This document shows, piece after piece, positions 1-51,295 of a stretch of DNA of 51,295 nucleotides. Under the pieces are notes generated by a model, which made no database searches, had not been told where the DNA came from, and saw nothing but the letters and a program-made list of their open reading frames with translations. The translations under genes were made by a program, and so were the position numbers. Position 1 is the first letter of the stretch. The number at the start of each line of letters is the position of its first letter. The stretch comes from a virus, in IMG/VR virus record IMGVR_UViG_3300009285_002927, positions 1 through 51,295 of that record. One strand, given 5' to 3'.

Positions 1-1259
1 AAGAACCGAGAGGCCCCTCCCGAGTCCCCATAAACCTCACCCCCACCACCCACTCCCTTGAACATCCCAGGTTTCTTCACCTCACTTGGATTTGCCCTAC
101 CCCCTGTCCCAAACGAGTAGGCAGCCCGACCTGTCCCAAACGAGTAGGCAGCCCGACCAAGCTGTGCCTGATTGCTCTGCCTATCCATCTCTGCGATGGG
201 GCACCCTTCAGCACACTCAAAAGCGGGAACCTCATCCTTGCCATCTTCGGTTGCAAAAACCGCCCCGGTGCCCTTCTCGTAGGTACAGCCCCCCTCTTCT
301 ACCCCCCACTTCACAGTCCTTCTACCCGCGGTGAGTTGCTTGGCCTTGACCGTGTTAGTACCGACCTGCTTACAGGATGGGAGATGACAGAGCAGGGTGT
401 TTGGAGGCCACCTGCCAGCAGGATTGCCTGGAGACACCATGAGTGGGGGCTTCCACCCATCGTCATTCATCCTCCCCAAGGCATGCTGGCCATGGTTACC
501 AGTCAGGTCATCTGGAGTGCCCACCCTACAAGCATCCACATTGATGGCCCCGGTACCGGTCGCCAGCACCTGTGCGGCCACTGTGGACTCCCTAAGTGGC
601 CTGCGGAATACTAGAATCACTTCATGTGAGGGCTTTAGTGCCGTCCCCCAACCGTCCCATTTTTTGGCGGCATCGGTAGCGGGTGCTGTTTCAGTACGGG
701 TATCCTCAACCTCTCTGTGCAGGTCCCCTGGGGACATAGCCCGAGGATGGGTATTGGCCCTTGCAGCATACTGAGAGAGGCCAACCACTTCTCTCTCGGC
801 CCCGGCCTGCTTGTCAATGGCCTTGCTGACATTGAGGCTTTTTGGAAATCCCGACCCAAAAGTCCAATGCAATGCAGGAACCCCAATAGGTACTACTACT
901 GACCCATGCACAGCGATTGTGTCCCTGCTCTCAAATCCCGCAAACCTGATTGCAATGCTGAGTAGGTCCCACGTTCGTGAGGACGACATGGCAAGTAGGT
1001 GCCCCCCAGGCTTCAGAACCCGGAACACCTCACGCCAATACTCCGGTCCAGGCACTGAGGCATCCCAGTCTTTGGACATGAAGCCAGCCCTCCCATGCTT
1101 GTAGGGCTTGCCTGCTATCCAACAAGCCATCACTTCCGCAATGTCCGGCTCGACTGACAACCCATACGGGGGATCAGTCACGATGGCGTCGAAGGACTCC
1201 GCCTCCAGGGTGGGGAGAACCTGTAAGGAGTCTCCCCGAATCACAATGTGGTTGGTCAT
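1..1259 (-). CDS. DNA methyltransferase (N4/N6 type), 3' part cut by window edge
   Basis: The frame is open from an ATG at 1259 down to base 1, giving at least 419 residues without a stop, so the gene continues past the left edge. Motif IV (DPPY) lies at about residues 30-33, inside TDPPYGLS. Nearby are FMSKDWD and EVFRVLKPGGHLLAMSSSRTW, a layout typical of site-specific DNA methyltransferases that transfer a methyl group from S-adenosylmethionine to adenine N6 or cytosine N4. SGFPKSLNVSKAIDK is also familiar from phage members. The SAM-binding FxGxG motif is not in the visible part and would be expected in the missing C-terminus (DPPY-first order). The start overlaps the upstream helicase stop by 4 bases (ATGA), so translation is probably coupled. 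No restriction endonuclease is next to it; a role in protecting phage DNA is inferred. The visible C-terminal part holds a duplicated 9-residue segment. Confidence 0.85.
   Translation of the reverse strand, partial: MTNHIVIRGDSLQVLPTLEAESFDAIVTDPPYGLSVEPDIAEVMACWIAGKPYKHGRAGFMSKDWDASVPGPEYWREVFRVLKPGGHLLAMSSSRTWDLLSIAIRFAGFESRDTIAVHGSVVVPIGVPALHWTFGSGFPKSLNVSKAIDKQAGAEREVVGLSQYAARANTHPRAMSPGDLHREVEDTRTETAPATDAAKKWDGWGTALKPSHEVILVFRRPLRESTVAAQVLATGTGAINVDACRVGTPDDLTGNHGQHALGRMNDDGWKPPLMVSPGNPAGRWPPNTLLCHLPSCKQVGTNTVKAKQLTAGRRTVKWGVEEGGCTYEKGTGAVFATEDGKDEVPAFECAEGCPIAEMDRQSNQAQLGRAAYSFGTGRAAYSFGTGGRANPSEVKKPGMFKGVGGGGEVYGDSGGASRF
104..157. repeat. 27-bp perfect tandem duplication inside the methyltransferase gene
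   Basis: Two identical adjacent 27-base copies lie at 104-130 and 131-157. The length is a multiple of three, so the reading frame is kept and the protein carries GRAAYSFGT twice in a row. This looks like a recent slippage or duplication event in a glycine-rich, probably flexible part of the protein. Confidence 0.95.
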
Positions 1260-4108
1260 GTAAACAGGTCTCCAACGTCGTCTAGTGCATTCTGTGACCT
1301 GTCATTGTCCCTCTTCGGGACCATCATGGGTACCTCGTGGGTGGTCAGGATCCTTCTACATGACCACTCCACCTGTGCGAAGAAGTTCTTGAAAGGTGCT
1401 TGGTCACGGCTCTTGAGACACTGGAACAGAACACGGTTCTGATTTCGTAGAGTCTCGTCCAAATAGGTGGCCGTCACGATGTCAGAACTCCTCTCCGCCT
1501 CGTTGCAATAACTGAGGAAAGTGAGGTTATACGGCCCTATTGTATAGGTATTATCCGATTTCTCTACAGCCTTCTCTGCTGCCTTGAACCCCTCACGGGA
1601 AATCTGAAACAGGTTGACCACAGCCATTCCTGCCCCCCGATTGAAGTTCATGGCCAGTCTCTTGAGGTCCCGCAAAATCTCGTTGAGTCTCTCGGTCGTG
1701 GACGGAACCCATTTACGTGGAGCCAGCAAACCTGCGTGGTCAACGATCAGTAAACTGAAGGGAGACTTGGAGTAAATGACTTCTGCCCTAGATCGTAGAT
1801 CCGCCACATTAAAGTCGCTCTTGTCCGGGTCTGACACCTCAATGTGTATTTTGCCATAGAGCCCGGAATTGAAGTCCGGGATCACGTAGTCCAGCAAGAA
1901 GGTCTTTTCTTCCGGTGTGAGTTGACCATCTCGGACCCTGCCATAGTCCAGGCTCACGGAAGGACCCGGGTCCTTCTGGATACCAAGTTGGATCCTGGCT
2001 TCCCTGAACTTGCCATGCATAGAGTGTATCGCGTAGAGGATTCGGCGGCACTGGATGTAGGGCATTTCCAGAGAGAAAATTAGGGAGTCATGTTTTAGGT
2101 AGACTGCTTGGTTGTATGCCCAGTTCATGGCAAAGCTACTGTTGTGGGTGATGAACCCATTTGCCACGAAATTGGCATGCCCAGGAACCGACATATCATA
2201 GGTCATTTCCATCCCATCCAATGTGGAATATCTAACCCTCTCCCAACTCACATTCCCCTCCATCATACGAGTGAGTTGCTCATCCCCTACAACCTCAGCG
2301 AACTTCCTCACATAATTCCTGGAGACCCAGGCCCCTTTCTTTGCCCTCCTGACGGATCGCCAAAACCCTGTTGGGGTCTTGAATCTTGTGAGATCGGGAA
2401 TGTCAGCAAGAAAAGACGCTGGGATCCTATCCCCATCATATTTGATAAGAGCAGTTTGGTTCCACTTCTCTGCTTTTCTCCTAGTGGGCTCTTTGCCCTT
2501 TGGGGAAATCTTGGACAAGAACAGCCCCATACCTTGTCGCGATGTAACTAGAAGGGACCAGAAGTCATAGGGCTCCCCATTACAGGTTACTGAAACCTTA
2601 CTCACGGTAGAGGGAACCCCAACCCGCTGTAGGAGAGCCTGAAGATCTACCACCAATTGATAGCTTGTGCTGCCATATGAGAAGACGGATTTCCCCTTCC
2701 TTTTTCCCCTTGACTTCTCCATTCCGATTCGGCCATCCGTCGCCCACAGGGCGGACAATAGGACCCACACCTGATCATCGGATATAGCCCACAAATCACC
2801 CGGGATGTGTTTGTCCCGAGCCCCTGCTCCCCACAGCCCCAGATTCTCTAGAAGCAATCGAACAGGGGACGGAGTGTACCCCTTACGGTCAGGAGATCTG
2901 GATACCCGGATCACATCCGTGTGCTTCCTGCCATCCGACTTACAGACCCTCTTATCCACCGTCCTAAAAACAGGGGGGTCCTGAAGCTGTTTCCTACGAG
3001 TTCCTTTTGCTTCCTTAATCCCCATCTCCTTCAAGCACCTGACACTGCTATTCGTAAGCGTGAGATCCTCGATAATACCCCCATCCCCTATCAAGTATCC
3101 AAGAACTGCAACCTCCTCATCGGTGAAAGGACTTTTCACTCTGGCCCCAACCCTAAGGTCTCTGGGCACGGCTACCCAATCTCCAGAGGAAAGATCCTCC
3201 GCATTTACCCACCCAGTTGGAGTTCGGAAGGGGTGATTTCCAGATACACGAATGCTTCGGCCAGTCTCGCTCTCAATCTTCAGGATTGGCCTGACCCCAC
3301 TTTCTGCCACATGAGAAACTTGTGCTGTAGTCATTTTCCATTTGGTTTCATCTAGGGTATGAACTGTGGGCAGGTCCCCCGTGTCAAAGATTTCTTTGAC
3401 CGTACGAAGTTTTCCGGTTGTCACATCGAAAAGCCTTGTCCCCCCCGTAACGCACTTGAGCCCTCCCGTCCAAGCGGCATGCGTCCACAGCTCAAACTTC
3501 TTAGCCCCGCTGAGAGTAGTATCTATCTGCTCGATCCCCGTATGCTGCCCAAATCCTGCTAGAGGGTCGTTCTCAATTCGATCATACTCTCGTTTGAAGT
3601 CCTCCCCATCCAAAGTGATCTCCCCAGAGAGACGCTGCCCAGTTGCGGGCATCACAATATCATGGGACTTGGTGATCAAAAACCGGATGGCATCAATGGG
3701 CCCGCGAATGAGTTTCTTCTGTTTGCCCTCTTTGATCTCCATCCCCGTCGAGACAATCTGCCCTGCCTCCCGGAGTAATTCCTGGACAAGACGTGTCCTT
3801 CGTTCCTCTGCCCTCTCTTCCACCCTATGGAGGAAGTCCCCCTTGTACAGGGGCTTGAGGGTGAGGAGGATCTCAATCCGGTCTACGGGCTCCGGCTGAT
3901 GTAGCTGCTCAAAATGGGCACGTAGAGTCCGAACGTCAGGCACATGATTGTGAGTTCGGGCAAAGTTCTGAATGACCTCCCAAATGGTGTTGTCCTCAGG
4001 GACATCAAACCCCAGCGAGGCATCCCCCAGGGCGAGGTAGTTGCGAAAGGCAAGTTCCTGGTCATCCGAGGTAGACCCAATGAATGATGATCGTAGGAGA
4101 ATCTTCAC
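1256..4108 (-). CDS. DnaB-like replicative helicase interrupted by an intein
   Basis: A 950-residue precursor; removing the intein (residues 219-656) leaves a 512-residue helicase, close to the usual DnaB-family size. The RecA-like core shows SLEMP after strand 2, a Walker B strand LLIVDH at about 786-791, and NLFQISREGF near the position of DnaB motif H3/H4. The rejoined P-loop reads HAAWTGGLKSSFAMN, a departure from GxxxxGK[ST]: the first glycine is alanine and the glycine before lysine is leucine. The protein should unwind DNA at the phage fork as a hexamer. The start is GTG at 4108, overlapping the upstream DnaC-like gene stop (GTGA), with GGGGTGG upstream as a possible ribosome site. Its stop overlaps the methyltransferase start. 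Placement next to a loader-like gene and a SNF2 helicase supports a replication operon. Confidence 0.88.
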   Translation of the reverse strand: MKILLRSSFIGSTSDDQELAFRNYLALGDASLGFDVPEDNTIWEVIQNFARTHNHVPDVRTLRAHFEQLHQPEPVDRIEILLTLKPLYKGDFLHRVEERAEERRTRLVQELLREAGQIVSTGMEIKEGKQKKLIRGPIDAIRFLITKSHDIVMPATGQRLSGEITLDGEDFKREYDRIENDPLAGFGQHTGIEQIDTTLSGAKKFELWTHAAWTGGLKCVTGGTRLFDVTTGKLRTVKEIFDTGDLPTVHTLDETKWKMTTAQVSHVAESGVRPILKIESETGRSIRVSGNHPFRTPTGWVNAEDLSSGDWVAVPRDLRVGARVKSPFTDEEVAVLGYLIGDGGIIEDLTLTNSSVRCLKEMGIKEAKGTRRKQLQDPPVFRTVDKRVCKSDGRKHTDVIRVSRSPDRKGYTPSPVRLLLENLGLWGAGARDKHIPGDLWAISDDQVWVLLSALWATDGRIGMEKSRGKRKGKSVFSYGSTSYQLVVDLQALLQRVGVPSTVSKVSVTCNGEPYDFWSLLVTSRQGMGLFLSKISPKGKEPTRRKAEKWNQTALIKYDGDRIPASFLADIPDLTRFKTPTGFWRSVRRAKKGAWVSRNYVRKFAEVVGDEQLTRMMEGNVSWERVRYSTLDGMEMTYDMSVPGHANFVANGFITHNSSFAMNWAYNQAVYLKHDSLIFSLEMPYIQCRRILYAIHSMHGKFREARIQLGIQKDPGPSVSLDYGRVRDGQLTPEEKTFLLDYVIPDFNSGLYGKIHIEVSDPDKSDFNVADLRSRAEVIYSKSPFSLLIVDHAGLLAPRKWVPSTTERLNEILRDLKRLAMNFNRGAGMAVVNLFQISREGFKAAEKAVEKSDNTYTIGPYNLTFLSYCNEAERSSDIVTATYLDETLRNQNRVLFQCLKSRDQAPFKNFFAQVEWSCRRILTTHEVPMMVPKRDNDRSQNALDDVGDLFT
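2141..3454 (-). other. Intein with LAGLIDADG-type endonuclease inside the DnaB-like P-loop
   Basis: A 438-residue in-frame element, precursor residues 219-656. It begins with Cys (CVTGGTRLFD), has a block-B-like SGNHPFRTP around 289-297, and ends FVANGFITHN followed by Ser as the +1 nucleophile. These are the standard class 1 splicing residues (C1, block-B His, terminal HN, +1 Ser). Two LAGLIDADG helices are visible: VLGYLIGDG at about 335-343 and LLSALWATDG at about 450-459, both with the acidic residue. The homing endonuclease therefore looks intact. The insertion falls between GGLK and SS of the P-loop, so the helicase cannot bind ATP until splicing occurs. Confidence 0.92.
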
Positions 4109-4998
4109 CGGTCACCACCCCTATTCTTTTTCTTGTCAGCCTTCTTCTTGTCCTCCCAAGGATCCTTAGGGGGTCTCCCCACCACTCTGGTTGTACCTGT
4201 AGATTGAGTCATGATGCCCGTGGATAGACTGAGCACAACAGGAGGGGTGGGTGCGGAGGGCTCTCCCTCATCAGGGGCATCTTCTTTAGGAGCAAATCCC
4301 ATCTCCACAAGGCCGATGGTTCCTGGGTCAGCCTCCTTCACGGAGGATGGCCGTCTCTCGTCCAAGGCTACATTTTCCCACCCAGCCATGAAGGTCAGGG
4401 CGGCATCTGAGAAGGCTATATGGTTGACATCGAACCTGTGATCAGGCTGGTCCACCACCCAAGTTGGCTTTTGAACGTGCCTACGATGCTGAAGAGCCTC
4501 CAGGAACACCTCCCACATTGCCCTGTTGCGGGCCGACTTAACACCCAATTGGATAACTAACAATTGGGGTGGATCCACAAGGTCCACAAGGGTCGCCTTT
4601 TCGGTGGATGCACTCATGGCATCCGGGTCGAAGATCTCTTGACCTGAGACGGCCACATTGGCCAGCCATGCCGTTATGAGATCAGAGTCAGATACCACCT
4701 TGAACCCCCATCTATACTGGCGCATGACATGAATGCCAACCAGCCTCAAATGAGACCTGAGGGTGGCTGCTGATGCCGTGATGAAAACATCCTGATCCCA
4801 CAAATCCAGAAGGGGGGACTCAGTGATCTTGGCGGCCTGCACGATTCCCTTCCAGGCCTTTTCCAACCGGTCACTGATGTCCTTAGCCAACAAGCAGGAG
4901 CAAGCCCGGGTCATCGGGATCCCCATATGCGTCTTCTCGTCATCCACGAAGCCCGTTCCAAAGCACTTCTGGCAAACCTTGGGTTTTTCGTCACTCAT
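4105..4998 (-). CDS. DnaC-like helicase-loader homologue with degenerate ATPase motifs
   Basis: A 297-residue protein. The N-terminus carries a likely zinc site (C9, C12, then C33 and C35, with GTGF after the first pair), as in phage DnaC/DnaI-type loaders. The following region keeps the shape of the AAA+ loader fold but not its catalysis. VFITASAATLRSHL (71-84) sits where a P-loop GxxGxGKTHL should be, with no GK[ST]. LLVIQLG (146-152) sits where Walker B LLVIDDLG should be, lacking both acids. The later stretch NRAMWEVFLEALQHRRHVQKPTWVV matches the loader pattern ending in the sensor strand. The C-terminal 70 residues are low complexity, acidic then lysine-rich (KKKADKKKNRGGD). The 4-base overlaps with SNF2 upstream and DnaB-like downstream imply coupled synthesis. 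It probably acts as a non-ATPase adaptor for the neighbouring helicase; that role is inference. Confidence 0.6.
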   Translation of the reverse strand: MSDEKPKVCQKCFGTGFVDDEKTHMGIPMTRACSCLLAKDISDRLEKAWKGIVQAAKITESPLLDLWDQDVFITASAATLRSHLRLVGIHVMRQYRWGFKVVSDSDLITAWLANVAVSGQEIFDPDAMSASTEKATLVDLVDPPQLLVIQLGVKSARNRAMWEVFLEALQHRRHVQKPTWVVDQPDHRFDVNHIAFSDAALTFMAGWENVALDERRPSSVKEADPGTIGLVEMGFAPKEDAPDEGEPSAPTPPVVLSLSTGIMTQSTGTTRVVGRPPKDPWEDKKKADKKKNRGGDR

Positions 4999-7988
4999 GC
5001 CGCTTTCCTAGATCTGGCATCCTGAACCAGTGAGTCAAACAGGTCGCTCAGGTCATTGGACACGTCCACAGTTACTCCCGTGTCCTCCCCCTTGATGCGT
5101 TTTCCCAGCACACTTTCGATGAGTTCCATCTTCTTGGCCAGGACCTTCAAAACCCTTTCATCGATGGTCCCAGTTGCCATCAGGTGTATTGCGTAGCACC
5201 GGTCGTGGATGCTTCCGATACGGATCATGCGTCCAATAATCTGGAGGTAGTCCCCACCCGACCAGGGAGTATCGAAAAACACGAGCGCGGAGGCAGCCTG
5301 TAGGTTGATGGCCTCAGCTGCGGCGGTCGTGATACACACTACCCTGACATCCGAGTTTGGGTTCTGGAAAGCGTCCTGGGCGGTTTTTCTCTCCTTCTCG
5401 TCCTCCTCTCCTGTAATCCTGACGGCCTTGATGCCAGCCTTTTTCAAGGTGGGCATGAGGATGTCCACCATCTTGCGGAAACGGGAGAAGACGATGACCC
5501 GCTGCCCCTCAAGCTCCCCCCCGTCCCCCAATAACTCCATCAGGGCGTCAAGCTTCTCACTTTCCCCCTCACACCCAATCAGCTCGGGGTGGTTAACAAT
5601 CTGTTGGCAGTAGGTCACCGCGGTAAGTTTGGTGACTTCCTTTTCCTCAGACTTGTTGTCCCGTATGATCTCCAAGAGACCAGCCAGGGCATCATCGTAC
5701 TTGGACCGCTGGAGGGGAGTCATCCCGACCTTGACGTATTTGGTGATCAGCGGTGGCAGCTCACTCGCCACCTCGAACTTCGCCCTTCCCAGATAGTACG
5801 GGTCAATGGTTTCCTTGAATGCTTGGATATCTTTGGCCCGGTACCCAACGATGATGGGCACCTTACGACGGGTCCCTGGCAACTGCTGCAATCGAGTGAC
5901 ACAGAAGTTGTCCAGGAAGTGGCTCTTGTTGCCAAACAAACCAGGGACCAGCACCTTGTAGATGCCCCACCCCTCAATGAGGTTGTTTTTGATTGGTGTG
6001 GCAGTAAGTGCCCAAGTTCTGTCCGCTCTGGAAGAGAGATGTTCACACACTTGGTGGACCTGGGTAGCGGAGTTTTTGTATGCACTGGCCTCGTCGGTCA
6101 CAAACACGTACCCAGTACGGTCTTGAAGGTCCGTGAAATCCTGTACCGCAGTCCGGTACCCCATGACCAATACGGAAGGCCCGGTTGCTGCCCAGAAGGC
6201 ATCTCGAATCTTCTTGCGTTGGGCGGGGACCCCCCTACACGGGAAGGTCGTAATCCCCGTAGCAAACTTCTGGAACTCTCCAGACCACTGCTCAATTGAG
6301 GACTTGGTGGTAAGGATCACCACCTTGAGGTCTGGGGTCTTCTCCCAAAGGTAACAAAGGGTCCCGATAACCTCCAAAGTGTTGTGGTTGATGAAGCCAT
6401 CTGCCACAAATGAGTGCTGTGGGTCCCCAACTTCAATATCCGCCACATCAGCAAGCTCATCTCGTATGGACTCAATGGGGTCGTAGAAAAAATGGTTGTG
6501 GCAGATTGACTGTACCTCCTGGAAGGCATCCGTATTCTCTATCTGTACCTGACGGGCAACCCCCATCAAATGATGGAGGAAAAAGTATGTGGGGTTACTA
6601 CCATGGTTCCTGATGTTGTTCAGAGTTTTCTCGAAGTATAACCCAAACTGTTTGATCCCACTCCCGGTTCTACTCTCATTAGATCCTTTGCGAGTCGACC
6701 TAGATAGAATCTCTGCACGCAGGGAGTCCACCATTGTCTTAGCATGGGGGATAACATCCAGATTGGCGTTCGATTTCTTGTTAAAGAGTCTAGCAAGGGC
6801 TTCCTGTTTCCTAGGAGTTAGAAAACCAATGGTGTCATGGAAAGCTCGCGCGTCATCTCCACAAATAGTCAATCTCCAATAGGTGTTGTGCTCGTATCCT
6901 TTGACGGCCTTGATGTTACGGGAGCCCATAATACCAAACCTAAGCAGCAGAACCTGAATATCCTTTAGAAGCCATTCTGAAGCACTACTGATCTCCAGAA
7001 TGTCTCCATCCACGGACGCCTCACCATCGAAAAAGGCCCGGAGGAAGCTGATTACAGATTCCCTGGTACCTTGGAAAATAGGCCAAGGTACCCTCTTTGT
7101 GGCCGAAAGCCCCATCTCAACGCCTAAACCCAGGAGGTACTCCCGGATATGCACACTGCTAATGGTAACCACTGTATCTCTACTTTTGTCTCCTGCGTCC
7201 CCCTCCCACCCCAAGAGTCCTTTTCCAAGTTGCCGGATATGGTCATGCACTTCTTGATTGATGGACCTGTACTGTGTTATGTTGGTTGCCCACCTACTAG
7301 CATGCCCCTCTGCCACCACATAAGCCAGAAAAGCTGCCAATCCTGGGGAAAGATGATCTGGTGTTGTGTAAATCTTCGCGTGAGGAGCTATATCTGCCAA
7401 AACCGGAATGGGGAGCCCGGGCTCCCTCGTTGGAAAAGCCACTAAGGACCTGTCAAGACACAGGAAGTCTCCCAATTGTGAATCACCCATTTTGGTGAAC
7501 CCCTCTACCCCTGACCCATCCCTGGACCACAATGGGTGCACTAGGGACCCAACCGTCTCATAGCCCCTCCTGGTAACCACCCGACGCACTGGCTTGGGCC
7601 CACCATAATAGAATCTCTGGATGGGTGCCCAGTTCCAACCCGTCCACACTTGAGTGGGCACATCAAGTTCATAGAAGGTATCTGGCTCCAAATGGGTTCC
7701 TTTTGGGGCCAGATCCCCCAATCTAAGCATCCCGCGATCTGTCAGAACCAAACTATCAAGGGGCTTGCATTTGCCCAAACCCGTGTCGTCCGCAAGAAGG
7801 AACCGTTTCATGGCTAGGAGGTGCATGATCCCCTGGATCTGGTAGTACCTCAGTCTCAGGGGTCTCTCCACCCCGTCAAATCCAGTGAAGGTGGCCTTCA
7901 TGTACTTGGACTGGCGAGCCTCCAAGTCTGTACGGGTGCGAATTTGCTTGAGTTTTTCGTAGGCGGGATTCAGAGGTGGGTCGGCCAT
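4995..7988 (-). CDS. SNF2/SWI2-family DNA helicase/translocase interrupted by an intein
   Basis: A 997-residue precursor; without the intein (74-536) it is 534 residues. Motif I is split: DDTGLGK (67-73) rejoins to T537 (TLEVIG). Motif II is DEAS (632-635), motif III ALTATPI (660-666), and the C-terminal helicase half ends in QIIGRMIRIGS, which fits motif VI. This is the superfamily 2 SNF2 arrangement; such phage proteins use ATP to move on double-stranded DNA and are linked to recombination or replication restart. The start is ATG at 7988 with AAGGTG five bases upstream. It is the first gene of the left operon, reading away from the UvrD-type gene, and its stop overlaps the next gene by ATGA. 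Confidence 0.9.
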   Translation of the reverse strand: MADPPLNPAYEKLKQIRTRTDLEARQSKYMKATFTGFDGVERPLRLRYYQIQGIMHLLAMKRFLLADDTGLGKCKPLDSLVLTDRGMLRLGDLAPKGTHLEPDTFYELDVPTQVWTGWNWAPIQRFYYGGPKPVRRVVTRRGYETVGSLVHPLWSRDGSGVEGFTKMGDSQLGDFLCLDRSLVAFPTREPGLPIPVLADIAPHAKIYTTPDHLSPGLAAFLAYVVAEGHASRWATNITQYRSINQEVHDHIRQLGKGLLGWEGDAGDKSRDTVVTISSVHIREYLLGLGVEMGLSATKRVPWPIFQGTRESVISFLRAFFDGEASVDGDILEISSASEWLLKDIQVLLLRFGIMGSRNIKAVKGYEHNTYWRLTICGDDARAFHDTIGFLTPRKQEALARLFNKKSNANLDVIPHAKTMVDSLRAEILSRSTRKGSNESRTGSGIKQFGLYFEKTLNNIRNHGSNPTYFFLHHLMGVARQVQIENTDAFQEVQSICHNHFFYDPIESIRDELADVADIEVGDPQHSFVADGFINHNTLEVIGTLCYLWEKTPDLKVVILTTKSSIEQWSGEFQKFATGITTFPCRGVPAQRKKIRDAFWAATGPSVLVMGYRTAVQDFTDLQDRTGYVFVTDEASAYKNSATQVHQVCEHLSSRADRTWALTATPIKNNLIEGWGIYKVLVPGLFGNKSHFLDNFCVTRLQQLPGTRRKVPIIVGYRAKDIQAFKETIDPYYLGRAKFEVASELPPLITKYVKVGMTPLQRSKYDDALAGLLEIIRDNKSEEKEVTKLTAVTYCQQIVNHPELIGCEGESEKLDALMELLGDGGELEGQRVIVFSRFRKMVDILMPTLKKAGIKAVRITGEEDEKERKTAQDAFQNPNSDVRVVCITTAAAEAINLQAASALVFFDTPWSGGDYLQIIGRMIRIGSIHDRCYAIHLMATGTIDERVLKVLAKKMELIESVLGKRIKGEDTGVTVDVSNDLSDLFDSLVQDARSRKAA
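6381..7769 (-). other. Intein with LAGLIDADG-type endonuclease inside the SNF2 P-loop
   Basis: A 463-residue in-frame element, precursor residues 74-536. It starts with Cys (CKPLDSLVLTD), has a block-B-like GSLVHPLW at about 147-154, and ends FVADGFINHN with Thr as the +1 residue. Endonuclease helices are LAAFLAYVVAEGH (about 218-230; acidic position is Glu) and VISFLRAFFDGEA (about 312-324). The element splits GLGK from T of helicase motif I, so ATP binding requires splicing. Its sequence is clearly different from the other two inteins here, which argues for separate acquisition. Confidence 0.92.
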
Positions 7989-8047
7989 GCGTACACCTTA
8001 CACCACTGTGGACGATTTGCCGGTAAGCAATATCCGGCTGATAGGTC

Positions 8048-8056
8048 GGTATGGTG
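8048..8056 (+). promoter_or_regulatory. Candidate promoter element (GGTATGGTG) for the UvrD-type operon
   Basis: The 93-base divergent gap 7989-8081 must hold start signals for both operons. TATGGT at 8050-8055 resembles a -10 hexamer (TATnnT) and would put a start near 8062, leaving a short leader with AGGAG at 8070-8074, eight bases before the GTG start. No convincing -35 box is seen. The same core recurs at four other boundaries in the window. Confidence 0.35.
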
Positions 8057-8081
8057 GTAAGCTATACACAGGAGCCCACAA

Positions 8082-11000
8082 GTGGATATTGACGCCAAAG
8101 ATTTCGTAGACTATGCCACCTTCTACGTCGCCCTGTCGTCTGTGGACGAACTCATTGCAACCCTCACCACGGCTGGTGAGGAAAAACCTACAGAATACAG
8201 TGGGTTAGACCTGCTCGTGCTACAGAACCAAAGGCTAGATGCTGACCGGTTCATCCGGATGATTGCCCCCAGCCTGGACTCGGCCATCGACATTTTGGTC
8301 CGAGACATGGCTGAGAAGGCCAATCTCCGCATCAAAATCCGCATTGACATGGCCCTCAAGGGCAGTCCGGTCTCGGGTTACGCCAAACGTAGGGATCTCC
8401 TCCTCTTTTTCTTGGGTCGGATGAAGGCCCACAACAACAAGCTCCGGGAGGACTTGGAGGCGGTGGGCACCAAGGCCACGGCTCTGGTCCGGGCGGCATC
8501 CCTGTCATCCCCCCTTTCTCGGCTGTTTGAGGTGGCGTCAATCCAATCTGCCTCCGGTAGGAACAACAAGCTCAAGCAATGGGCCATCAAGGCATCAGGA
8601 CTCTGTGGCAATGCCGTGAGCGAGGAGGAAGTCCTCGCCAACGAGCTGCAAGAAGTGAAGAGCCTTGTGGATGAGATCCAGGCTGCGGACCGCAAACTCG
8701 TTACCCGCGACCCTGGGGACTCGGAAGCCGCAGAAATTGCAGAGGTGAAGGCCGACCTCAAGTCAACCCTCAAGGAAGCCATTGAGCAGTCCTCCGACCC
8801 TAATGCTGTAAAACTAGCCGTGGCCACCCAGATCAATGACAGTGCCAAGACCCCGTACCTGACCAAAGTTGGGGCTGCAATCAAGGGGGGATTGAGCCCT
8901 GCCCAAGAGGAGCAGGTAATGGCCCGTGGGAAGCTGATTATTGCCAGCGGGGCGGGATCGGGAAAAACCCGCGTCCTGGCCTCCAAGGTAGTCTACCACA
9001 TGCAGGAGTTGGGGCAGGGTCCTGGCAGCGTGATGGCCGTGTCCTTCTCGATCAAATCCTCCGCAGAGCTGAAGAAGCGTGTCTTTGACTATGCTGAAAA
9101 AGCTGGCTTGAACCTCCCCAAGAGTGGCGACTATCCTGGCTTCGGAACTACACATGCCATTGCCAGAATGGTCCTCAATAGCAGTGGTCGATACCGGATC
9201 AGTGCAGGGGACCGGGGTGGAGACAAGTCTGAAAGTGCCATCAAAGGTGGGGAACTCAACAAACTCATCAAGGTGGCTATCGAACAGGTGAAGATGTCGG
9301 CCCGTTCGACTCCCAGCATCCCCAAAGATGCCATGACCTTCTTTCCCAACCTGGGGAACATCGCCACCCCATCCATCAACAATGAATCGAACGTAAAAGC
9401 ACCCATTGATGTGCCTGTCCAGGAACCATCTCCAATCGAGGTCTACCTGGAAGATGCCAATGGGTATGCCAGCCTGATTGACACGGCCCTACAGGCTCTT
9501 AGGAGCTCTCAACAGGGTGTTCTCAAGGTGGAGGGAAAATCTCTGAGCACCAGATTTGGCCCAAAAACCCTGATCACCATTCGTGGTCCGGGCGTCAAAC
9601 AGTTCTACAATGAGCTGTCCCGAATGCGGACACCTGACGGGAACCAAACCAAATATGAGAAAGCCAACCCACAGTACAGAACCCCAGACCAATTCCAAAT
9701 CTGGGCAGGCCCCAATGCCAACATTGAGGCCACCCGTGCCTTCATTGACAAGTACCTGGGCCTAGGAACGATCCAGAATTCCATTGATGCCCTCCTAAGT
9801 CTCAAGGGCAAGGACCCCAAGGACATCACGGATAGTGAGCGGGGTATCCTCCAGACCATTGTGACCCAGCCAGTTGTGGCCAGCAAACTCAAATCCACCA
9901 ACATGGCTGTCAAGACGGCTGCGGATGAGAATGGGAATGAGCCCGCATTTGAGGACTCTGGGGAAATGGATGCATATGAGGCTCAAGGCATCCAGAAGAT
10001 GAAGCAAAACACTACAGACCCATACTACTACTGGCTCAACAATCCAGCGGGGCAGTGGTTCAACATTGGAGCTTCAGCCAGCGACTTCGAGAAAGAGGAT
10101 GATAAGGGCACCAAGAAGAAGGTCCCCCTCTCTGTGTTCGCTAGGTTTATTGGAATCAACAAAAACACCCTGGTGGCCCCCGGACAGACCTTCGTGGATG
10201 CTGAGAAACCCCAGGATGGTGCGAGTGCTGAGGATGATGAGAGGGAGGAGCAAGAGGGGGGGGTTTCCTCCCGTATTCTAGCCGCAGTATATGGGGCCTA
10301 TGAGTGGCTGAAGACCAACTCAACCCCCACCAAGGGACGTCTGGACTACGATGACCAGCTCATTCAGGCAGCGCGCGTCCTGAGTGAGAACCCACAGCTC
10401 CTCAAGAGACTGCAAACGCAGTACAAGACGGTTTTGATCGATGAAGCCCAGGATCTCAACAAATGTGTCCACGGAGACACGGTAGTCACTACACGAAGTG
10501 GCACTAAAATGGTCAAGGATCTGACCATTGGAGAGGATGTCCTTTCCCTTGAGGCAGGAAGGATAGAATTTCATCGCATACTGGCGAAAGCCGATAGCTC
10601 CTGGACCCGGGGTTACAGGATAACCACGGCAACTGGCCGCACCCTCACCATGTCCCCTGATCACCAAATATACGCCACTGATATTGAGCGGGTACCTGAA
10701 GGGCAAATGGCCCTGTACATGATGTACCGGAAGGACATGGGATTCAGGCTAGGAACCTCAACTAGGCCCACCCATCGGACCAAAGGCGGGTCTAACAGTA
10801 GGGCTGCTGCCGAGCATGCGGATGCCATGTGGATCTTGGAAATGGGGACCCCAGAGGACATTCTCTACAAAGAACAGGCATATTCCCTCAAGTATGGTGT
10901 CCCCACATACATTTATGAGGGATACAACCATGGGTGTGATCAGCCCAGAATTGACAAGCTCTTCCAGGAATTTGGGAAGAATGGGTTATCTCTGCTCCAA

Positions 11001-13307
11001 AAGTATGACCTGGACCCTCGTTTCCCCCATTGGACCAACTCCACCAATACCAGGGGGAAAGTAAGCCGTAGAATTGTAACTTTGCAAGCCCATAGGGGCA
11101 AGCTGCCTCGGGGCAGCTTTGTAAGCATCGAGTGGACAGGGGAAGCTCCTCCTGATTGTGGAGCCATTTACAATGTGAAGAACGGAAGGAAGCTGATCAA
11201 CAGGTATTTCCGAGATTACCAGGAAGCCAGAGATTTTGCGGTGGTCCTGGCAGCCAAGTTTAACGGCACAATGACCGAGACTTTGTACCTCAACAAGGAA
11301 AAGTTGACACTCATAACGGCTTCATCACTATATCCAGGGATGATGGTACCTGTTCAAAACGGAAGTCTTGCATCGTGGGGTATAAAGGATATGCTACATA
11401 TTACGGCATATCGGGAGATGGCTGCCCAATTGGGGTTGGACATCTCGGACCTGAAGCAATCCAAATCTGCAATGCATGAAAGGATCCGGGAAACGCAGGA
11501 AGAGAGATGCCTCTCTAACCCTCTCCCGCCCATCAAGGGATCCCCTGTATCCCTGGACGGAATTGTAACTGTTGAACCTATAGAGGGGGGTACATATTTT
11601 GACATCACAGTAGACAAGGCAGGTAACTTCTTTGGAAATGGCATTCTGTCCCACAACTGCCAGCACATCATGTTCGGGATGATTGCGGGATATATTGACC
11701 CCTCCAACCTCAAGCCAAGAACTGATGGAAAAACATCTGCGGATACATTTGCCTATATAGGCGACGATAAACAGGCTATATTCGAGTTTCGTGGCGCATT
11801 ACCAGATGAATTCATCCGCAAATCCGACCTTGTACCAGGGGGTGAGGGTTTCAAGACCCTTCTCATGGAGAAGAACTATCGCTCTGGTAGCAAAATCGTC
11901 GATGCTGCCAACAAGCTGATATCCTTCAACTCCAAGCAGATCCCAATGACATGTACCACGGACCCCTCCCGTGGAGAGGGGTCCATTCAGCGAAGGCAAG
12001 TTGGCTTCGCTGATGAAGGCCCAGGCATGATGGTGGAACTCATCCAAGCTGCCTATGAGGAAGCCAAGGCCAATGGTGAGAACTTGGATGGCTTCTACAA
12101 GAAGTATGGGCTAGCAGCCAGGACCAACAGTGAGCTGATTGGTTACCAGATGGCCATGATTGGTGCTGGTATCCCCTTCCGATCGAAGCGAAACCCACTA
12201 GATGGTCCAGCCACCGGCCCCATTGTGGCTTTGTTCAAGCTGTTCCTTCCAGGGACATCAGTAAAAGACCGGAACGACAGTTTCGTCCGTGGCATGTCGG
12301 CCCCCTACTTTGGAATGAGCCCTCATACAGTAAAGAAGAAGCTCTCCGACCTTGGGGCTGGAGACTTCTACAGGTTCTGTGAGGAGGGTGGGTACAAGAA
12401 ACTCTACTCCGGATCAGACTACAGAGACCGATTTGTGGCCTACCTGGATTACCTCAAGGAAATCAAAAAGCTCTCAGAGAGCGGGGGTAGTGCAGCTCTC
12501 CTGAACTTCATCCTGGACTTCCGTGGCCCAGACGGCCAGAACTTCGGGGAACAGCTGGCCATTGAAATCAAGAATAGCCCAGAGCAGATGGATGAGGCAC
12601 AGTTGCTAGCTGATGAGGCTGAGTTGGACGAAGTCACGGATAGCATCCTGATCCAACAGGCTTTGAAGCCAGTATCACCCCTATTCGGTGTGGCTGCCCG
12701 TTATCCACAGGCTAATGACTTCGTGGAATACGTGAACTCCCTGTCCATCAAAAACGACAGGAACAACAAAACCGATGATGAGGACGCTGAGGGGACCAAG
12801 AACCTCATCACGGTCGATACGGTGCATGGTTGGAAGGGTCTGGAATGTGACCACCTGTTCCTGCCAATGTCCCAAGGACAGTTCCCCCACAAGAGGTCCA
12901 TGGGAAGTGACAAACTTCTTGAGTCGGAACGTCGTCTGGCCTATGTGGCCTTCACGCGGGGTAGAGATTCCGTTACCATCATCGAGCCCACCATGCGCCA
13001 GAAAGGGGACAAGGTTGTACCTATAGAGCCCAGTCAGTTTGTCGGGGAAGCCTGCATTCAGTCCCAAGGGGTCCCTGCCACCTCTCAGGAAGTTGCTGGA
13101 GATGAAGACGTGGACGAAAGGGATGCCGAGGATGAGCCCACATCCAGGATGGCCAGGGTAAAGAAAGCTCTCCGTACTGGCCAGGACAGCATGTTCCTTA
13201 TGCCTATCTTGGAAAAAACGGCTGATGATGATCTCATTGCCGAAGAGGAGCCCGAAGAGAAAACGGCTGACGATGACCTCATCGCAGCTTGGGAAGCGGG
13301 GATCTGA
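8082..13307 (+). CDS. UvrD/PcrA/Rep-type helicase with intein and long N-terminal extension
   Basis: A 1741-residue precursor, 1343 residues after removal of the intein (795-1192); typical UvrD/PcrA proteins are about 720. The P-loop SGAGSGKT is at 289-296, preceded by about 285 residues of helical sequence not recognised as a helicase domain. Motif II is LIDEAQDLN with the intein just after it. Other superfamily 1 signs are YIGDDKQAIFEFRGA, MEKNYRSGSKIVDAAN, VDTVHGWKGLECDHLFLP and RRLAYVAFTRGRD. The role is 3'-5' unwinding in replication, repair or recombination. The start is GTG with AGGAG upstream. The C-terminus holds two copies of EKTADDDLIA (1711-1720 and 1726-1735). It heads a plus-strand operon, three bases before the next ATG. 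Confidence 0.9.
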   Translation: MDIDAKDFVDYATFYVALSSVDELIATLTTAGEEKPTEYSGLDLLVLQNQRLDADRFIRMIAPSLDSAIDILVRDMAEKANLRIKIRIDMALKGSPVSGYAKRRDLLLFFLGRMKAHNNKLREDLEAVGTKATALVRAASLSSPLSRLFEVASIQSASGRNNKLKQWAIKASGLCGNAVSEEEVLANELQEVKSLVDEIQAADRKLVTRDPGDSEAAEIAEVKADLKSTLKEAIEQSSDPNAVKLAVATQINDSAKTPYLTKVGAAIKGGLSPAQEEQVMARGKLIIASGAGSGKTRVLASKVVYHMQELGQGPGSVMAVSFSIKSSAELKKRVFDYAEKAGLNLPKSGDYPGFGTTHAIARMVLNSSGRYRISAGDRGGDKSESAIKGGELNKLIKVAIEQVKMSARSTPSIPKDAMTFFPNLGNIATPSINNESNVKAPIDVPVQEPSPIEVYLEDANGYASLIDTALQALRSSQQGVLKVEGKSLSTRFGPKTLITIRGPGVKQFYNELSRMRTPDGNQTKYEKANPQYRTPDQFQIWAGPNANIEATRAFIDKYLGLGTIQNSIDALLSLKGKDPKDITDSERGILQTIVTQPVVASKLKSTNMAVKTAADENGNEPAFEDSGEMDAYEAQGIQKMKQNTTDPYYYWLNNPAGQWFNIGASASDFEKEDDKGTKKKVPLSVFARFIGINKNTLVAPGQTFVDAEKPQDGASAEDDEREEQEGGVSSRILAAVYGAYEWLKTNSTPTKGRLDYDDQLIQAARVLSENPQLLKRLQTQYKTVLIDEAQDLNKCVHGDTVVTTRSGTKMVKDLTIGEDVLSLEAGRIEFHRILAKADSSWTRGYRITTATGRTLTMSPDHQIYATDIERVPEGQMALYMMYRKDMGFRLGTSTRPTHRTKGGSNSRAAAEHADAMWILEMGTPEDILYKEQAYSLKYGVPTYIYEGYNHGCDQPRIDKLFQEFGKNGLSLLQKYDLDPRFPHWTNSTNTRGKVSRRIVTLQAHRGKLPRGSFVSIEWTGEAPPDCGAIYNVKNGRKLINRYFRDYQEARDFAVVLAAKFNGTMTETLYLNKEKLTLITASSLYPGMMVPVQNGSLASWGIKDMLHITAYREMAAQLGLDISDLKQSKSAMHERIRETQEERCLSNPLPPIKGSPVSLDGIVTVEPIEGGTYFDITVDKAGNFFGNGILSHNCQHIMFGMIAGYIDPSNLKPRTDGKTSADTFAYIGDDKQAIFEFRGALPDEFIRKSDLVPGGEGFKTLLMEKNYRSGSKIVDAANKLISFNSKQIPMTCTTDPSRGEGSIQRRQVGFADEGPGMMVELIQAAYEEAKANGENLDGFYKKYGLAARTNSELIGYQMAMIGAGIPFRSKRNPLDGPATGPIVALFKLFLPGTSVKDRNDSFVRGMSAPYFGMSPHTVKKKLSDLGAGDFYRFCEEGGYKKLYSGSDYRDRFVAYLDYLKEIKKLSESGGSAALLNFILDFRGPDGQNFGEQLAIEIKNSPEQMDEAQLLADEAELDEVTDSILIQQALKPVSPLFGVAARYPQANDFVEYVNSLSIKNDRNNKTDDEDAEGTKNLITVDTVHGWKGLECDHLFLPMSQGQFPHKRSMGSDKLLESERRLAYVAFTRGRDSVTIIEPTMRQKGDKVVPIEPSQFVGEACIQSQGVPATSQEVAGDEDVDERDAEDEPTSRMARVKKALRTGQDSMFLMPILEKTADDDLIAEEEPEEKTADDDLIAAWEAGI
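10464..11657 (+). other. Intein after the DEAQD motif of the UvrD-type helicase, no LAGLIDADG motifs seen
   Basis: A 398-residue in-frame element, precursor residues 795-1192. It begins CVHGDTVVTTRSGTKM, has block B MSPDHQIYAT, and ends FFGNGILSHN followed by Cys, giving a full class 1 splicing set. It separates DEAQDLNK from CQH. The middle (about residues 890-1120) carries YKEQAYSLKYGVPT and lacks any LAGLIDADG or HNH signature I can see; it may be a different or decayed endonuclease domain. Confidence 0.9.
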
Positions 13308-13310
13308 GCC

Positions 13311-14159
13311 ATGGAAACTCAACACATTGCAGCCAGCACATATGTCCAGATCACCCGTGAAGAGCTGGAAGAGTGGCTGAACAACATTGGTTACCGGGGG
13401 AAATGGGAACGAGATGGCAAAACGGCTGGCGTCTACCTGATATCCCTCAGTGACAGTGTGGCAATCAAGCTATCCTCAACGATTGGAAGCACGGATGACG
13501 CCATGGGTCGTGGGCAAGCCTCCATGCAGCTGGCACTGGTCAGCAAGATCACTGGCCGGGTGGTCAACAAGAAGGCCCAAGGCCAGTCCCACTTTGCACG
13601 TACCAAGGGTTGGATGACCAACTGGGAACGTGGTGTGGACACCATGAAGCGGGCCTACATGCCCTCCTCCGACTTCTATGATGCCATTGCGGCAATTCCC
13701 GATAGGGACAAGTACAAGCAAGATGTACTAGCCAAGATCGAGCAAGTCCCTGGATGGGGGGCCAACAACTACTTCATCAACCTGCACCAGAAGGTCGAGA
13801 AGGATGGTGTGCTCATGCCTGCGGACTGGCGTGCCCTAGAGGGTGGCCTCAAGCGTCAGGCTCCCAAAGAGAATCCACAGGCTACTCCCCCAAGTGATCC
13901 CCAGCAGGAACCAATCACCAAGAGGGAGGAAGTCCAGCAAACCATCAACTTCAATGAGCAGAAGGTGCAATCCCTTAGGGACTTGTATGTTGCTGCCAAA
14001 CGGTCAGGCGACGAATGGACTCAGAACTTCGCGGTCTCCATTGGACAACAGCTCAAATCGGGCAGGAACCTCTCAGCCCCACAGATCCTATTGGTCAAAA
14101 AGAAGCTCGATATCTTCCGGGTCCCCTCGAACGGGAAGCCTGCTTCAGACCTGTTCTAG
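13311..14159 (+). CDS. Conserved-looking phage protein of unknown function, two similar C-terminal segments
   Basis: A 282-residue protein starting at ATG 13311, three bases after the helicase stop, with GGGGAT about eight bases upstream. I do not recognise a catalytic motif. The N-terminal 100 residues look like a compact alpha/beta domain ending ASMQLALVSKITGRVVNKKAQGQSHF. Residues about 125-185 (YDAIAAIPD to PADWRALEG) and 225-275 (SLRDLYVAA to LLVKKKLDIFRV) share the pattern of a helix pair followed by gxLs/mxxxQ or W and may be two copies of one small helical domain. A proline/glutamine-rich linker (about 185-215) joins them. The tight link to the UvrD-type gene suggests an accessory role in DNA metabolism; this is inference. 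Confidence 0.75.
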   Translation: METQHIAASTYVQITREELEEWLNNIGYRGKWERDGKTAGVYLISLSDSVAIKLSSTIGSTDDAMGRGQASMQLALVSKITGRVVNKKAQGQSHFARTKGWMTNWERGVDTMKRAYMPSSDFYDAIAAIPDRDKYKQDVLAKIEQVPGWGANNYFINLHQKVEKDGVLMPADWRALEGGLKRQAPKENPQATPPSDPQQEPITKREEVQQTINFNEQKVQSLRDLYVAAKRSGDEWTQNFAVSIGQQLKSGRNLSAPQILLVKKKLDIFRVPSNGKPASDLF

Positions 14160-14161
14160 TT

Positions 14162-14170
14162 GGTATGGTT
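14162..14170 (+). promoter_or_regulatory. Candidate promoter element (GGTATGGTT) before the 54-residue membrane protein
   Basis: TATGGT at 14164-14169 is preceded by TGG, giving an extended -10 look, and lies six bases before the ATG at 14176. If it is a -10 box, transcription would begin at or within a base or two of the start codon, making a leaderless message. Confidence 0.35.
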
Positions 14171-14175
14171 AGACT

Positions 14176-14340
14176 ATGAAGTGGTTCAATGTCTTGCTGG
14201 CCCTTATAGGCACGCTTGCGTCCATAGCTTGCCTTGCCCTGCTGTTTGCGCAGGACTCCCCCAAGTGGGTGTTCTTTGTGCTCACTACCCTCTATGGTAT
14301 CTCGCGCATCATTGATGCTTGGAATGAGATTACGGTCTGA
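14176..14340 (+). CDS. 54-residue membrane protein
   Basis: An open frame runs from ATG 14176 to TGA 14338-14340. It begins MKWFNVLLALIGTL and is almost wholly hydrophobic in two stretches, about residues 4-25 and 31-42, so it should span the membrane twice with the short QDSPK turn between them. The C-terminus (GISRIIDAWNEITV) is more polar. It follows the 282-residue gene by 16 bases, has no clear Shine-Dalgarno site and is followed at once by a hairpin, so it is the last gene of the operon. Size and topology would fit a small holin, antiholin or superinfection-exclusion protein; none of these can be proved from sequence. The facing gene across the terminator also encodes a membrane protein. 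Confidence 0.65.
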   Translation: MKWFNVLLALIGTLASIACLALLFAQDSPKWVFFVLTTLYGISRIIDAWNEITV

Positions 14341-14351
14341 AGATAGCACAA

Positions 14352-14379
14352 TGCTCGGAATGGGAATCCATCCCGAGCA
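14352..14379. terminator. Hairpin between convergent genes
   Basis: TGCTCGGAATGG pairs with CCATCCCGAGCA around a GAAT loop, 12 positions with one imperfect pair (A-C on the plus RNA, G-U on the minus RNA). A short T-rich run (TTGATTTTCT) follows on the plus strand. It lies between the stops of the plus gene ending at 14340 and the minus gene ending at 14401, so it can serve both. Confidence 0.6.
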
Positions 14380-14400
14380 CCTGCTTGATTTTCTACTTGG

Positions 14401-14892
14401 CTAGACCGTTGTGGGGACTTCAACGGGTGGTGTAGGGGCCACCTCTGTTGTTGTGGTTGTTGTTACTGCAACCTCTGCGGCGACCACTGGAGCCACTGGA
14501 GCCTCAACGGAGGGGGCCACTACCACCACCGTTGCGGCAGGTGCCTCAACAACTGGTGTTGCAGCCGGGAGGGTTCCTGCCGCCACTACTACTGGCTTGA
14601 TGCCTAGCATGTCCTTCAGGGCAAGTTCCCAGAAGGCTGTTGCCAGACCCCCAGAGAGCAGTCCAGTTTGTAGAACATCGGCTACAGGAGTCCCTCCCAT
14701 GAGGCTGCTTCCAATCGAGAGAAGCATACCTAGTCCTAGGGCTACCCAAGGCACGTACTTGGCTCCGACTTTGTCTTTCAGGCCTGCCTTGTTGGCAAAG
14801 TGAACGAGAAACACAATCACAAACCCAGCCACAAGGGGCCACTGTTTGTGTGTAAGCGCGGAGATGAAGGAATCCATGAGAGACGGGTCCAT
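14401..14892 (-). CDS. Holin-like membrane protein with Pro/Ala/Val/Thr-rich tail
   Basis: A 163-residue protein. Three likely membrane segments are visible: WPLVAGFVIVFLVHFA (18-33), YVPWVALGLGMLLSIGSSL (46-64) and VLQTGLLSGGLATAFWELAL (73-92), with a basic loop KAGLKDKVGAK between the first two. The last 65 residues are low complexity, made of Ala, Val, Pro and a run of Thr. Three membrane spans in a short protein near tail genes and downstream of a fibre gene fit a phage holin, which would open the inner membrane at lysis, but no family signature proves it. It is 15 bases downstream of the fibre gene and last in its operon. Confidence 0.6.
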   Translation of the reverse strand: MDPSLMDSFISALTHKQWPLVAGFVIVFLVHFANKAGLKDKVGAKYVPWVALGLGMLLSIGSSLMGGTPVADVLQTGLLSGGLATAFWELALKDMLGIKPVVVAAGTLPAATPVVEAPAATVVVVAPSVEAPVAPVVAAEVAVTTTTTTEVAPTPPVEVPTTV

Positions 14893-14907
14893 TGTACGTG
14901 CCTACTT

Positions 14908-17900
14908 TCAGACGGTGAAGGGGGCTGGTTGGGTGGTTGGGTCAGGAGCTGTGCGAGTCCGGCCGCGATCCATTGGGCGTCCTGGCAACCGGTACCTGTC
15001 CGATGCTGCCAGCCCCTCGCCATAGCCTGTTGGAGAGATGATGCCGGACAGCGCCACTCCGTTGGTTGCTGTACTTGGAGTGCCATAGATGGCCTGAGTG
15101 AGAATCAACATCTGAATCTCATCCCCCTCCGTCCTGGTGGAGGCAACCCCAAAGGCATCCTCATGGTAGTTCCTGACCAAGAGTGCCTTGCAGGACAACA
15201 CTGCCCCCTTGAGGACAGGCTGAAGAGCGGGTTGGAATGTATCACTGGCCCATGTCAAAGGCCCTCCAGGAGCGACGCCAGAGAGCATGAAGGCTGCCCC
15301 TCCCCCACGGAAGATCCGATAAGCATGGGAGCCACCTGGGGTCGCTAGCGTGTAGGGAGTGTACTGCAACACCCCACCATCGGACATGGCCAGAATGGCC
15401 CCGGGTTCTCCCAGGAACCGGGTGTATTCAAACCCACCACTGGTGAGGGGCACGTTAGCATACACCGATCGGACTCCTCCGAAGTATGACCTCAGAGACG
15501 TTGAGGTATCGTTCAGGATGTTCTCAGACAGGAAGTCCGAGTCGGAGACCAGGATTCCTAGTGGGAGACGCTCCGTCATACCCGTCAGGGATATCACCGA
15601 GTTTCCAAGGCCACCATTCACGGGTACGTCCACCCCGCCACTGAAGAAGGATGATGTGTAAGCAGTTGGGCCAGTTGTCACGTCTGCCATTGCCAAAGTG
15701 AGAACTGGGGCTGCCGTTGGAGCGATACCCGTGCGAAGAGCAACTCGATAGGTGTTACCGAGGGAGCCCCTTACCTTTGCGGTGATAGTGACGGTAGCTC
15801 CAGAAACCTCTGCCCTCACATAGGGCGCCGTGTTGACAAGATCCCCATTGATGGTGTTCGCCAGATTACTCGCCATGTCCTCATTAGAAGCAGGAGCTGG
15901 TCCCGAAAAGGGTGCCGTTATCTCAAGGAACGCAAGACCCATTGTCAGGGCCACCTTAAGGTCCCCAGTATCAGCCTTCAGGTAATCTCGGATCGTGACC
16001 GAAACTGAGGCGAAACTGTCATTAGCCTCTTGTCCTTGTGTGAAAGCCATGGGCAACACACGCCATGCTGGGTCTGAACCAGAGGTTGGCAGCCTTCCCA
16101 ACCTGCCTGCCACGGGATCTGTAAACCCACAATCAATGGAAGTACCAGACCACATGGAGCCACCAATTTTACCAGTACCCAATGTGGTATAGAAATCCAT
16201 GGATGCCAGAACCTCTAGCGCCCTAGCATTGGGACGTGTTACCGTCATGGCCCCTGAAACACTGTCGAACTGTTGGATCGTGGTCCCCAAAGACACTGCA
16301 CTTGCCTGTGGGATCTGGCCATAGCGGGCCATGTAATCCGCTTCCTGGAGGGTACTGCCATCCCTGGTCATGTAGGGATCTCCCTGATAAACTGTACGAT
16401 TGTACACCTCATACAGAGCATCCCCACGTGGGGAGGCCGCGGGGAGAATCATGTCCACGCCAATCAACTCATAGGTATCTGTGTCCACCACCACGATGCC
16501 GGTTCCAGTTGATCTCCTTGCAAGGACATAGTTGTTCTTGTTGATGAACCCCTCGGCGAACCCAAACACCACACACTCAACTACGTAGTTGAAGCTATCG
16601 AAGGTCTCGACACCTGTGTATGCTGGGGCAAGTGAGATGTCGATGGCTGAATCGGGGACGATGTAGGTATGCGAGTCTTGAAGGTTCGTGGTATCATTAC
16701 CACCCCCCTGACGGATGAAGAGGGTCTGCTTAGATGCCCCAGTACGCAAGAGATTAACTGCGGACACCCCAGAGAGGCTCCCGAGCACACGAGTGAGCCG
16801 ATCATTCTGGAACCCACCTATGTAGGTGGGGTCTAGGTTGTTGAGGAAGTCATTGTACTCATACACCCCATAGAGACGGGCGATCCCATGATAGGGAGGC
16901 AGCTCAATGCCATGCATTCCTACCCCAAGGTCAGAAGATACGACCCCCGATAGGAACTGCTTCCGTGCCCCGTAGGCAGAATGTGGGGCCCCCCCTACAG
17001 TTCCCGACTGACCATACAGGATGGCCCCGTTGTTGGTCGAGAATAGAATCGACTGAACCAATGCTGAGCCTGGAGGTCCCGGGTTTGTCTTTCCGCCAAT
17101 GATGTAGAATGTTGGGGAGCTGGCATTAGAGCCATCCGCGAACAAATGATTGATACCTGGATAAATTGGGTCTGTTCCACCTGTGTATGTGTGGTAAGGG
17201 ATGTCTTGACGACCAAACCTCGGTGCATACTCAGGAGGCAGTGCATACCCCAACGTCTTGTTGGGGGTGAAAAGAGCTAGGTTGTCCTTCAGGGGCCCAC
17301 CGCCCGGATAGTCCAAAGCCCCAATGAGGGAAGGGACCGTTGTTACCGCATTGAGTCCCTTGAGGATCATGGGCTTCTTGATCAGGGGTCGGAAAATTAC
17401 TGTCTTCGACCCAGGGTCAACGAAAACTTCTGCTTCTCGATCTTGCTCTGTAAGACCAACAACGACACCCCCATAGGTGGTGGACCCAGAGGGTAGTGCG
17501 GGAGCTGACATGCCCTTGGAAGGCAAGCGGTTCCAGAGTTGGACCTGTGTTGCCCCATACACCCTATCCCCACTCGGGTACCCTGTCTCCGTGACAAACA
17601 CAGGGTCTAGTGATCCAATGTCATTCCGCACGAAGGTGGCAGCGGAATTTTTGGCTGAAAATCGAACAATCTGATCTGGCACGCGGGTGCTGGCCCCACG
17701 ATTAGGGGACCACATTACGTTAGTCGTAATGACAGCCCTGCTATCTATAGGCACCAATTTCCCCGTTGTTGCCGGGGCATCCGCAGTAGCAATAGGATTT
17801 GTGGGTGGGAAAACTGTCCCTCCAGACCATCGCATATCCGTGAGAACCACCGCTACGCCAGAAGGTGGATTTGTACTCCCGTTGTCATCCTCGGCATTGA

Positions 17901-20406
17901 TCTCCTGTGAACGGAACTCAATGGTGACTATATTGCCTGTGTTGTCAAAAGCTATCCAATCCGCAGACAAGGGGCGTACGATCAGACTGTCTGCATTAGC
18001 CGCCGCTGCGTGATCTGTATAGGGGGAACCGCCATCCGCGGCTGCTGTTCCAGCCCCAATAACCTGGAAGGCCCCATTGTTATCTTGGGAATCCTTGTCC
18101 CCATACACTACGATGTATAGACCGGATGAGCTTCCAGTGATATCCTTACCATCATTGGTAAGGATATCCCGCAATGTGCGAACACTTCTTCCAAGAGGCA
18201 GAAGGTTCACGACGGTGTTGAAGTCTAGCCCCGTTGCCCGAATGGTGCCTATTGCGGCCGTAACAGAAACGAAATTGGCAGCATTGGCCACAACGGTCGC
18301 GGCCACCGCTGCATTAAGAATCCCACCGAGAACAATGAAGGGGGACTCAAAATTCGTAGCAGCCAAAGGATACATTGGGCCTGGATGCTCGAAGGCATCC
18401 TCCCCAAAACCTCCTGGAGAGGTAACCATTGCCGCCCGATAGCCATTTTGACTTTCTGTGGGAAGTGCTCCACCTACACCATTACCTGACACACCCCCAA
18501 CGAAGCGTAGCTTCCATGGGTACTGAGTTCCGACGAGGGAGTCTGTGTTCTGAAGATATACTTCAGCGGGAGACAAGAAACGAACGGACTCCTGTCCCCC
18601 CACCAAACCTGCATGAGCACCATCATTTCCTGTGGCCCCACCAATGTCCATGAAGATAACAGACCCATTGGTCCAACCTTGTACTACCCCGACCCCCAAA
18701 TTGAGGAACCCATGGGGTTGGAAATCTGCCCCCACAGCCCACTTGGAAGAAACAGTTGCATCAAATGTTGTTGCCGTGATGTGGTTGGCGTCCAGAGTCA
18801 CTCCAGGGTCGAGGATATTCGTGATGTCACCCTGTATTGCTGCACTGTCTGACCACACCGTACGAATGCCATCCGGCCCATCTACCACGTCCACTTGTGT
18901 GGGGGCCGGGAAGGGAACAGCACTGGGGGCCTGTAGGTAAGAAACCTCAGTGGTAACCGTGCCCACAGTATCCCCGCCAGTACCGGCCTTCTTCCACGAA
19001 GAGTGCAAGTTATTCTGGACCAGTGCCGCCACACCATTCTGAAGAAGACGGGTGTAGTCCCAGTCACCGAAGTTCACGGACCGGCGAAGGTCAATAATGT
19101 CTGTAATGTCAATCTGATCAGCATACAAACCGTCCGGATTGGTGTTGTACAGCCGAAGGGCCGAGCCAGCGGCATGATACTTAGCCATCGTCCCAGCACG
19201 TCCACGACCAGCAGCATCAATGAAAATGTCACTCGGATGCCCCCCCGGATCGGAGTTCACATTGATGGCGATGACCTCGGCATCAATTCCTTCACCAATG
19301 ACGAGATACCTACGGGTTGTCCCAATGGGAAAAAGGTCGGCATCACCCAATGCTGATGTGCTGTAGTTGGTGAGCGTAACCCACCCTGTCGTTGTATCCA
19401 ACAAGGCAGCCGTCAAGGAAGCAAGGGCCAGAGTTCGGGCCCCACTCTGTGGGTCTGCCAGGGCATGAGAAGCCGGAGTACGTTCTGCAGCCCCATTCTG
19501 ATTTGGGTTGCCAGCGTTAGCTACAGCCGTGAAGGCCCCGGTGTTTCGTCGAAACACGGCACACATTGGAATGGCATAAACATAGCCATCAACCGTTCCG
19601 AGAGCATTGGCTGGATCACCGCTACCAGCCCTCCACAGGGAGGGGTCCCCAAGCTCTTGGCGCATGTTGGTAAACACCGCCCCACCCACAGGGGCCACAG
19701 TGGTGCCTTGTGCCAGAACCTGAGGGTCTGTCAGGCCATCTGGGAAGTTTGCTAGATCGACCGAGGTACCACCAGCATCACCGGACCCAACCACACGAAT
19801 CCGGTATTGAAGTTGGACCCTTTTCGTGGTCTCAAATCCAAGCGAGGGATCCTCAAGGTCATCTGTGACATTAGTCCCGCCGTACTGTGTGTTACCATTC
19901 TTCCAAATGAAGCCAGCCGAAGGCTTATTGGTCGTGGATGGATTTGCCGATACTAGAGCACGCCAGACCTCCAGGAATACTAGGTCAGAACGAGCGTCAG
20001 TCGTCGGTGGCGGAAAAAGACGCACACGATTTGCGACTTCATCCGGACCAGCGGACTCGGGAAGATAGGAGCCTGCCACAGGGATAACCCACCCATTGAC
20101 CGCTGCCAGAAGGACCGGGGATGCCTCTTCGGTGCCACCGACTGTGGCCGGTGGAGCAATGACAAACTGGTTGGCATACAGAGGGTCCGTCAGATAGTCC
20201 TGTTCGGTCCGCGTGGGATCAAGGAAGAATCCAGAATGAACCTGTGCACGAACTGTTTGGGAGAGAGCCTCAAATTCCACCTGAGAAATCAGGTTCAACT
20301 CGGCATCGGTTGGCGGCTTGTCTGCCTGCCACACCACAGATGTGAACTGCCGAGCGAGGGCAGAAAGCACACGAGAAACCCCAGGACCCCAGTTTTCAGC
20401 AGTCAT
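14908..20406 (-). CDS. Giant tail fibre / baseplate-attached virion protein
   Basis: An 1832-residue protein. The N-terminus contains VVWQADKPPTDAELNLI, a pattern common at the start of phage fibre and baseplate-wedge proteins (VVWQxxxPPxDxELN), followed at about residue 140 by DLVFLEVWRALVS, which resembles the YLEVWE strand of contractile-injection structural proteins. The remainder is rich in Gly, Thr, Val and Asp with little charge, as expected for long beta-rich trimeric fibres. No endosialidase or lectin motif was recognised. The start is ATG at 20406 with AAGGTAAG just upstream. It follows the 264-residue virion-like gene by 14 bases. Its likely role is host attachment or linking the fibre to the baseplate. 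Confidence 0.65.
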   Translation of the reverse strand: MTAENWGPGVSRVLSALARQFTSVVWQADKPPTDAELNLISQVEFEALSQTVRAQVHSGFFLDPTRTEQDYLTDPLYANQFVIAPPATVGGTEEASPVLLAAVNGWVIPVAGSYLPESAGPDEVANRVRLFPPPTTDARSDLVFLEVWRALVSANPSTTNKPSAGFIWKNGNTQYGGTNVTDDLEDPSLGFETTKRVQLQYRIRVVGSGDAGGTSVDLANFPDGLTDPQVLAQGTTVAPVGGAVFTNMRQELGDPSLWRAGSGDPANALGTVDGYVYAIPMCAVFRRNTGAFTAVANAGNPNQNGAAERTPASHALADPQSGARTLALASLTAALLDTTTGWVTLTNYSTSALGDADLFPIGTTRRYLVIGEGIDAEVIAINVNSDPGGHPSDIFIDAAGRGRAGTMAKYHAAGSALRLYNTNPDGLYADQIDITDIIDLRRSVNFGDWDYTRLLQNGVAALVQNNLHSSWKKAGTGGDTVGTVTTEVSYLQAPSAVPFPAPTQVDVVDGPDGIRTVWSDSAAIQGDITNILDPGVTLDANHITATTFDATVSSKWAVGADFQPHGFLNLGVGVVQGWTNGSVIFMDIGGATGNDGAHAGLVGGQESVRFLSPAEVYLQNTDSLVGTQYPWKLRFVGGVSGNGVGGALPTESQNGYRAAMVTSPGGFGEDAFEHPGPMYPLAATNFESPFIVLGGILNAAVAATVVANAANFVSVTAAIGTIRATGLDFNTVVNLLPLGRSVRTLRDILTNDGKDITGSSSGLYIVVYGDKDSQDNNGAFQVIGAGTAAADGGSPYTDHAAAANADSLIVRPLSADWIAFDNTGNIVTIEFRSQEINAEDDNGSTNPPSGVAVVLTDMRWSGGTVFPPTNPIATADAPATTGKLVPIDSRAVITTNVMWSPNRGASTRVPDQIVRFSAKNSAATFVRNDIGSLDPVFVTETGYPSGDRVYGATQVQLWNRLPSKGMSAPALPSGSTTYGGVVVGLTEQDREAEVFVDPGSKTVIFRPLIKKPMILKGLNAVTTVPSLIGALDYPGGGPLKDNLALFTPNKTLGYALPPEYAPRFGRQDIPYHTYTGGTDPIYPGINHLFADGSNASSPTFYIIGGKTNPGPPGSALVQSILFSTNNGAILYGQSGTVGGAPHSAYGARKQFLSGVVSSDLGVGMHGIELPPYHGIARLYGVYEYNDFLNNLDPTYIGGFQNDRLTRVLGSLSGVSAVNLLRTGASKQTLFIRQGGGNDTTNLQDSHTYIVPDSAIDISLAPAYTGVETFDSFNYVVECVVFGFAEGFINKNNYVLARRSTGTGIVVVDTDTYELIGVDMILPAASPRGDALYEVYNRTVYQGDPYMTRDGSTLQEADYMARYGQIPQASAVSLGTTIQQFDSVSGAMTVTRPNARALEVLASMDFYTTLGTGKIGGSMWSGTSIDCGFTDPVAGRLGRLPTSGSDPAWRVLPMAFTQGQEANDSFASVSVTIRDYLKADTGDLKVALTMGLAFLEITAPFSGPAPASNEDMASNLANTINGDLVNTAPYVRAEVSGATVTITAKVRGSLGNTYRVALRTGIAPTAAPVLTLAMADVTTGPTAYTSSFFSGGVDVPVNGGLGNSVISLTGMTERLPLGILVSDSDFLSENILNDTSTSLRSYFGGVRSVYANVPLTSGGFEYTRFLGEPGAILAMSDGGVLQYTPYTLATPGGSHAYRIFRGGGAAFMLSGVAPGGPLTWASDTFQPALQPVLKGAVLSCKALLVRNYHEDAFGVASTRTEGDEIQMLILTQAIYGTPSTATNGVALSGIISPTGYGEGLAASDRYRLPGRPMDRGRTRTAPDPTTQPAPFTV

Positions 20407-20420
20407 AACTTACCTTACCA

Positions 20421-21215
20421 TTAGAACATCACCGCGTAAGCAGTAACGTAGACTTTTGAGCGTGTATGGTTGATGAACGCGAGTCGCACATCATTCCCTG
20501 GAACACCTGTCGAAACTGTAGCCAATCTAGAAGCCTGTGTGTAACCCACCCCGTTGTCACAGGATAGGAACACATCCAAAATGTCCTGATCCACCTCAAT
20601 CAGGTTCTTGAGGGCTGGGGTGTTCACTCCTGACGTGTAGTTCATCACGTCATTGGTGACTGACATCTGATAGACCTTCCAGTAAACCACGAAGGAACTA
20701 GCGCCAAGCCCCCCGGTGTAGGCAGCAATATCGATCTTGTCCGTAATCAATACCCCAGGACGAATCGGGGTGGTTGTGGAGTTCTCAGGAAGAACTGCCA
20801 CCGAGTTGGGGGCCACCCCCTTCGTGCCCCCCAGTGGGGTTCCCGTCTGAAACCGTGAGGACCACGTTTTTATAGGGGGCCCAGGATCCCAAGGGAAAAC
20901 CGCAGTGGCATCGAGTTTTGCGATATCCGATGCGTTAAGTATCGGATTGTAAAGGATATTGCCATATGTTGGGTACTGGGCCAGCAAACTATTGTAGATC
21001 GTAGGAAGGATGCCAGGAGGAACCGATGGGTCCAGCAACCTGGACGCCGAGGTAATTACTGGTGGGGTGACCCCATCGGGGATACCCACCACGAATTTGC
21101 CGTTAATAGGCGTGGCTGTGTTTACCTCAGGGGTTCCAGCCACCTGAATGATAACAGAACTTGTCTCCCCGGCCAGCAAGTCCGGGAACCGATTCACGTC
21201 AGCATAAATCCGCAT
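20421..21215 (-). CDS. Virion-like protein, function unknown
   Basis: A 264-residue protein beginning MRIYADVNRFPDLLAGE. It is acidic-neutral, rich in Thr, Val, Pro and Asn, without membrane segments. The C-terminal half (FVVYWKVYQM, then IEVDQDILDVFLS, then NDVRLAFINHTRSKVYVTAYAVMF) reads like a beta-sandwich and has the feel of baseplate or fibre-adaptor proteins of large phages; I cannot name the family. The start has a strong AGGAGGG site that is partly buried in a possible hairpin (21216-21237). It is the first gene of the minus-strand fibre operon. Confidence 0.7.
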   Translation of the reverse strand: MRIYADVNRFPDLLAGETSSVIIQVAGTPEVNTATPINGKFVVGIPDGVTPPVITSASRLLDPSVPPGILPTIYNSLLAQYPTYGNILYNPILNASDIAKLDATAVFPWDPGPPIKTWSSRFQTGTPLGGTKGVAPNSVAVLPENSTTTPIRPGVLITDKIDIAAYTGGLGASSFVVYWKVYQMSVTNDVMNYTSGVNTPALKNLIEVDQDILDVFLSCDNGVGYTQASRLATVSTGVPGNDVRLAFINHTRSKVYVTAYAVMF

Positions 21216-21237
21216 GCTACCCTCCTGGGGGGATAGC
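21216..21237 (-). promoter_or_regulatory. Possible hairpin covering the ribosome-binding site of the 264-residue gene
   Basis: On the minus strand GCTATCC at the 5' side can pair with GGGTAGC at the 3' side (one G-U pair). The loop and 3' arm hold AGGAGGG, the Shine-Dalgarno site, directly before ATG 21215. Folding would hide part of the site. Confidence 0.35.
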
Positions 21238-21280
21238 TACTCTACCGATGACCACCGCCTATCTGACTCAACAACGTGTG

Positions 21281-21287
21281 ACCATAC
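21281..21287 (-). promoter_or_regulatory. Candidate promoter element (GTATGGT) for the fibre operon
   Basis: Reading the minus strand, TATGGT covers 21286-21281, preceded by CATG. As a -10 box it would start a transcript near 21274 and leave a leader of about 60 bases before the ATG at 21215. It lies in the 150-base divergent gap 21216-21365, which otherwise shows no gene. Confidence 0.3.
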
Positions 21288-21365
21288 ATGACCCCATATG
21301 CTGATTTGCCGATTTCTCTAAAAAGTAGGTGCCCCATGCCGATAGGGTTATGAAGGACATCCCCA

Positions 21366-21893
21366 ATGAAGACCGCAACGTTTCTGCTCTGCCTTGCCAC
21401 CCTGCTAGTCCCAGTCCCCGGGCTCAGCCAGCCCGCCGCCAGGGTCCCCCCTGTGGTCGTTTCAAGGACGGTCCATGAATCCCCCGTCCCCACCACGGGT
21501 AACAACGACTTCCGCCTCCTGTGGGCTGAAGAGGTGGTTCGCATCGGTCCAAGAGTGGAATCACGACTGTACCTGGAACTCCACGACGCCTTCAGAGAGC
21601 CAGACCTGTTGGCTCGCATCGAGATCCGTGAAGCCCGTGGGTACCAGTTCTGCAACCCCCTCACCAATCCCGGAGCGTGGCGTGCCAGCCGTACCCCCGC
21701 CCTGATGGGGGTGGCCTGTGCCATGGGCAACAACGTCAGCACCGCGGTAGCCATTTTCCGCACAGGCCCTGGGCACCTGACCATTCACGTCATCGCCGAA
21801 AGCCAGGAGTTCGTCCTGGACACCCTGGACATCCCACCCACGGAAACTCTCTCCATTCCCGGAACGGAAGCATGGCATGTTGAAGTAGACTGA
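21366..21893 (+). CDS. Secreted protein of unknown function
   Basis: A 175-residue protein with a clear signal peptide: MKTATFLLCLATLLVPVPGLSQ, one basic residue then a hydrophobic core. There is no lipobox cysteine at the expected site, so signal peptidase I cleavage near residue 20-22 is likely. The mature part has LYLELHDAFREPDLLARIEI and three cysteines that could form a disulfide outside the cytoplasm. GAAGGA about eight bases before ATG 21366 supports the start. The opposite strand also has a 180-residue open frame, but the signal peptide and ribosome site favour this one. The gene sits between two blocks of virion genes on the other strand, as phage accessory (moron) genes often do. 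Confidence 0.75.
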   Translation: MKTATFLLCLATLLVPVPGLSQPAARVPPVVVSRTVHESPVPTTGNNDFRLLWAEEVVRIGPRVESRLYLELHDAFREPDLLARIEIREARGYQFCNPLTNPGAWRASRTPALMGVACAMGNNVSTAVAIFRTGPGHLTIHVIAESQEFVLDTLDIPPTETLSIPGTEAWHVEVD

Positions 21894-21902
21894 CCATCCC
21901 AC

Positions 21903-21911
21903 GGTATGGTT
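21903..21911 (+). promoter_or_regulatory. GGTATGGTT element overlapping the HNH-like gene start
   Basis: TATGGT at 21905-21910 contains the first possible ATG (21906) and lies four bases before the second (21915). If it acts as a -10 box the true start would be the second ATG or a later one and the message would be nearly leaderless. Confidence 0.3.
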
Positions 21912-22394
21912 GGCATGCACCTGGAAATGGTACCTGAACCCACCAAAAGTTGGAGCCTCAAATCGGAACTGGGAGCCAAGCAATGGACCCTACTCAATCA
22001 GGTTGTGTGCCAACGGGCCAGCAATCGCTGTGAGGAATGCCTGTGTTCCTCCCAAATCGAATGCCTGGAGCAATGGGAATACAACGACACCACCCACACC
22101 CAAACTCTGGTAGGCTTCAAGGCTCTATGCCCCGCCTGCCGTGAAGTAAGAGACTTGGGCCGTGCCTGTTCCAGGGGCGATGGAAAACGGGTAGCATCTC
22201 ACCTTCAAGCTCTTAACCGATGGTCGCCAGAGGAACTTGACGCCCAAATTGAAAAGGCATTTGACGTGTGGATGGAACGATCCGCACATGACTGGACTCT
22301 CGACCTCCGGCTACTTGTTGTCGTCCAAACCGACCCGGAGATCATCGGCCGATCTTATTGGATGCCCTTTCAACTTGGGCAGCCTGCGAATTGA
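21906..22394 (+). CDS. HNH-family protein lacking the catalytic histidines
   Basis: A 162-residue protein from the first ATG; starts at 21915 or 21927 are also possible because no good ribosome site is visible. The layout CEEC (42-45), IECLEQWEYND (51-61), QTLVGFKALCPAC (66-78), then LNRW, AFDVWMERS and WTLDL closely follows a phage/bacterial family annotated as HNH endonuclease, where the matching segments read ECHExWxYDD and ALCPxCHxVKH. Here the histidines are replaced: ECLE (L54), CREVRD (R79, D83). The four zinc-type cysteines remain, so the fold is probably kept but cleavage lost. The 3' end overlaps the end of the tail-hub gene on the other strand by 53 bases. Confidence 0.7.
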   Translation: MVGMHLEMVPEPTKSWSLKSELGAKQWTLLNQVVCQRASNRCEECLCSSQIECLEQWEYNDTTHTQTLVGFKALCPACREVRDLGRACSRGDGKRVASHLQALNRWSPEELDAQIEKAFDVWMERSAHDWTLDLRLLVVVQTDPEIIGRSYWMPFQLGQPAN

Positions 22395-25300
22395 GCCGGT
22401 TGGTTCCTGTTGTGTTCGTCAGGTTGCTCGCCAGACTATCCGCCTGAGACTGAACCCCGCTCGCAATTGACTGCCATCCCGACACACTATCCAAGAGGGA
22501 GCGGCGCCCACTGCCTGTGGTAATACCCCGTAGAGCCGACTGAGCGGCTGCCCAGGCAGGTGCCGCCTGTACCATCTGCCCCGCCACCCATCGAGCCGCA
22601 TCATCCGGAGTCTGGACACTCACGAAGGTAGTGTTCTCAGCTCCAGACATATAGGCCGCTAGAAGCAGATCCGCCTCAGCCCCACGACAAGCACAGGAAT
22701 CCTGGCCCCCCAATGGGTCCCCCATTGGAGTCAGGTCGGTGAGGTTGAAAGCTGCGTTATTGACCGGGAGCTTCATCACGGCATCACGATCCGACATGAT
22801 GTAGTTACGCAGCCCATTAGCGATCTGGGTTGTACGGGTCCCCGTGGCACCGGCTGTTGGGTTCTCTGCCCACTGCAATACCCTTTGGGCACCTTCTGCG
22901 AATTGAGGGTCGGCCGCAATTCGAGCCAAGACCCTGGCTTCAGTATCCGCATCCTGCCTGCGCATTGCCCTCAACAGAGCTTCCAGGTCTGCCGGGTTGG
23001 CAAAACGAAGGGGGTCACTTGACATCAACCGCTCGTAGTTGCCCCCCGGCTCGATGGAGAGCCCCCGGCCATATTGGTAGGACCCATAATGCTCATAGCC
23101 CTTGGCGTCGGACACGGGAAACACAGGGGAAAAAGTAGCGTTGTCCACAGAGGCGAACCGGGTTTCTGTGGACCTCTGGAAGGGCCTGCTGTTTGGAAGG
23201 GGCCTCCCAGCAAACAATGCCGTGATGGAATCCTCCCAGGGACGAAGAAGCTGTGTTATTGTGGCTGGGATCTGAGTGGTTCTTGAGGGGAGATCCTGCA
23301 ATGCAGAAATAGCTTGGGCCAGAGCCTCACTGTTTGCCTGACTCACCTCTTGCACCAAAGCATGGGCCTTGGCACCTAGCACCGTCATAGTATGATGCCT
23401 GTTGGTCAGCATCCCGGTGTTGCTTGGGTCCACGTCATTCGGGGTACCATTTGAGATATTGGGGGTTCCATCAATGGGACCTGTAGCAGTATTGAGGTTG
23501 GCGATGCCTGTGATGGCCCCCTGAATTGCCTCGGAGGGGGGCCTAATCATTGTCATGTTCCCCAACACGGCCGCCATGTTGTTGGTTAGAGCCCGGACAA
23601 GGGATGTTGCAGTGCCTGCGAGGCAACTGTTAATGAAAACAATGGCCGACTGTGGGGTGTGCCCAACGGCGAGAACCGTGGAGGTTCCCCTCGTGGGCCT
23701 ACTGATCTGACTGGTACCAAACGTAAGGGACACAATCTCACTGGTAGGCACGATCCTGGTGTTAGTGAAGGTACGGACCCGCAACCCTTTGGTAGGACGG
23801 TGTTTGGTGCCTATTTCCACGAAGTCCTGGCGCCTATCCTCAGGAAGCCCCTCAATGTTTGACGCCTGACGAACCACCGTTGTGGTCAAGTCCTCCTCCG
23901 GGTTCACATGGGTGCTACTACTCTGGGTCCCTGGGGTTGGGGCTGTATCCTCCGTTGTCTGGCTCTGAGGGATCCACTCCCTAAGGGAAGTTGTCGCCAA
24001 TCTGTGGATGTTACGGGCATACTGCCCCTGATCCCCGGTGGAATATCCACTTCTCGATAACTGCGGGGCATACAGGTCAATGTTCCCTGTGGTCAGTACC
24101 TGATCAATTGCCTCTCCGTGGTTATGCAGGAGGTTTCGCAAGTAGTCTCTGGACCCCTCTTCTGCTGACCCATATGCCCTAAACCAAGCATTAGTATCAT
24201 GAAGGGTTACAGTACCATCCGCATTTGTGGTTCCCTCCTGGGTTCCAAGATGTACTCTCCCACCCACCCAACGGTTTCCTGCCTTCACCCCTCCAAAATT
24301 GAAGTTATACATACCCTGACCACGAGCACCATTCTCCAGCGCCCACTGGGCTGACATTACAGCCAATACAGCATCTGGAGGAGATTGCCCCCGCTCTGCA
24401 ATGTATGCCTGCCGCAAATACCGCACAGCTTCCTGTGGGCTCATCTGGGTGTGCTCTGCACGTTGATCCCCAGATAGGGTGGGTGAGTCCGATGTGGGGG
24501 TCGTGGTAGTCCCACCACTCGTTGTCGGCCTAGTGATATCAGCATCCCCTTGTTGAGCCGGATTGGGGTGGGAGGCGGAATAATAGCGGTACTGTCCTGG
24601 GGTGTTGACCGACATTGATGCCTTACGGTCTGACAGTAGCTCCAAAGTATTAGAGGACAGGTTGATGGTGCCGGTGGGGTCGAAGTCCATATCCCTTTGA
24701 ACTGCTCCGGTCGAGCGGGTTTGAAGCTGTTGGATCAGGTAGGAAAGCAATACCACCTTGTCATTGTCCTGCAATGTGGTCGCATGACTAGATAGGCTGC
24801 TCGGATGGGCTGTGTGGTTGCCATTCACCTCATGAAGAATGTGTTCCACCGCAGTGAACTGATTGGCATAGGCAAGCAAAATGTCATTCTGTGTACCAGA
24901 TGGGTCCGATGGGGGGGAGTCAAAATTTGTGGTCAGAGTTGTAAGCCGTTGTCGGGCGGTATCCAATTCAGATTGAAGGTGTGCAACATCCACATGCGAA
25001 GGGGCCCGGGGCCTGGGTGCCGGGTGAGGGGCCGTTGCAGGAGTGGTGGCCGGTGGTGTGGCCGGAGGCGTTGGGGCCGCTGGGGTAGCTGCGGGTGTAG
25101 CTGGGGCCGGATGGGTGCCCGTGCGGGGTCTCGTCGGTGTCGTTGTAGCCGGTGCTTGCACCCCCCCAATGTTTGCCAATTCAGCCGCCTGAATTTGACG
25201 CTCAAGCCTCTCCACCGTGGCACTGAGTGTTGTGATGCTGGTCTGCGTGAGGTCTCTGGTGGTAATGAAGGTGCCCAGAGCCCTAGTAAGGTCGGCCTCA

Positions 25301-27399
25301 TTCACCGTGAAGGTGCTAAATTGGCTTCCAATAGCGACCCCCCATGATTGGGTAGTTGAGTTGCCAGTACTTCGATAATCGGTATTTCCCCTCGCTGAGG
25401 ATGTTGAGGCCCCCTCATTTCCAGGGGATATAAGCACACCACGCTCCAACAGGGCTTGAATGAATCCCCCAATGAAGGTCTGACGCCGGGCATCTGTTAC
25501 CTCCCGTCGATTGGTACCTGTGGTGGCTGTGAGGTTTCTAGACTCCGCTCCAAACCCATACGAGTAGAACATCGGGTTGATGTGCATAGGGTCAAGCGCC
25601 ATGACCACGTTGGGGAACCCTATTAGCCGTGGGATCCCACTATTGTCAAGGACCTGGAGAGGCCGGGGAGACATGTTGGTCTTATCCAACTGCACCTGGG
25701 GAAGGTCTGCCCCAACGGATGCCCCTGAGTTGTCTCCCGGTGGGATGAACTTCCTTCGGCGAGCCGTCAACGACAGGGTCGTGGTGCACTGGCCCCCAAA
25801 ATTGAAGGCATGCGAGATGGACTGGACATAGTAGTAACAATCAATGTGGGGGATGTATACGGGGTAGCCTGGACGAATCTCAGGCCGAAGTGGGATCGTG
25901 ATCGAACAAGCGTTCACCCCCGCATTGATCCGGTCTAGCTGTGAGATGCCAAAGAAGAAGGCTGACTTGGCATTGTTGTAGTAGGTTGACTCGATGGAAC
26001 TTTCGCGCCACCCATATTGGGCCACGAGTTTGTAGTCTACGTATGTGGACCGGGTACCCCACTCACTCTCGTCCACCAACCCACGGGTGTTCTGGAAAGC
26101 CCCTCCCTTGATGATGATGTATGTGGCCTCCGGCTCGGTCTCCGTAAACGAGATGGAGATGATGTCAATGGGCTCGATACGATAAACCCGCGAGGAGCTG
26201 GTATCCAGGTTGAACAGTGGGGGCTTGAAGACAAGGTCCCCGTCCACATCCTGGTAGAACTCATAGCCCGTGACCCCCGTCACCGAGGTAGCAATGTCAA
26301 GTTTTGACTCATAGGTGGACTCAAACAAGTTCACCTGCCCATAGCTACCATAGTCAGTGGCGAAAGCTTGAAGCTGTTGGGCATTCGTACTGAGGCGGCT
26401 CCCATTTTCCGAAGGCAGCAATCGAGTTGCTTGCCTGAGGACCCGACTATCAACCAAAGAACTGAGAGGGATGTCCTGGGCAAATGGGTCCCCAGATGGG
26501 CGGGCCGTTGCAGCACTGTGTCCAGCAATGTGCTGGTGACCCCCCTGGGCACTAGACCCTGAACCATAGAGGGACAGGAATGCCTGTTGGGAGGATGTGA
26601 AAAGCTCTCCCGTCGCCCCGTGCATACGGAGCCCATAGATACGGCTGCGGAACCGCTGCTCCCAGTAACGGATAGTCAGTGCATACAGGGAGTCTCCCGT
26701 AGTCGCATTGACAGCCCCATAGTTGGACCTGCTAGACAGGGCAAACCCCACACCGGCTGCGGCCCCCGCAGTATCCCTGTAGAGGGAGTACATGATCGAA
26801 TAAGGGGACTTGCCAGACAGGGGATGCCCTGTAACGGTGGTGTGCACCCCGCTGTTTGTGGGTCTTGCCCCGAAGAACGAACCAGAGGTGGAAAACTTGA
26901 GGTGCTGCCAGAAATGGAGCATCCCGTTACAGGTCAGGGTGGCCGAGTAGTATCCCCCCGAATACTCATAGCCAACCGAAGTCACTACCCCGTGAAACAC
27001 TGGGTAGTAGGGATATTGGGGGATGTCTCCAAGGTTGATGCCACCAACCGCTGTGGGGGCATTGGAGGTAGTCATTCCCTTTACGGGGAAGTACCCTCGG
27101 AAATAGATATGTACCTCCAGCCCCGTCCTCAAGAGGGTGTTCCCATCCCTGAAAATGGAGTCCCCATAGGTCCGTGGGACTGCCAGGGAGATGCTGGAGT
27201 TGGAGGCTCCGGGCTCGACCCCACAGTCAATCGAGACAGATGTCACGAACTTTTGGATGTCGATATTTCTACGGCATTGCCTGCAACCTGGAAGAGAAGT
27301 GTCCCCGTTGAGGTACACAAGAAAATCGCAGACCGTTTGCACAACCTCCCTCTTGTTGGGAGCCCAGGTTCCAGCGTAAGGTCGATTGACTATGGACAT
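22342..27399 (-). CDS. Tail hub protein fused to a glucosaminidase-like peptidoglycan hydrolase
   Basis: A 1685-residue protein. Residues about 1-600 are beta-rich with TGLEVHIYFRGYF, FHGVVTSVGYEYSGGYYSATLTCNG and IRPGYPVYIPHIDCYYYVQSISHAF, the pattern of gpD/gp27-type tail hubs. A helical segment and a Pro/Ala/Thr-rich linker (about 750-795) follow. At about 1000-1150 lies a lysozyme-like domain: AVLAVMSAQWALENGARGQGMYNFNFGGVKAG, with E1022 at the position of the catalytic acid in FlgJ/GH73-type glucosaminidases. The last 500 residues are unassigned. The start is ATG 27399 with GGAGG nine bases upstream, overlapping nothing but only three bases from the previous stop. The protein would sit at the tail tip and cut peptidoglycan during infection. 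Confidence 0.8.
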   Translation of the reverse strand: MSIVNRPYAGTWAPNKREVVQTVCDFLVYLNGDTSLPGCRQCRRNIDIQKFVTSVSIDCGVEPGASNSSISLAVPRTYGDSIFRDGNTLLRTGLEVHIYFRGYFPVKGMTTSNAPTAVGGINLGDIPQYPYYPVFHGVVTSVGYEYSGGYYSATLTCNGMLHFWQHLKFSTSGSFFGARPTNSGVHTTVTGHPLSGKSPYSIMYSLYRDTAGAAAGVGFALSSRSNYGAVNATTGDSLYALTIRYWEQRFRSRIYGLRMHGATGELFTSSQQAFLSLYGSGSSAQGGHQHIAGHSAATARPSGDPFAQDIPLSSLVDSRVLRQATRLLPSENGSRLSTNAQQLQAFATDYGSYGQVNLFESTYESKLDIATSVTGVTGYEFYQDVDGDLVFKPPLFNLDTSSSRVYRIEPIDIISISFTETEPEATYIIIKGGAFQNTRGLVDESEWGTRSTYVDYKLVAQYGWRESSIESTYYNNAKSAFFFGISQLDRINAGVNACSITIPLRPEIRPGYPVYIPHIDCYYYVQSISHAFNFGGQCTTTLSLTARRRKFIPPGDNSGASVGADLPQVQLDKTNMSPRPLQVLDNSGIPRLIGFPNVVMALDPMHINPMFYSYGFGAESRNLTATTGTNRREVTDARRQTFIGGFIQALLERGVLISPGNEGASTSSARGNTDYRSTGNSTTQSWGVAIGSQFSTFTVNEADLTRALGTFITTRDLTQTSITTLSATVERLERQIQAAELANIGGVQAPATTTPTRPRTGTHPAPATPAATPAAPTPPATPPATTPATAPHPAPRPRAPSHVDVAHLQSELDTARQRLTTLTTNFDSPPSDPSGTQNDILLAYANQFTAVEHILHEVNGNHTAHPSSLSSHATTLQDNDKVVLLSYLIQQLQTRSTGAVQRDMDFDPTGTINLSSNTLELLSDRKASMSVNTPGQYRYYSASHPNPAQQGDADITRPTTSGGTTTTPTSDSPTLSGDQRAEHTQMSPQEAVRYLRQAYIAERGQSPPDAVLAVMSAQWALENGARGQGMYNFNFGGVKAGNRWVGGRVHLGTQEGTTNADGTVTLHDTNAWFRAYGSAEEGSRDYLRNLLHNHGEAIDQVLTTGNIDLYAPQLSRSGYSTGDQGQYARNIHRLATTSLREWIPQSQTTEDTAPTPGTQSSSTHVNPEEDLTTTVVRQASNIEGLPEDRRQDFVEIGTKHRPTKGLRVRTFTNTRIVPTSEIVSLTFGTSQISRPTRGTSTVLAVGHTPQSAIVFINSCLAGTATSLVRALTNNMAAVLGNMTMIRPPSEAIQGAITGIANLNTATGPIDGTPNISNGTPNDVDPSNTGMLTNRHHTMTVLGAKAHALVQEVSQANSEALAQAISALQDLPSRTTQIPATITQLLRPWEDSITALFAGRPLPNSRPFQRSTETRFASVDNATFSPVFPVSDAKGYEHYGSYQYGRGLSIEPGGNYERLMSSDPLRFANPADLEALLRAMRRQDADTEARVLARIAADPQFAEGAQRVLQWAENPTAGATGTRTTQIANGLRNYIMSDRDAVMKLPVNNAAFNLTDLTPMGDPLGGQDSCACRGAEADLLLAAYMSGAENTTFVSVQTPDDAARWVAGQMVQAAPAWAAAQSALRGITTGSGRRSLLDSVSGWQSIASGVQSQADSLASNLTNTTGTNRLNSQAAQVERASNKIGR

Positions 27400-27402
27400 G
27401 TC

Positions 27403-28620
27403 CTACCGCCTCCGTGATGAAACGGTTGCGGGCTGCACACCAGCAGTAGTTACCGCAGCACCTGCCCAAGGCTGGGCTGGGGCCTGTTGGCTCTCTATGC
27501 CTATAGTGGGGGCCGTAAAGAACTGAGACCCCCCCCTGCCACTACGATTCAAAGACCCACCGGACACCCCCCTGTAGAGTGAATCCGGCCGGGTCATAGG
27601 GGACACCACAGAAACCTGAGGAGCGAAATCAAACTCCTTGATGGCCGTGAAGTCAACCGATATCTCCAACCCCCCATGCTGTTGAGACTCCTCCTCCCCA
27701 AATGAAAAGGTGTCCATGTGTCCAACATAAGTTTTTTGGTCATACTCGATGGCCAAGTTCCCAATCATCGGGAAGGCCCTGGAGTTCTGGACCATGTCCT
27801 GCAAATAGGCCCCACTCTTGAAAAGCATCAGCAATGCCTGGAGTTGCTGGAAAGAAGCACTATCGTTCCTGGACGCCCTCTGGACCCCTGACACCGCCTG
27901 TTGAGTCAATGATGCGTGTCCGGCCACATAGGCCCCTATCTTGAACGTGAAGGTCAGCTTGGGGAGTTCCTCTCCCCAAGACTGGTAGATATACCCGTAG
28001 CGGTTGCGTTCCTGGAACTGTCCAATCTTCTTGTACTGTACCTGCATTGAGGTAGGGTTGATCAGCAATAGCAACGGAGGGATCTCAGACATCCTCTTGA
28101 GCTGAAGGGCAAGGCTCAGGGCGGAAATGTCATTGGTCATCGCCGGGACAATAGCAGGTCTGTGGTTTGGGTCTCTGTTAGGGATGGCTCCCCGAACCGC
28201 TGGTCCGAACACCTGATTGAAGACTGCTTGGTTATATTGGGTTTCCAGTTGTGCCGTGGATGTGGTAGACAGACCCGGAAGGGATCCCCCCAACTGAGTC
28301 AGCTTCCTATACTCCACAGCCGCATCGGCCGAAACGGTCTGAGCCGGTTGCGAATAGTTGGTGAGACTCCTGTTGTCCTCCCGAACCGACCCAGGTGGAG
28401 GGTTCCTGTTGTGGGGTTGCGGTGCAGCAAGCAGGTTGGACCCATTGTCTCCGAGAATAGAAGGGAGCAACACCCGTATGAGGAATGGGGACAGGCTCCT
28501 GAGTTGGGCATTGCTGCCATCTATAGGAATGCCATCCTGGACCACATAGTCACGGGCCGTGTTGTTGGTATCCGGGATGCCCTTGAAGAAGCTGGCTGGC
28601 TGAACTGGGTTTCTTGGCAT
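27403..28620 (-). CDS. Baseplate/tail protein, larger member of a paralogous pair
   Basis: A 405-residue protein. The core (about 175-340) has LLLINPTSMQVQYKKIGQF, YIYQSWGEELPKLTFTF, LQALLMLFKSGAYL and IEYDQKTYVGHMDTFSFGEEE. The same blocks occur in the same order in the next gene upstream (28625-29404), so the two are paralogues. The extra length here is an N-terminal Pro/Asn-rich extension of about 160 residues and an Arg/Ser-rich C-terminus. Proteins of this type lie between tape measure and hub in contractile-tail phages and are virion baseplate or tube-initiator components; which one is not certain. It is four bases from the neighbour upstream and three from the hub gene downstream. Confidence 0.7.
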   Translation of the reverse strand: MPRNPVQPASFFKGIPDTNNTARDYVVQDGIPIDGSNAQLRSLSPFLIRVLLPSILGDNGSNLLAAPQPHNRNPPPGSVREDNRSLTNYSQPAQTVSADAAVEYRKLTQLGGSLPGLSTTSTAQLETQYNQAVFNQVFGPAVRGAIPNRDPNHRPAIVPAMTNDISALSLALQLKRMSEIPPLLLLINPTSMQVQYKKIGQFQERNRYGYIYQSWGEELPKLTFTFKIGAYVAGHASLTQQAVSGVQRASRNDSASFQQLQALLMLFKSGAYLQDMVQNSRAFPMIGNLAIEYDQKTYVGHMDTFSFGEEESQQHGGLEISVDFTAIKEFDFAPQVSVVSPMTRPDSLYRGVSGGSLNRSGRGGSQFFTAPTIGIESQQAPAQPWAGAAVTTAGVQPATVSSRRR

Positions 28621-28624
28621 TGGC

Positions 28625-29404
28625 TTACAATCCTGCCAAGTCTCGGGCTATGGCCTGCTGTTCTGCAACAGAAGGATCTGGGGAGGCAAATGGTTGTGGC
28701 GCACTGGGGGGGGCCACAGGTGCCGTAGGAGTCTGAGGAGTGGCCAGAGTTGTGTTGGGCACCACTGGCAGAATTGAGTTCGTGGACTTCATCAGGAAGC
28801 GTTCCTTTTCCACGATGAAGTTGGTTGTCAGGCTAAACTGATAGGGCTTGTCAGCAGTCTCCTCAACCGAGAATCCGTCGAACCACCCCCACCATGCCCC
28901 ACCATCATAGAGGATCCGAATGCAGCCCTGCATGGCTAGGTTCCCTTGGCTATCATAGATGGCCCCATTGTTGTGGAACAGGGCCAGCAGGTCCAGGAAC
29001 TTGTCATAGGCGATGGTATCCCTACGGGTGCCATTGACCGACCTAGCACGGGCACTGGCAGGCTGGATGAGATCGTTGGATGGGGTTGGTCCCGTGACGT
29101 TCGAGAGTCCACTGTAGAGGCGTACAAACCCCCCTGTGGCGATATTGAAACTGATCTCCGTGGGGTTCTCCCCCCAGTGGAACTCCACGAACCCCCCGAG
29201 AGTCTGTGTCCTCTCGATGGTCTTGGCATAAGTGAATTGCATGGAGGTGGGGTTCACATGCAGAACCATCTTAAGGTCCATTGGCAGAAGCGATGTTTCC
29301 CGGTCGGGCCCAAGGATGTCAAACACAACAGGACGCTTCCCTGACCCCGTAAACTCGTCCAGGGGGGATTGGAAGGCCGACTTGACTGTGTACTGGGATG
29401 GCAT
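28625..29404 (-). CDS. Baseplate/tail protein, smaller member of a paralogous pair
   Basis: A 259-residue protein with VLHVNPTSMQFTYAKTIER, FVEFHWGENPTEISFNIATGGF, LLALFHNNGAIYD, LAMQGCIRILYDG and WFDGFSVEE, each matching a block of the 405-residue neighbour downstream. The C-terminal 60 residues are Pro/Ala/Thr-rich and probably flexible. It starts at ATG 29404, a few bases after the tape-measure stop. By position it belongs to the baseplate or tail-tip assembly. Duplicated genes at this place in large phages often give stacked rings of similar subunits at the tube end; that is inference. Confidence 0.7.
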   Translation of the reverse strand: MPSQYTVKSAFQSPLDEFTGSGKRPVVFDILGPDRETSLLPMDLKMVLHVNPTSMQFTYAKTIERTQTLGGFVEFHWGENPTEISFNIATGGFVRLYSGLSNVTGPTPSNDLIQPASARARSVNGTRRDTIAYDKFLDLLALFHNNGAIYDSQGNLAMQGCIRILYDGGAWWGWFDGFSVEETADKPYQFSLTTNFIVEKERFLMKSTNSILPVVPNTTLATPQTPTAPVAPPSAPQPFASPDPSVAEQQAIARDLAGL

Positions 29405-29407
29405 TGG

Positions 29408-32400
29408 CTAGGCGTTAGACCCAACCCGGTTAGGCTGGATTCCAGATTGTTGGAGGACCCTTCGCACTACGTCATACACTCTACGCTCGTCCCCACCGTA
29501 GATATTGACGTGAACGTTGCCACCACCACCTGACCTAGCAATTGGACCCCCAGGCTTCGAGCCAACCACTTGATCCTCTCTATCAATTGGAGTAATGATG
29601 GGTCTCCCGCCACCGTTCTGGTAGACGAAGTCATGGGCAGCAGGGGCCACTGAGGCACGGGCCGAATTCAGGGTACCGAGCATCCTAGTGATATTGGCAT
29701 CACCCGCCACATTGGTCCCAGCCGCCGAGCCGGTCTGCATGATCCTGTTAATAGTGTCCGGGTCAATATCTTGTCCCACAAGGGTGTCCCGCAACTGGAG
29801 CTCATAGTTGGCTTGCGCGTTTGCTCTCCCGAGATCCATAGGCAAACTACTATTGCCAAGGGCATCACCGACGGCATTTCCTGTGAACAATCTTGTCTGT
29901 GCTCGTGCCACCCGTTTTGTTTCTCTTAGTGCCCGCTCACCCTGGGCTTGGGCGGTATCCGTAATAGCTGTGGCATCTGCTGAGGGCCGATTTGAAGCCT
30001 CTGGAGTTGCCGAGGGGGCACCTCCCCCAGGCATTACATCAGCCACAGTTCTCCCAGACACCCCGGCCCCAGACATTAGGTTTCTGAGGTATTCCGTGGG
30101 AGAAGCAGTGGTTGTGCGAGTCGTAGGCCGCCCCGGGGTTCTTGCGGCATCCCCAACCCCAAACATGTTCTCCAATCTGGTAATTACCCCACCACCCCCC
30201 TCAAGCAATTCGGAATCCTGTTGCTGAGGAGCTACCGTTACGGTCCGCTCAACCCCCGTCATATCCCCAGTAGACAATCTCCGTTGGGCATCTGTTAAGG
30301 TGTCTCTCCTTCTTCTGGACTCCTCATACCTGCCCCGAAGGCCAGTCAGCTCTCCCTGAAGCACCCTCTTCCTAGCTATCGTGGTATCTGCGGATGAAGC
30401 CTCCCGCTCACGCGTCTTTATCTGACCGGAGATATTGGAGGCAGCTTCCTGTTCATGCCCCAACTCTTCACGAATTCCCCCACGGATCTCTGTAGCTGCG
30501 GCTCTCCTTGCCTCCCCAGCCGGATCCAATTGCTTGCCGAGCCATTGGATCAAAGGCTCCCCAACATTTTCATACAGGGATCGCGTGTAGTATAGGAGCT
30601 TGTTCTCAACAACATCGGCGAGAGAGGTTGTAGCCTCCATCGTCTGAAAAGCCAGTTCCGTTTGCTCATCCCGGGTCTTTATCTCATCCGCCCCCGATTG
30701 CTGCATGTAGGACAGAAGAAGCCCATTGGAGTCGGAGATCACCTGCCCTGTACTAGAGGACACCACCTCCCCGCTACTGTTAATCTCTGCCCCCAATTCA
30801 CTTGCCATCCGGGAGTTTTCCTCAGCGGTTACATTCCCCCTGGCCTGAAGGGCTTGCAGTCGAGTGAATCCCCCCCTCATGTTGAAGGCAAGTGTAGACA
30901 AAGCATCGGACTGAGGACCGGATACACCAATGAATGCCTCAGCCCCCGCCCTCTCTGCACCAGACAACTCATCAAATCCTCTACCAAAATGCTCCTGAAT
31001 AGTGGCCAAACGTAGTGCAATTGACCCCCTAGGACCAAGGGCCTGGAAGGCGTTTGTCTGTGCCCCAATCCCCCCCTGAGTGGCGCGAGCGAGCTTCACC
31101 ATTTGTTCCATCTGTCTACCCAAGTTGGATAGTTGTGGGTTGGAACTGCTAGTAAGGGTATTCACCATGGCTGCTTGCTGACCATGTGACATCGAGTTCA
31201 TCTGATGAATCAGGTTTTGAGATGCCTCCTCTGCTTGATCCGAGGATGCTGTGCCTGCCCGCTCTATTGCATCTACAAGGGGCCCACTTCCCAACGCCAC
31301 AGTAAGGTCATTGATCATGGACCTCCCCCCAGTACCTCCGGAGGTGGCTGTTGTACCAAGGGATCTGGCTTGTGAAACTGCCTCCCTACCAATAACTCTC
31401 CTGGTTGCCCTACCTCCCACCAAAGCCGTCCGCATTCTCTCTTGGGTGTTCATCTGGCTTAGGTCACCCCCATACTGACCAACCATCTCGGTGGCTTTCT
31501 TGGCCCCCATGATCTTCGTCATCTTCATAAGAAGGTCGGCAGTATCCTCCAACCTAACATTCAGGGAAGACTGGCCAGCTGTTGCCTGGACAACCATCGA
31601 ATAGAAGCGTCTGGTTCCAAAAGCACTCTGTGATGCCATCTTCGAGATGGTGGCAAAAGAGTTGTTGACCGTCTCCAGACTCATACCAAGGTCATTGACA
31701 TAGTTGGTCAGATTATCAGCATACTCTGTGAGCCCCACACCTGTCGCATTTGCAACCCTATGGATATCTGCCAGTGTCGTGGACAACTCCCTCTGGGCTA
31801 CCGCAGCATTGGTTGAGCCGCGGGTAAGTCTATCGAGTGTGATACCCCCTTTGTCCAAGGCGTCAAAAAGAGCCATTGCCTCCTCTTGATTAACCCCGAA
31901 GTTAGTCATCAGGTCGGTAACAGTATGGTTCAAGATGCGAAGACCCTTGGACAGATCTCCAGACCCTAAACTGGCCAAGGTAAGAGCCCCAAAGGTCTTT
32001 ACCGTCGACCTATTGAATTCCTTGATCTTCTTGTCGGTGTCAAACATCACCCCGGCAAAAACACCAAGCATCCCAATGATGGCCCCAAGCGGACCCAGGA
32101 GCATCTTGAATGCCCCACCGGCCTTATCCCCTATAGACCCCAGACCTTTCCCCAAAGCGGCCCCTAGACTCCGGGCAATTGCCCCTGAATCAATACTGCC
32201 TGTCAGCTTGGAACCGAAGTTATCAGCTACCCCGGTAATGGTCTCCGCGAACTCCTTCGATGTCTTCTCCAGGTACCAAGCCATGACCTTTGAGGACTTC
32301 TCAGCCTTCTTCATGCCATGGACTACATCCGTAAGTTCCTCAAATGCCTTATTGAGCCCCTTCTCAAGTGCCTCAGCGGATTCTGTAAACAAAGCCAACT

Positions 32401-32767
32401 GCTGTTGGGCCACCTTTTTCTGTGATGTGAGCTGGATCTTCTCCTTCACCTTTATGGTCTTATTGTTAAGCCTCTTCTCCAAGTCAGCCAGTTCTTCAGC
32501 CAGTTCTTCCTTTACCTCAGCCTCCCTTCCAAGGTCCCGAAGTTTCTTGACAGCTAACCGCTTCTCAATCTTCTCTTTTACCTCAGCCTCTTTCTTCGCA
32601 GATTTCTCCAGATCCCTAGCAAGGGTCTGAAGCCCCTTGCTATTGACCCCCTGTTTAATGGCGGCTGCAAACAAGTCCTCCATCTTGGAGGACGCCTCTT
32701 GGGCGTTCTTGACAAGACCCTTGAAGTCTGCCTCAAACGAGACCTTGTATTTCTGGTCATTGCCCAT
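29408..32767 (-). CDS. Tail tape measure protein
   Basis: 1119 residues from ATG 32767; a TTG at 32791 in the same frame would add eight. I prefer the ATG because GGAAG lies upstream and the reading MGNDQKYKVSFEADF is a natural tape-measure start. The N-terminal 180 residues are long charged helices (KKLRDLGREAEVKEELAEEL), followed by a hydrophobic segment MLLGPLGAIIGMLGVFAGVMF, then long helical Gln/Ala/Gly-rich stretches. This is the usual build of the ruler protein that sets tail length and leaves with the DNA. By the rule of about 0.15 nm per residue the tail would be around 165-170 nm, an estimate. The start overlaps the previous gene by 11 bases. Position right after two chaperone-place genes supports the call. 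Confidence 0.88.
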   Translation of the reverse strand: MGNDQKYKVSFEADFKGLVKNAQEASSKMEDLFAAAIKQGVNSKGLQTLARDLEKSAKKEAEVKEKIEKRLAVKKLRDLGREAEVKEELAEELADLEKRLNNKTIKVKEKIQLTSQKKVAQQQLALFTESAEALEKGLNKAFEELTDVVHGMKKAEKSSKVMAWYLEKTSKEFAETITGVADNFGSKLTGSIDSGAIARSLGAALGKGLGSIGDKAGGAFKMLLGPLGAIIGMLGVFAGVMFDTDKKIKEFNRSTVKTFGALTLASLGSGDLSKGLRILNHTVTDLMTNFGVNQEEAMALFDALDKGGITLDRLTRGSTNAAVAQRELSTTLADIHRVANATGVGLTEYADNLTNYVNDLGMSLETVNNSFATISKMASQSAFGTRRFYSMVVQATAGQSSLNVRLEDTADLLMKMTKIMGAKKATEMVGQYGGDLSQMNTQERMRTALVGGRATRRVIGREAVSQARSLGTTATSGGTGGRSMINDLTVALGSGPLVDAIERAGTASSDQAEEASQNLIHQMNSMSHGQQAAMVNTLTSSSNPQLSNLGRQMEQMVKLARATQGGIGAQTNAFQALGPRGSIALRLATIQEHFGRGFDELSGAERAGAEAFIGVSGPQSDALSTLAFNMRGGFTRLQALQARGNVTAEENSRMASELGAEINSSGEVVSSSTGQVISDSNGLLLSYMQQSGADEIKTRDEQTELAFQTMEATTSLADVVENKLLYYTRSLYENVGEPLIQWLGKQLDPAGEARRAAATEIRGGIREELGHEQEAASNISGQIKTREREASSADTTIARKRVLQGELTGLRGRYEESRRRRDTLTDAQRRLSTGDMTGVERTVTVAPQQQDSELLEGGGGVITRLENMFGVGDAARTPGRPTTRTTTASPTEYLRNLMSGAGVSGRTVADVMPGGGAPSATPEASNRPSADATAITDTAQAQGERALRETKRVARAQTRLFTGNAVGDALGNSSLPMDLGRANAQANYELQLRDTLVGQDIDPDTINRIMQTGSAAGTNVAGDANITRMLGTLNSARASVAPAAHDFVYQNGGGRPIITPIDREDQVVGSKPGGPIARSGGGGNVHVNIYGGDERRVYDVVRRVLQQSGIQPNRVGSNA

Positions 32768-33938
32768 TGAGAATGGTCTTCCTAGTTGCAATCAGTTCTT
32801 GGAGGCTGGGTTTGGGGTCCTGGGATGTCCCTTGTGCCATGTCCGCCGACACAACCCTCCCGTCTGGGTCTACTTTCAGGTTCCCTGGAGTTACATCGTG
32901 TCTTAGGTAGCGATTGAAAGTCCGACTAACGGGATCCGCCTCAATGATGAACTTGGCCCCCGGCTTTGCACCCTTGAACTTTTGCTCCATTTGCTCCTGA
33001 GTGAGACCCACCAAGGCTGGCTTCCTGACTCCTAGCACATGTGCCTCTTGCAGCTTTCTAGCCTGAACCTTTCGTAGGGCCTCTTCCCGGGCCCCTTCCT
33101 GCTCTAATTGTTGCGTCCTAATCCTGTCTTTGTAGTCTGCGATGATCTTATCGTGACTATCCATATCCCCAGTCACCCACCTACGCATCTCATCCGCCAA
33201 CTCTTGGTCAGTTCTGGCCGAACGAACACCATTAGGCAACTTAGAGTTCCCAGCATCATCAAGCTCCCCTCGATATATAGCCCCAACCCGATCAATTACA
33301 GCCCGACGGCGACCCTTCTCGGTCTCAATACGAGACTTGTCTCGATTGTCCATCTTCTGATAGGACTTGTGAGATTGAAGAGACACCATCACCTTCGTGT
33401 TGGACCAAATGTACTCCTGTTCCTCCCGGGTATCCTCAAGCTGGTTCCAGGACATCCACGCCGACTGTAGGGAGTTCAACCCCAGCCTCTCCAGCCCAGG
33501 CACAGGAGATTTTCTCCATAGTGGCACAGCCCCTCTTCCAACGGCCCCCCATAGGCGCCTGGATTCCTCCTCATAGAGGAAGGCCTCCAGAAAAAGGTTA
33601 GCCTTCCTGACCCGTCTGAACAACCACAAGACCGTCCCAAACAGGTCTGAGATCAACGCTCGGTTGGATCGGGAAAGGGCTTCAAAAACTACCTTTGGGG
33701 CATATACCACGTCTTCTAACAGAAAAATGCCATCCGCCACCCAAAGGCTATGAGCAACAATCCAAAGCTTCCACGTAGGGTCATTCTCATTGACTGCTTG
33801 GTCCAGTAGGAACAAGTCCCCATGTGATAGGGACTTCAGCCCATACCTATGCCCCCCCACGTTAACAGTCGTGGATAGAAACCCCGGGGTGAGGAGCTGC
33901 CGCAAATCCACATACGGATCCTGGGTGGTGGTAGCCAC
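32757..33938 (-). CDS. Probable tail assembly chaperone-position protein
   Basis: A 393-residue protein starting at GTG 33938, with AAGGGATAGGG upstream, five bases after the previous stop. The N-terminal region VNVGGHRYGLKSLSHGDLFLLDQAV resembles the VNGLAVTLRTLTPEEE region of the preceding gene, as expected if both descend from the paired chaperones that coat the tape measure. The middle is rich in Arg, Glu and Gln and probably a long helix (RDKSRIETEKGRRRAVIDR, then KDRIRTQQLEQEGAREEALRKVQ). No catalytic motif is seen. The classic chaperone pair is made by a ribosomal frameshift; here the genes are separate frames with a stop between them and no slippery site stands out at the joint. Confidence 0.5.
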   Translation of the reverse strand: MATTTQDPYVDLRQLLTPGFLSTTVNVGGHRYGLKSLSHGDLFLLDQAVNENDPTWKLWIVAHSLWVADGIFLLEDVVYAPKVVFEALSRSNRALISDLFGTVLWLFRRVRKANLFLEAFLYEEESRRLWGAVGRGAVPLWRKSPVPGLERLGLNSLQSAWMSWNQLEDTREEQEYIWSNTKVMVSLQSHKSYQKMDNRDKSRIETEKGRRRAVIDRVGAIYRGELDDAGNSKLPNGVRSARTDQELADEMRRWVTGDMDSHDKIIADYKDRIRTQQLEQEGAREEALRKVQARKLQEAHVLGVRKPALVGLTQEQMEQKFKGAKPGAKFIIEADPVSRTFNRYLRHDVTPGNLKVDPDGRVVSADMAQGTSQDPKPSLQELIATRKTILNGQ

Positions 33939-33943
33939 GCACC

Positions 33944-35053
33944 CTATCCCTTGTTTACTGGCGGCTTAAACCTGGGATTGAGGTTGCTCTTCACTACCTT
34001 GGGAAGCACCACAGAGGCAACAGGGGGTTCAGTGGATTCAACCTGATGCTCCGTCTTTTGTACTTCCTGAAATGCCTCTCTGGCCGAAAAATGTGGTGGC
34101 TTTACAACTGTTCGGCTACGTAGCTCCATAAGCCTGTGATTTTCAGCTTCAATCACATTTGGATCTGATGTATCAACGAATGAAGATTCTAACGGATCCT
34201 GAGGGGCCTGAGCGGGAACCTGAGGGACCCGAACAGGGATTGGTGTCATGGGCTTCACCATATCAAAAAGGGGCTTCCTGACCGGTGGGACCACTTGCTT
34301 AGGATGCTCCTCCGGGAGCTCAACACTCTTCTTCACATCGGAGGGGACTGCAACAAAAGACCCCTCCTCAGTTACCATATCCCCCTGGCCAAATGGTTCC
34401 TTCGAAGGGGCTTCGGGAACAGCTCCGTCATCTGTCGGAAGAAGGTCCTCTTTAGTAGAAGCAAATGGCCTGTCCATGGCGGCTCTCTTTACAAGGCCAG
34501 AACGAAGATCATTCGACCCAAGGTCCTTCTGGGACTTCTGAATCTTCAGATCCCCTATCTTTTCCTCCAATCTGGCAATTTCCGCATCATAGTCAACATC
34601 ATCGAAGTGAATGGTGGTTTCAACCTCCTTCTCCACTTTATCAACCAACTCACTGAACTTCTTGAACACCGAAGTGGTCATCCCCCGACTCCACGTCTGG
34701 ATAATGCCCATAAGGGCCTCATGCTTGCGGACCTTGACCGCAGTCCCATTGGCCAACTTCTCCCCAGTCTCCACGTACTCCACCCCACGAAAATCCATGG
34801 TCCCAATCTGGGTGATTGCATGCCCAAGGGTGCAGTTACGAAGCCGGTCCAGGAAGTCTAGTGCCCCCGTCTGATCCGTCGTATCCCCCTCGGCAAAAGC
34901 TGCCCGGGCATACCTCTGAATGAATACCTCCTCCTCCGGAGTCAACGTCCTCAGCGTAACCGCCAACCCGTTAACATCAAAAGTGTCCTCCTGTTTCCCC
35001 ACCAGGGAAAGAGGGGCCATTATGGTTTCAAGATCTTTTAGGGTGAGGGCCAT
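33944..35053 (-). CDS. Probable tail assembly chaperone-position protein, first of two
   Basis: A 369-residue protein. Residues 22-50 (EDTFDVNGLAVTLRTLTPEEEVFIQRYARA) look like the small domain found in phage tail assembly chaperones. Residues about 120-180 are helical and charged (KKFSELVDKVEKEVETTIHFDD, AEIARLEEKIGDLKIQK). The last 180 residues are Pro/Val-rich and probably disordered. ATG 35053 has CGGAG eight bases upstream and a TATGGT motif about 40 bases upstream, so it may open its own transcript. Position between the tail tube and the tape measure supports the assignment. A structural role instead of a chaperone role cannot be excluded. Confidence 0.5.
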   Translation of the reverse strand: MALTLKDLETIMAPLSLVGKQEDTFDVNGLAVTLRTLTPEEEVFIQRYARAAFAEGDTTDQTGALDFLDRLRNCTLGHAITQIGTMDFRGVEYVETGEKLANGTAVKVRKHEALMGIIQTWSRGMTTSVFKKFSELVDKVEKEVETTIHFDDVDYDAEIARLEEKIGDLKIQKSQKDLGSNDLRSGLVKRAAMDRPFASTKEDLLPTDDGAVPEAPSKEPFGQGDMVTEEGSFVAVPSDVKKSVELPEEHPKQVVPPVRKPLFDMVKPMTPIPVRVPQVPAQAPQDPLESSFVDTSDPNVIEAENHRLMELRSRTVVKPPHFSAREAFQEVQKTEHQVESTEPPVASVVLPKVVKSNLNPRFKPPVNKG

Positions 35054-35094
35054 GTTTGGGGACTCCGATAGGGGCGTGTGATGTGGTACCCCTC

Positions 35095-35102
35095 ACCATA
35101 CC
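35095..35102 (-). promoter_or_regulatory. Candidate promoter element (GGTATGGT) for the tape-measure gene cluster
   Basis: Reading the minus strand, GGTTGGTATGGT ends at 35095. TGG before TATGGT gives an extended -10 look. It lies in the gap between the homing endonuclease stop (35123) and the ATG at 35053 and would leave a leader of about 35 bases with a proper ribosome site. It would restore transcription after the inserted endonuclease gene. Confidence 0.4.
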
Positions 35103-35122
35103 AACCAAATAGGAGCTACCAC

Positions 35123-36304
35123 CTACCCTAGAAATCCCTGCACCCATCCCTGATCGAGAAGTCCCTTGACATCCTCAGGTTGTACGCGGCGATTCTTGGT
35201 CCCATTGTTGATCCACACAAGCCCCTTTTGCTGAGAGGGGATACCCGTGGAGTGGTGGGTCTTACCCCGTTCCCATCCCTGCTTGGTTAGTTCCTCAACC
35301 TCATTGGGCCAGACCTTCCGGCTTGTATAGCCATCATTAATCCAGAGCAGTCCTTTTTGCAGGGTCTGCCCATTACCTGCTAGCCATCCCTGGGCAATGA
35401 GTTCCTCGGCCTCCTGGGGCCATACTAGACGGCTCTCCCCAGTAGTGGTGTGAACCCACACCTGCCCACTTTTCTGGTCCCCCAACTCCCACCCCTGCTT
35501 GAGGAGTTCCTCAGCTTCATCGGGCCACACCTTTCGACTGGTAAGGCCCTTGCGAATTCCTATCCGCCCTTTTTGCTTATCTGGGATAGCCTTAAAATTG
35601 ATTTTGCCCAACACCCATCCCTGGCCGATTAGTTCCTCTGCCTCCTTGGGCCACAACCGGCGATTTGTGGTGGAGTTATGAACCCATATCCTCCCCTTTT
35701 GCTGGGTGGAAATAAGGGTGCGGGTATCTTGGTCGTGGGCTTGTGGGTGAGCTACGCAACGAACCTTGGCGGACTCTGACATCTGCTTGATGGTCTCGGG
35801 GGGGTGCCTTAATCCTAGAGTGGTTTTCACCATTTTGGCAATGGGCTTTGGCCTCTTTGGACCCCGTTTGGCGGCAAGCGCGAGGTGTGCTTGTGGACGA
35901 ATCCTATCCAGGATCTCCCTCTGTTTTGCAGCCAATCCTGGTTTGGTCCTATAGGTAAGTCTGGACTTCTGACGAGATTCCTCAGACCATTCCCCGCCAC
36001 CACCATCTGAGGTACTACTCAAATTCACGCAACCCGGCTTCCGGAAATGCTCATCAAGCCACTTCTGTTCTACTGCCTCCAGGTCCATTCCTTCCTCCCA
36101 TGGGATGGCGATCTCAGGCTCGAATCGACCATGGATATTGAACACAGCCTGCATGCGCTTGTTAACGTGTCTGTTTGCACGAAGATCCCACAGATGTTCC
36201 TTCCACCGACGTTTACAGTGGACGGAGCGGCCCCCGTAATAATGGACATCAGAGAGACGGATGACGTAAAGACCACTATTGGTAGTGGTAGGGTGAGTTA
36301 GCAT
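35123..36304 (-). CDS. GIY-YIG homing endonuclease with five C-terminal repeats
   Basis: A 393-residue free-standing protein. The GIY-YIG nuclease domain fills residues 11-95: GLY (11-13), YYG (22-24), RSVHCKRRWKEHLWDLR with the basic/His residues, and EAVEQKWLDEHF with the acidic residue. A linker with SEESRQKSRLTYR and HPPETIKQMSESAKVR (105-185) resembles NUMOD3-type DNA-binding motifs of homing endonucleases. Five repeats of about 33 residues follow (202-390), each with KGxxWI, RxVWPxEAEEL and QGWxxG. Such enzymes cut empty alleles and spread by repair. The gene stands between tail tube and chaperone-place genes, where no virion gene is expected, and is bounded by a hairpin upstream and a candidate promoter downstream. 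AGGT lies seven bases before ATG 36304. Confidence 0.85.
   Translation of the reverse strand: MLTHPTTTNSGLYVIRLSDVHYYGGRSVHCKRRWKEHLWDLRANRHVNKRMQAVFNIHGRFEPEIAIPWEEGMDLEAVEQKWLDEHFRKPGCVNLSSTSDGGGGEWSEESRQKSRLTYRTKPGLAAKQREILDRIRPQAHLALAAKRGPKRPKPIAKMVKTTLGLRHPPETIKQMSESAKVRCVAHPQAHDQDTRTLISTQQKGRIWVHNSTTNRRLWPKEAEELIGQGWVLGKINFKAIPDKQKGRIGIRKGLTSRKVWPDEAEELLKQGWELGDQKSGQVWVHTTTGESRLVWPQEAEELIAQGWLAGNGQTLQKGLLWINDGYTSRKVWPNEVEELTKQGWERGKTHHSTGIPSQQKGLVWINNGTKNRRVQPEDVKGLLDQGWVQGFLG
35135..35701 (-). repeat. Five protein-coding repeats in the endonuclease C-terminus
   Basis: Copies cover residues about 202-233, 244-275, 278-310, 316-347 and 359-390. The shared core is KG-x-x-W-[IV]-x-N/x-G ... 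R-[KR]-[LV]-W-P-x-E-A-E-E-L-x-x-Q-G-W-x-x-G. Copies differ enough at the DNA level that they are old, not a fresh tandem expansion. They probably contact DNA in a modular way. Confidence 0.85.
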
Positions 36305-36333
36305 TTCGACCTGTTTGTTAGGTGGGATTGTTA

Positions 36334-36368
36334 GGGCCAGTGAGGCGTTCGTTGCGCTTCACTGGCCC
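36334..36368. terminator. Strong hairpin downstream of the tail tube gene
   Basis: GGGCCAGTGAGGCG pairs with CGCTTCACTGGCCC around a seven-base loop; one position is G-U on the plus RNA and A-C on the minus RNA. It lies 16 bases after the tail tube stop and before the homing endonuclease start. The T-rich run (GTCTTATTT) is on the plus-strand side, so as a factor-independent terminator it may work better against plus-strand transcripts; on the minus strand it may act by attenuation or protect the 3' end. Confidence 0.55.
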
Positions 36369-36383
36369 GTCTTATTTCAGAGA

Positions 36384-37181
36384 CTAGATTGCGCCACCAG
36401 CTGTTCCGACTGTACTGGTACCATACCGGATTGAGCCCAGTTGGCCCACGGTGGGATCCCCACCGCTCAAAAGTTGCTCCCCGTAGGTCGAAGCAAAATC
36501 GTGCACATCGCTCACGGTGACGTCCCCGGACTCCATAATCTGACCCTGGTCTTGCGAGTAGGTGGCCGACCAGCTCGTAAACCAGCATGCCTCATACATC
36601 GTGATGATTGCGGAGTGGCCAGGAGAGGCAGCATACCCTGTAGCCCCTGTAGCTGAGGCAGACACCCCAGGGGACACATTGGGATATCGCACTGGCTGGA
36701 CGCCCTGTGCAAACCCGCTCGTGGGCATGTGGGTACCAAGGTTAGCCGCACCAAGGTCATTGTCCGCAAGGGACGAGAAGACCAGCTGGTGCTCAATGTC
36801 AAATGGCCAACGGTGATGGGCCAGTGACCTGACCGGGCCGTCAACGCCAGCCGCATAGCCCACTGCCTGCCAAAGATTCGACAAATACAGAAGAGCCCGT
36901 TCCAATGATCCAGTGACAGGTTCTGTAACTGATGGAACTAATTCAGCAATTACGTCACCCATGCCGATTCCTCGAACGGCATCGACATTTCGGCTCTGGC
37001 TTGGAGAGAAGGAACTGACCACGCCCATTTGATACAGGCTGGTTGTTCCCGACCCGAATACAGGGGCAAGAAGACGGACCTTCTGGCTCACTGCCACGCG
37101 GGTATTGGGAGAAGTCCCGTAGTCATACAGGTAACTTGAGCCCTGTGCCCCGTGTGAATGATTGGTGTCCTGATTTGGCAT
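36384..37181 (-). CDS. Tail tube protein (probable)
   Basis: A 265-residue protein starting at ATG 37181 with AAGGAAG upstream. SQKVRLLAPVFGSG, YQMGVVSSFSPSQSRNVDAVRGIGMGD, AELVPSVTEPVTGSLERALLYLSNL and IITMYEACWFTSWSATYSQDQ followed by VTVSDVHDFAS form the pattern I associate with tail tubes of large contractile-tail phages. Size fits a tube subunit. It lies downstream of the sheath with only the metalloprotease gene between them, the usual sheath-tube order. A hairpin follows its stop, as often seen after highly expressed virion genes. The inner tube would carry DNA during injection. No direct catalytic or binding motif exists to test by eye. Confidence 0.65.
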   Translation of the reverse strand: MPNQDTNHSHGAQGSSYLYDYGTSPNTRVAVSQKVRLLAPVFGSGTTSLYQMGVVSSFSPSQSRNVDAVRGIGMGDVIAELVPSVTEPVTGSLERALLYLSNLWQAVGYAAGVDGPVRSLAHHRWPFDIEHQLVFSSLADNDLGAANLGTHMPTSGFAQGVQPVRYPNVSPGVSASATGATGYAASPGHSAIITMYEACWFTSWSATYSQDQGQIMESGDVTVSDVHDFASTYGEQLLSGGDPTVGQLGSIRYGTSTVGTAGGAI

Positions 37182-37230
37182 CTTGTGTCTTCCTTACCTA
37201 ATCGCGTGTGATAGGGGAAACATTGAGCAT

Positions 37231-37803
37231 CTATGGATGCAACCTTCGCCATTCGGCGAGGTCTAGGTCAGTGGGGGTGTCCTGTGAGATTCCCGTGTAC
37301 TGTGTGGATCCAGATACGGGGTCCCCATAGAGAAGTTCTGGGTTCATAACAGCAGAACCAATCCCCACGGGGCTACAGACGGGCAATTCCCCCGATTCCA
37401 TGCAGATGTGTTGTAATCCTAGTGCGTGGCCCAACTCGTGTCCTACGGCTGCTCGGAGGCCCAATCCACCACCCGTACAAGCAGGATCTACCTCTACAAA
37501 GTGGGTTCCAATTGTGTATTGTCCACCACCATGTTCACAGTGAGGGCCTGAGTACCAATCCCTGACCACTAGATCTGGCGAGGACCACTCTGGAACCTCA
37601 ACAAACGTTGGGCCTAGGGCGTTTAGGGCTGTAAGCTCGGTCCGAAGGTCTACCAGTTGATCGGTGGACCAATCCCATGCCCCATCAAGGGATGGCCCGA
37701 AGGCGACGGTAACCCTACCATAACGAGTCTCGTCATGTTGGGAGGGTGCCACACAGGCAACTATTAGAGTGGACAGTGCAAAGGCGAGGATTGAGAGCTT
37801 CAT
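37231..37803 (-). CDS. Matrixin-type zinc metalloprotease lipoprotein
   Basis: A 190-residue protein. MKLSILAFALSTLIVAC is a lipoprotein signal peptide with lipobox IVAC, so Cys17 should be lipidated and the protein anchored to a membrane. The catalytic site is HELGHALGLQH: H122, E123, H126, G129 and H132 fit HExxHxxGxxH of the metzincins. SAVMNPEL provides a Met-turn methionine at 153. Cysteines at 89, 109, 134 and 143 could form disulfides outside the cytoplasm. No propeptide cysteine switch is visible. It is set between the sheath and tail tube genes, an odd place for a secreted enzyme, so it is probably a later insertion. Its ribosome site (AGGA) lies in the 3' arm of the hairpin at 37812-37845. 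Possible tasks include cleaving host surface or envelope proteins; substrate unknown. Confidence 0.85.
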   Translation of the reverse strand: MKLSILAFALSTLIVACVAPSQHDETRYGRVTVAFGPSLDGAWDWSTDQLVDLRTELTALNALGPTFVEVPEWSSPDLVVRDWYSGPHCEHGGGQYTIGTHFVEVDPACTGGGLGLRAAVGHELGHALGLQHICMESGELPVCSPVGIGSAVMNPELLYGDPVSGSTQYTGISQDTPTDLDLAEWRRLHP

Positions 37804-37811
37804 AATGGTCT

Positions 37812-37845
37812 GGGTCCTATAGGGCGGTTATGCGCTATAGGACCC
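37812..37845. terminator. Perfect 11-bp hairpin after the sheath gene, over the protease ribosome site
   Basis: GGGTCCTATAG and CTATAGGACCC are perfect inverted repeats with a 12-base loop. On the minus strand it follows the sheath stop by 16 bases and ends eight bases before the protease ATG. No T-run follows, so it may be a terminator needing help, a processing site or a translational block. The only Shine-Dalgarno-like sequence (AGGA) for the protease is inside the stem. Confidence 0.55.
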
Positions 37846-37861
37846 TTCCTGGCGGTCACTA

Positions 37862-40800
37862 TCAGGTGCTGGTGACGCGCTGTGTGACCTGGATGTAGAG
37901 GAGTGGGAAGACTGGGGCGAAGTACGAATCCGCCAGCACACCCGTTGGATCCTCCGGGTCTGGAATGACCGAGATGCCCTTGAAGGCTGCGATGATCTGC
38001 TCAGCGACTGCCCTCTTGTACATCTCCGAGAGCTGCCCCTCGATCTGTCCGAGAACTTGTGGCAGGAACTTCTGGCCCTTGAAGGGGTCCAGGACTGCCC
38101 TGACGCGACGTTGCATCTCGTCCGTGATCTGGATGACCGTTGGGGTCTTGGTCAGGATATTGGACATATCCGATGTCAGACCGTGGCGGACCTTGACGAA
38201 TGGGGGCTTATTTTCCAGGACTGTGATGCCCTTGATCGCGATCTGGTTTGCCGTTGTCGTGCTGAGGCGACGGCTAAGGGTGAAGCCAACCAGTTGGCGG
38301 CTCTCCCAGGGGGTTGCCGGGTCAATGGTTGGGGAGGTGGTTGCCGCTGCAAGAGCCGCAGCTGGGTACCGACCATCCACCAAGTAACTCTTCACCTTCC
38401 CAAAAACATCCGTGAGAGACACGGTTGCGATCTCTGGGTAGACAAACCGGACACGGGTGGAGCCCGCGGTCTGGGCGATTAGGCCCACTTGGTCTGCCCT
38501 GGTACCTGCTGCGAACCCGAAGATTGCGGTACGCTCTGCCTTGAACCGGATGGACGATTGCACATCACAGTGGATAGACACGTTCTTGACAAGGTTCGCG
38601 GTTGCTGGGGTCAGGAACACCAACACTGTGGGGCTGAGTGACCCTGGGAGGCAATCCCCCGCTGAGTCATCCATTGCCGTCAGGTAAGCTGCTTCCGATG
38701 CCTGTGAGGAACCGGTGGTCTTCTGTACCTGCATGGTACCGATGACTGTTGACCCATTCAGGAAGGCAAGGTGTGCGGCCAGCGAGAGGGGGTTATCTGG
38801 AGAGACGGGGCCATACTCGTTGACCACGTCAGACAGCTTCGCGAAGAGCTTAGGAGTGAAGTCCGTCTTCGTGTAGTTGTAGCTGACGTAGTAGGCCTCC
38901 CCAATTGAGGGCTCCGACCCACCACGCTTGAAGGTCTCCACCAAGGCGGTATCCCCTGCTGGGACATCAACCGTGTTGGACACTGTCAGCTCCAGGCCAG
39001 GAATGGCCAGGACTGGGATGTTGCTATCCGTGAGGATAGTTGTGGAGGACCGGAAGGTCAGGGTGGCATTTGATCCCGTTGGGTAGTCTAGGCCACCGTC
39101 TCGTGGAAGTATTGTGAAGGTGAGGCCCGTCACATCGTCCACGTAAGTCTGTCCAACCGACCCATCCTGGCCTGTACCTGCGGTTGCGGTATTGAGGACC
39201 GAGGTGTTTGCGGATCCCGACCCATTTGTTGGATCTGAGGACTTGACGAAGAAGCCATTGATGGCTGCCTCACCGTTCGCCCCATCACCGGATACCAGAC
39301 CCAGGCCTGTTCCGGTTCGAAGTGCGTCCAGGGTTGTAGCATTCGCGAAGGCAAAGCTTGATGCTGTGCCCAGGGTCCTGCTCTGGATGTACACGTACTC
39401 CTTGTTCGTGAGACCCACTTCGACGCCCGCAATTGCCTTGCTGGCGAAGTATCCTGCACCCACCGCTGAAGGGTCGAGAACCCATGAAGCATAGGTCTGA
39501 ACGTGAGACATCAGGGTCGAAGCAACCTGCTTGGCCGTGACACCCGTTGCGGTTGCCACTGCACCTGTGGTGAACCCAAGGGTGGCATTGGCAGAGCCAC
39601 TACCGATGATGAAGGTTGCCGTCTGTGAGAAGGAGTCTGTCCCTGCCCCGTAGATTCGGATACCAGCCCCCTCTTGAATTGCAACTGGGGTGATGGTTCC
39701 CGGCACTGCCGAAAAAGCTGCCTGGATGGTATTGAGGATTGAACCAGCTGTGGTCTTGGGACCAAGGGCCGTTAGAGTTCCTGCGCCAGATCCAGTGAAC
39801 GTAACGGCGACCAACACCCCATTGACGGTGATATTGAAGACATTATTCGCCGGGAAGCTAGGATCGCTGCCATCATAGAAGCGAACCACTGGCATGCCAT
39901 CTCTGGCATCCGCGAAGCCGGTTCCAATTCCATCAACCCATCCTGGCACTCCCAGGAAAGTTGGCCCCAAGGCTGTTCCTCGATAGGCTGCCTCCCCGGT
40001 TGCTCCTGCTGGTAGACCCGCCTTTACTGCCCCTGTCCCACCCTGTGAGGCAAGGCCTGTAATGGACAGGGCGTGGAATGGTGCAAGGGATCCGGCACCG
40101 GGCATGATACGATTGCGTAGGATCAGGCGATCGTATGGAAGTCGCCCACCCGTTGTTGCAACTGTGTGTCGGGTAGCAATTGGACCACTGTAGAGCTTGG
40201 TCTGTGCTCCGGCGGCAGCTGCCGCTGTATCGATACCAGCGATAATTGCGAAGTCTCGGGCAGGAGTACCACCAACGATAAACTCCAGAACACCCGAGGC
40301 ATCACCGGCTGCTTGGGTGAGGGTGAACCGCATCTTGCTGTCTGCGGTTGCCGTACACACGATGGCCAACCCCAGGAAGGGGGCTGCCAAGAGACCCACT
40401 GCGATTGCAATCTGAGCGGATATCTCTGCCGCCAAGGTGGCTGCGGTGTAGGTGGCTGGGGTCAGGGTCACTGTCTGGCTACCCGAAGTACCCGATGTGG
40501 CACCCGTGTAGTTAAACATGAGACGGTCATACTCGTTGATAGTAACCGTGTACCCCTGTGCGAAACTACCCGCTGCCGTGTAGTAGGGGTCCGCTGCCCC
40601 ACCCGCAATAGCTGCTGCGTTGATGGCAGTAGCATATGCCGCGACCGTCACAGCACCTGCGGCTGAGGTAGCCGTGAGGGAAACCCCATCCACAAGCACC
40701 GAGACCACGTCATCCACACCGGCCACCACAGTGTAAGTGGTCTCACCGGATGCCGCAGTGTAGGCAACCTCACCACCCAGAAGAGAAGCAAAAGCTCCCG

Positions 40801-42820
40801 CACGTCCAACACCCGAGGGGAGAGTCAGATCAATACCACCCACCCCACCCGTGCTGCCTGCGACACCATCGATGGTAACTCGAAGGTTGCTGGACTGTCC
40901 AGGAACCGTGAAGTAGGGCCCGGATGCTGGGAATGTGAACCGGGCTGGAGTCGTATCGGAAGTCTCGAACCGGACCACCACAGTCTCGTCGATTGGTGTA
41001 CCCCCCTCGATGCGGGCATCTGGGAACAGCTCAGATCCCGAAGGGAAATTCACTGTTACCGTTGCAAGGTCGGTGCCCTTTGAGGTAAGAGTCACGCCGT
41101 ATTTTGAGCGGCTGAGACCGTCTACGAGCGAGTAGGTACCCACTCCCGAAGTACCAGGAGTCACACAGGTCAGTGTGTATCCACGAGACGACCCTACAAA
41201 CGCCTGATCAACCAGGGTGTTGTAGTAGAAGGTGGCGTACACCGTGGCTCCCTCAGGAACCTCAGAACCCAGGGTGATTGTCGACGTTTCGCTGTCAACC
41301 TTGAGAACCGTGACTGCACCACGATTCAGGGCATCCAGCACCCCAAAGCCCCAGTAAGCTGTTACCAGCTCTGGCTGATCGGTCGGGAGGTCCATCCGGT
41401 CATTGGCCACTGTCAGGTACATCGAGGATCCGAGGGGATTGCTCCGGCCGTTTCCTGTCGTGGGCTGGAAAGCAAGCTGGAACTGTGTGCGGCTCTCAAC
41501 CGAGACGTTACCAGAGGTTACCAGTACCGTGCTGCATGGAGAGAGGTATGCCCGATTGTCCACAAGGCTGGCGGTCACCTGGGTCGAACCGAAAGCCGTA
41601 AACCCTTCCGTGTGCAAGCCTGAAGACACCAGGGAAGCTGTTCCCCAAAGGATTGTGTCATTCTTGAGGATGTAGTCCGAGCCCTGGATGAAAACACCAG
41701 CACCGTTGCTGTTGGGAGTAATTGCAGCACGAGTGATTGCTGAGATCCCTGTGTTTGCCAAGTAATCGAAAGTGTCTTGCCACGTATTGAAGTAGTACTG
41801 GATGGTGACCGTGCTGCCCACAACTGGAGCCGCAGGAAGGGTCACCGCTCGGGTACGACCATCAACCGAAGTGGCCGTTACTGCCACCCCGTCCACTTCG
41901 ACCACCAGATCGGCTGGATTCGTGGAAGTAACGCCACCACCGTCGCCGGTCACAATTGGGCCATTGAACACGTAGAAGGTACGGTTTCGAGCCGTCGACT
42001 GATTGGCCACGAAACCGAGAACCCCATTCGCGTTCCCGTCACCCAGAACAATCGAAACATCCGCGGTCAAACGAATGCAAACCCGCCCAAGGTAGTTGGT
42101 ATAGGCTGTTGCTACCAGGGACCCGATACCCGAGGCACCGTTGATCGTTGCCACCACCACTGCCGCTGTGAAACTGACAGCACTCGTGGGCATCGTGATG
42201 CTGACTTGGGCCAGACCATCCACGGCAACCTTGAAGGTATCTGTCGTGCTCAGCACAAACGCGAAGTTCTCTCCCGTTTGGCCATCTAGAATAGCTGCGG
42301 TTGTGGTCACCTGAGACGAAACGTCATCGGTCACCTGTGTATCCGTACGGTCGAAGAAGTAGGTGCAGAGCACCACATCCGTTGCAAGTGGGTACTCAGA
42401 GATCTCAACCAAACCCGTTGCTGAGTCCAGACCTAGCACCACAATGGCGTCACCATTCACCGTGACGGACACGGCCGAGGTATCCGTTGCAGCTGTTCCC
42501 GTACCGTCCCCAGAGACGATCGGGAAGTTCTTCACCTGGAAGCGATTGGACGTCCCGTCAAACGCCCCAAGGGTAATTGACCCATCGGGGTTGACAGAAA
42601 CCACCATCCTATCGGCTTCATCCTCGCTGACAATCTGCTGGTCCACCGTCGAGGAACTCCCACGAACTACTGGGAGGTTGCTCTGTGACAGTGTCTCCAA
42701 TCCCGTTCCAATGAACAGGGGAAGAACTGGAGGAACCGAGGGAGGAACTGGAGGAGCCCCGAAAAAGGTCTGTGTGTAGACACCGGGAGGGGCATAACCG
42801 CCGTTTAGCAAACTTGGCAT
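37862..42820 (-). CDS. Tail sheath protein, exceptionally long
   Basis: 1652 residues from ATG 42820; a TTG 39 bases upstream is in frame but the ATG has TGGAGA at the right distance and gives MPSLLNGGYAPPGVYTQTFF, a classic sheath N-terminus (PGVYxxxF). The C-terminal 400 residues hold the conserved sheath core: AHLAFLNGSTVIGTMQV, DCLPGSLSPTVLVFL, RFVYPEIATVSLTD, RQLVGFTLSRRLSTT and PFVKVRHGLTSD, then EMQRRVRAVLDPFKGQKF. Between lie about 1100 residues of Thr/Val/Gly/Ala-rich beta-type sequence with recurring FxVxVDG and TxAAxxAxxINA patterns, probably several inserted domains decorating the outside. Common sheaths are roughly 400-700 residues. It contracts to drive the tube through the host envelope. 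Confidence 0.88.
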   Translation of the reverse strand: MPSLLNGGYAPPGVYTQTFFGAPPVPPSVPPVLPLFIGTGLETLSQSNLPVVRGSSSTVDQQIVSEDEADRMVVSVNPDGSITLGAFDGTSNRFQVKNFPIVSGDGTGTAATDTSAVSVTVNGDAIVVLGLDSATGLVEISEYPLATDVVLCTYFFDRTDTQVTDDVSSQVTTTAAILDGQTGENFAFVLSTTDTFKVAVDGLAQVSITMPTSAVSFTAAVVVATINGASGIGSLVATAYTNYLGRVCIRLTADVSIVLGDGNANGVLGFVANQSTARNRTFYVFNGPIVTGDGGGVTSTNPADLVVEVDGVAVTATSVDGRTRAVTLPAAPVVGSTVTIQYYFNTWQDTFDYLANTGISAITRAAITPNSNGAGVFIQGSDYILKNDTILWGTASLVSSGLHTEGFTAFGSTQVTASLVDNRAYLSPCSTVLVTSGNVSVESRTQFQLAFQPTTGNGRSNPLGSSMYLTVANDRMDLPTDQPELVTAYWGFGVLDALNRGAVTVLKVDSETSTITLGSEVPEGATVYATFYYNTLVDQAFVGSSRGYTLTCVTPGTSGVGTYSLVDGLSRSKYGVTLTSKGTDLATVTVNFPSGSELFPDARIEGGTPIDETVVVRFETSDTTPARFTFPASGPYFTVPGQSSNLRVTIDGVAGSTGGVGGIDLTLPSGVGRAGAFASLLGGEVAYTAASGETTYTVVAGVDDVVSVLVDGVSLTATSAAGAVTVAAYATAINAAAIAGGAADPYYTAAGSFAQGYTVTINEYDRLMFNYTGATSGTSGSQTVTLTPATYTAATLAAEISAQIAIAVGLLAAPFLGLAIVCTATADSKMRFTLTQAAGDASGVLEFIVGGTPARDFAIIAGIDTAAAAAGAQTKLYSGPIATRHTVATTGGRLPYDRLILRNRIMPGAGSLAPFHALSITGLASQGGTGAVKAGLPAGATGEAAYRGTALGPTFLGVPGWVDGIGTGFADARDGMPVVRFYDGSDPSFPANNVFNITVNGVLVAVTFTGSGAGTLTALGPKTTAGSILNTIQAAFSAVPGTITPVAIQEGAGIRIYGAGTDSFSQTATFIIGSGSANATLGFTTGAVATATGVTAKQVASTLMSHVQTYASWVLDPSAVGAGYFASKAIAGVEVGLTNKEYVYIQSRTLGTASSFAFANATTLDALRTGTGLGLVSGDGANGEAAINGFFVKSSDPTNGSGSANTSVLNTATAGTGQDGSVGQTYVDDVTGLTFTILPRDGGLDYPTGSNATLTFRSSTTILTDSNIPVLAIPGLELTVSNTVDVPAGDTALVETFKRGGSEPSIGEAYYVSYNYTKTDFTPKLFAKLSDVVNEYGPVSPDNPLSLAAHLAFLNGSTVIGTMQVQKTTGSSQASEAAYLTAMDDSAGDCLPGSLSPTVLVFLTPATANLVKNVSIHCDVQSSIRFKAERTAIFGFAAGTRADQVGLIAQTAGSTRVRFVYPEIATVSLTDVFGKVKSYLVDGRYPAAALAAATTSPTIDPATPWESRQLVGFTLSRRLSTTTANQIAIKGITVLENKPPFVKVRHGLTSDMSNILTKTPTVIQITDEMQRRVRAVLDPFKGQKFLPQVLGQIEGQLSEMYKRAVAEQIIAAFKGISVIPDPEDPTGVLADSYFAPVFPLLYIQVTQRVTST

Positions 42821-42859
42821 TGGGAGTCTCCAGAGGGAAGGAAAGCGGCGAAAGCTCAA

Positions 42860-42887
42860 ATGGTAGACCTGGAGAATCCTGGTCCAA
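42860..42887 (-). promoter_or_regulatory. Possible sheath promoter
   Basis: On the minus strand TTGGAC (42887-42882), 16 bases, then TACCAT (42865-42860) resemble -35 and -10 boxes. A start near 42853 would leave a leader of about 33 bases. The match is modest and it lies in a 94-base gap upstream of a gene that must be strongly expressed. Confidence 0.25.
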
Positions 42888-42914
42888 GGGAAAGCTCACG
42901 ACACAACCGCTCTA

Positions 42915-43265
42915 CTAGACTCGCCAGTATATACTGGATACCGGGACCGGAACTTGTTGGTAGAGAATGGTGGGGATCTCGGTTCCAATAATTGTTATGC
43001 TTCCAGTTGTGTCCCCAGTATATACCGCTGGCCTACACTGTGCACACACGCACATGCATACGGTCCCGCAGTGGCATCCCGTCAACTGCACAGAAGTAGG
43101 TGACACCGGAAATGCTTGGTACTTCAAGTACCAAAAGTCATCCTGTGGGCCTACCTGTGTCTCAACCACACCGAGACCTCCACATGGCTTACACTTGGTG
43201 AACTTACTGGGCTTCGCCCGATGAGGACGAGTTCCATAACCATCACAAACCATACACTTTTCCAT
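42915..43265 (-). CDS. Small cysteine-rich zinc-binding protein
   Basis: A 116-residue protein from ATG 43265 (GGGGTG eight bases upstream); an in-frame GTG at 43274 would add three residues. Two DnaJ-like CxxCxGxG knuckles are present, C4/C7 (CMVCDGYG) and C25/C28 (CKPCGGLG), probably sharing one zinc. A second cluster of six cysteines, C64, C66, C70, C72, C74 and C77 (CHCGTVCMCVCAQC), could bind another metal. The C-terminus (ILYQQVPVPVSSIYW) is beta-like and may be virion-embedded. It lies between the zinc-ribbon gene and the sheath gene. Function unknown; the DnaJ-like knuckle suggests binding to unfolded or assembling proteins. Confidence 0.75.
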   Translation of the reverse strand: MEKCMVCDGYGTRPHRAKPSKFTKCKPCGGLGVVETQVGPQDDFWYLKYQAFPVSPTSVQLTGCHCGTVCMCVCAQCRPAVYTGDTTGSITIIGTEIPTILYQQVPVPVSSIYWRV

Positions 43266-43276
43266 GACTTGCACCC

Positions 43277-43717
43277 CTACTTGAAAGGAACCTTCTTCAG
43301 AATCGGATGGGCGTCTAACACTTTGAAGTGGAATTCCCTGGATCGCTCACTGGCAGCCCGTTCCTCGGGGGCCATCACCCGATAGCTACCATCGGCTTGT
43401 TTGGACAGGTCGAACCCTGTGGCCCCCTTGTTGGCGCTAATCACGTCCAGTTTGTCCCGTTGTCTGGCAGCAATCCCCTGCCAGTTCTTCCTGGATGACT
43501 CCCCAACCGCCCGGTCGAAGTTGTAGTCCACCCCAGATAGACCCGTAGTCGGAGGACCTAGCCCCTGAACGTTACCTGACACCGAGACATGGATCCCTTG
43601 GGGCAGTGTTCGCTTAGCTACCTTCCCGCAGTCACACTTGTACTCCAGGACCTCAGCCCCTGCTCTTGCTGTGAAGCTCAACCCGCAGGCATTGCATTGA
43701 AAACGATAGGTAGGCAC
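43277..43717 (-). CDS. Zinc-ribbon (FmdB-like) protein
   Basis: A 146-residue protein starting at GTG 43717. MPTYRFQCNACG with C8/C11 and KCDCG with C28/C30 make an FmdB-like zinc ribbon in the first 40 residues. The rest contains DYNFDRAVGESSRKNWQGI and ARQRDKLDVISANK, a helical, basic segment, and ends EFHFKVLDAHPILKKVPFK. FmdB-like ribbons occur in small regulatory and phage proteins. It lies in a run of neck/tail genes, so a minor virion or assembly role is likely. Its stop is separated from the next ATG by 11 bases. Confidence 0.7.
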   Translation of the reverse strand: MPTYRFQCNACGLSFTARAGAEVLEYKCDCGKVAKRTLPQGIHVSVSGNVQGLGPPTTGLSGVDYNFDRAVGESSRKNWQGIAARQRDKLDVISANKGATGFDLSKQADGSYRVMAPEERAASERSREFHFKVLDAHPILKKVPFK

Positions 43718-43719
43718 GG

Positions 43720-44838
43720 TTAGGCCACCGTTGGGTAGGCAAACTTGGTGGTAAAGAAGGGATCCCGGAACCCTGCCAAGGTCAGCTCAGGTGGAAGAGT
43801 GGCTACCGTTTCATCATAGGAGAGAATTCTTGGGAGGATCGGCTCAAACAGGAACCAGTCTGTCTGCATGGTCATTGACAAGGTGGAGTTGTAGAAATAG
43901 TCATCCCCATTCTCATCATAGACTTCCTCACTCTCACCACTCATGGTGACATCGGAAATGTCTACCCCCTGATCCACCACATTGGGCCTGAGGTTGGCCC
44001 AAAGGTACATGGCCGTCTGGTCCGCAATCTCCATCTGGGATTCCACATCCCGGGCAATGATGTCAATGTCCACAGACACTTCCCACCGCCCGCCATACTC
44101 CAGACAGGCATCCTCCCTCTTACGGGATACCAGCACCGCAAACCGGTCGCCTACCTGAAGCTTCCTTCCGAAAACCAACACACATCCAGGAATAGGCTTG
44201 TTGTACCCCTTCAAAGTCTCAATATCCCAAGGTCCAGTGGCAGTTCCAGGATATCTATAGTCCACCACAATTGAGATCCCACGCACGATGGGGGTCCGCA
44301 ACAAAATGGTAACCCCGTCTTCACCGATGGTGTAGTCCGTCTCCGGCCGGAGCAACTTTCCACTGGGCTGCTCAAACAGCCTCAAGCTACCTGGATATGG
44401 GACCTGCTGAAGCACTGCCTCGGCATTGGTCACCATGGACAGAGGCTCATTCCGTACCTCCAACAGGGGATCTATGAAGAGCTGAGGACCCTCCTCAACG
44501 GAACAGTAATAGATGCCGGGTTCCGACGGGAACAGGGCTCCATTTTGCTCAATTGCTATGCCATCTTCTCGAACCCACTCCACTGAGGACCCGGGATACC
44601 CTGGGATCTTGGCAAGGGTCACATGGCTCTGCTGCACTCCAATGAAGTTGTCTGGAGACAGTTGCACCTTACTGGCAGATCCCGTCTTGACGATGATTCC
44701 ATACTGGGGGCGCTCCTCAAAAGAGTACTTACCCTGGATGTTGTCAACCAGATCCTGATACTCTGGGTGTGTAGACCAGTACGCCCTAAGGTTCCGGATA
44801 ATCAGTTTCTTCGTGGCGGAGGACAGAAAAAAGTACAT
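43720..44838 (-). CDS. Virion neck/tail-completion candidate
   Basis: A 372-residue protein. KYSFEERPQYGIIVKTGSA, VQLSPDNFIGVQQSHVTLAKI, DYTIGEDGVTILLRTPIVRG and VDYRY are beta-rich blocks with the look of a ring-forming virion protein; the later segment SQMEIADQTAMYLWANLRP followed by DISDVTMSGESEEVYDENGDDYFYNS reads like a domain that contacts the sheath or tube end. No enzymatic motif is seen. It is between the actin-like ATPase and zinc-ribbon genes, upstream of the sheath, where tail terminator and neck proteins usually lie. I cannot name the family with certainty. The start MYFFLSSATKK has only a weak ribosome site. Confidence 0.65.
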   Translation of the reverse strand: MYFFLSSATKKLIIRNLRAYWSTHPEYQDLVDNIQGKYSFEERPQYGIIVKTGSASKVQLSPDNFIGVQQSHVTLAKIPGYPGSSVEWVREDGIAIEQNGALFPSEPGIYYCSVEEGPQLFIDPLLEVRNEPLSMVTNAEAVLQQVPYPGSLRLFEQPSGKLLRPETDYTIGEDGVTILLRTPIVRGISIVVDYRYPGTATGPWDIETLKGYNKPIPGCVLVFGRKLQVGDRFAVLVSRKREDACLEYGGRWEVSVDIDIIARDVESQMEIADQTAMYLWANLRPNVVDQGVDISDVTMSGESEEVYDENGDDYFYNSTLSMTMQTDWFLFEPILPRILSYDETVATLPPELTLAGFRDPFFTTKFAYPTVA

Positions 44839-44851
44839 AGGTTTCGACTAC

Positions 44852-45895
44852 TTAATATTCCTGGCTGGCTTGCACTAAGAGTCCATGTGCCACTGCATTG
44901 AGGGGGTCACTGGCTGCTCGAATCTCACTGATCTGAATGGGGAACTTCTTCCTCTTCCGGTCAAACACTGACTTGAACAGTTCCAGGAACCCCCCTGCCT
45001 TGGATGTGCCACCCGACACGACCATTGGGATGGGATTCGGAAGCGCAAACCTGCCTTGAATGGTCTGAAACTGAAGAGCAATCTGATCAATGGTGTACTC
45101 AATCAGGTTCCGAAAATAGAAGACCAAGGCTTCCTGCTCACGGCCCACAGGAGCATTCAGGTCAATGCCCTTTTCCTTGATGGCACACATCCTGGCTTGA
45201 GTGCCACCAATGGACTTTGCCGCCCCTGCGTCGATAAAGTCCCCTCCCCGGGCAACCGAAAAAGACAGCCCCTCAATCGTGTTGATTGCGAGAGCACAAT
45301 TTGTCATACCGGATCCATAACTTAGGGCAACTGCTGAGAAATTCTCCTTAGCTGTCTCCGCAAAAACCAGAGACATGGCCTCATTCGCCGCCGTAGGGGT
45401 GTAGCCACATTCCCGAACGATCTTCTCCAGGACACCACGGTGATAGATCACATCCTGTCCGGGACGGTCCACAGGGGCGGCAGGAACCGAGAAGTAGCAA
45501 TGCTCGTTTGGTACCTTAGGCTCCCCCAAGACATTCTTGATCAGGAGCCCTAGCACTTCCATGGCATCAATGTCTGACGAGGACATCAACCCAGCGGCAA
45601 GGGGCCTACGAGCCTCCTTGCCGAAAATGTTGGCTGTGTCCAGGGCGGCATCCCCCAAAATCAGAAGCTCATCATCTCGCTCCACATAGCTCACGTTAGC
45701 GAGCTTCAGCATCTTCTTGGATTCCAGAGGAAGCTCCAGGAAGGCATCCCGAATACGGCGGGTCTCAATGCCCTTGTCCGTACGACGGGCAGCCACAATA
45801 TTCATGGTCCCCACGTCTAAACCCGCGGATAAATTGGTCTTTTCACCCAGGTCCCCTGCAATGCTCTCCAGGATGTCATTCTTTGGTCGTGCCAT
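44852..45895 (-). CDS. Actin-like ATPase (ParM/FtsA/MreB superfamily)
   Basis: A 347-residue protein with all main motifs of the actin/Hsp70 fold: phosphate 1 GLDVGTMN (25-32), connect-1-like NEAMSLVFAE (171-180), phosphate 2 SYGSGMTN (192-199), then GGDFIDAGAA (217-226), adenosine motif VVSGGTSKAGGF (292-303) and connect 2 DPLNAVAHGLL (330-340). Length fits bacterial actins. Such proteins polymerise with ATP and move or position DNA or membranes. GGAAGAAG before ATG 45895 is a good ribosome site. The gene overlaps the preceding 207-residue gene by 20 bases and lies among neck/tail genes, not beside a plasmid-type ParR or centromere repeats. Its job here is unknown; virion-assembly positioning or DNA handling are guesses. 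Confidence 0.85.
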   Translation of the reverse strand: MARPKNDILESIAGDLGEKTNLSAGLDVGTMNIVAARRTDKGIETRRIRDAFLELPLESKKMLKLANVSYVERDDELLILGDAALDTANIFGKEARRPLAAGLMSSSDIDAMEVLGLLIKNVLGEPKVPNEHCYFSVPAAPVDRPGQDVIYHRGVLEKIVRECGYTPTAANEAMSLVFAETAKENFSAVALSYGSGMTNCALAINTIEGLSFSVARGGDFIDAGAAKSIGGTQARMCAIKEKGIDLNAPVGREQEALVFYFRNLIEYTIDQIALQFQTIQGRFALPNPIPMVVSGGTSKAGGFLELFKSVFDRKRKKFPIQISEIRAASDPLNAVAHGLLVQASQEY

Positions 45896-46499
45896 GGCTC
45901 TTCTTCCGTACTGCCTTCAGTGCACCCATTGCATCGGATACCCCGACATCGGAAGCACTCTCTGACAATACCGTCAAAGACACATCTTGAGTCCCACTGC
46001 CCGTCAGATTTGAAGGAATGAACATCACATCATCCCCAGCATTGTTATCCCCCTGTGGCTTACTGATAGGTCCCATCCCCTGCACTTGTTGCAGTAATGC
46101 CAGGACGGGTCCCATATCCACGGGAGTCGCCCTAGGGGCTTTGGCCAAATCTTGACGTAGACCCCTAATCTCTGCCACCAAGTCACCCATAACCCCCACA
46201 AAAGGGGTCATGTCCACCTGAGGGGGTACCACAACTTGGGGCACCACGGGTCGGGCCCTGGGAGACTGAGATGTCACCGTATCTGAGGACACATTCTCTT
46301 GTGTCCGTATGGCCGCAAACCGAAGGGTCTGGGTTACTACGGTTCCATCGATTTTGGCGTTCTTCAGGTCTCTAGACTGCTCCGCTGCGGTCAGGGAGAC
46401 ATAGGCCCGGGATCCCCGAGTCATATGGATCCCCAAGTCCCTCAAATGGACAGCATCTGTAATGCAAGTGATTGTGACTTCAGGTGAATTTGTAGTCAT
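45876..46499 (-). CDS. Likely partner protein of the actin-like ATPase
   Basis: A 207-residue protein. The N-terminal 70 residues (VTITCITDAVHLRDLGIHMTRGSRAYVSLTAAEQSRDLKNAK) look like a small beta-rich domain seen in phage capsid/tail accessory proteins. The middle (GVMGDLVAEIRGLRQDLAK, then VLALLQQVQGM) is helical and may dimerise. The C-terminus has FIPSNLTGSGTQDVSL, then SDVGVSDAMGALKAVRKKS, a short acidic-to-basic tail that could bind another protein. Its last 20 bases overlap the actin-like gene, so the two are made together, which is the main reason to see them as partners. It shows no DNA-binding ribbon-helix-helix like ParR. Function unknown. Confidence 0.65.
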   Translation of the reverse strand: MTTNSPEVTITCITDAVHLRDLGIHMTRGSRAYVSLTAAEQSRDLKNAKIDGTVVTQTLRFAAIRTQENVSSDTVTSQSPRARPVVPQVVVPPQVDMTPFVGVMGDLVAEIRGLRQDLAKAPRATPVDMGPVLALLQQVQGMGPISKPQGDNNAGDDVMFIPSNLTGSGTQDVSLTVLSESASDVGVSDAMGALKAVRKKSHGTTKE

Positions 46500-46505
46500 G
46501 TGGAT

Positions 46506-47006
46506 TTACCGAAGGTTCTGGAACGCCATTGGCAATGCTCGCCCAATGAAGTTCTTGACACATTCCTGTTTGGCCCGTCGAAAGGCCCTTTGAATGAAGC
46601 TGTGCTTGGCAATTTTGGGGTGAATCCAAGCCGTTGCCGTGGTCAAGGGGGCCGTTCGGATCGAGATGGACCCATCCCTATTCCGCAACGGGACCTTGTT
46701 GACCCCCTTCTCCTGTGTTAGCCACGCCATTTTGTAGGGACCCTTCGTCCCCTCTACGATGATACCCAACCACTCCCAATTCGAGTAGATGACCACCATG
46801 TCATCCTCTACCTTGTAGGAAAAACTGGAGTAGAAATCCTGGTCCCTAGGAATGAATGTGCTCTTTGCAGCATCCTTGTGGGCTTCCTCTTTAATGTACT
46901 TGACCCATGCCTTGCCAAAAACCATAAGGTCCCTACGATCGGCCTTAAGGGTATCTTCCAGAGAGGGCTTGGGTGCCCTCCCTTTGGGCTTATTGGAGAT
47001 CGCCAC
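46506..47006 (-). CDS. Head-tail connector / tail-completion candidate
   Basis: A 166-residue protein starting at GTG 47006, one base inside the previous stop (TAGTG), with GAGG eight bases upstream. FYSSFSYKVEDDMVVIYSNWEWLGIIVEGTKGPYKMAWL, then RTAPLTTATAWIHPKIAKHSFIQRAFRRAK, resembles the pattern of HK97 gp10-like or tail-completion proteins, where a strand naming the virion edge precedes a terminal basic helix. Size fits. Position between a neck-type gene and the actin partner supports a connector role. Support is by pattern only. Confidence 0.55.
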   Translation of the reverse strand: MAISNKPKGRAPKPSLEDTLKADRRDLMVFGKAWVKYIKEEAHKDAAKSTFIPRDQDFYSSFSYKVEDDMVVIYSNWEWLGIIVEGTKGPYKMAWLTQEKGVNKVPLRNRDGSISIRTAPLTTATAWIHPKIAKHSFIQRAFRRAKQECVKNFIGRALPMAFQNLR

Positions 47007-48394
47007 TAGGGTCGCCTCGCCGCGATGTTAGCCCCGGTCCCGGTATTGAATCGGACCTGTAGGGACTCCGTTACCCCTGCCTCATCCGTAGCCATTGGCA
47101 ACGCAGCATCTGGCGTAACTGGCCATGCTGGATCCTCACGAGCATCATAGGTCTCCCGGAGAGGGGAATACGTGTACCGAGTCTGTGGCCAAGGCAGGTT
47201 CGGGGACACTAGTGTGCCGTCAATAGGCACTGAATACCTGACATCTGGAGAGTCCAAATACTGGATGTTGAAATGCTGTTGCATCACGTTCCCTCGATTG
47301 GTTGGCCTGCGGACTGGACCAATCGAATAGCGGTCATTGTTCTGCTTGACAATGAAGTCCCTCTGGGAAACAATTGGGGTGTAAGACATCCATACTTCGT
47401 AGGTATGTTCCTTCCTGCGGCCAGTAGGGGTCTGTGAGATCCGCCTCTCAGCATCATCGGGGGCAATGATAATGTCATAACCCCCCTCATACCCCCCCAC
47501 ATATCCTACACCGTAGCATATGGTGCACCGATTACTGGGCTGCTTGTTGTAGGTCCGAGACCGCTCATCCTCATTCAATCGGCACAAGCAGGGAACCCCA
47601 TTAACCTTCATTACAAACAGCTTCACCCGTTCCCCACCTTGCTCTAGAATCCACCTATTCCTCCTAATCCCCTCCCGCCAGATGTAGTCCAGCTGCTCAA
47701 TCTGCATATCGGAAGCTGGGGCCGTGACATTCAAGGGGGTCTCTACTAGGCCCCCGGGCTGGGTGGCATCCTCTGCCACAGTTGTGACTCGGTAGAATGA
47801 CTTCTTGTCCACCCCCGGAGACACGATATTTTGCAACGTGTAATAGGTGATAGTTACTACGCTGTCCACACTAATAGGCAGTGGTGCCCTCACGTAGCGG
47901 TCACTCTGGGGGTCTATCTGAATCGTAGTATCCAGGGTGACTTCCCCAGTCGGCCCAAACACATCTACCACCCAAGCCTGGACCCCATCCACCATCACCT
48001 GAACGTCCTGTGGGGCATTGGCCAGGACCCCTTGAGTGCGTGGTTTGTAGATTGGCAATCTAGTCTTTAGGGTCCACCGACCCAGATTGGCAGCATCCCC
48101 CTTTGCTTGCCATCCTGTATCCCACAGAATGGTCTCCAGACTTACCAGAGACACATCAGTGAAGTCCCTGAAGAAGGACCCACTCACCGGGTAGGAGTTC
48201 AACCTCCGGAACGGGCCACGATCTGAAGAAATAGACTTATATACGTTGACCCCCAGAACGGACCACCCGGAGTTGGCCCCCAATAGAGAGGGGTCATCCC
48301 AACGGATGTCCAGAACCCCCTTTTCAAAGGGGGATACTACCAACACATTGGTTGGTGGAGAGGGGTATAGGGCTGCTATCCATCCTTCGGTCAT
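47006..48394 (-). CDS. Neck/virion protein with fibronectin-III-like N-terminus
   Basis: A 462-residue protein. Residues 10-85 (PSPPTNVLVVSPFEKGVLDIRWDDP, then GVNVYKS, then FFRDFTDV) have the proline, tryptophan and tyrosine spacing of a fibronectin type III domain. Residues about 280-320 include CLCRLNEDERSRTYNKQ and CTICYGVGYVGGY, four cysteines that may bind zinc. The rest is beta-rich with Pro/Tyr-rich loops, as in structural proteins. No catalytic motif. It belongs to the neck/tail gene run; the exact position in the virion cannot be told. Confidence 0.65.
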   Translation of the reverse strand: MTEGWIAALYPSPPTNVLVVSPFEKGVLDIRWDDPSLLGANSGWSVLGVNVYKSISSDRGPFRRLNSYPVSGSFFRDFTDVSLVSLETILWDTGWQAKGDAANLGRWTLKTRLPIYKPRTQGVLANAPQDVQVMVDGVQAWVVDVFGPTGEVTLDTTIQIDPQSDRYVRAPLPISVDSVVTITYYTLQNIVSPGVDKKSFYRVTTVAEDATQPGGLVETPLNVTAPASDMQIEQLDYIWREGIRRNRWILEQGGERVKLFVMKVNGVPCLCRLNEDERSRTYNKQPSNRCTICYGVGYVGGYEGGYDIIIAPDDAERRISQTPTGRRKEHTYEVWMSYTPIVSQRDFIVKQNNDRYSIGPVRRPTNRGNVMQQHFNIQYLDSPDVRYSVPIDGTLVSPNLPWPQTRYTYSPLRETYDAREDPAWPVTPDAALPMATDEAGVTESLQVRFNTGTGANIAARRP

Positions 48395-48433
48395 AGGGGT
48401 CCCATGACTAACGGACTAGAGCCTGAATACCGC

Positions 48434-48790
48434 CTAAGGCTGAATGACAGGAGGCGAGGCGGAGGGTTGGGTCACCGTTGTGACAGGCTGGCCCGTCTTG
48501 GGATCCAGAATCACGACAGTGCCATCCTGGGACATCTGCCAGGGGGTACCAGCTGGAATCTTCAACCGGGCTCCCGCCCCATTCATCACTTGCTGAGCAC
48601 GGTCCTCAATGCCACCCAGCTGGACAATCAGGCGTTGCTTGCGAACTTCTGTTTGCCCAATTATGGAAACCAGTTCCTGGGCTTCCTTGTGGAAGTTAAC
48701 TAGCGAGCTAACTTCCTCTGGGCTCAACTTCATCTCTATCTCAACGGGCGTTTCAGTAACTTCTGTGTTCAGTTCCGTAGCATTCGTCAT
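48434..48790 (-). CDS. Small coiled-coil protein, function unknown
   Basis: 118 residues from ATG 48790, chosen over the ATG at 48799 because GAGAGGA is nine bases away from the former but abuts the latter. MKLSPEEVSSLVNFHKEAQELVSIIGQ followed by QRLIVQLGGIEDRAQQV is a long helix with coiled-coil spacing; the C-terminus TPWQMSQDGTVVILDPKTGQP is a short beta hairpin. It overlaps the 3' end of the preceding membrane-protein gene by 38 bases. The sequence suggests a small scaffold or chaperone that binds another virion protein. I do not recognise a family. Confidence 0.65.
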   Translation of the reverse strand: MTNATELNTEVTETPVEIEMKLSPEEVSSLVNFHKEAQELVSIIGQTEVRKQRLIVQLGGIEDRAQQVMNGAGARLKIPAGTPWQMSQDGTVVILDPKTGQPVTTVTQPSASPPVIQP

Positions 48791-49109
48791 CGGCTTCATT
48801 CCTCTCGGGTGGTGTTACCGCGTTTGCGGTTACCAGCACCTTACCCCGAAAAGAGCCTCTGAAGCACCGCATACGAATGGAAAGATCAGAAATCTCTGCT
48901 CTGAGCCCAGCGACTTGGCCCCTCTGATCCCGGGTCACCTGATCTAGCCTCACCACATTCTCTCGCATTGCGTCATCGGAACGAACTTGTGGGACCCGAC
49001 TGGAGGCATCTGCACTTCGAGAAGTGGCATACATGGGCACGGAAACCACTGAAAGGATCACACCCAGGGAAAAAAGTATCCCCAATGTTGTTTTACCATG
49101 GAAAGTCAT
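48753..49109 (-). CDS. Membrane-anchored coiled-coil protein, second of a pair
   Basis: A 118-residue protein. Residues 8-28 (TLGILFSLGVILSVVSVPMYA) form one membrane span or uncleaved signal; residues about 48-80 (MRENVVRLDQVTRDQRGQVAGLRAEISDL) form a helix with coiled-coil spacing. The C-terminus is Cys- and Glu-containing and its coding end overlaps the next gene by 38 bases. The start ATG overlaps the stop of the upstream gene (ATGA). The pair of adjacent single-span coiled-coil proteins recalls spanin or XhlA-like lysis proteins but no lipobox or known signature is present. Confidence 0.6.
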   Translation of the reverse strand: MTFHGKTTLGILFSLGVILSVVSVPMYATSRSADASSRVPQVRSDDAMRENVVRLDQVTRDQRGQVAGLRAEISDLSIRMRCFRGSFRGKVLVTANAVTPPERNEADDECYGTEHRSY

Positions 49110-49417
49110 TGACGTACTCCAGAACGTGTGTCAGCCGCAATCCGCTCCCGAATGAACTCCAGGATTGTGCGAAGCTCCCGAATTTGGGCATTAGTGTCGG
49201 TCGCTGTGATCGCCACCTGATTAACCCTGGACGTGATGGCCTCAATCTGTTGTTGGTTTTCGTCCAGACGGTGTTGGGCCTGGGCAACTCGTTCCTTCTG
49301 GACCGAGACATCCGTGTACACGGAGATACCCATCGCCATAATGGGGATAATCAGGATAGACAGGAATTTGAACCCGAGGTCTACCCAATTGACCGACTGG
49401 TTTGCAGGAGGTGCCAT
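49106..49417 (-). CDS. Membrane-anchored coiled-coil protein, first of a pair
   Basis: 103 residues from ATG 49417, which shares a base with the previous stop (TAATG) and has GAGGGATGG nine or so bases upstream; the ATG at 49426 lies too close to that site. A membrane span at about 14-34 (LGFKFLSILIIPIMAMGISVY) is followed by a long helix (VQKERVAQAQHRLDENQQQIEAITSRVNQ and more) with coiled-coil spacing to residue 90. The C-terminus is basic. It is made together with the next gene by ATGA overlap. A lysis or membrane-linker role is plausible but unproved. Confidence 0.65.
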   Translation of the reverse strand: MAPPANQSVNWVDLGFKFLSILIIPIMAMGISVYTDVSVQKERVAQAQHRLDENQQQIEAITSRVNQVAITATDTNAQIRELRTILEFIRERIAADTRSGVRQ

Positions 49418-49935
49418 TAGTCCCATCCCTCTATATTAATAGGAGGGTCATTGAATTCCGACATCATGTCCGAAACCACCCGCTCGGAAATGTCCAACCC
49501 AGCCTCGTCATCCAATAGGGCGAAGAAGGTCTCAATATCCTGTGGCTCCAGGAAGTACACATCTTTCAGGAAGTCCTCATAGTCAGCCCTCAGGTCCTCC
49601 TCAGGCTCTGACAGCAGGCAATAGACTACCTCCTGGCCCTCAATACCCGTCAGAACCCCATCCCCCCAGTTGTGGGACCAGAATGGGATCTGAACAGACA
49701 AGGACCCCATAATCCTATGGAACCGCTCTGGATGTAGGCGCCGAAGCTTTTGCTTCCGCTTGAACATCGGATTATTCTTCATCCGGCGATACCGCTTGCG
49801 GGACCGTTGAAGGTTCTTAACCCGATTCTTCCTGTAGTTTCGCTTAGTTTGCGTCCGTGCCATACCTCGCTGTCTGTGCTGGCGTTGAAACGCCTCAACA
49901 ATACGTGGTATGGAGGGGGAAACCGGGTCGGCCAT
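49417..49935 (-). CDS. Basic-N-terminus virion-type protein, function unknown
   Basis: A 172-residue protein in two unlike halves. Residues about 15-70 are packed with Arg, Lys and Gln (RTQTKRNYRKNRVKN, RSRKRYRRMKNN, KRKQKLRRLH), suited to binding nucleic acid or the acidic inside of a capsid. Residues 75-172 are acidic and beta/alpha (IPFWSHNWGDGVLTGIEGQEVVYCLLSEPEEDL, ending DDEAGLDISERVVSDMM). ATG 49935 is chosen; an internal ATG (residue 25) is possible. A DNA-packaging or scaffold role would suit the charge pattern. I do not recognise the family. Confidence 0.65.
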   Translation of the reverse strand: MADPVSPSIPRIVEAFQRQHRQRGMARTQTKRNYRKNRVKNLQRSRKRYRRMKNNPMFKRKQKLRRLHPERFHRIMGSLSVQIPFWSHNWGDGVLTGIEGQEVVYCLLSEPEEDLRADYEDFLKDVYFLEPQDIETFFALLDDEAGLDISERVVSDMMSEFNDPPINIEGWD

Positions 49936-49972
49936 ATGAGGTATGGCTTAAAGGTGGGATACCGAGATTGGG

Positions 49973-51292
49973 CTAGTTTCGAGTGAAATTTTCGCCCTTG
50001 ACGTAGACGGTAATGACCACCCCATCAGGCAGGACAAAGAAGGTACCCTCTTCAGTCTCGTCCTTGGAGAGCTTGGCATTCGGGTAGGCGGTGGCGAACT
50101 GCTCGGCCGTCATGGACTTGGCATTGAGGGAATCTGGAACCAGCCCGGTTGCCCCGACGTAGAAGGCCAGTGGCCGAACCCGATCATAGATACCCTCGAT
50201 GGCCTTGTTGACTTGGATGTTGGCATCTGTAGCTGCTGCCACGATGGCATCCTTGTCCCCCCCATGGAGAGTCTTCAGGAAGGTGTCCGGGTCAGTGACA
50301 CCGGCCACCTTGAGGACAGTCTTGACATCTGCACCACCCCCCAGCCCGAGGACCCCCTCGTAAATGGGATAGGAGAGAGTATCCACTGCATCCAACACAG
50401 TCTTAGATGAAAGCTTCTTGATGTCCCACTTAGCTTTGGGGGTCAGAAGCTGCCCTACAGTCGCCTTCTCGACTGCTTTTCCGGCAACCCCCAGGGTGAA
50501 CCGCCTCTGGAGGTACTCATTCCCTGACTTGAGCTTGGACACCGATGTCAACTCTGGCACCCCCACATTGATCTTGTAGGACAGCCGTGTATCCACCTTG
50601 CCAGTTGCCATGGCATCGGCCAGATCTGAATACTCATTGGTCGTGGGCGGAGAGAAGTTCAGGGAGGCAGACAGGTGGTGGGCCTTAAGCTCTGCTACCT
50701 GTTGGGTCGTCAGGGAGGTGGACTCCCCCTTGACCAGTTCTGACAGGATCTTGGACAGAACCGTCATCTTTGCCAAATCCTGAAGAGTGCCCTTGTCAAT
50801 CCCACTGTTGTAGTTCATGTCGTAGTCCACCAGTGGCAGCTTGGACAGGTCCAAATCGAACTCAGCTCCCGGGGTGTACTCCCCTGACACAAGCCCAATA
50901 TCCTTGAGGTCCTTGAAGCACCTCTTGTCAGTGGTTCGCATCGGAAGGGCTGGCAGGTTGAGCTGCCCATCTCCCACTAGGGTGTAGGAATTGAAGTTGG
51001 TCAAATCCAAGTTCACCCCAGCAACCGAAGCAATCCGGTTATTGGTTCCCGTACTGTAGAGATCAATTGGCTGTGCCAAGAGCATATTGGCAGTAGCTGT
51101 ATTCCTATTGAGCTCGAACTTACCAACTGACGCCCACCCATCCGGGTCCCGGAGCCTGGACTCCACGACGGGCACCTGGACGCTGCCATCCTTCTGACGG
51201 GTACCAGGAATCTTCTTGATCCCTCGGCGCTTGTAGGTCGCAGACATCTTCTTGACATTGACAGCCAATGAGCTGTGGTGCTTCTGTAACAC
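49973..51292 (-). CDS. Virion-region protein of unknown function, possibly cut by the window edge
   Basis: At least 439 residues. The frame is open to the last base, so the true start may lie outside; a GTG at 51292 and an ATG at 51247 are internal choices without a clear ribosome site. Sequence from the ATG begins MSATYKRRGIKKIPGTRQK. The remainder has NTATANMLLAQPIDLYSTG, LVDYDMNYNSGIDKGTLQDLA and TEEGTFFVLPDGVVITVYVKGENF, an alpha/beta mix with no membrane segment or catalytic motif I can name. It leads the visible part of the minus-strand virion operon, so a capsid-proximal or structural role is inferred from position only. Confidence 0.6.
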   Translation of the reverse strand: MLQKHHSSLAVNVKKMSATYKRRGIKKIPGTRQKDGSVQVPVVESRLRDPDGWASVGKFELNRNTATANMLLAQPIDLYSTGTNNRIASVAGVNLDLTNFNSYTLVGDGQLNLPALPMRTTDKRCFKDLKDIGLVSGEYTPGAEFDLDLSKLPLVDYDMNYNSGIDKGTLQDLAKMTVLSKILSELVKGESTSLTTQQVAELKAHHLSASLNFSPPTTNEYSDLADAMATGKVDTRLSYKINVGVPELTSVSKLKSGNEYLQRRFTLGVAGKAVEKATVGQLLTPKAKWDIKKLSSKTVLDAVDTLSYPIYEGVLGLGGGADVKTVLKVAGVTDPDTFLKTLHGGDKDAIVAAATDANIQVNKAIEGIYDRVRPLAFYVGATGLVPDSLNAKSMTAEQFATAYPNAKLSKDETEEGTFFVLPDGVVITVYVKGENFTRN

Positions 51293-51295
51293 CGA

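Follow-up and report, generated by a model that had tools for sequence, protein, structure and literature searches.

The window, by which we mean the whole analysed stretch of 51,295 nucleotides of viral DNA, is 99.87–99.995% identical to a 485-kb phage (LR745208.1/IMGVR_UViG_3300025030_000038). On its minus strand, the gene P0001 (37231..37803, ATG start at 37803) encodes a protein of 190 amino acids, which we describe as a lipoprotein metzincin based on the ORF list, a family alignment, an AF2 model, and Foldseek searches. The gene is flanked upstream by the tail sheath gene (37862..42859, minus strand, 1665 aa) and downstream by the gene of a putative tail tube protein (36384..37181, minus strand, 265 aa). 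The distance from the sheath stop to the metzincin start is 58 bp, and that from the metzincin stop to the putative tube start is 49 bp; the common strand of the three genes and this spacing suggest that the metzincin is probably carried on the late transcript. In each of 17 relatives, the C-terminal 260 residues of the sheath protein are assigned to phrog_2839 (“tail sheath”), which confirms one of the two neighbours named in the original prediction, whereas the tube neighbour is a reasonable but inferred label, taken from gene order, i.e., from the position between the sheath gene and a tape-measure-like gene. The putative tube protein is conserved in 28 viral loci with 57–100% identity; it gave no PHROG or Pfam match and no meaningful PDB match, and its AF2 model has a pLDDT of 29. 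On the 3′ side of its gene follow a GIY-YIG homing endonuclease (35123..36304, minus strand; phrog_314, E = 2e-12), two further genes, and the tape-measure-like protein of 1127 residues. The GIY-YIG endonuclease is also found at the equivalent place in two related phages (L004 and L006), indicating a second insertion point after the tube gene.

All sequence elements that had been predicted for the open reading frame, namely the HELGHALGLQH motif, a Met-turn, a lipobox signal, and four cysteines, are present. The N-terminus, MKLSILAFALSTLIVAC followed by VAPS, has the appearance of a lipoprotein-type signal: called by a regular expression and hydrophobicity only, it combines a positive n-region, a hydrophobic core, and the lipobox cysteine of Sec/SPII substrates. 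The lipobox IVAC (residues 14–17; 37753..37764, minus strand) contains the predicted lipidated Cys17, which is aligned with a cysteine in L155, L157, L172, and L178. The zinc-binding motif covers residues 122–132 (37408..37440, minus strand) with E123 as the catalytic residue, and the Met-turn SAVMNPE (residues 150–156; 37336..37356, minus strand) contains M153. Across the 12 aligned homologs, HExxHxxGxxH, i.e., the zinc ligands together with E123, is invariant, as are P155 and two of the four further cysteines (Cys89, Cys109, Cys134, and Cys143), C134 and C143, and M153 is Met in at least 90% of the homologs. Full-length homologs with 43% identity in two prophages, the invariant residues, and a confident AF2 model argue that the open reading frame is not a chance one. 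Sequence and model together support the proposed complete exported enzyme, which would be a probably active, lipid-anchored metzincin. Recent acquisition of the gene was considered and rejected, because its GC content of 0.55 equals the phage average and its GC3 is only slightly low.

The metzincin fold anticipated from the motifs was recovered by AF2 (pLDDT 87.9, pTM 0.83) with the 12-member family alignment as input. A Foldseek search of the model against the PDB returned 30 matches with E ≤ 0.001, mostly to MMP catalytic domains and other metzincins, with probabilities of 0.99–1.00 to MMP, serralysin, astacin-type, and snapalysin chains; karilysin, a bacterial matrixin, was also matched and is the best PDB match by sequence. 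The TM-scores against MMPs, as normalised by target in Foldseek, were approximately 0.5–0.6. Among viral models, fold matches included insect-virus MMPs, the Zn-dependent protease of Lactobacillus phage 3-521 (A0A4Y5FGF2), and a protein of Synechococcus phage P60 (L0CNS5), of which the latter two are fold-level matches with greater lengths (253 and 338 residues) and 13–17% identity. Pfam gave sub-threshold matches only, nearly all of them to metzincin families (Reprolysin_4, 17 bits). The matrixin profile PF00413 (M10A) scored 15.8 bits, below its curated cut-off of 24, and other metzincin families scored similarly; a PHROGs search with the protein gave no match. The proposed matrixin relationship therefore holds for the fold, which is nearest to matrixins, but not for the Pfam threshold. 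The zinc motif, the Met-turn, and the predicted catalytic fold are those of the metzincin superfamily, and from the AF2 model and its Foldseek matches to MMPs and other metzincins we assign the protein as a metzincin with a predicted matrixin-like fold.

The protein has the extended zinc motif and the Met-turn in common with matrixins (MEROPS M10/PF00413; karilysin and MMP catalytic domains), which are also its best fold matches; it differs from them by four conserved cysteines that surround the active site, the sub-threshold Pfam score, and the pro-domain. Most, but not all, matrixins carry a pro-domain with a cysteine switch; none was recognisable in the sequence or the model of the 190-residue protein, which consists of a signal peptide and a catalytic domain only.

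The original prediction regarded the gene as an insertion between two genes that are normally neighbours. We compared the sheath-tube joint with 27 other viral loci containing the tube gene, including the near-duplicates L008/L009, L016/L017, and L028–L030. Among the 24 loci in which the sheath-tube distance was measurable, this phage included, it was 125 bp in L005, where the joint is empty, and 510–8497 bp in the other 23, with a median of approximately 3.5 kb for all 24. The joint is thus open in 22 of 23 related loci, or longer than 400 bp in 23 of 24 when this phage is counted, which points to a cargo site of the lineage rather than a tight pair that was broken once, and which lowers the initial surprise about the location. 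The coding content was established for some of the gaps, where it is diverse: ROS/MUCR-type zinc-finger proteins in L006, L022, and L028, an acyltransferase-like protein in L006, a PLD-like protein in L023, and a VIT/VWA (inter-alpha-trypsin-type) protein of approximately 850 residues in L020 (7282–9846), with similar open reading frames in L021 and L012. The reading as a rare insertion is weakened accordingly. On the other hand, none of the 27 other loci contains this metalloprotease at the joint, and this absence from every related phage tested identifies the metzincin as cargo, in the sense of a moron that is present here while close relatives lack it at the equivalent joint. A search of INPHARED found no metzincin homolog except in the same phage, LR745208. 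The marker Terminase_6C had no match in any phage tested, including this one, and was hence uninformative.

We searched for cellular relatives with the pattern GHExGHxLGxxHxC, which requires a glycine before the first histidine and is narrower than the pattern used for viruses, and found three loci in 84,980 species genomes; an earlier genome pattern with Q before the third histidine had given no matches. Two of the three are full-length relatives with 43% identity in a single Myxococcaceae MAG, which share a ...PSQxDxxRYG stretch after the lipidated cysteine. Both reside in prophages, as indicated by baseplate J proteins (Pfam E = 4e-14 and 8e-23), with the gene order baseplate J, fibre-like genes, a membrane-protein gene, and then the metzincin. 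One of the prophages has a sheath-initiator-like gene (weak, E = 0.003), and weak PHROGs matches to spanin-like and endolysin-like proteins lie near the prophage metzincins. No further full-length relatives were found in 379 Myxococcota genomes, where the remaining matches are weak, centre on the motif, and fall in longer proteins; chromosomal myxococcal ancestry was rejected because the only full-length cellular homologs are those of the prophages.

Profiles built from three sequences retrieved this phage alone or nothing from viral sequences, whereas the shorter H-x-C pattern HExGHxxGxxHxC retrieved the family, adding nine genes that are spread over eight contigs with lengths of 27–172 kb. 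Clear phage genes are present on several of these contigs, including those for terminase, portal, head protease, and tail fibre. The members share the signature HExGHxLGMxHxC ... CSPVGxGxAxMNP ... LDxxEFxR, and every complete member has a lipobox or an N-terminal membrane helix, with otherwise dissimilar N-terminal sequences. The copy in L192 is split into two open reading frames, and in several other phages the gene stands alone, often on the strand opposite to its neighbours. As judged from these sequences, the metzincin belongs to a coherent, uncatalogued virus-borne subfamily. Compared with the original prediction, the location is less surprising and the family more interesting.

Small anchored metzincins are also found in other large phages. 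A looser scan of viral contigs with HELGHxLGLxH, a crude filter applied to IMG/VR, which can include non-viral sequence, gave at least 91 distinct open reading frames of less than 450 residues; among the matches listed, the N-terminus resembles a signal sequence in at least 42, and a clear lipobox is present in at least 11. The matches listed include the large phage contigs G420 (473 kb), G422 (424 kb), and G427 (481 kb), and a tail sheath is present in G420 and G427. G420 (IMGVR_UViG_3300050821_013430; loci L207–L210, L214, and L215) encodes four different small lipoprotein metzincins, three of them within 407–427 kb. Directly beside one of the four genes lies that of a trypsin-like lipoprotein (Trypsin_2, E = 6e-19). 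In G002, a related phage, a matrixin with a TM anchor is encoded approximately 50 kb from the sheath; it scores 30.7 bits, above the Pfam cut-off. Like the metzincin of the window, the other huge-phage metzincins of approximately 190 residues (L031, L053, L079, L094, and L207–L213) are small, N-terminally anchored, single-domain proteins, but they show little similarity beyond the zinc-motif region, lie at other genome positions, and lack the H-x-C...CSPVG...MNP signature. Their occurrence in separate large phages suggests that anchored mini-metzincins were probably gained more than once. The enzyme had been called a non-standard phage part, which is accurate in that the gene is non-core, yet such proteases recur across unrelated phages. 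We tentatively consider, as a possibility that we would not bet on, that small lipid- or helix-anchored metzincins constitute in several unrelated lineages of huge phages a dedicated envelope-proteolysis module remodelling the host surface in the course of infection, with up to four such enzymes per genome and, in one case, a trypsin-like lipoprotein alongside, and with the sheath-tube joint as one exchange site.

In the literature, in which many subscription papers fell outside the scope of the search, the sole phage-derived metzincin or matrixin case that we found is the mtz-tim locus of Listeria monocytogenes, where the metzincin Mtz and its partner Tim sensitise cells to phage lysis and raise virion release (PMC8235301). 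Both Mtz and the metzincin described here are exported proteins of phage origin with HExxHxxGxxH and a Met-turn, and Mtz is membrane-associated (PMC8235301). Mtz, however, has a Sec/SPI signal peptide without a lipobox in the protease itself, is paired with the TIMP-like lipoprotein Tim, and belongs to a Gram-positive host and a locus with a cI/cro-like switch (PMC8235301). No TIMP-like partner gene adjoins the metzincin of the window, the flanking genes being those of the sheath and the putative tube, and no other convincing lipoprotein is encoded in the window.

The explanation that we regard as most probable, at slightly less than an even chance, is that the metzincin, accessory cargo at a variable site within the tail operon of one lineage of huge phages, cleaves envelope proteins of the host at a late stage of infection and thereby aids lysis and particle release. 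The product, a zinc endopeptidase reduced to the minimal metzincin form, would be expressed late along with the tail proteins and pass through the Sec pathway. Lipidation at Cys17 would then fix it to the envelope, its catalytic domain facing away from the cytoplasm and within reach of one or several host envelope proteins that it may cleave. The benefit would most likely be a weakened envelope or the stripping of surface proteins as infection ends, making lysis and release more efficient. In E. coli, the residue at +2 after the lipidated cysteine directs membrane sorting; if this rule applies in the host of this phage, the Val at +2 would favour the outer membrane. A late role in release is favoured by the placement in late operons both here and in the two divergent Myxococcaceae prophages, and the set of four metzincins with a trypsin-like neighbour in G420 would fit proteolysis dedicated to the surface of the host. 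Listeria Mtz, the nearest tested precedent, also counts toward release. Against it, the Listeria effect involves the partner lipoprotein Tim, and the window contains no candidate partner with a convincing lipobox; a link to lysis is also not universal, given the lone, often opposite-strand family genes in several phages.

Those lone, oppositely oriented copies look moron-like and would suit superinfection exclusion or receptor shaving, in which the anchored protease removes or alters surface proteins used as phage receptors, so that the infected cell is protected against further phages or progeny are released from debris bearing receptors. Receptor-blocking lipoproteins are known from phages, e.g., Llp of T5, and the lipid anchor and the presumably surface-facing protease of an accessory gene fit such a role. 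Nevertheless, we consider this unlikely, if the most serious of the alternatives, and release is better supported, because the gene is part of a late tail operon both in this phage and in the two prophages, and excluding an incoming phage is least useful at that stage; no receptor linkage was found. The Myxococcaceae prophages also raise the idea of a cargo that benefits the host or its community through an envelope-bound or vesicle-borne protease (in nutrition, biofilm, predation, or defence against other cells). Both cellular homologs reside in a MAG of this family, proteolysis suits predatory or social hosts, and one phage carries four such enzymes; the window shows no sign of lysogeny for the huge phage, however, and the prophage copies are grouped with late structural genes instead of lysogeny genes, which makes this benefit improbable.

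Virion-borne hydrolases are common, and the position between the sheath and the putative tube might suggest a tail-associated protease for envelope penetration at entry or an assembly protease. We regard a virion component as very improbable, since the lipobox or TM anchor is conserved in unrelated phages with the gene outside the tail module and none of the 27 other loci has the metzincin at the joint. Least credible of all, to the point of being nearly negligible, is a decaying or neutral passenger without function: the gene is rare in the lineage and the L192 homolog is split, but all catalytic and disulfide-candidate residues are retained at 43% identity across phage types and the composition (GC 0.55) matches the phage.

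Phage lysis is usually described in terms of holin, endolysin, and spanin, and proteases of envelope proteins have, to our knowledge, hardly been considered in it. If real, a family of membrane-anchored metzincins that recurs among huge phages would mean that host takeover or release includes an additional, proteolytic step. As small, expressible single-domain enzymes, these proteins lend themselves to testing envelope proteolysis, and the sheath-tube joint, as a cargo site in one huge-phage lineage, is useful for mining accessory functions.

A perfect hairpin with an 11-bp stem (37812..37845, minus strand; −24.4 kcal/mol) ends 8 nt before the metzincin start codon and is more stable than expected (z = −3.8; 0 of 200 shuffles as stable). 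Having no T-run, it is unlike a standard terminator. The nearest SD-like sequence, AGGA, sits in its 3′ arm, and by covering it the hairpin could keep metzincin translation low, which would count against a role in release. As a hypothesis only, the hairpin may sequester the ribosome site, with translation proceeding mainly from transcripts that start inside it; some T4 late genes are translated from transcripts starting within a hairpin. No sigma70-like promoter was found just upstream of the metzincin gene, although the sigma70 consensus may not be that of the host. A second strong hairpin, with a 15-bp stem (36334–36368), precedes the GIY-YIG gene, and a short element, GTTTCC..CCTATAG, precedes the tube start in L004, L006, L008, and L010; it might act as a late promoter or at the RNA level.

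Elsewhere in the window, the structural region encodes an actin-like protein (44852–45895, minus strand; Pfam Volactin, E = 1.6e-68), and several related phages have retained this actin-like gene at a distance of a few kb on the upstream side of the sheath gene. A UvrD-type helicase of 1741 residues (8082–13307, plus strand) contains internal Hint/intein-like segments, and a protein of 1685 residues (22342–27399, minus strand) with a glucosaminidase domain (E = 1e-7) is probably a tail-associated lysin.
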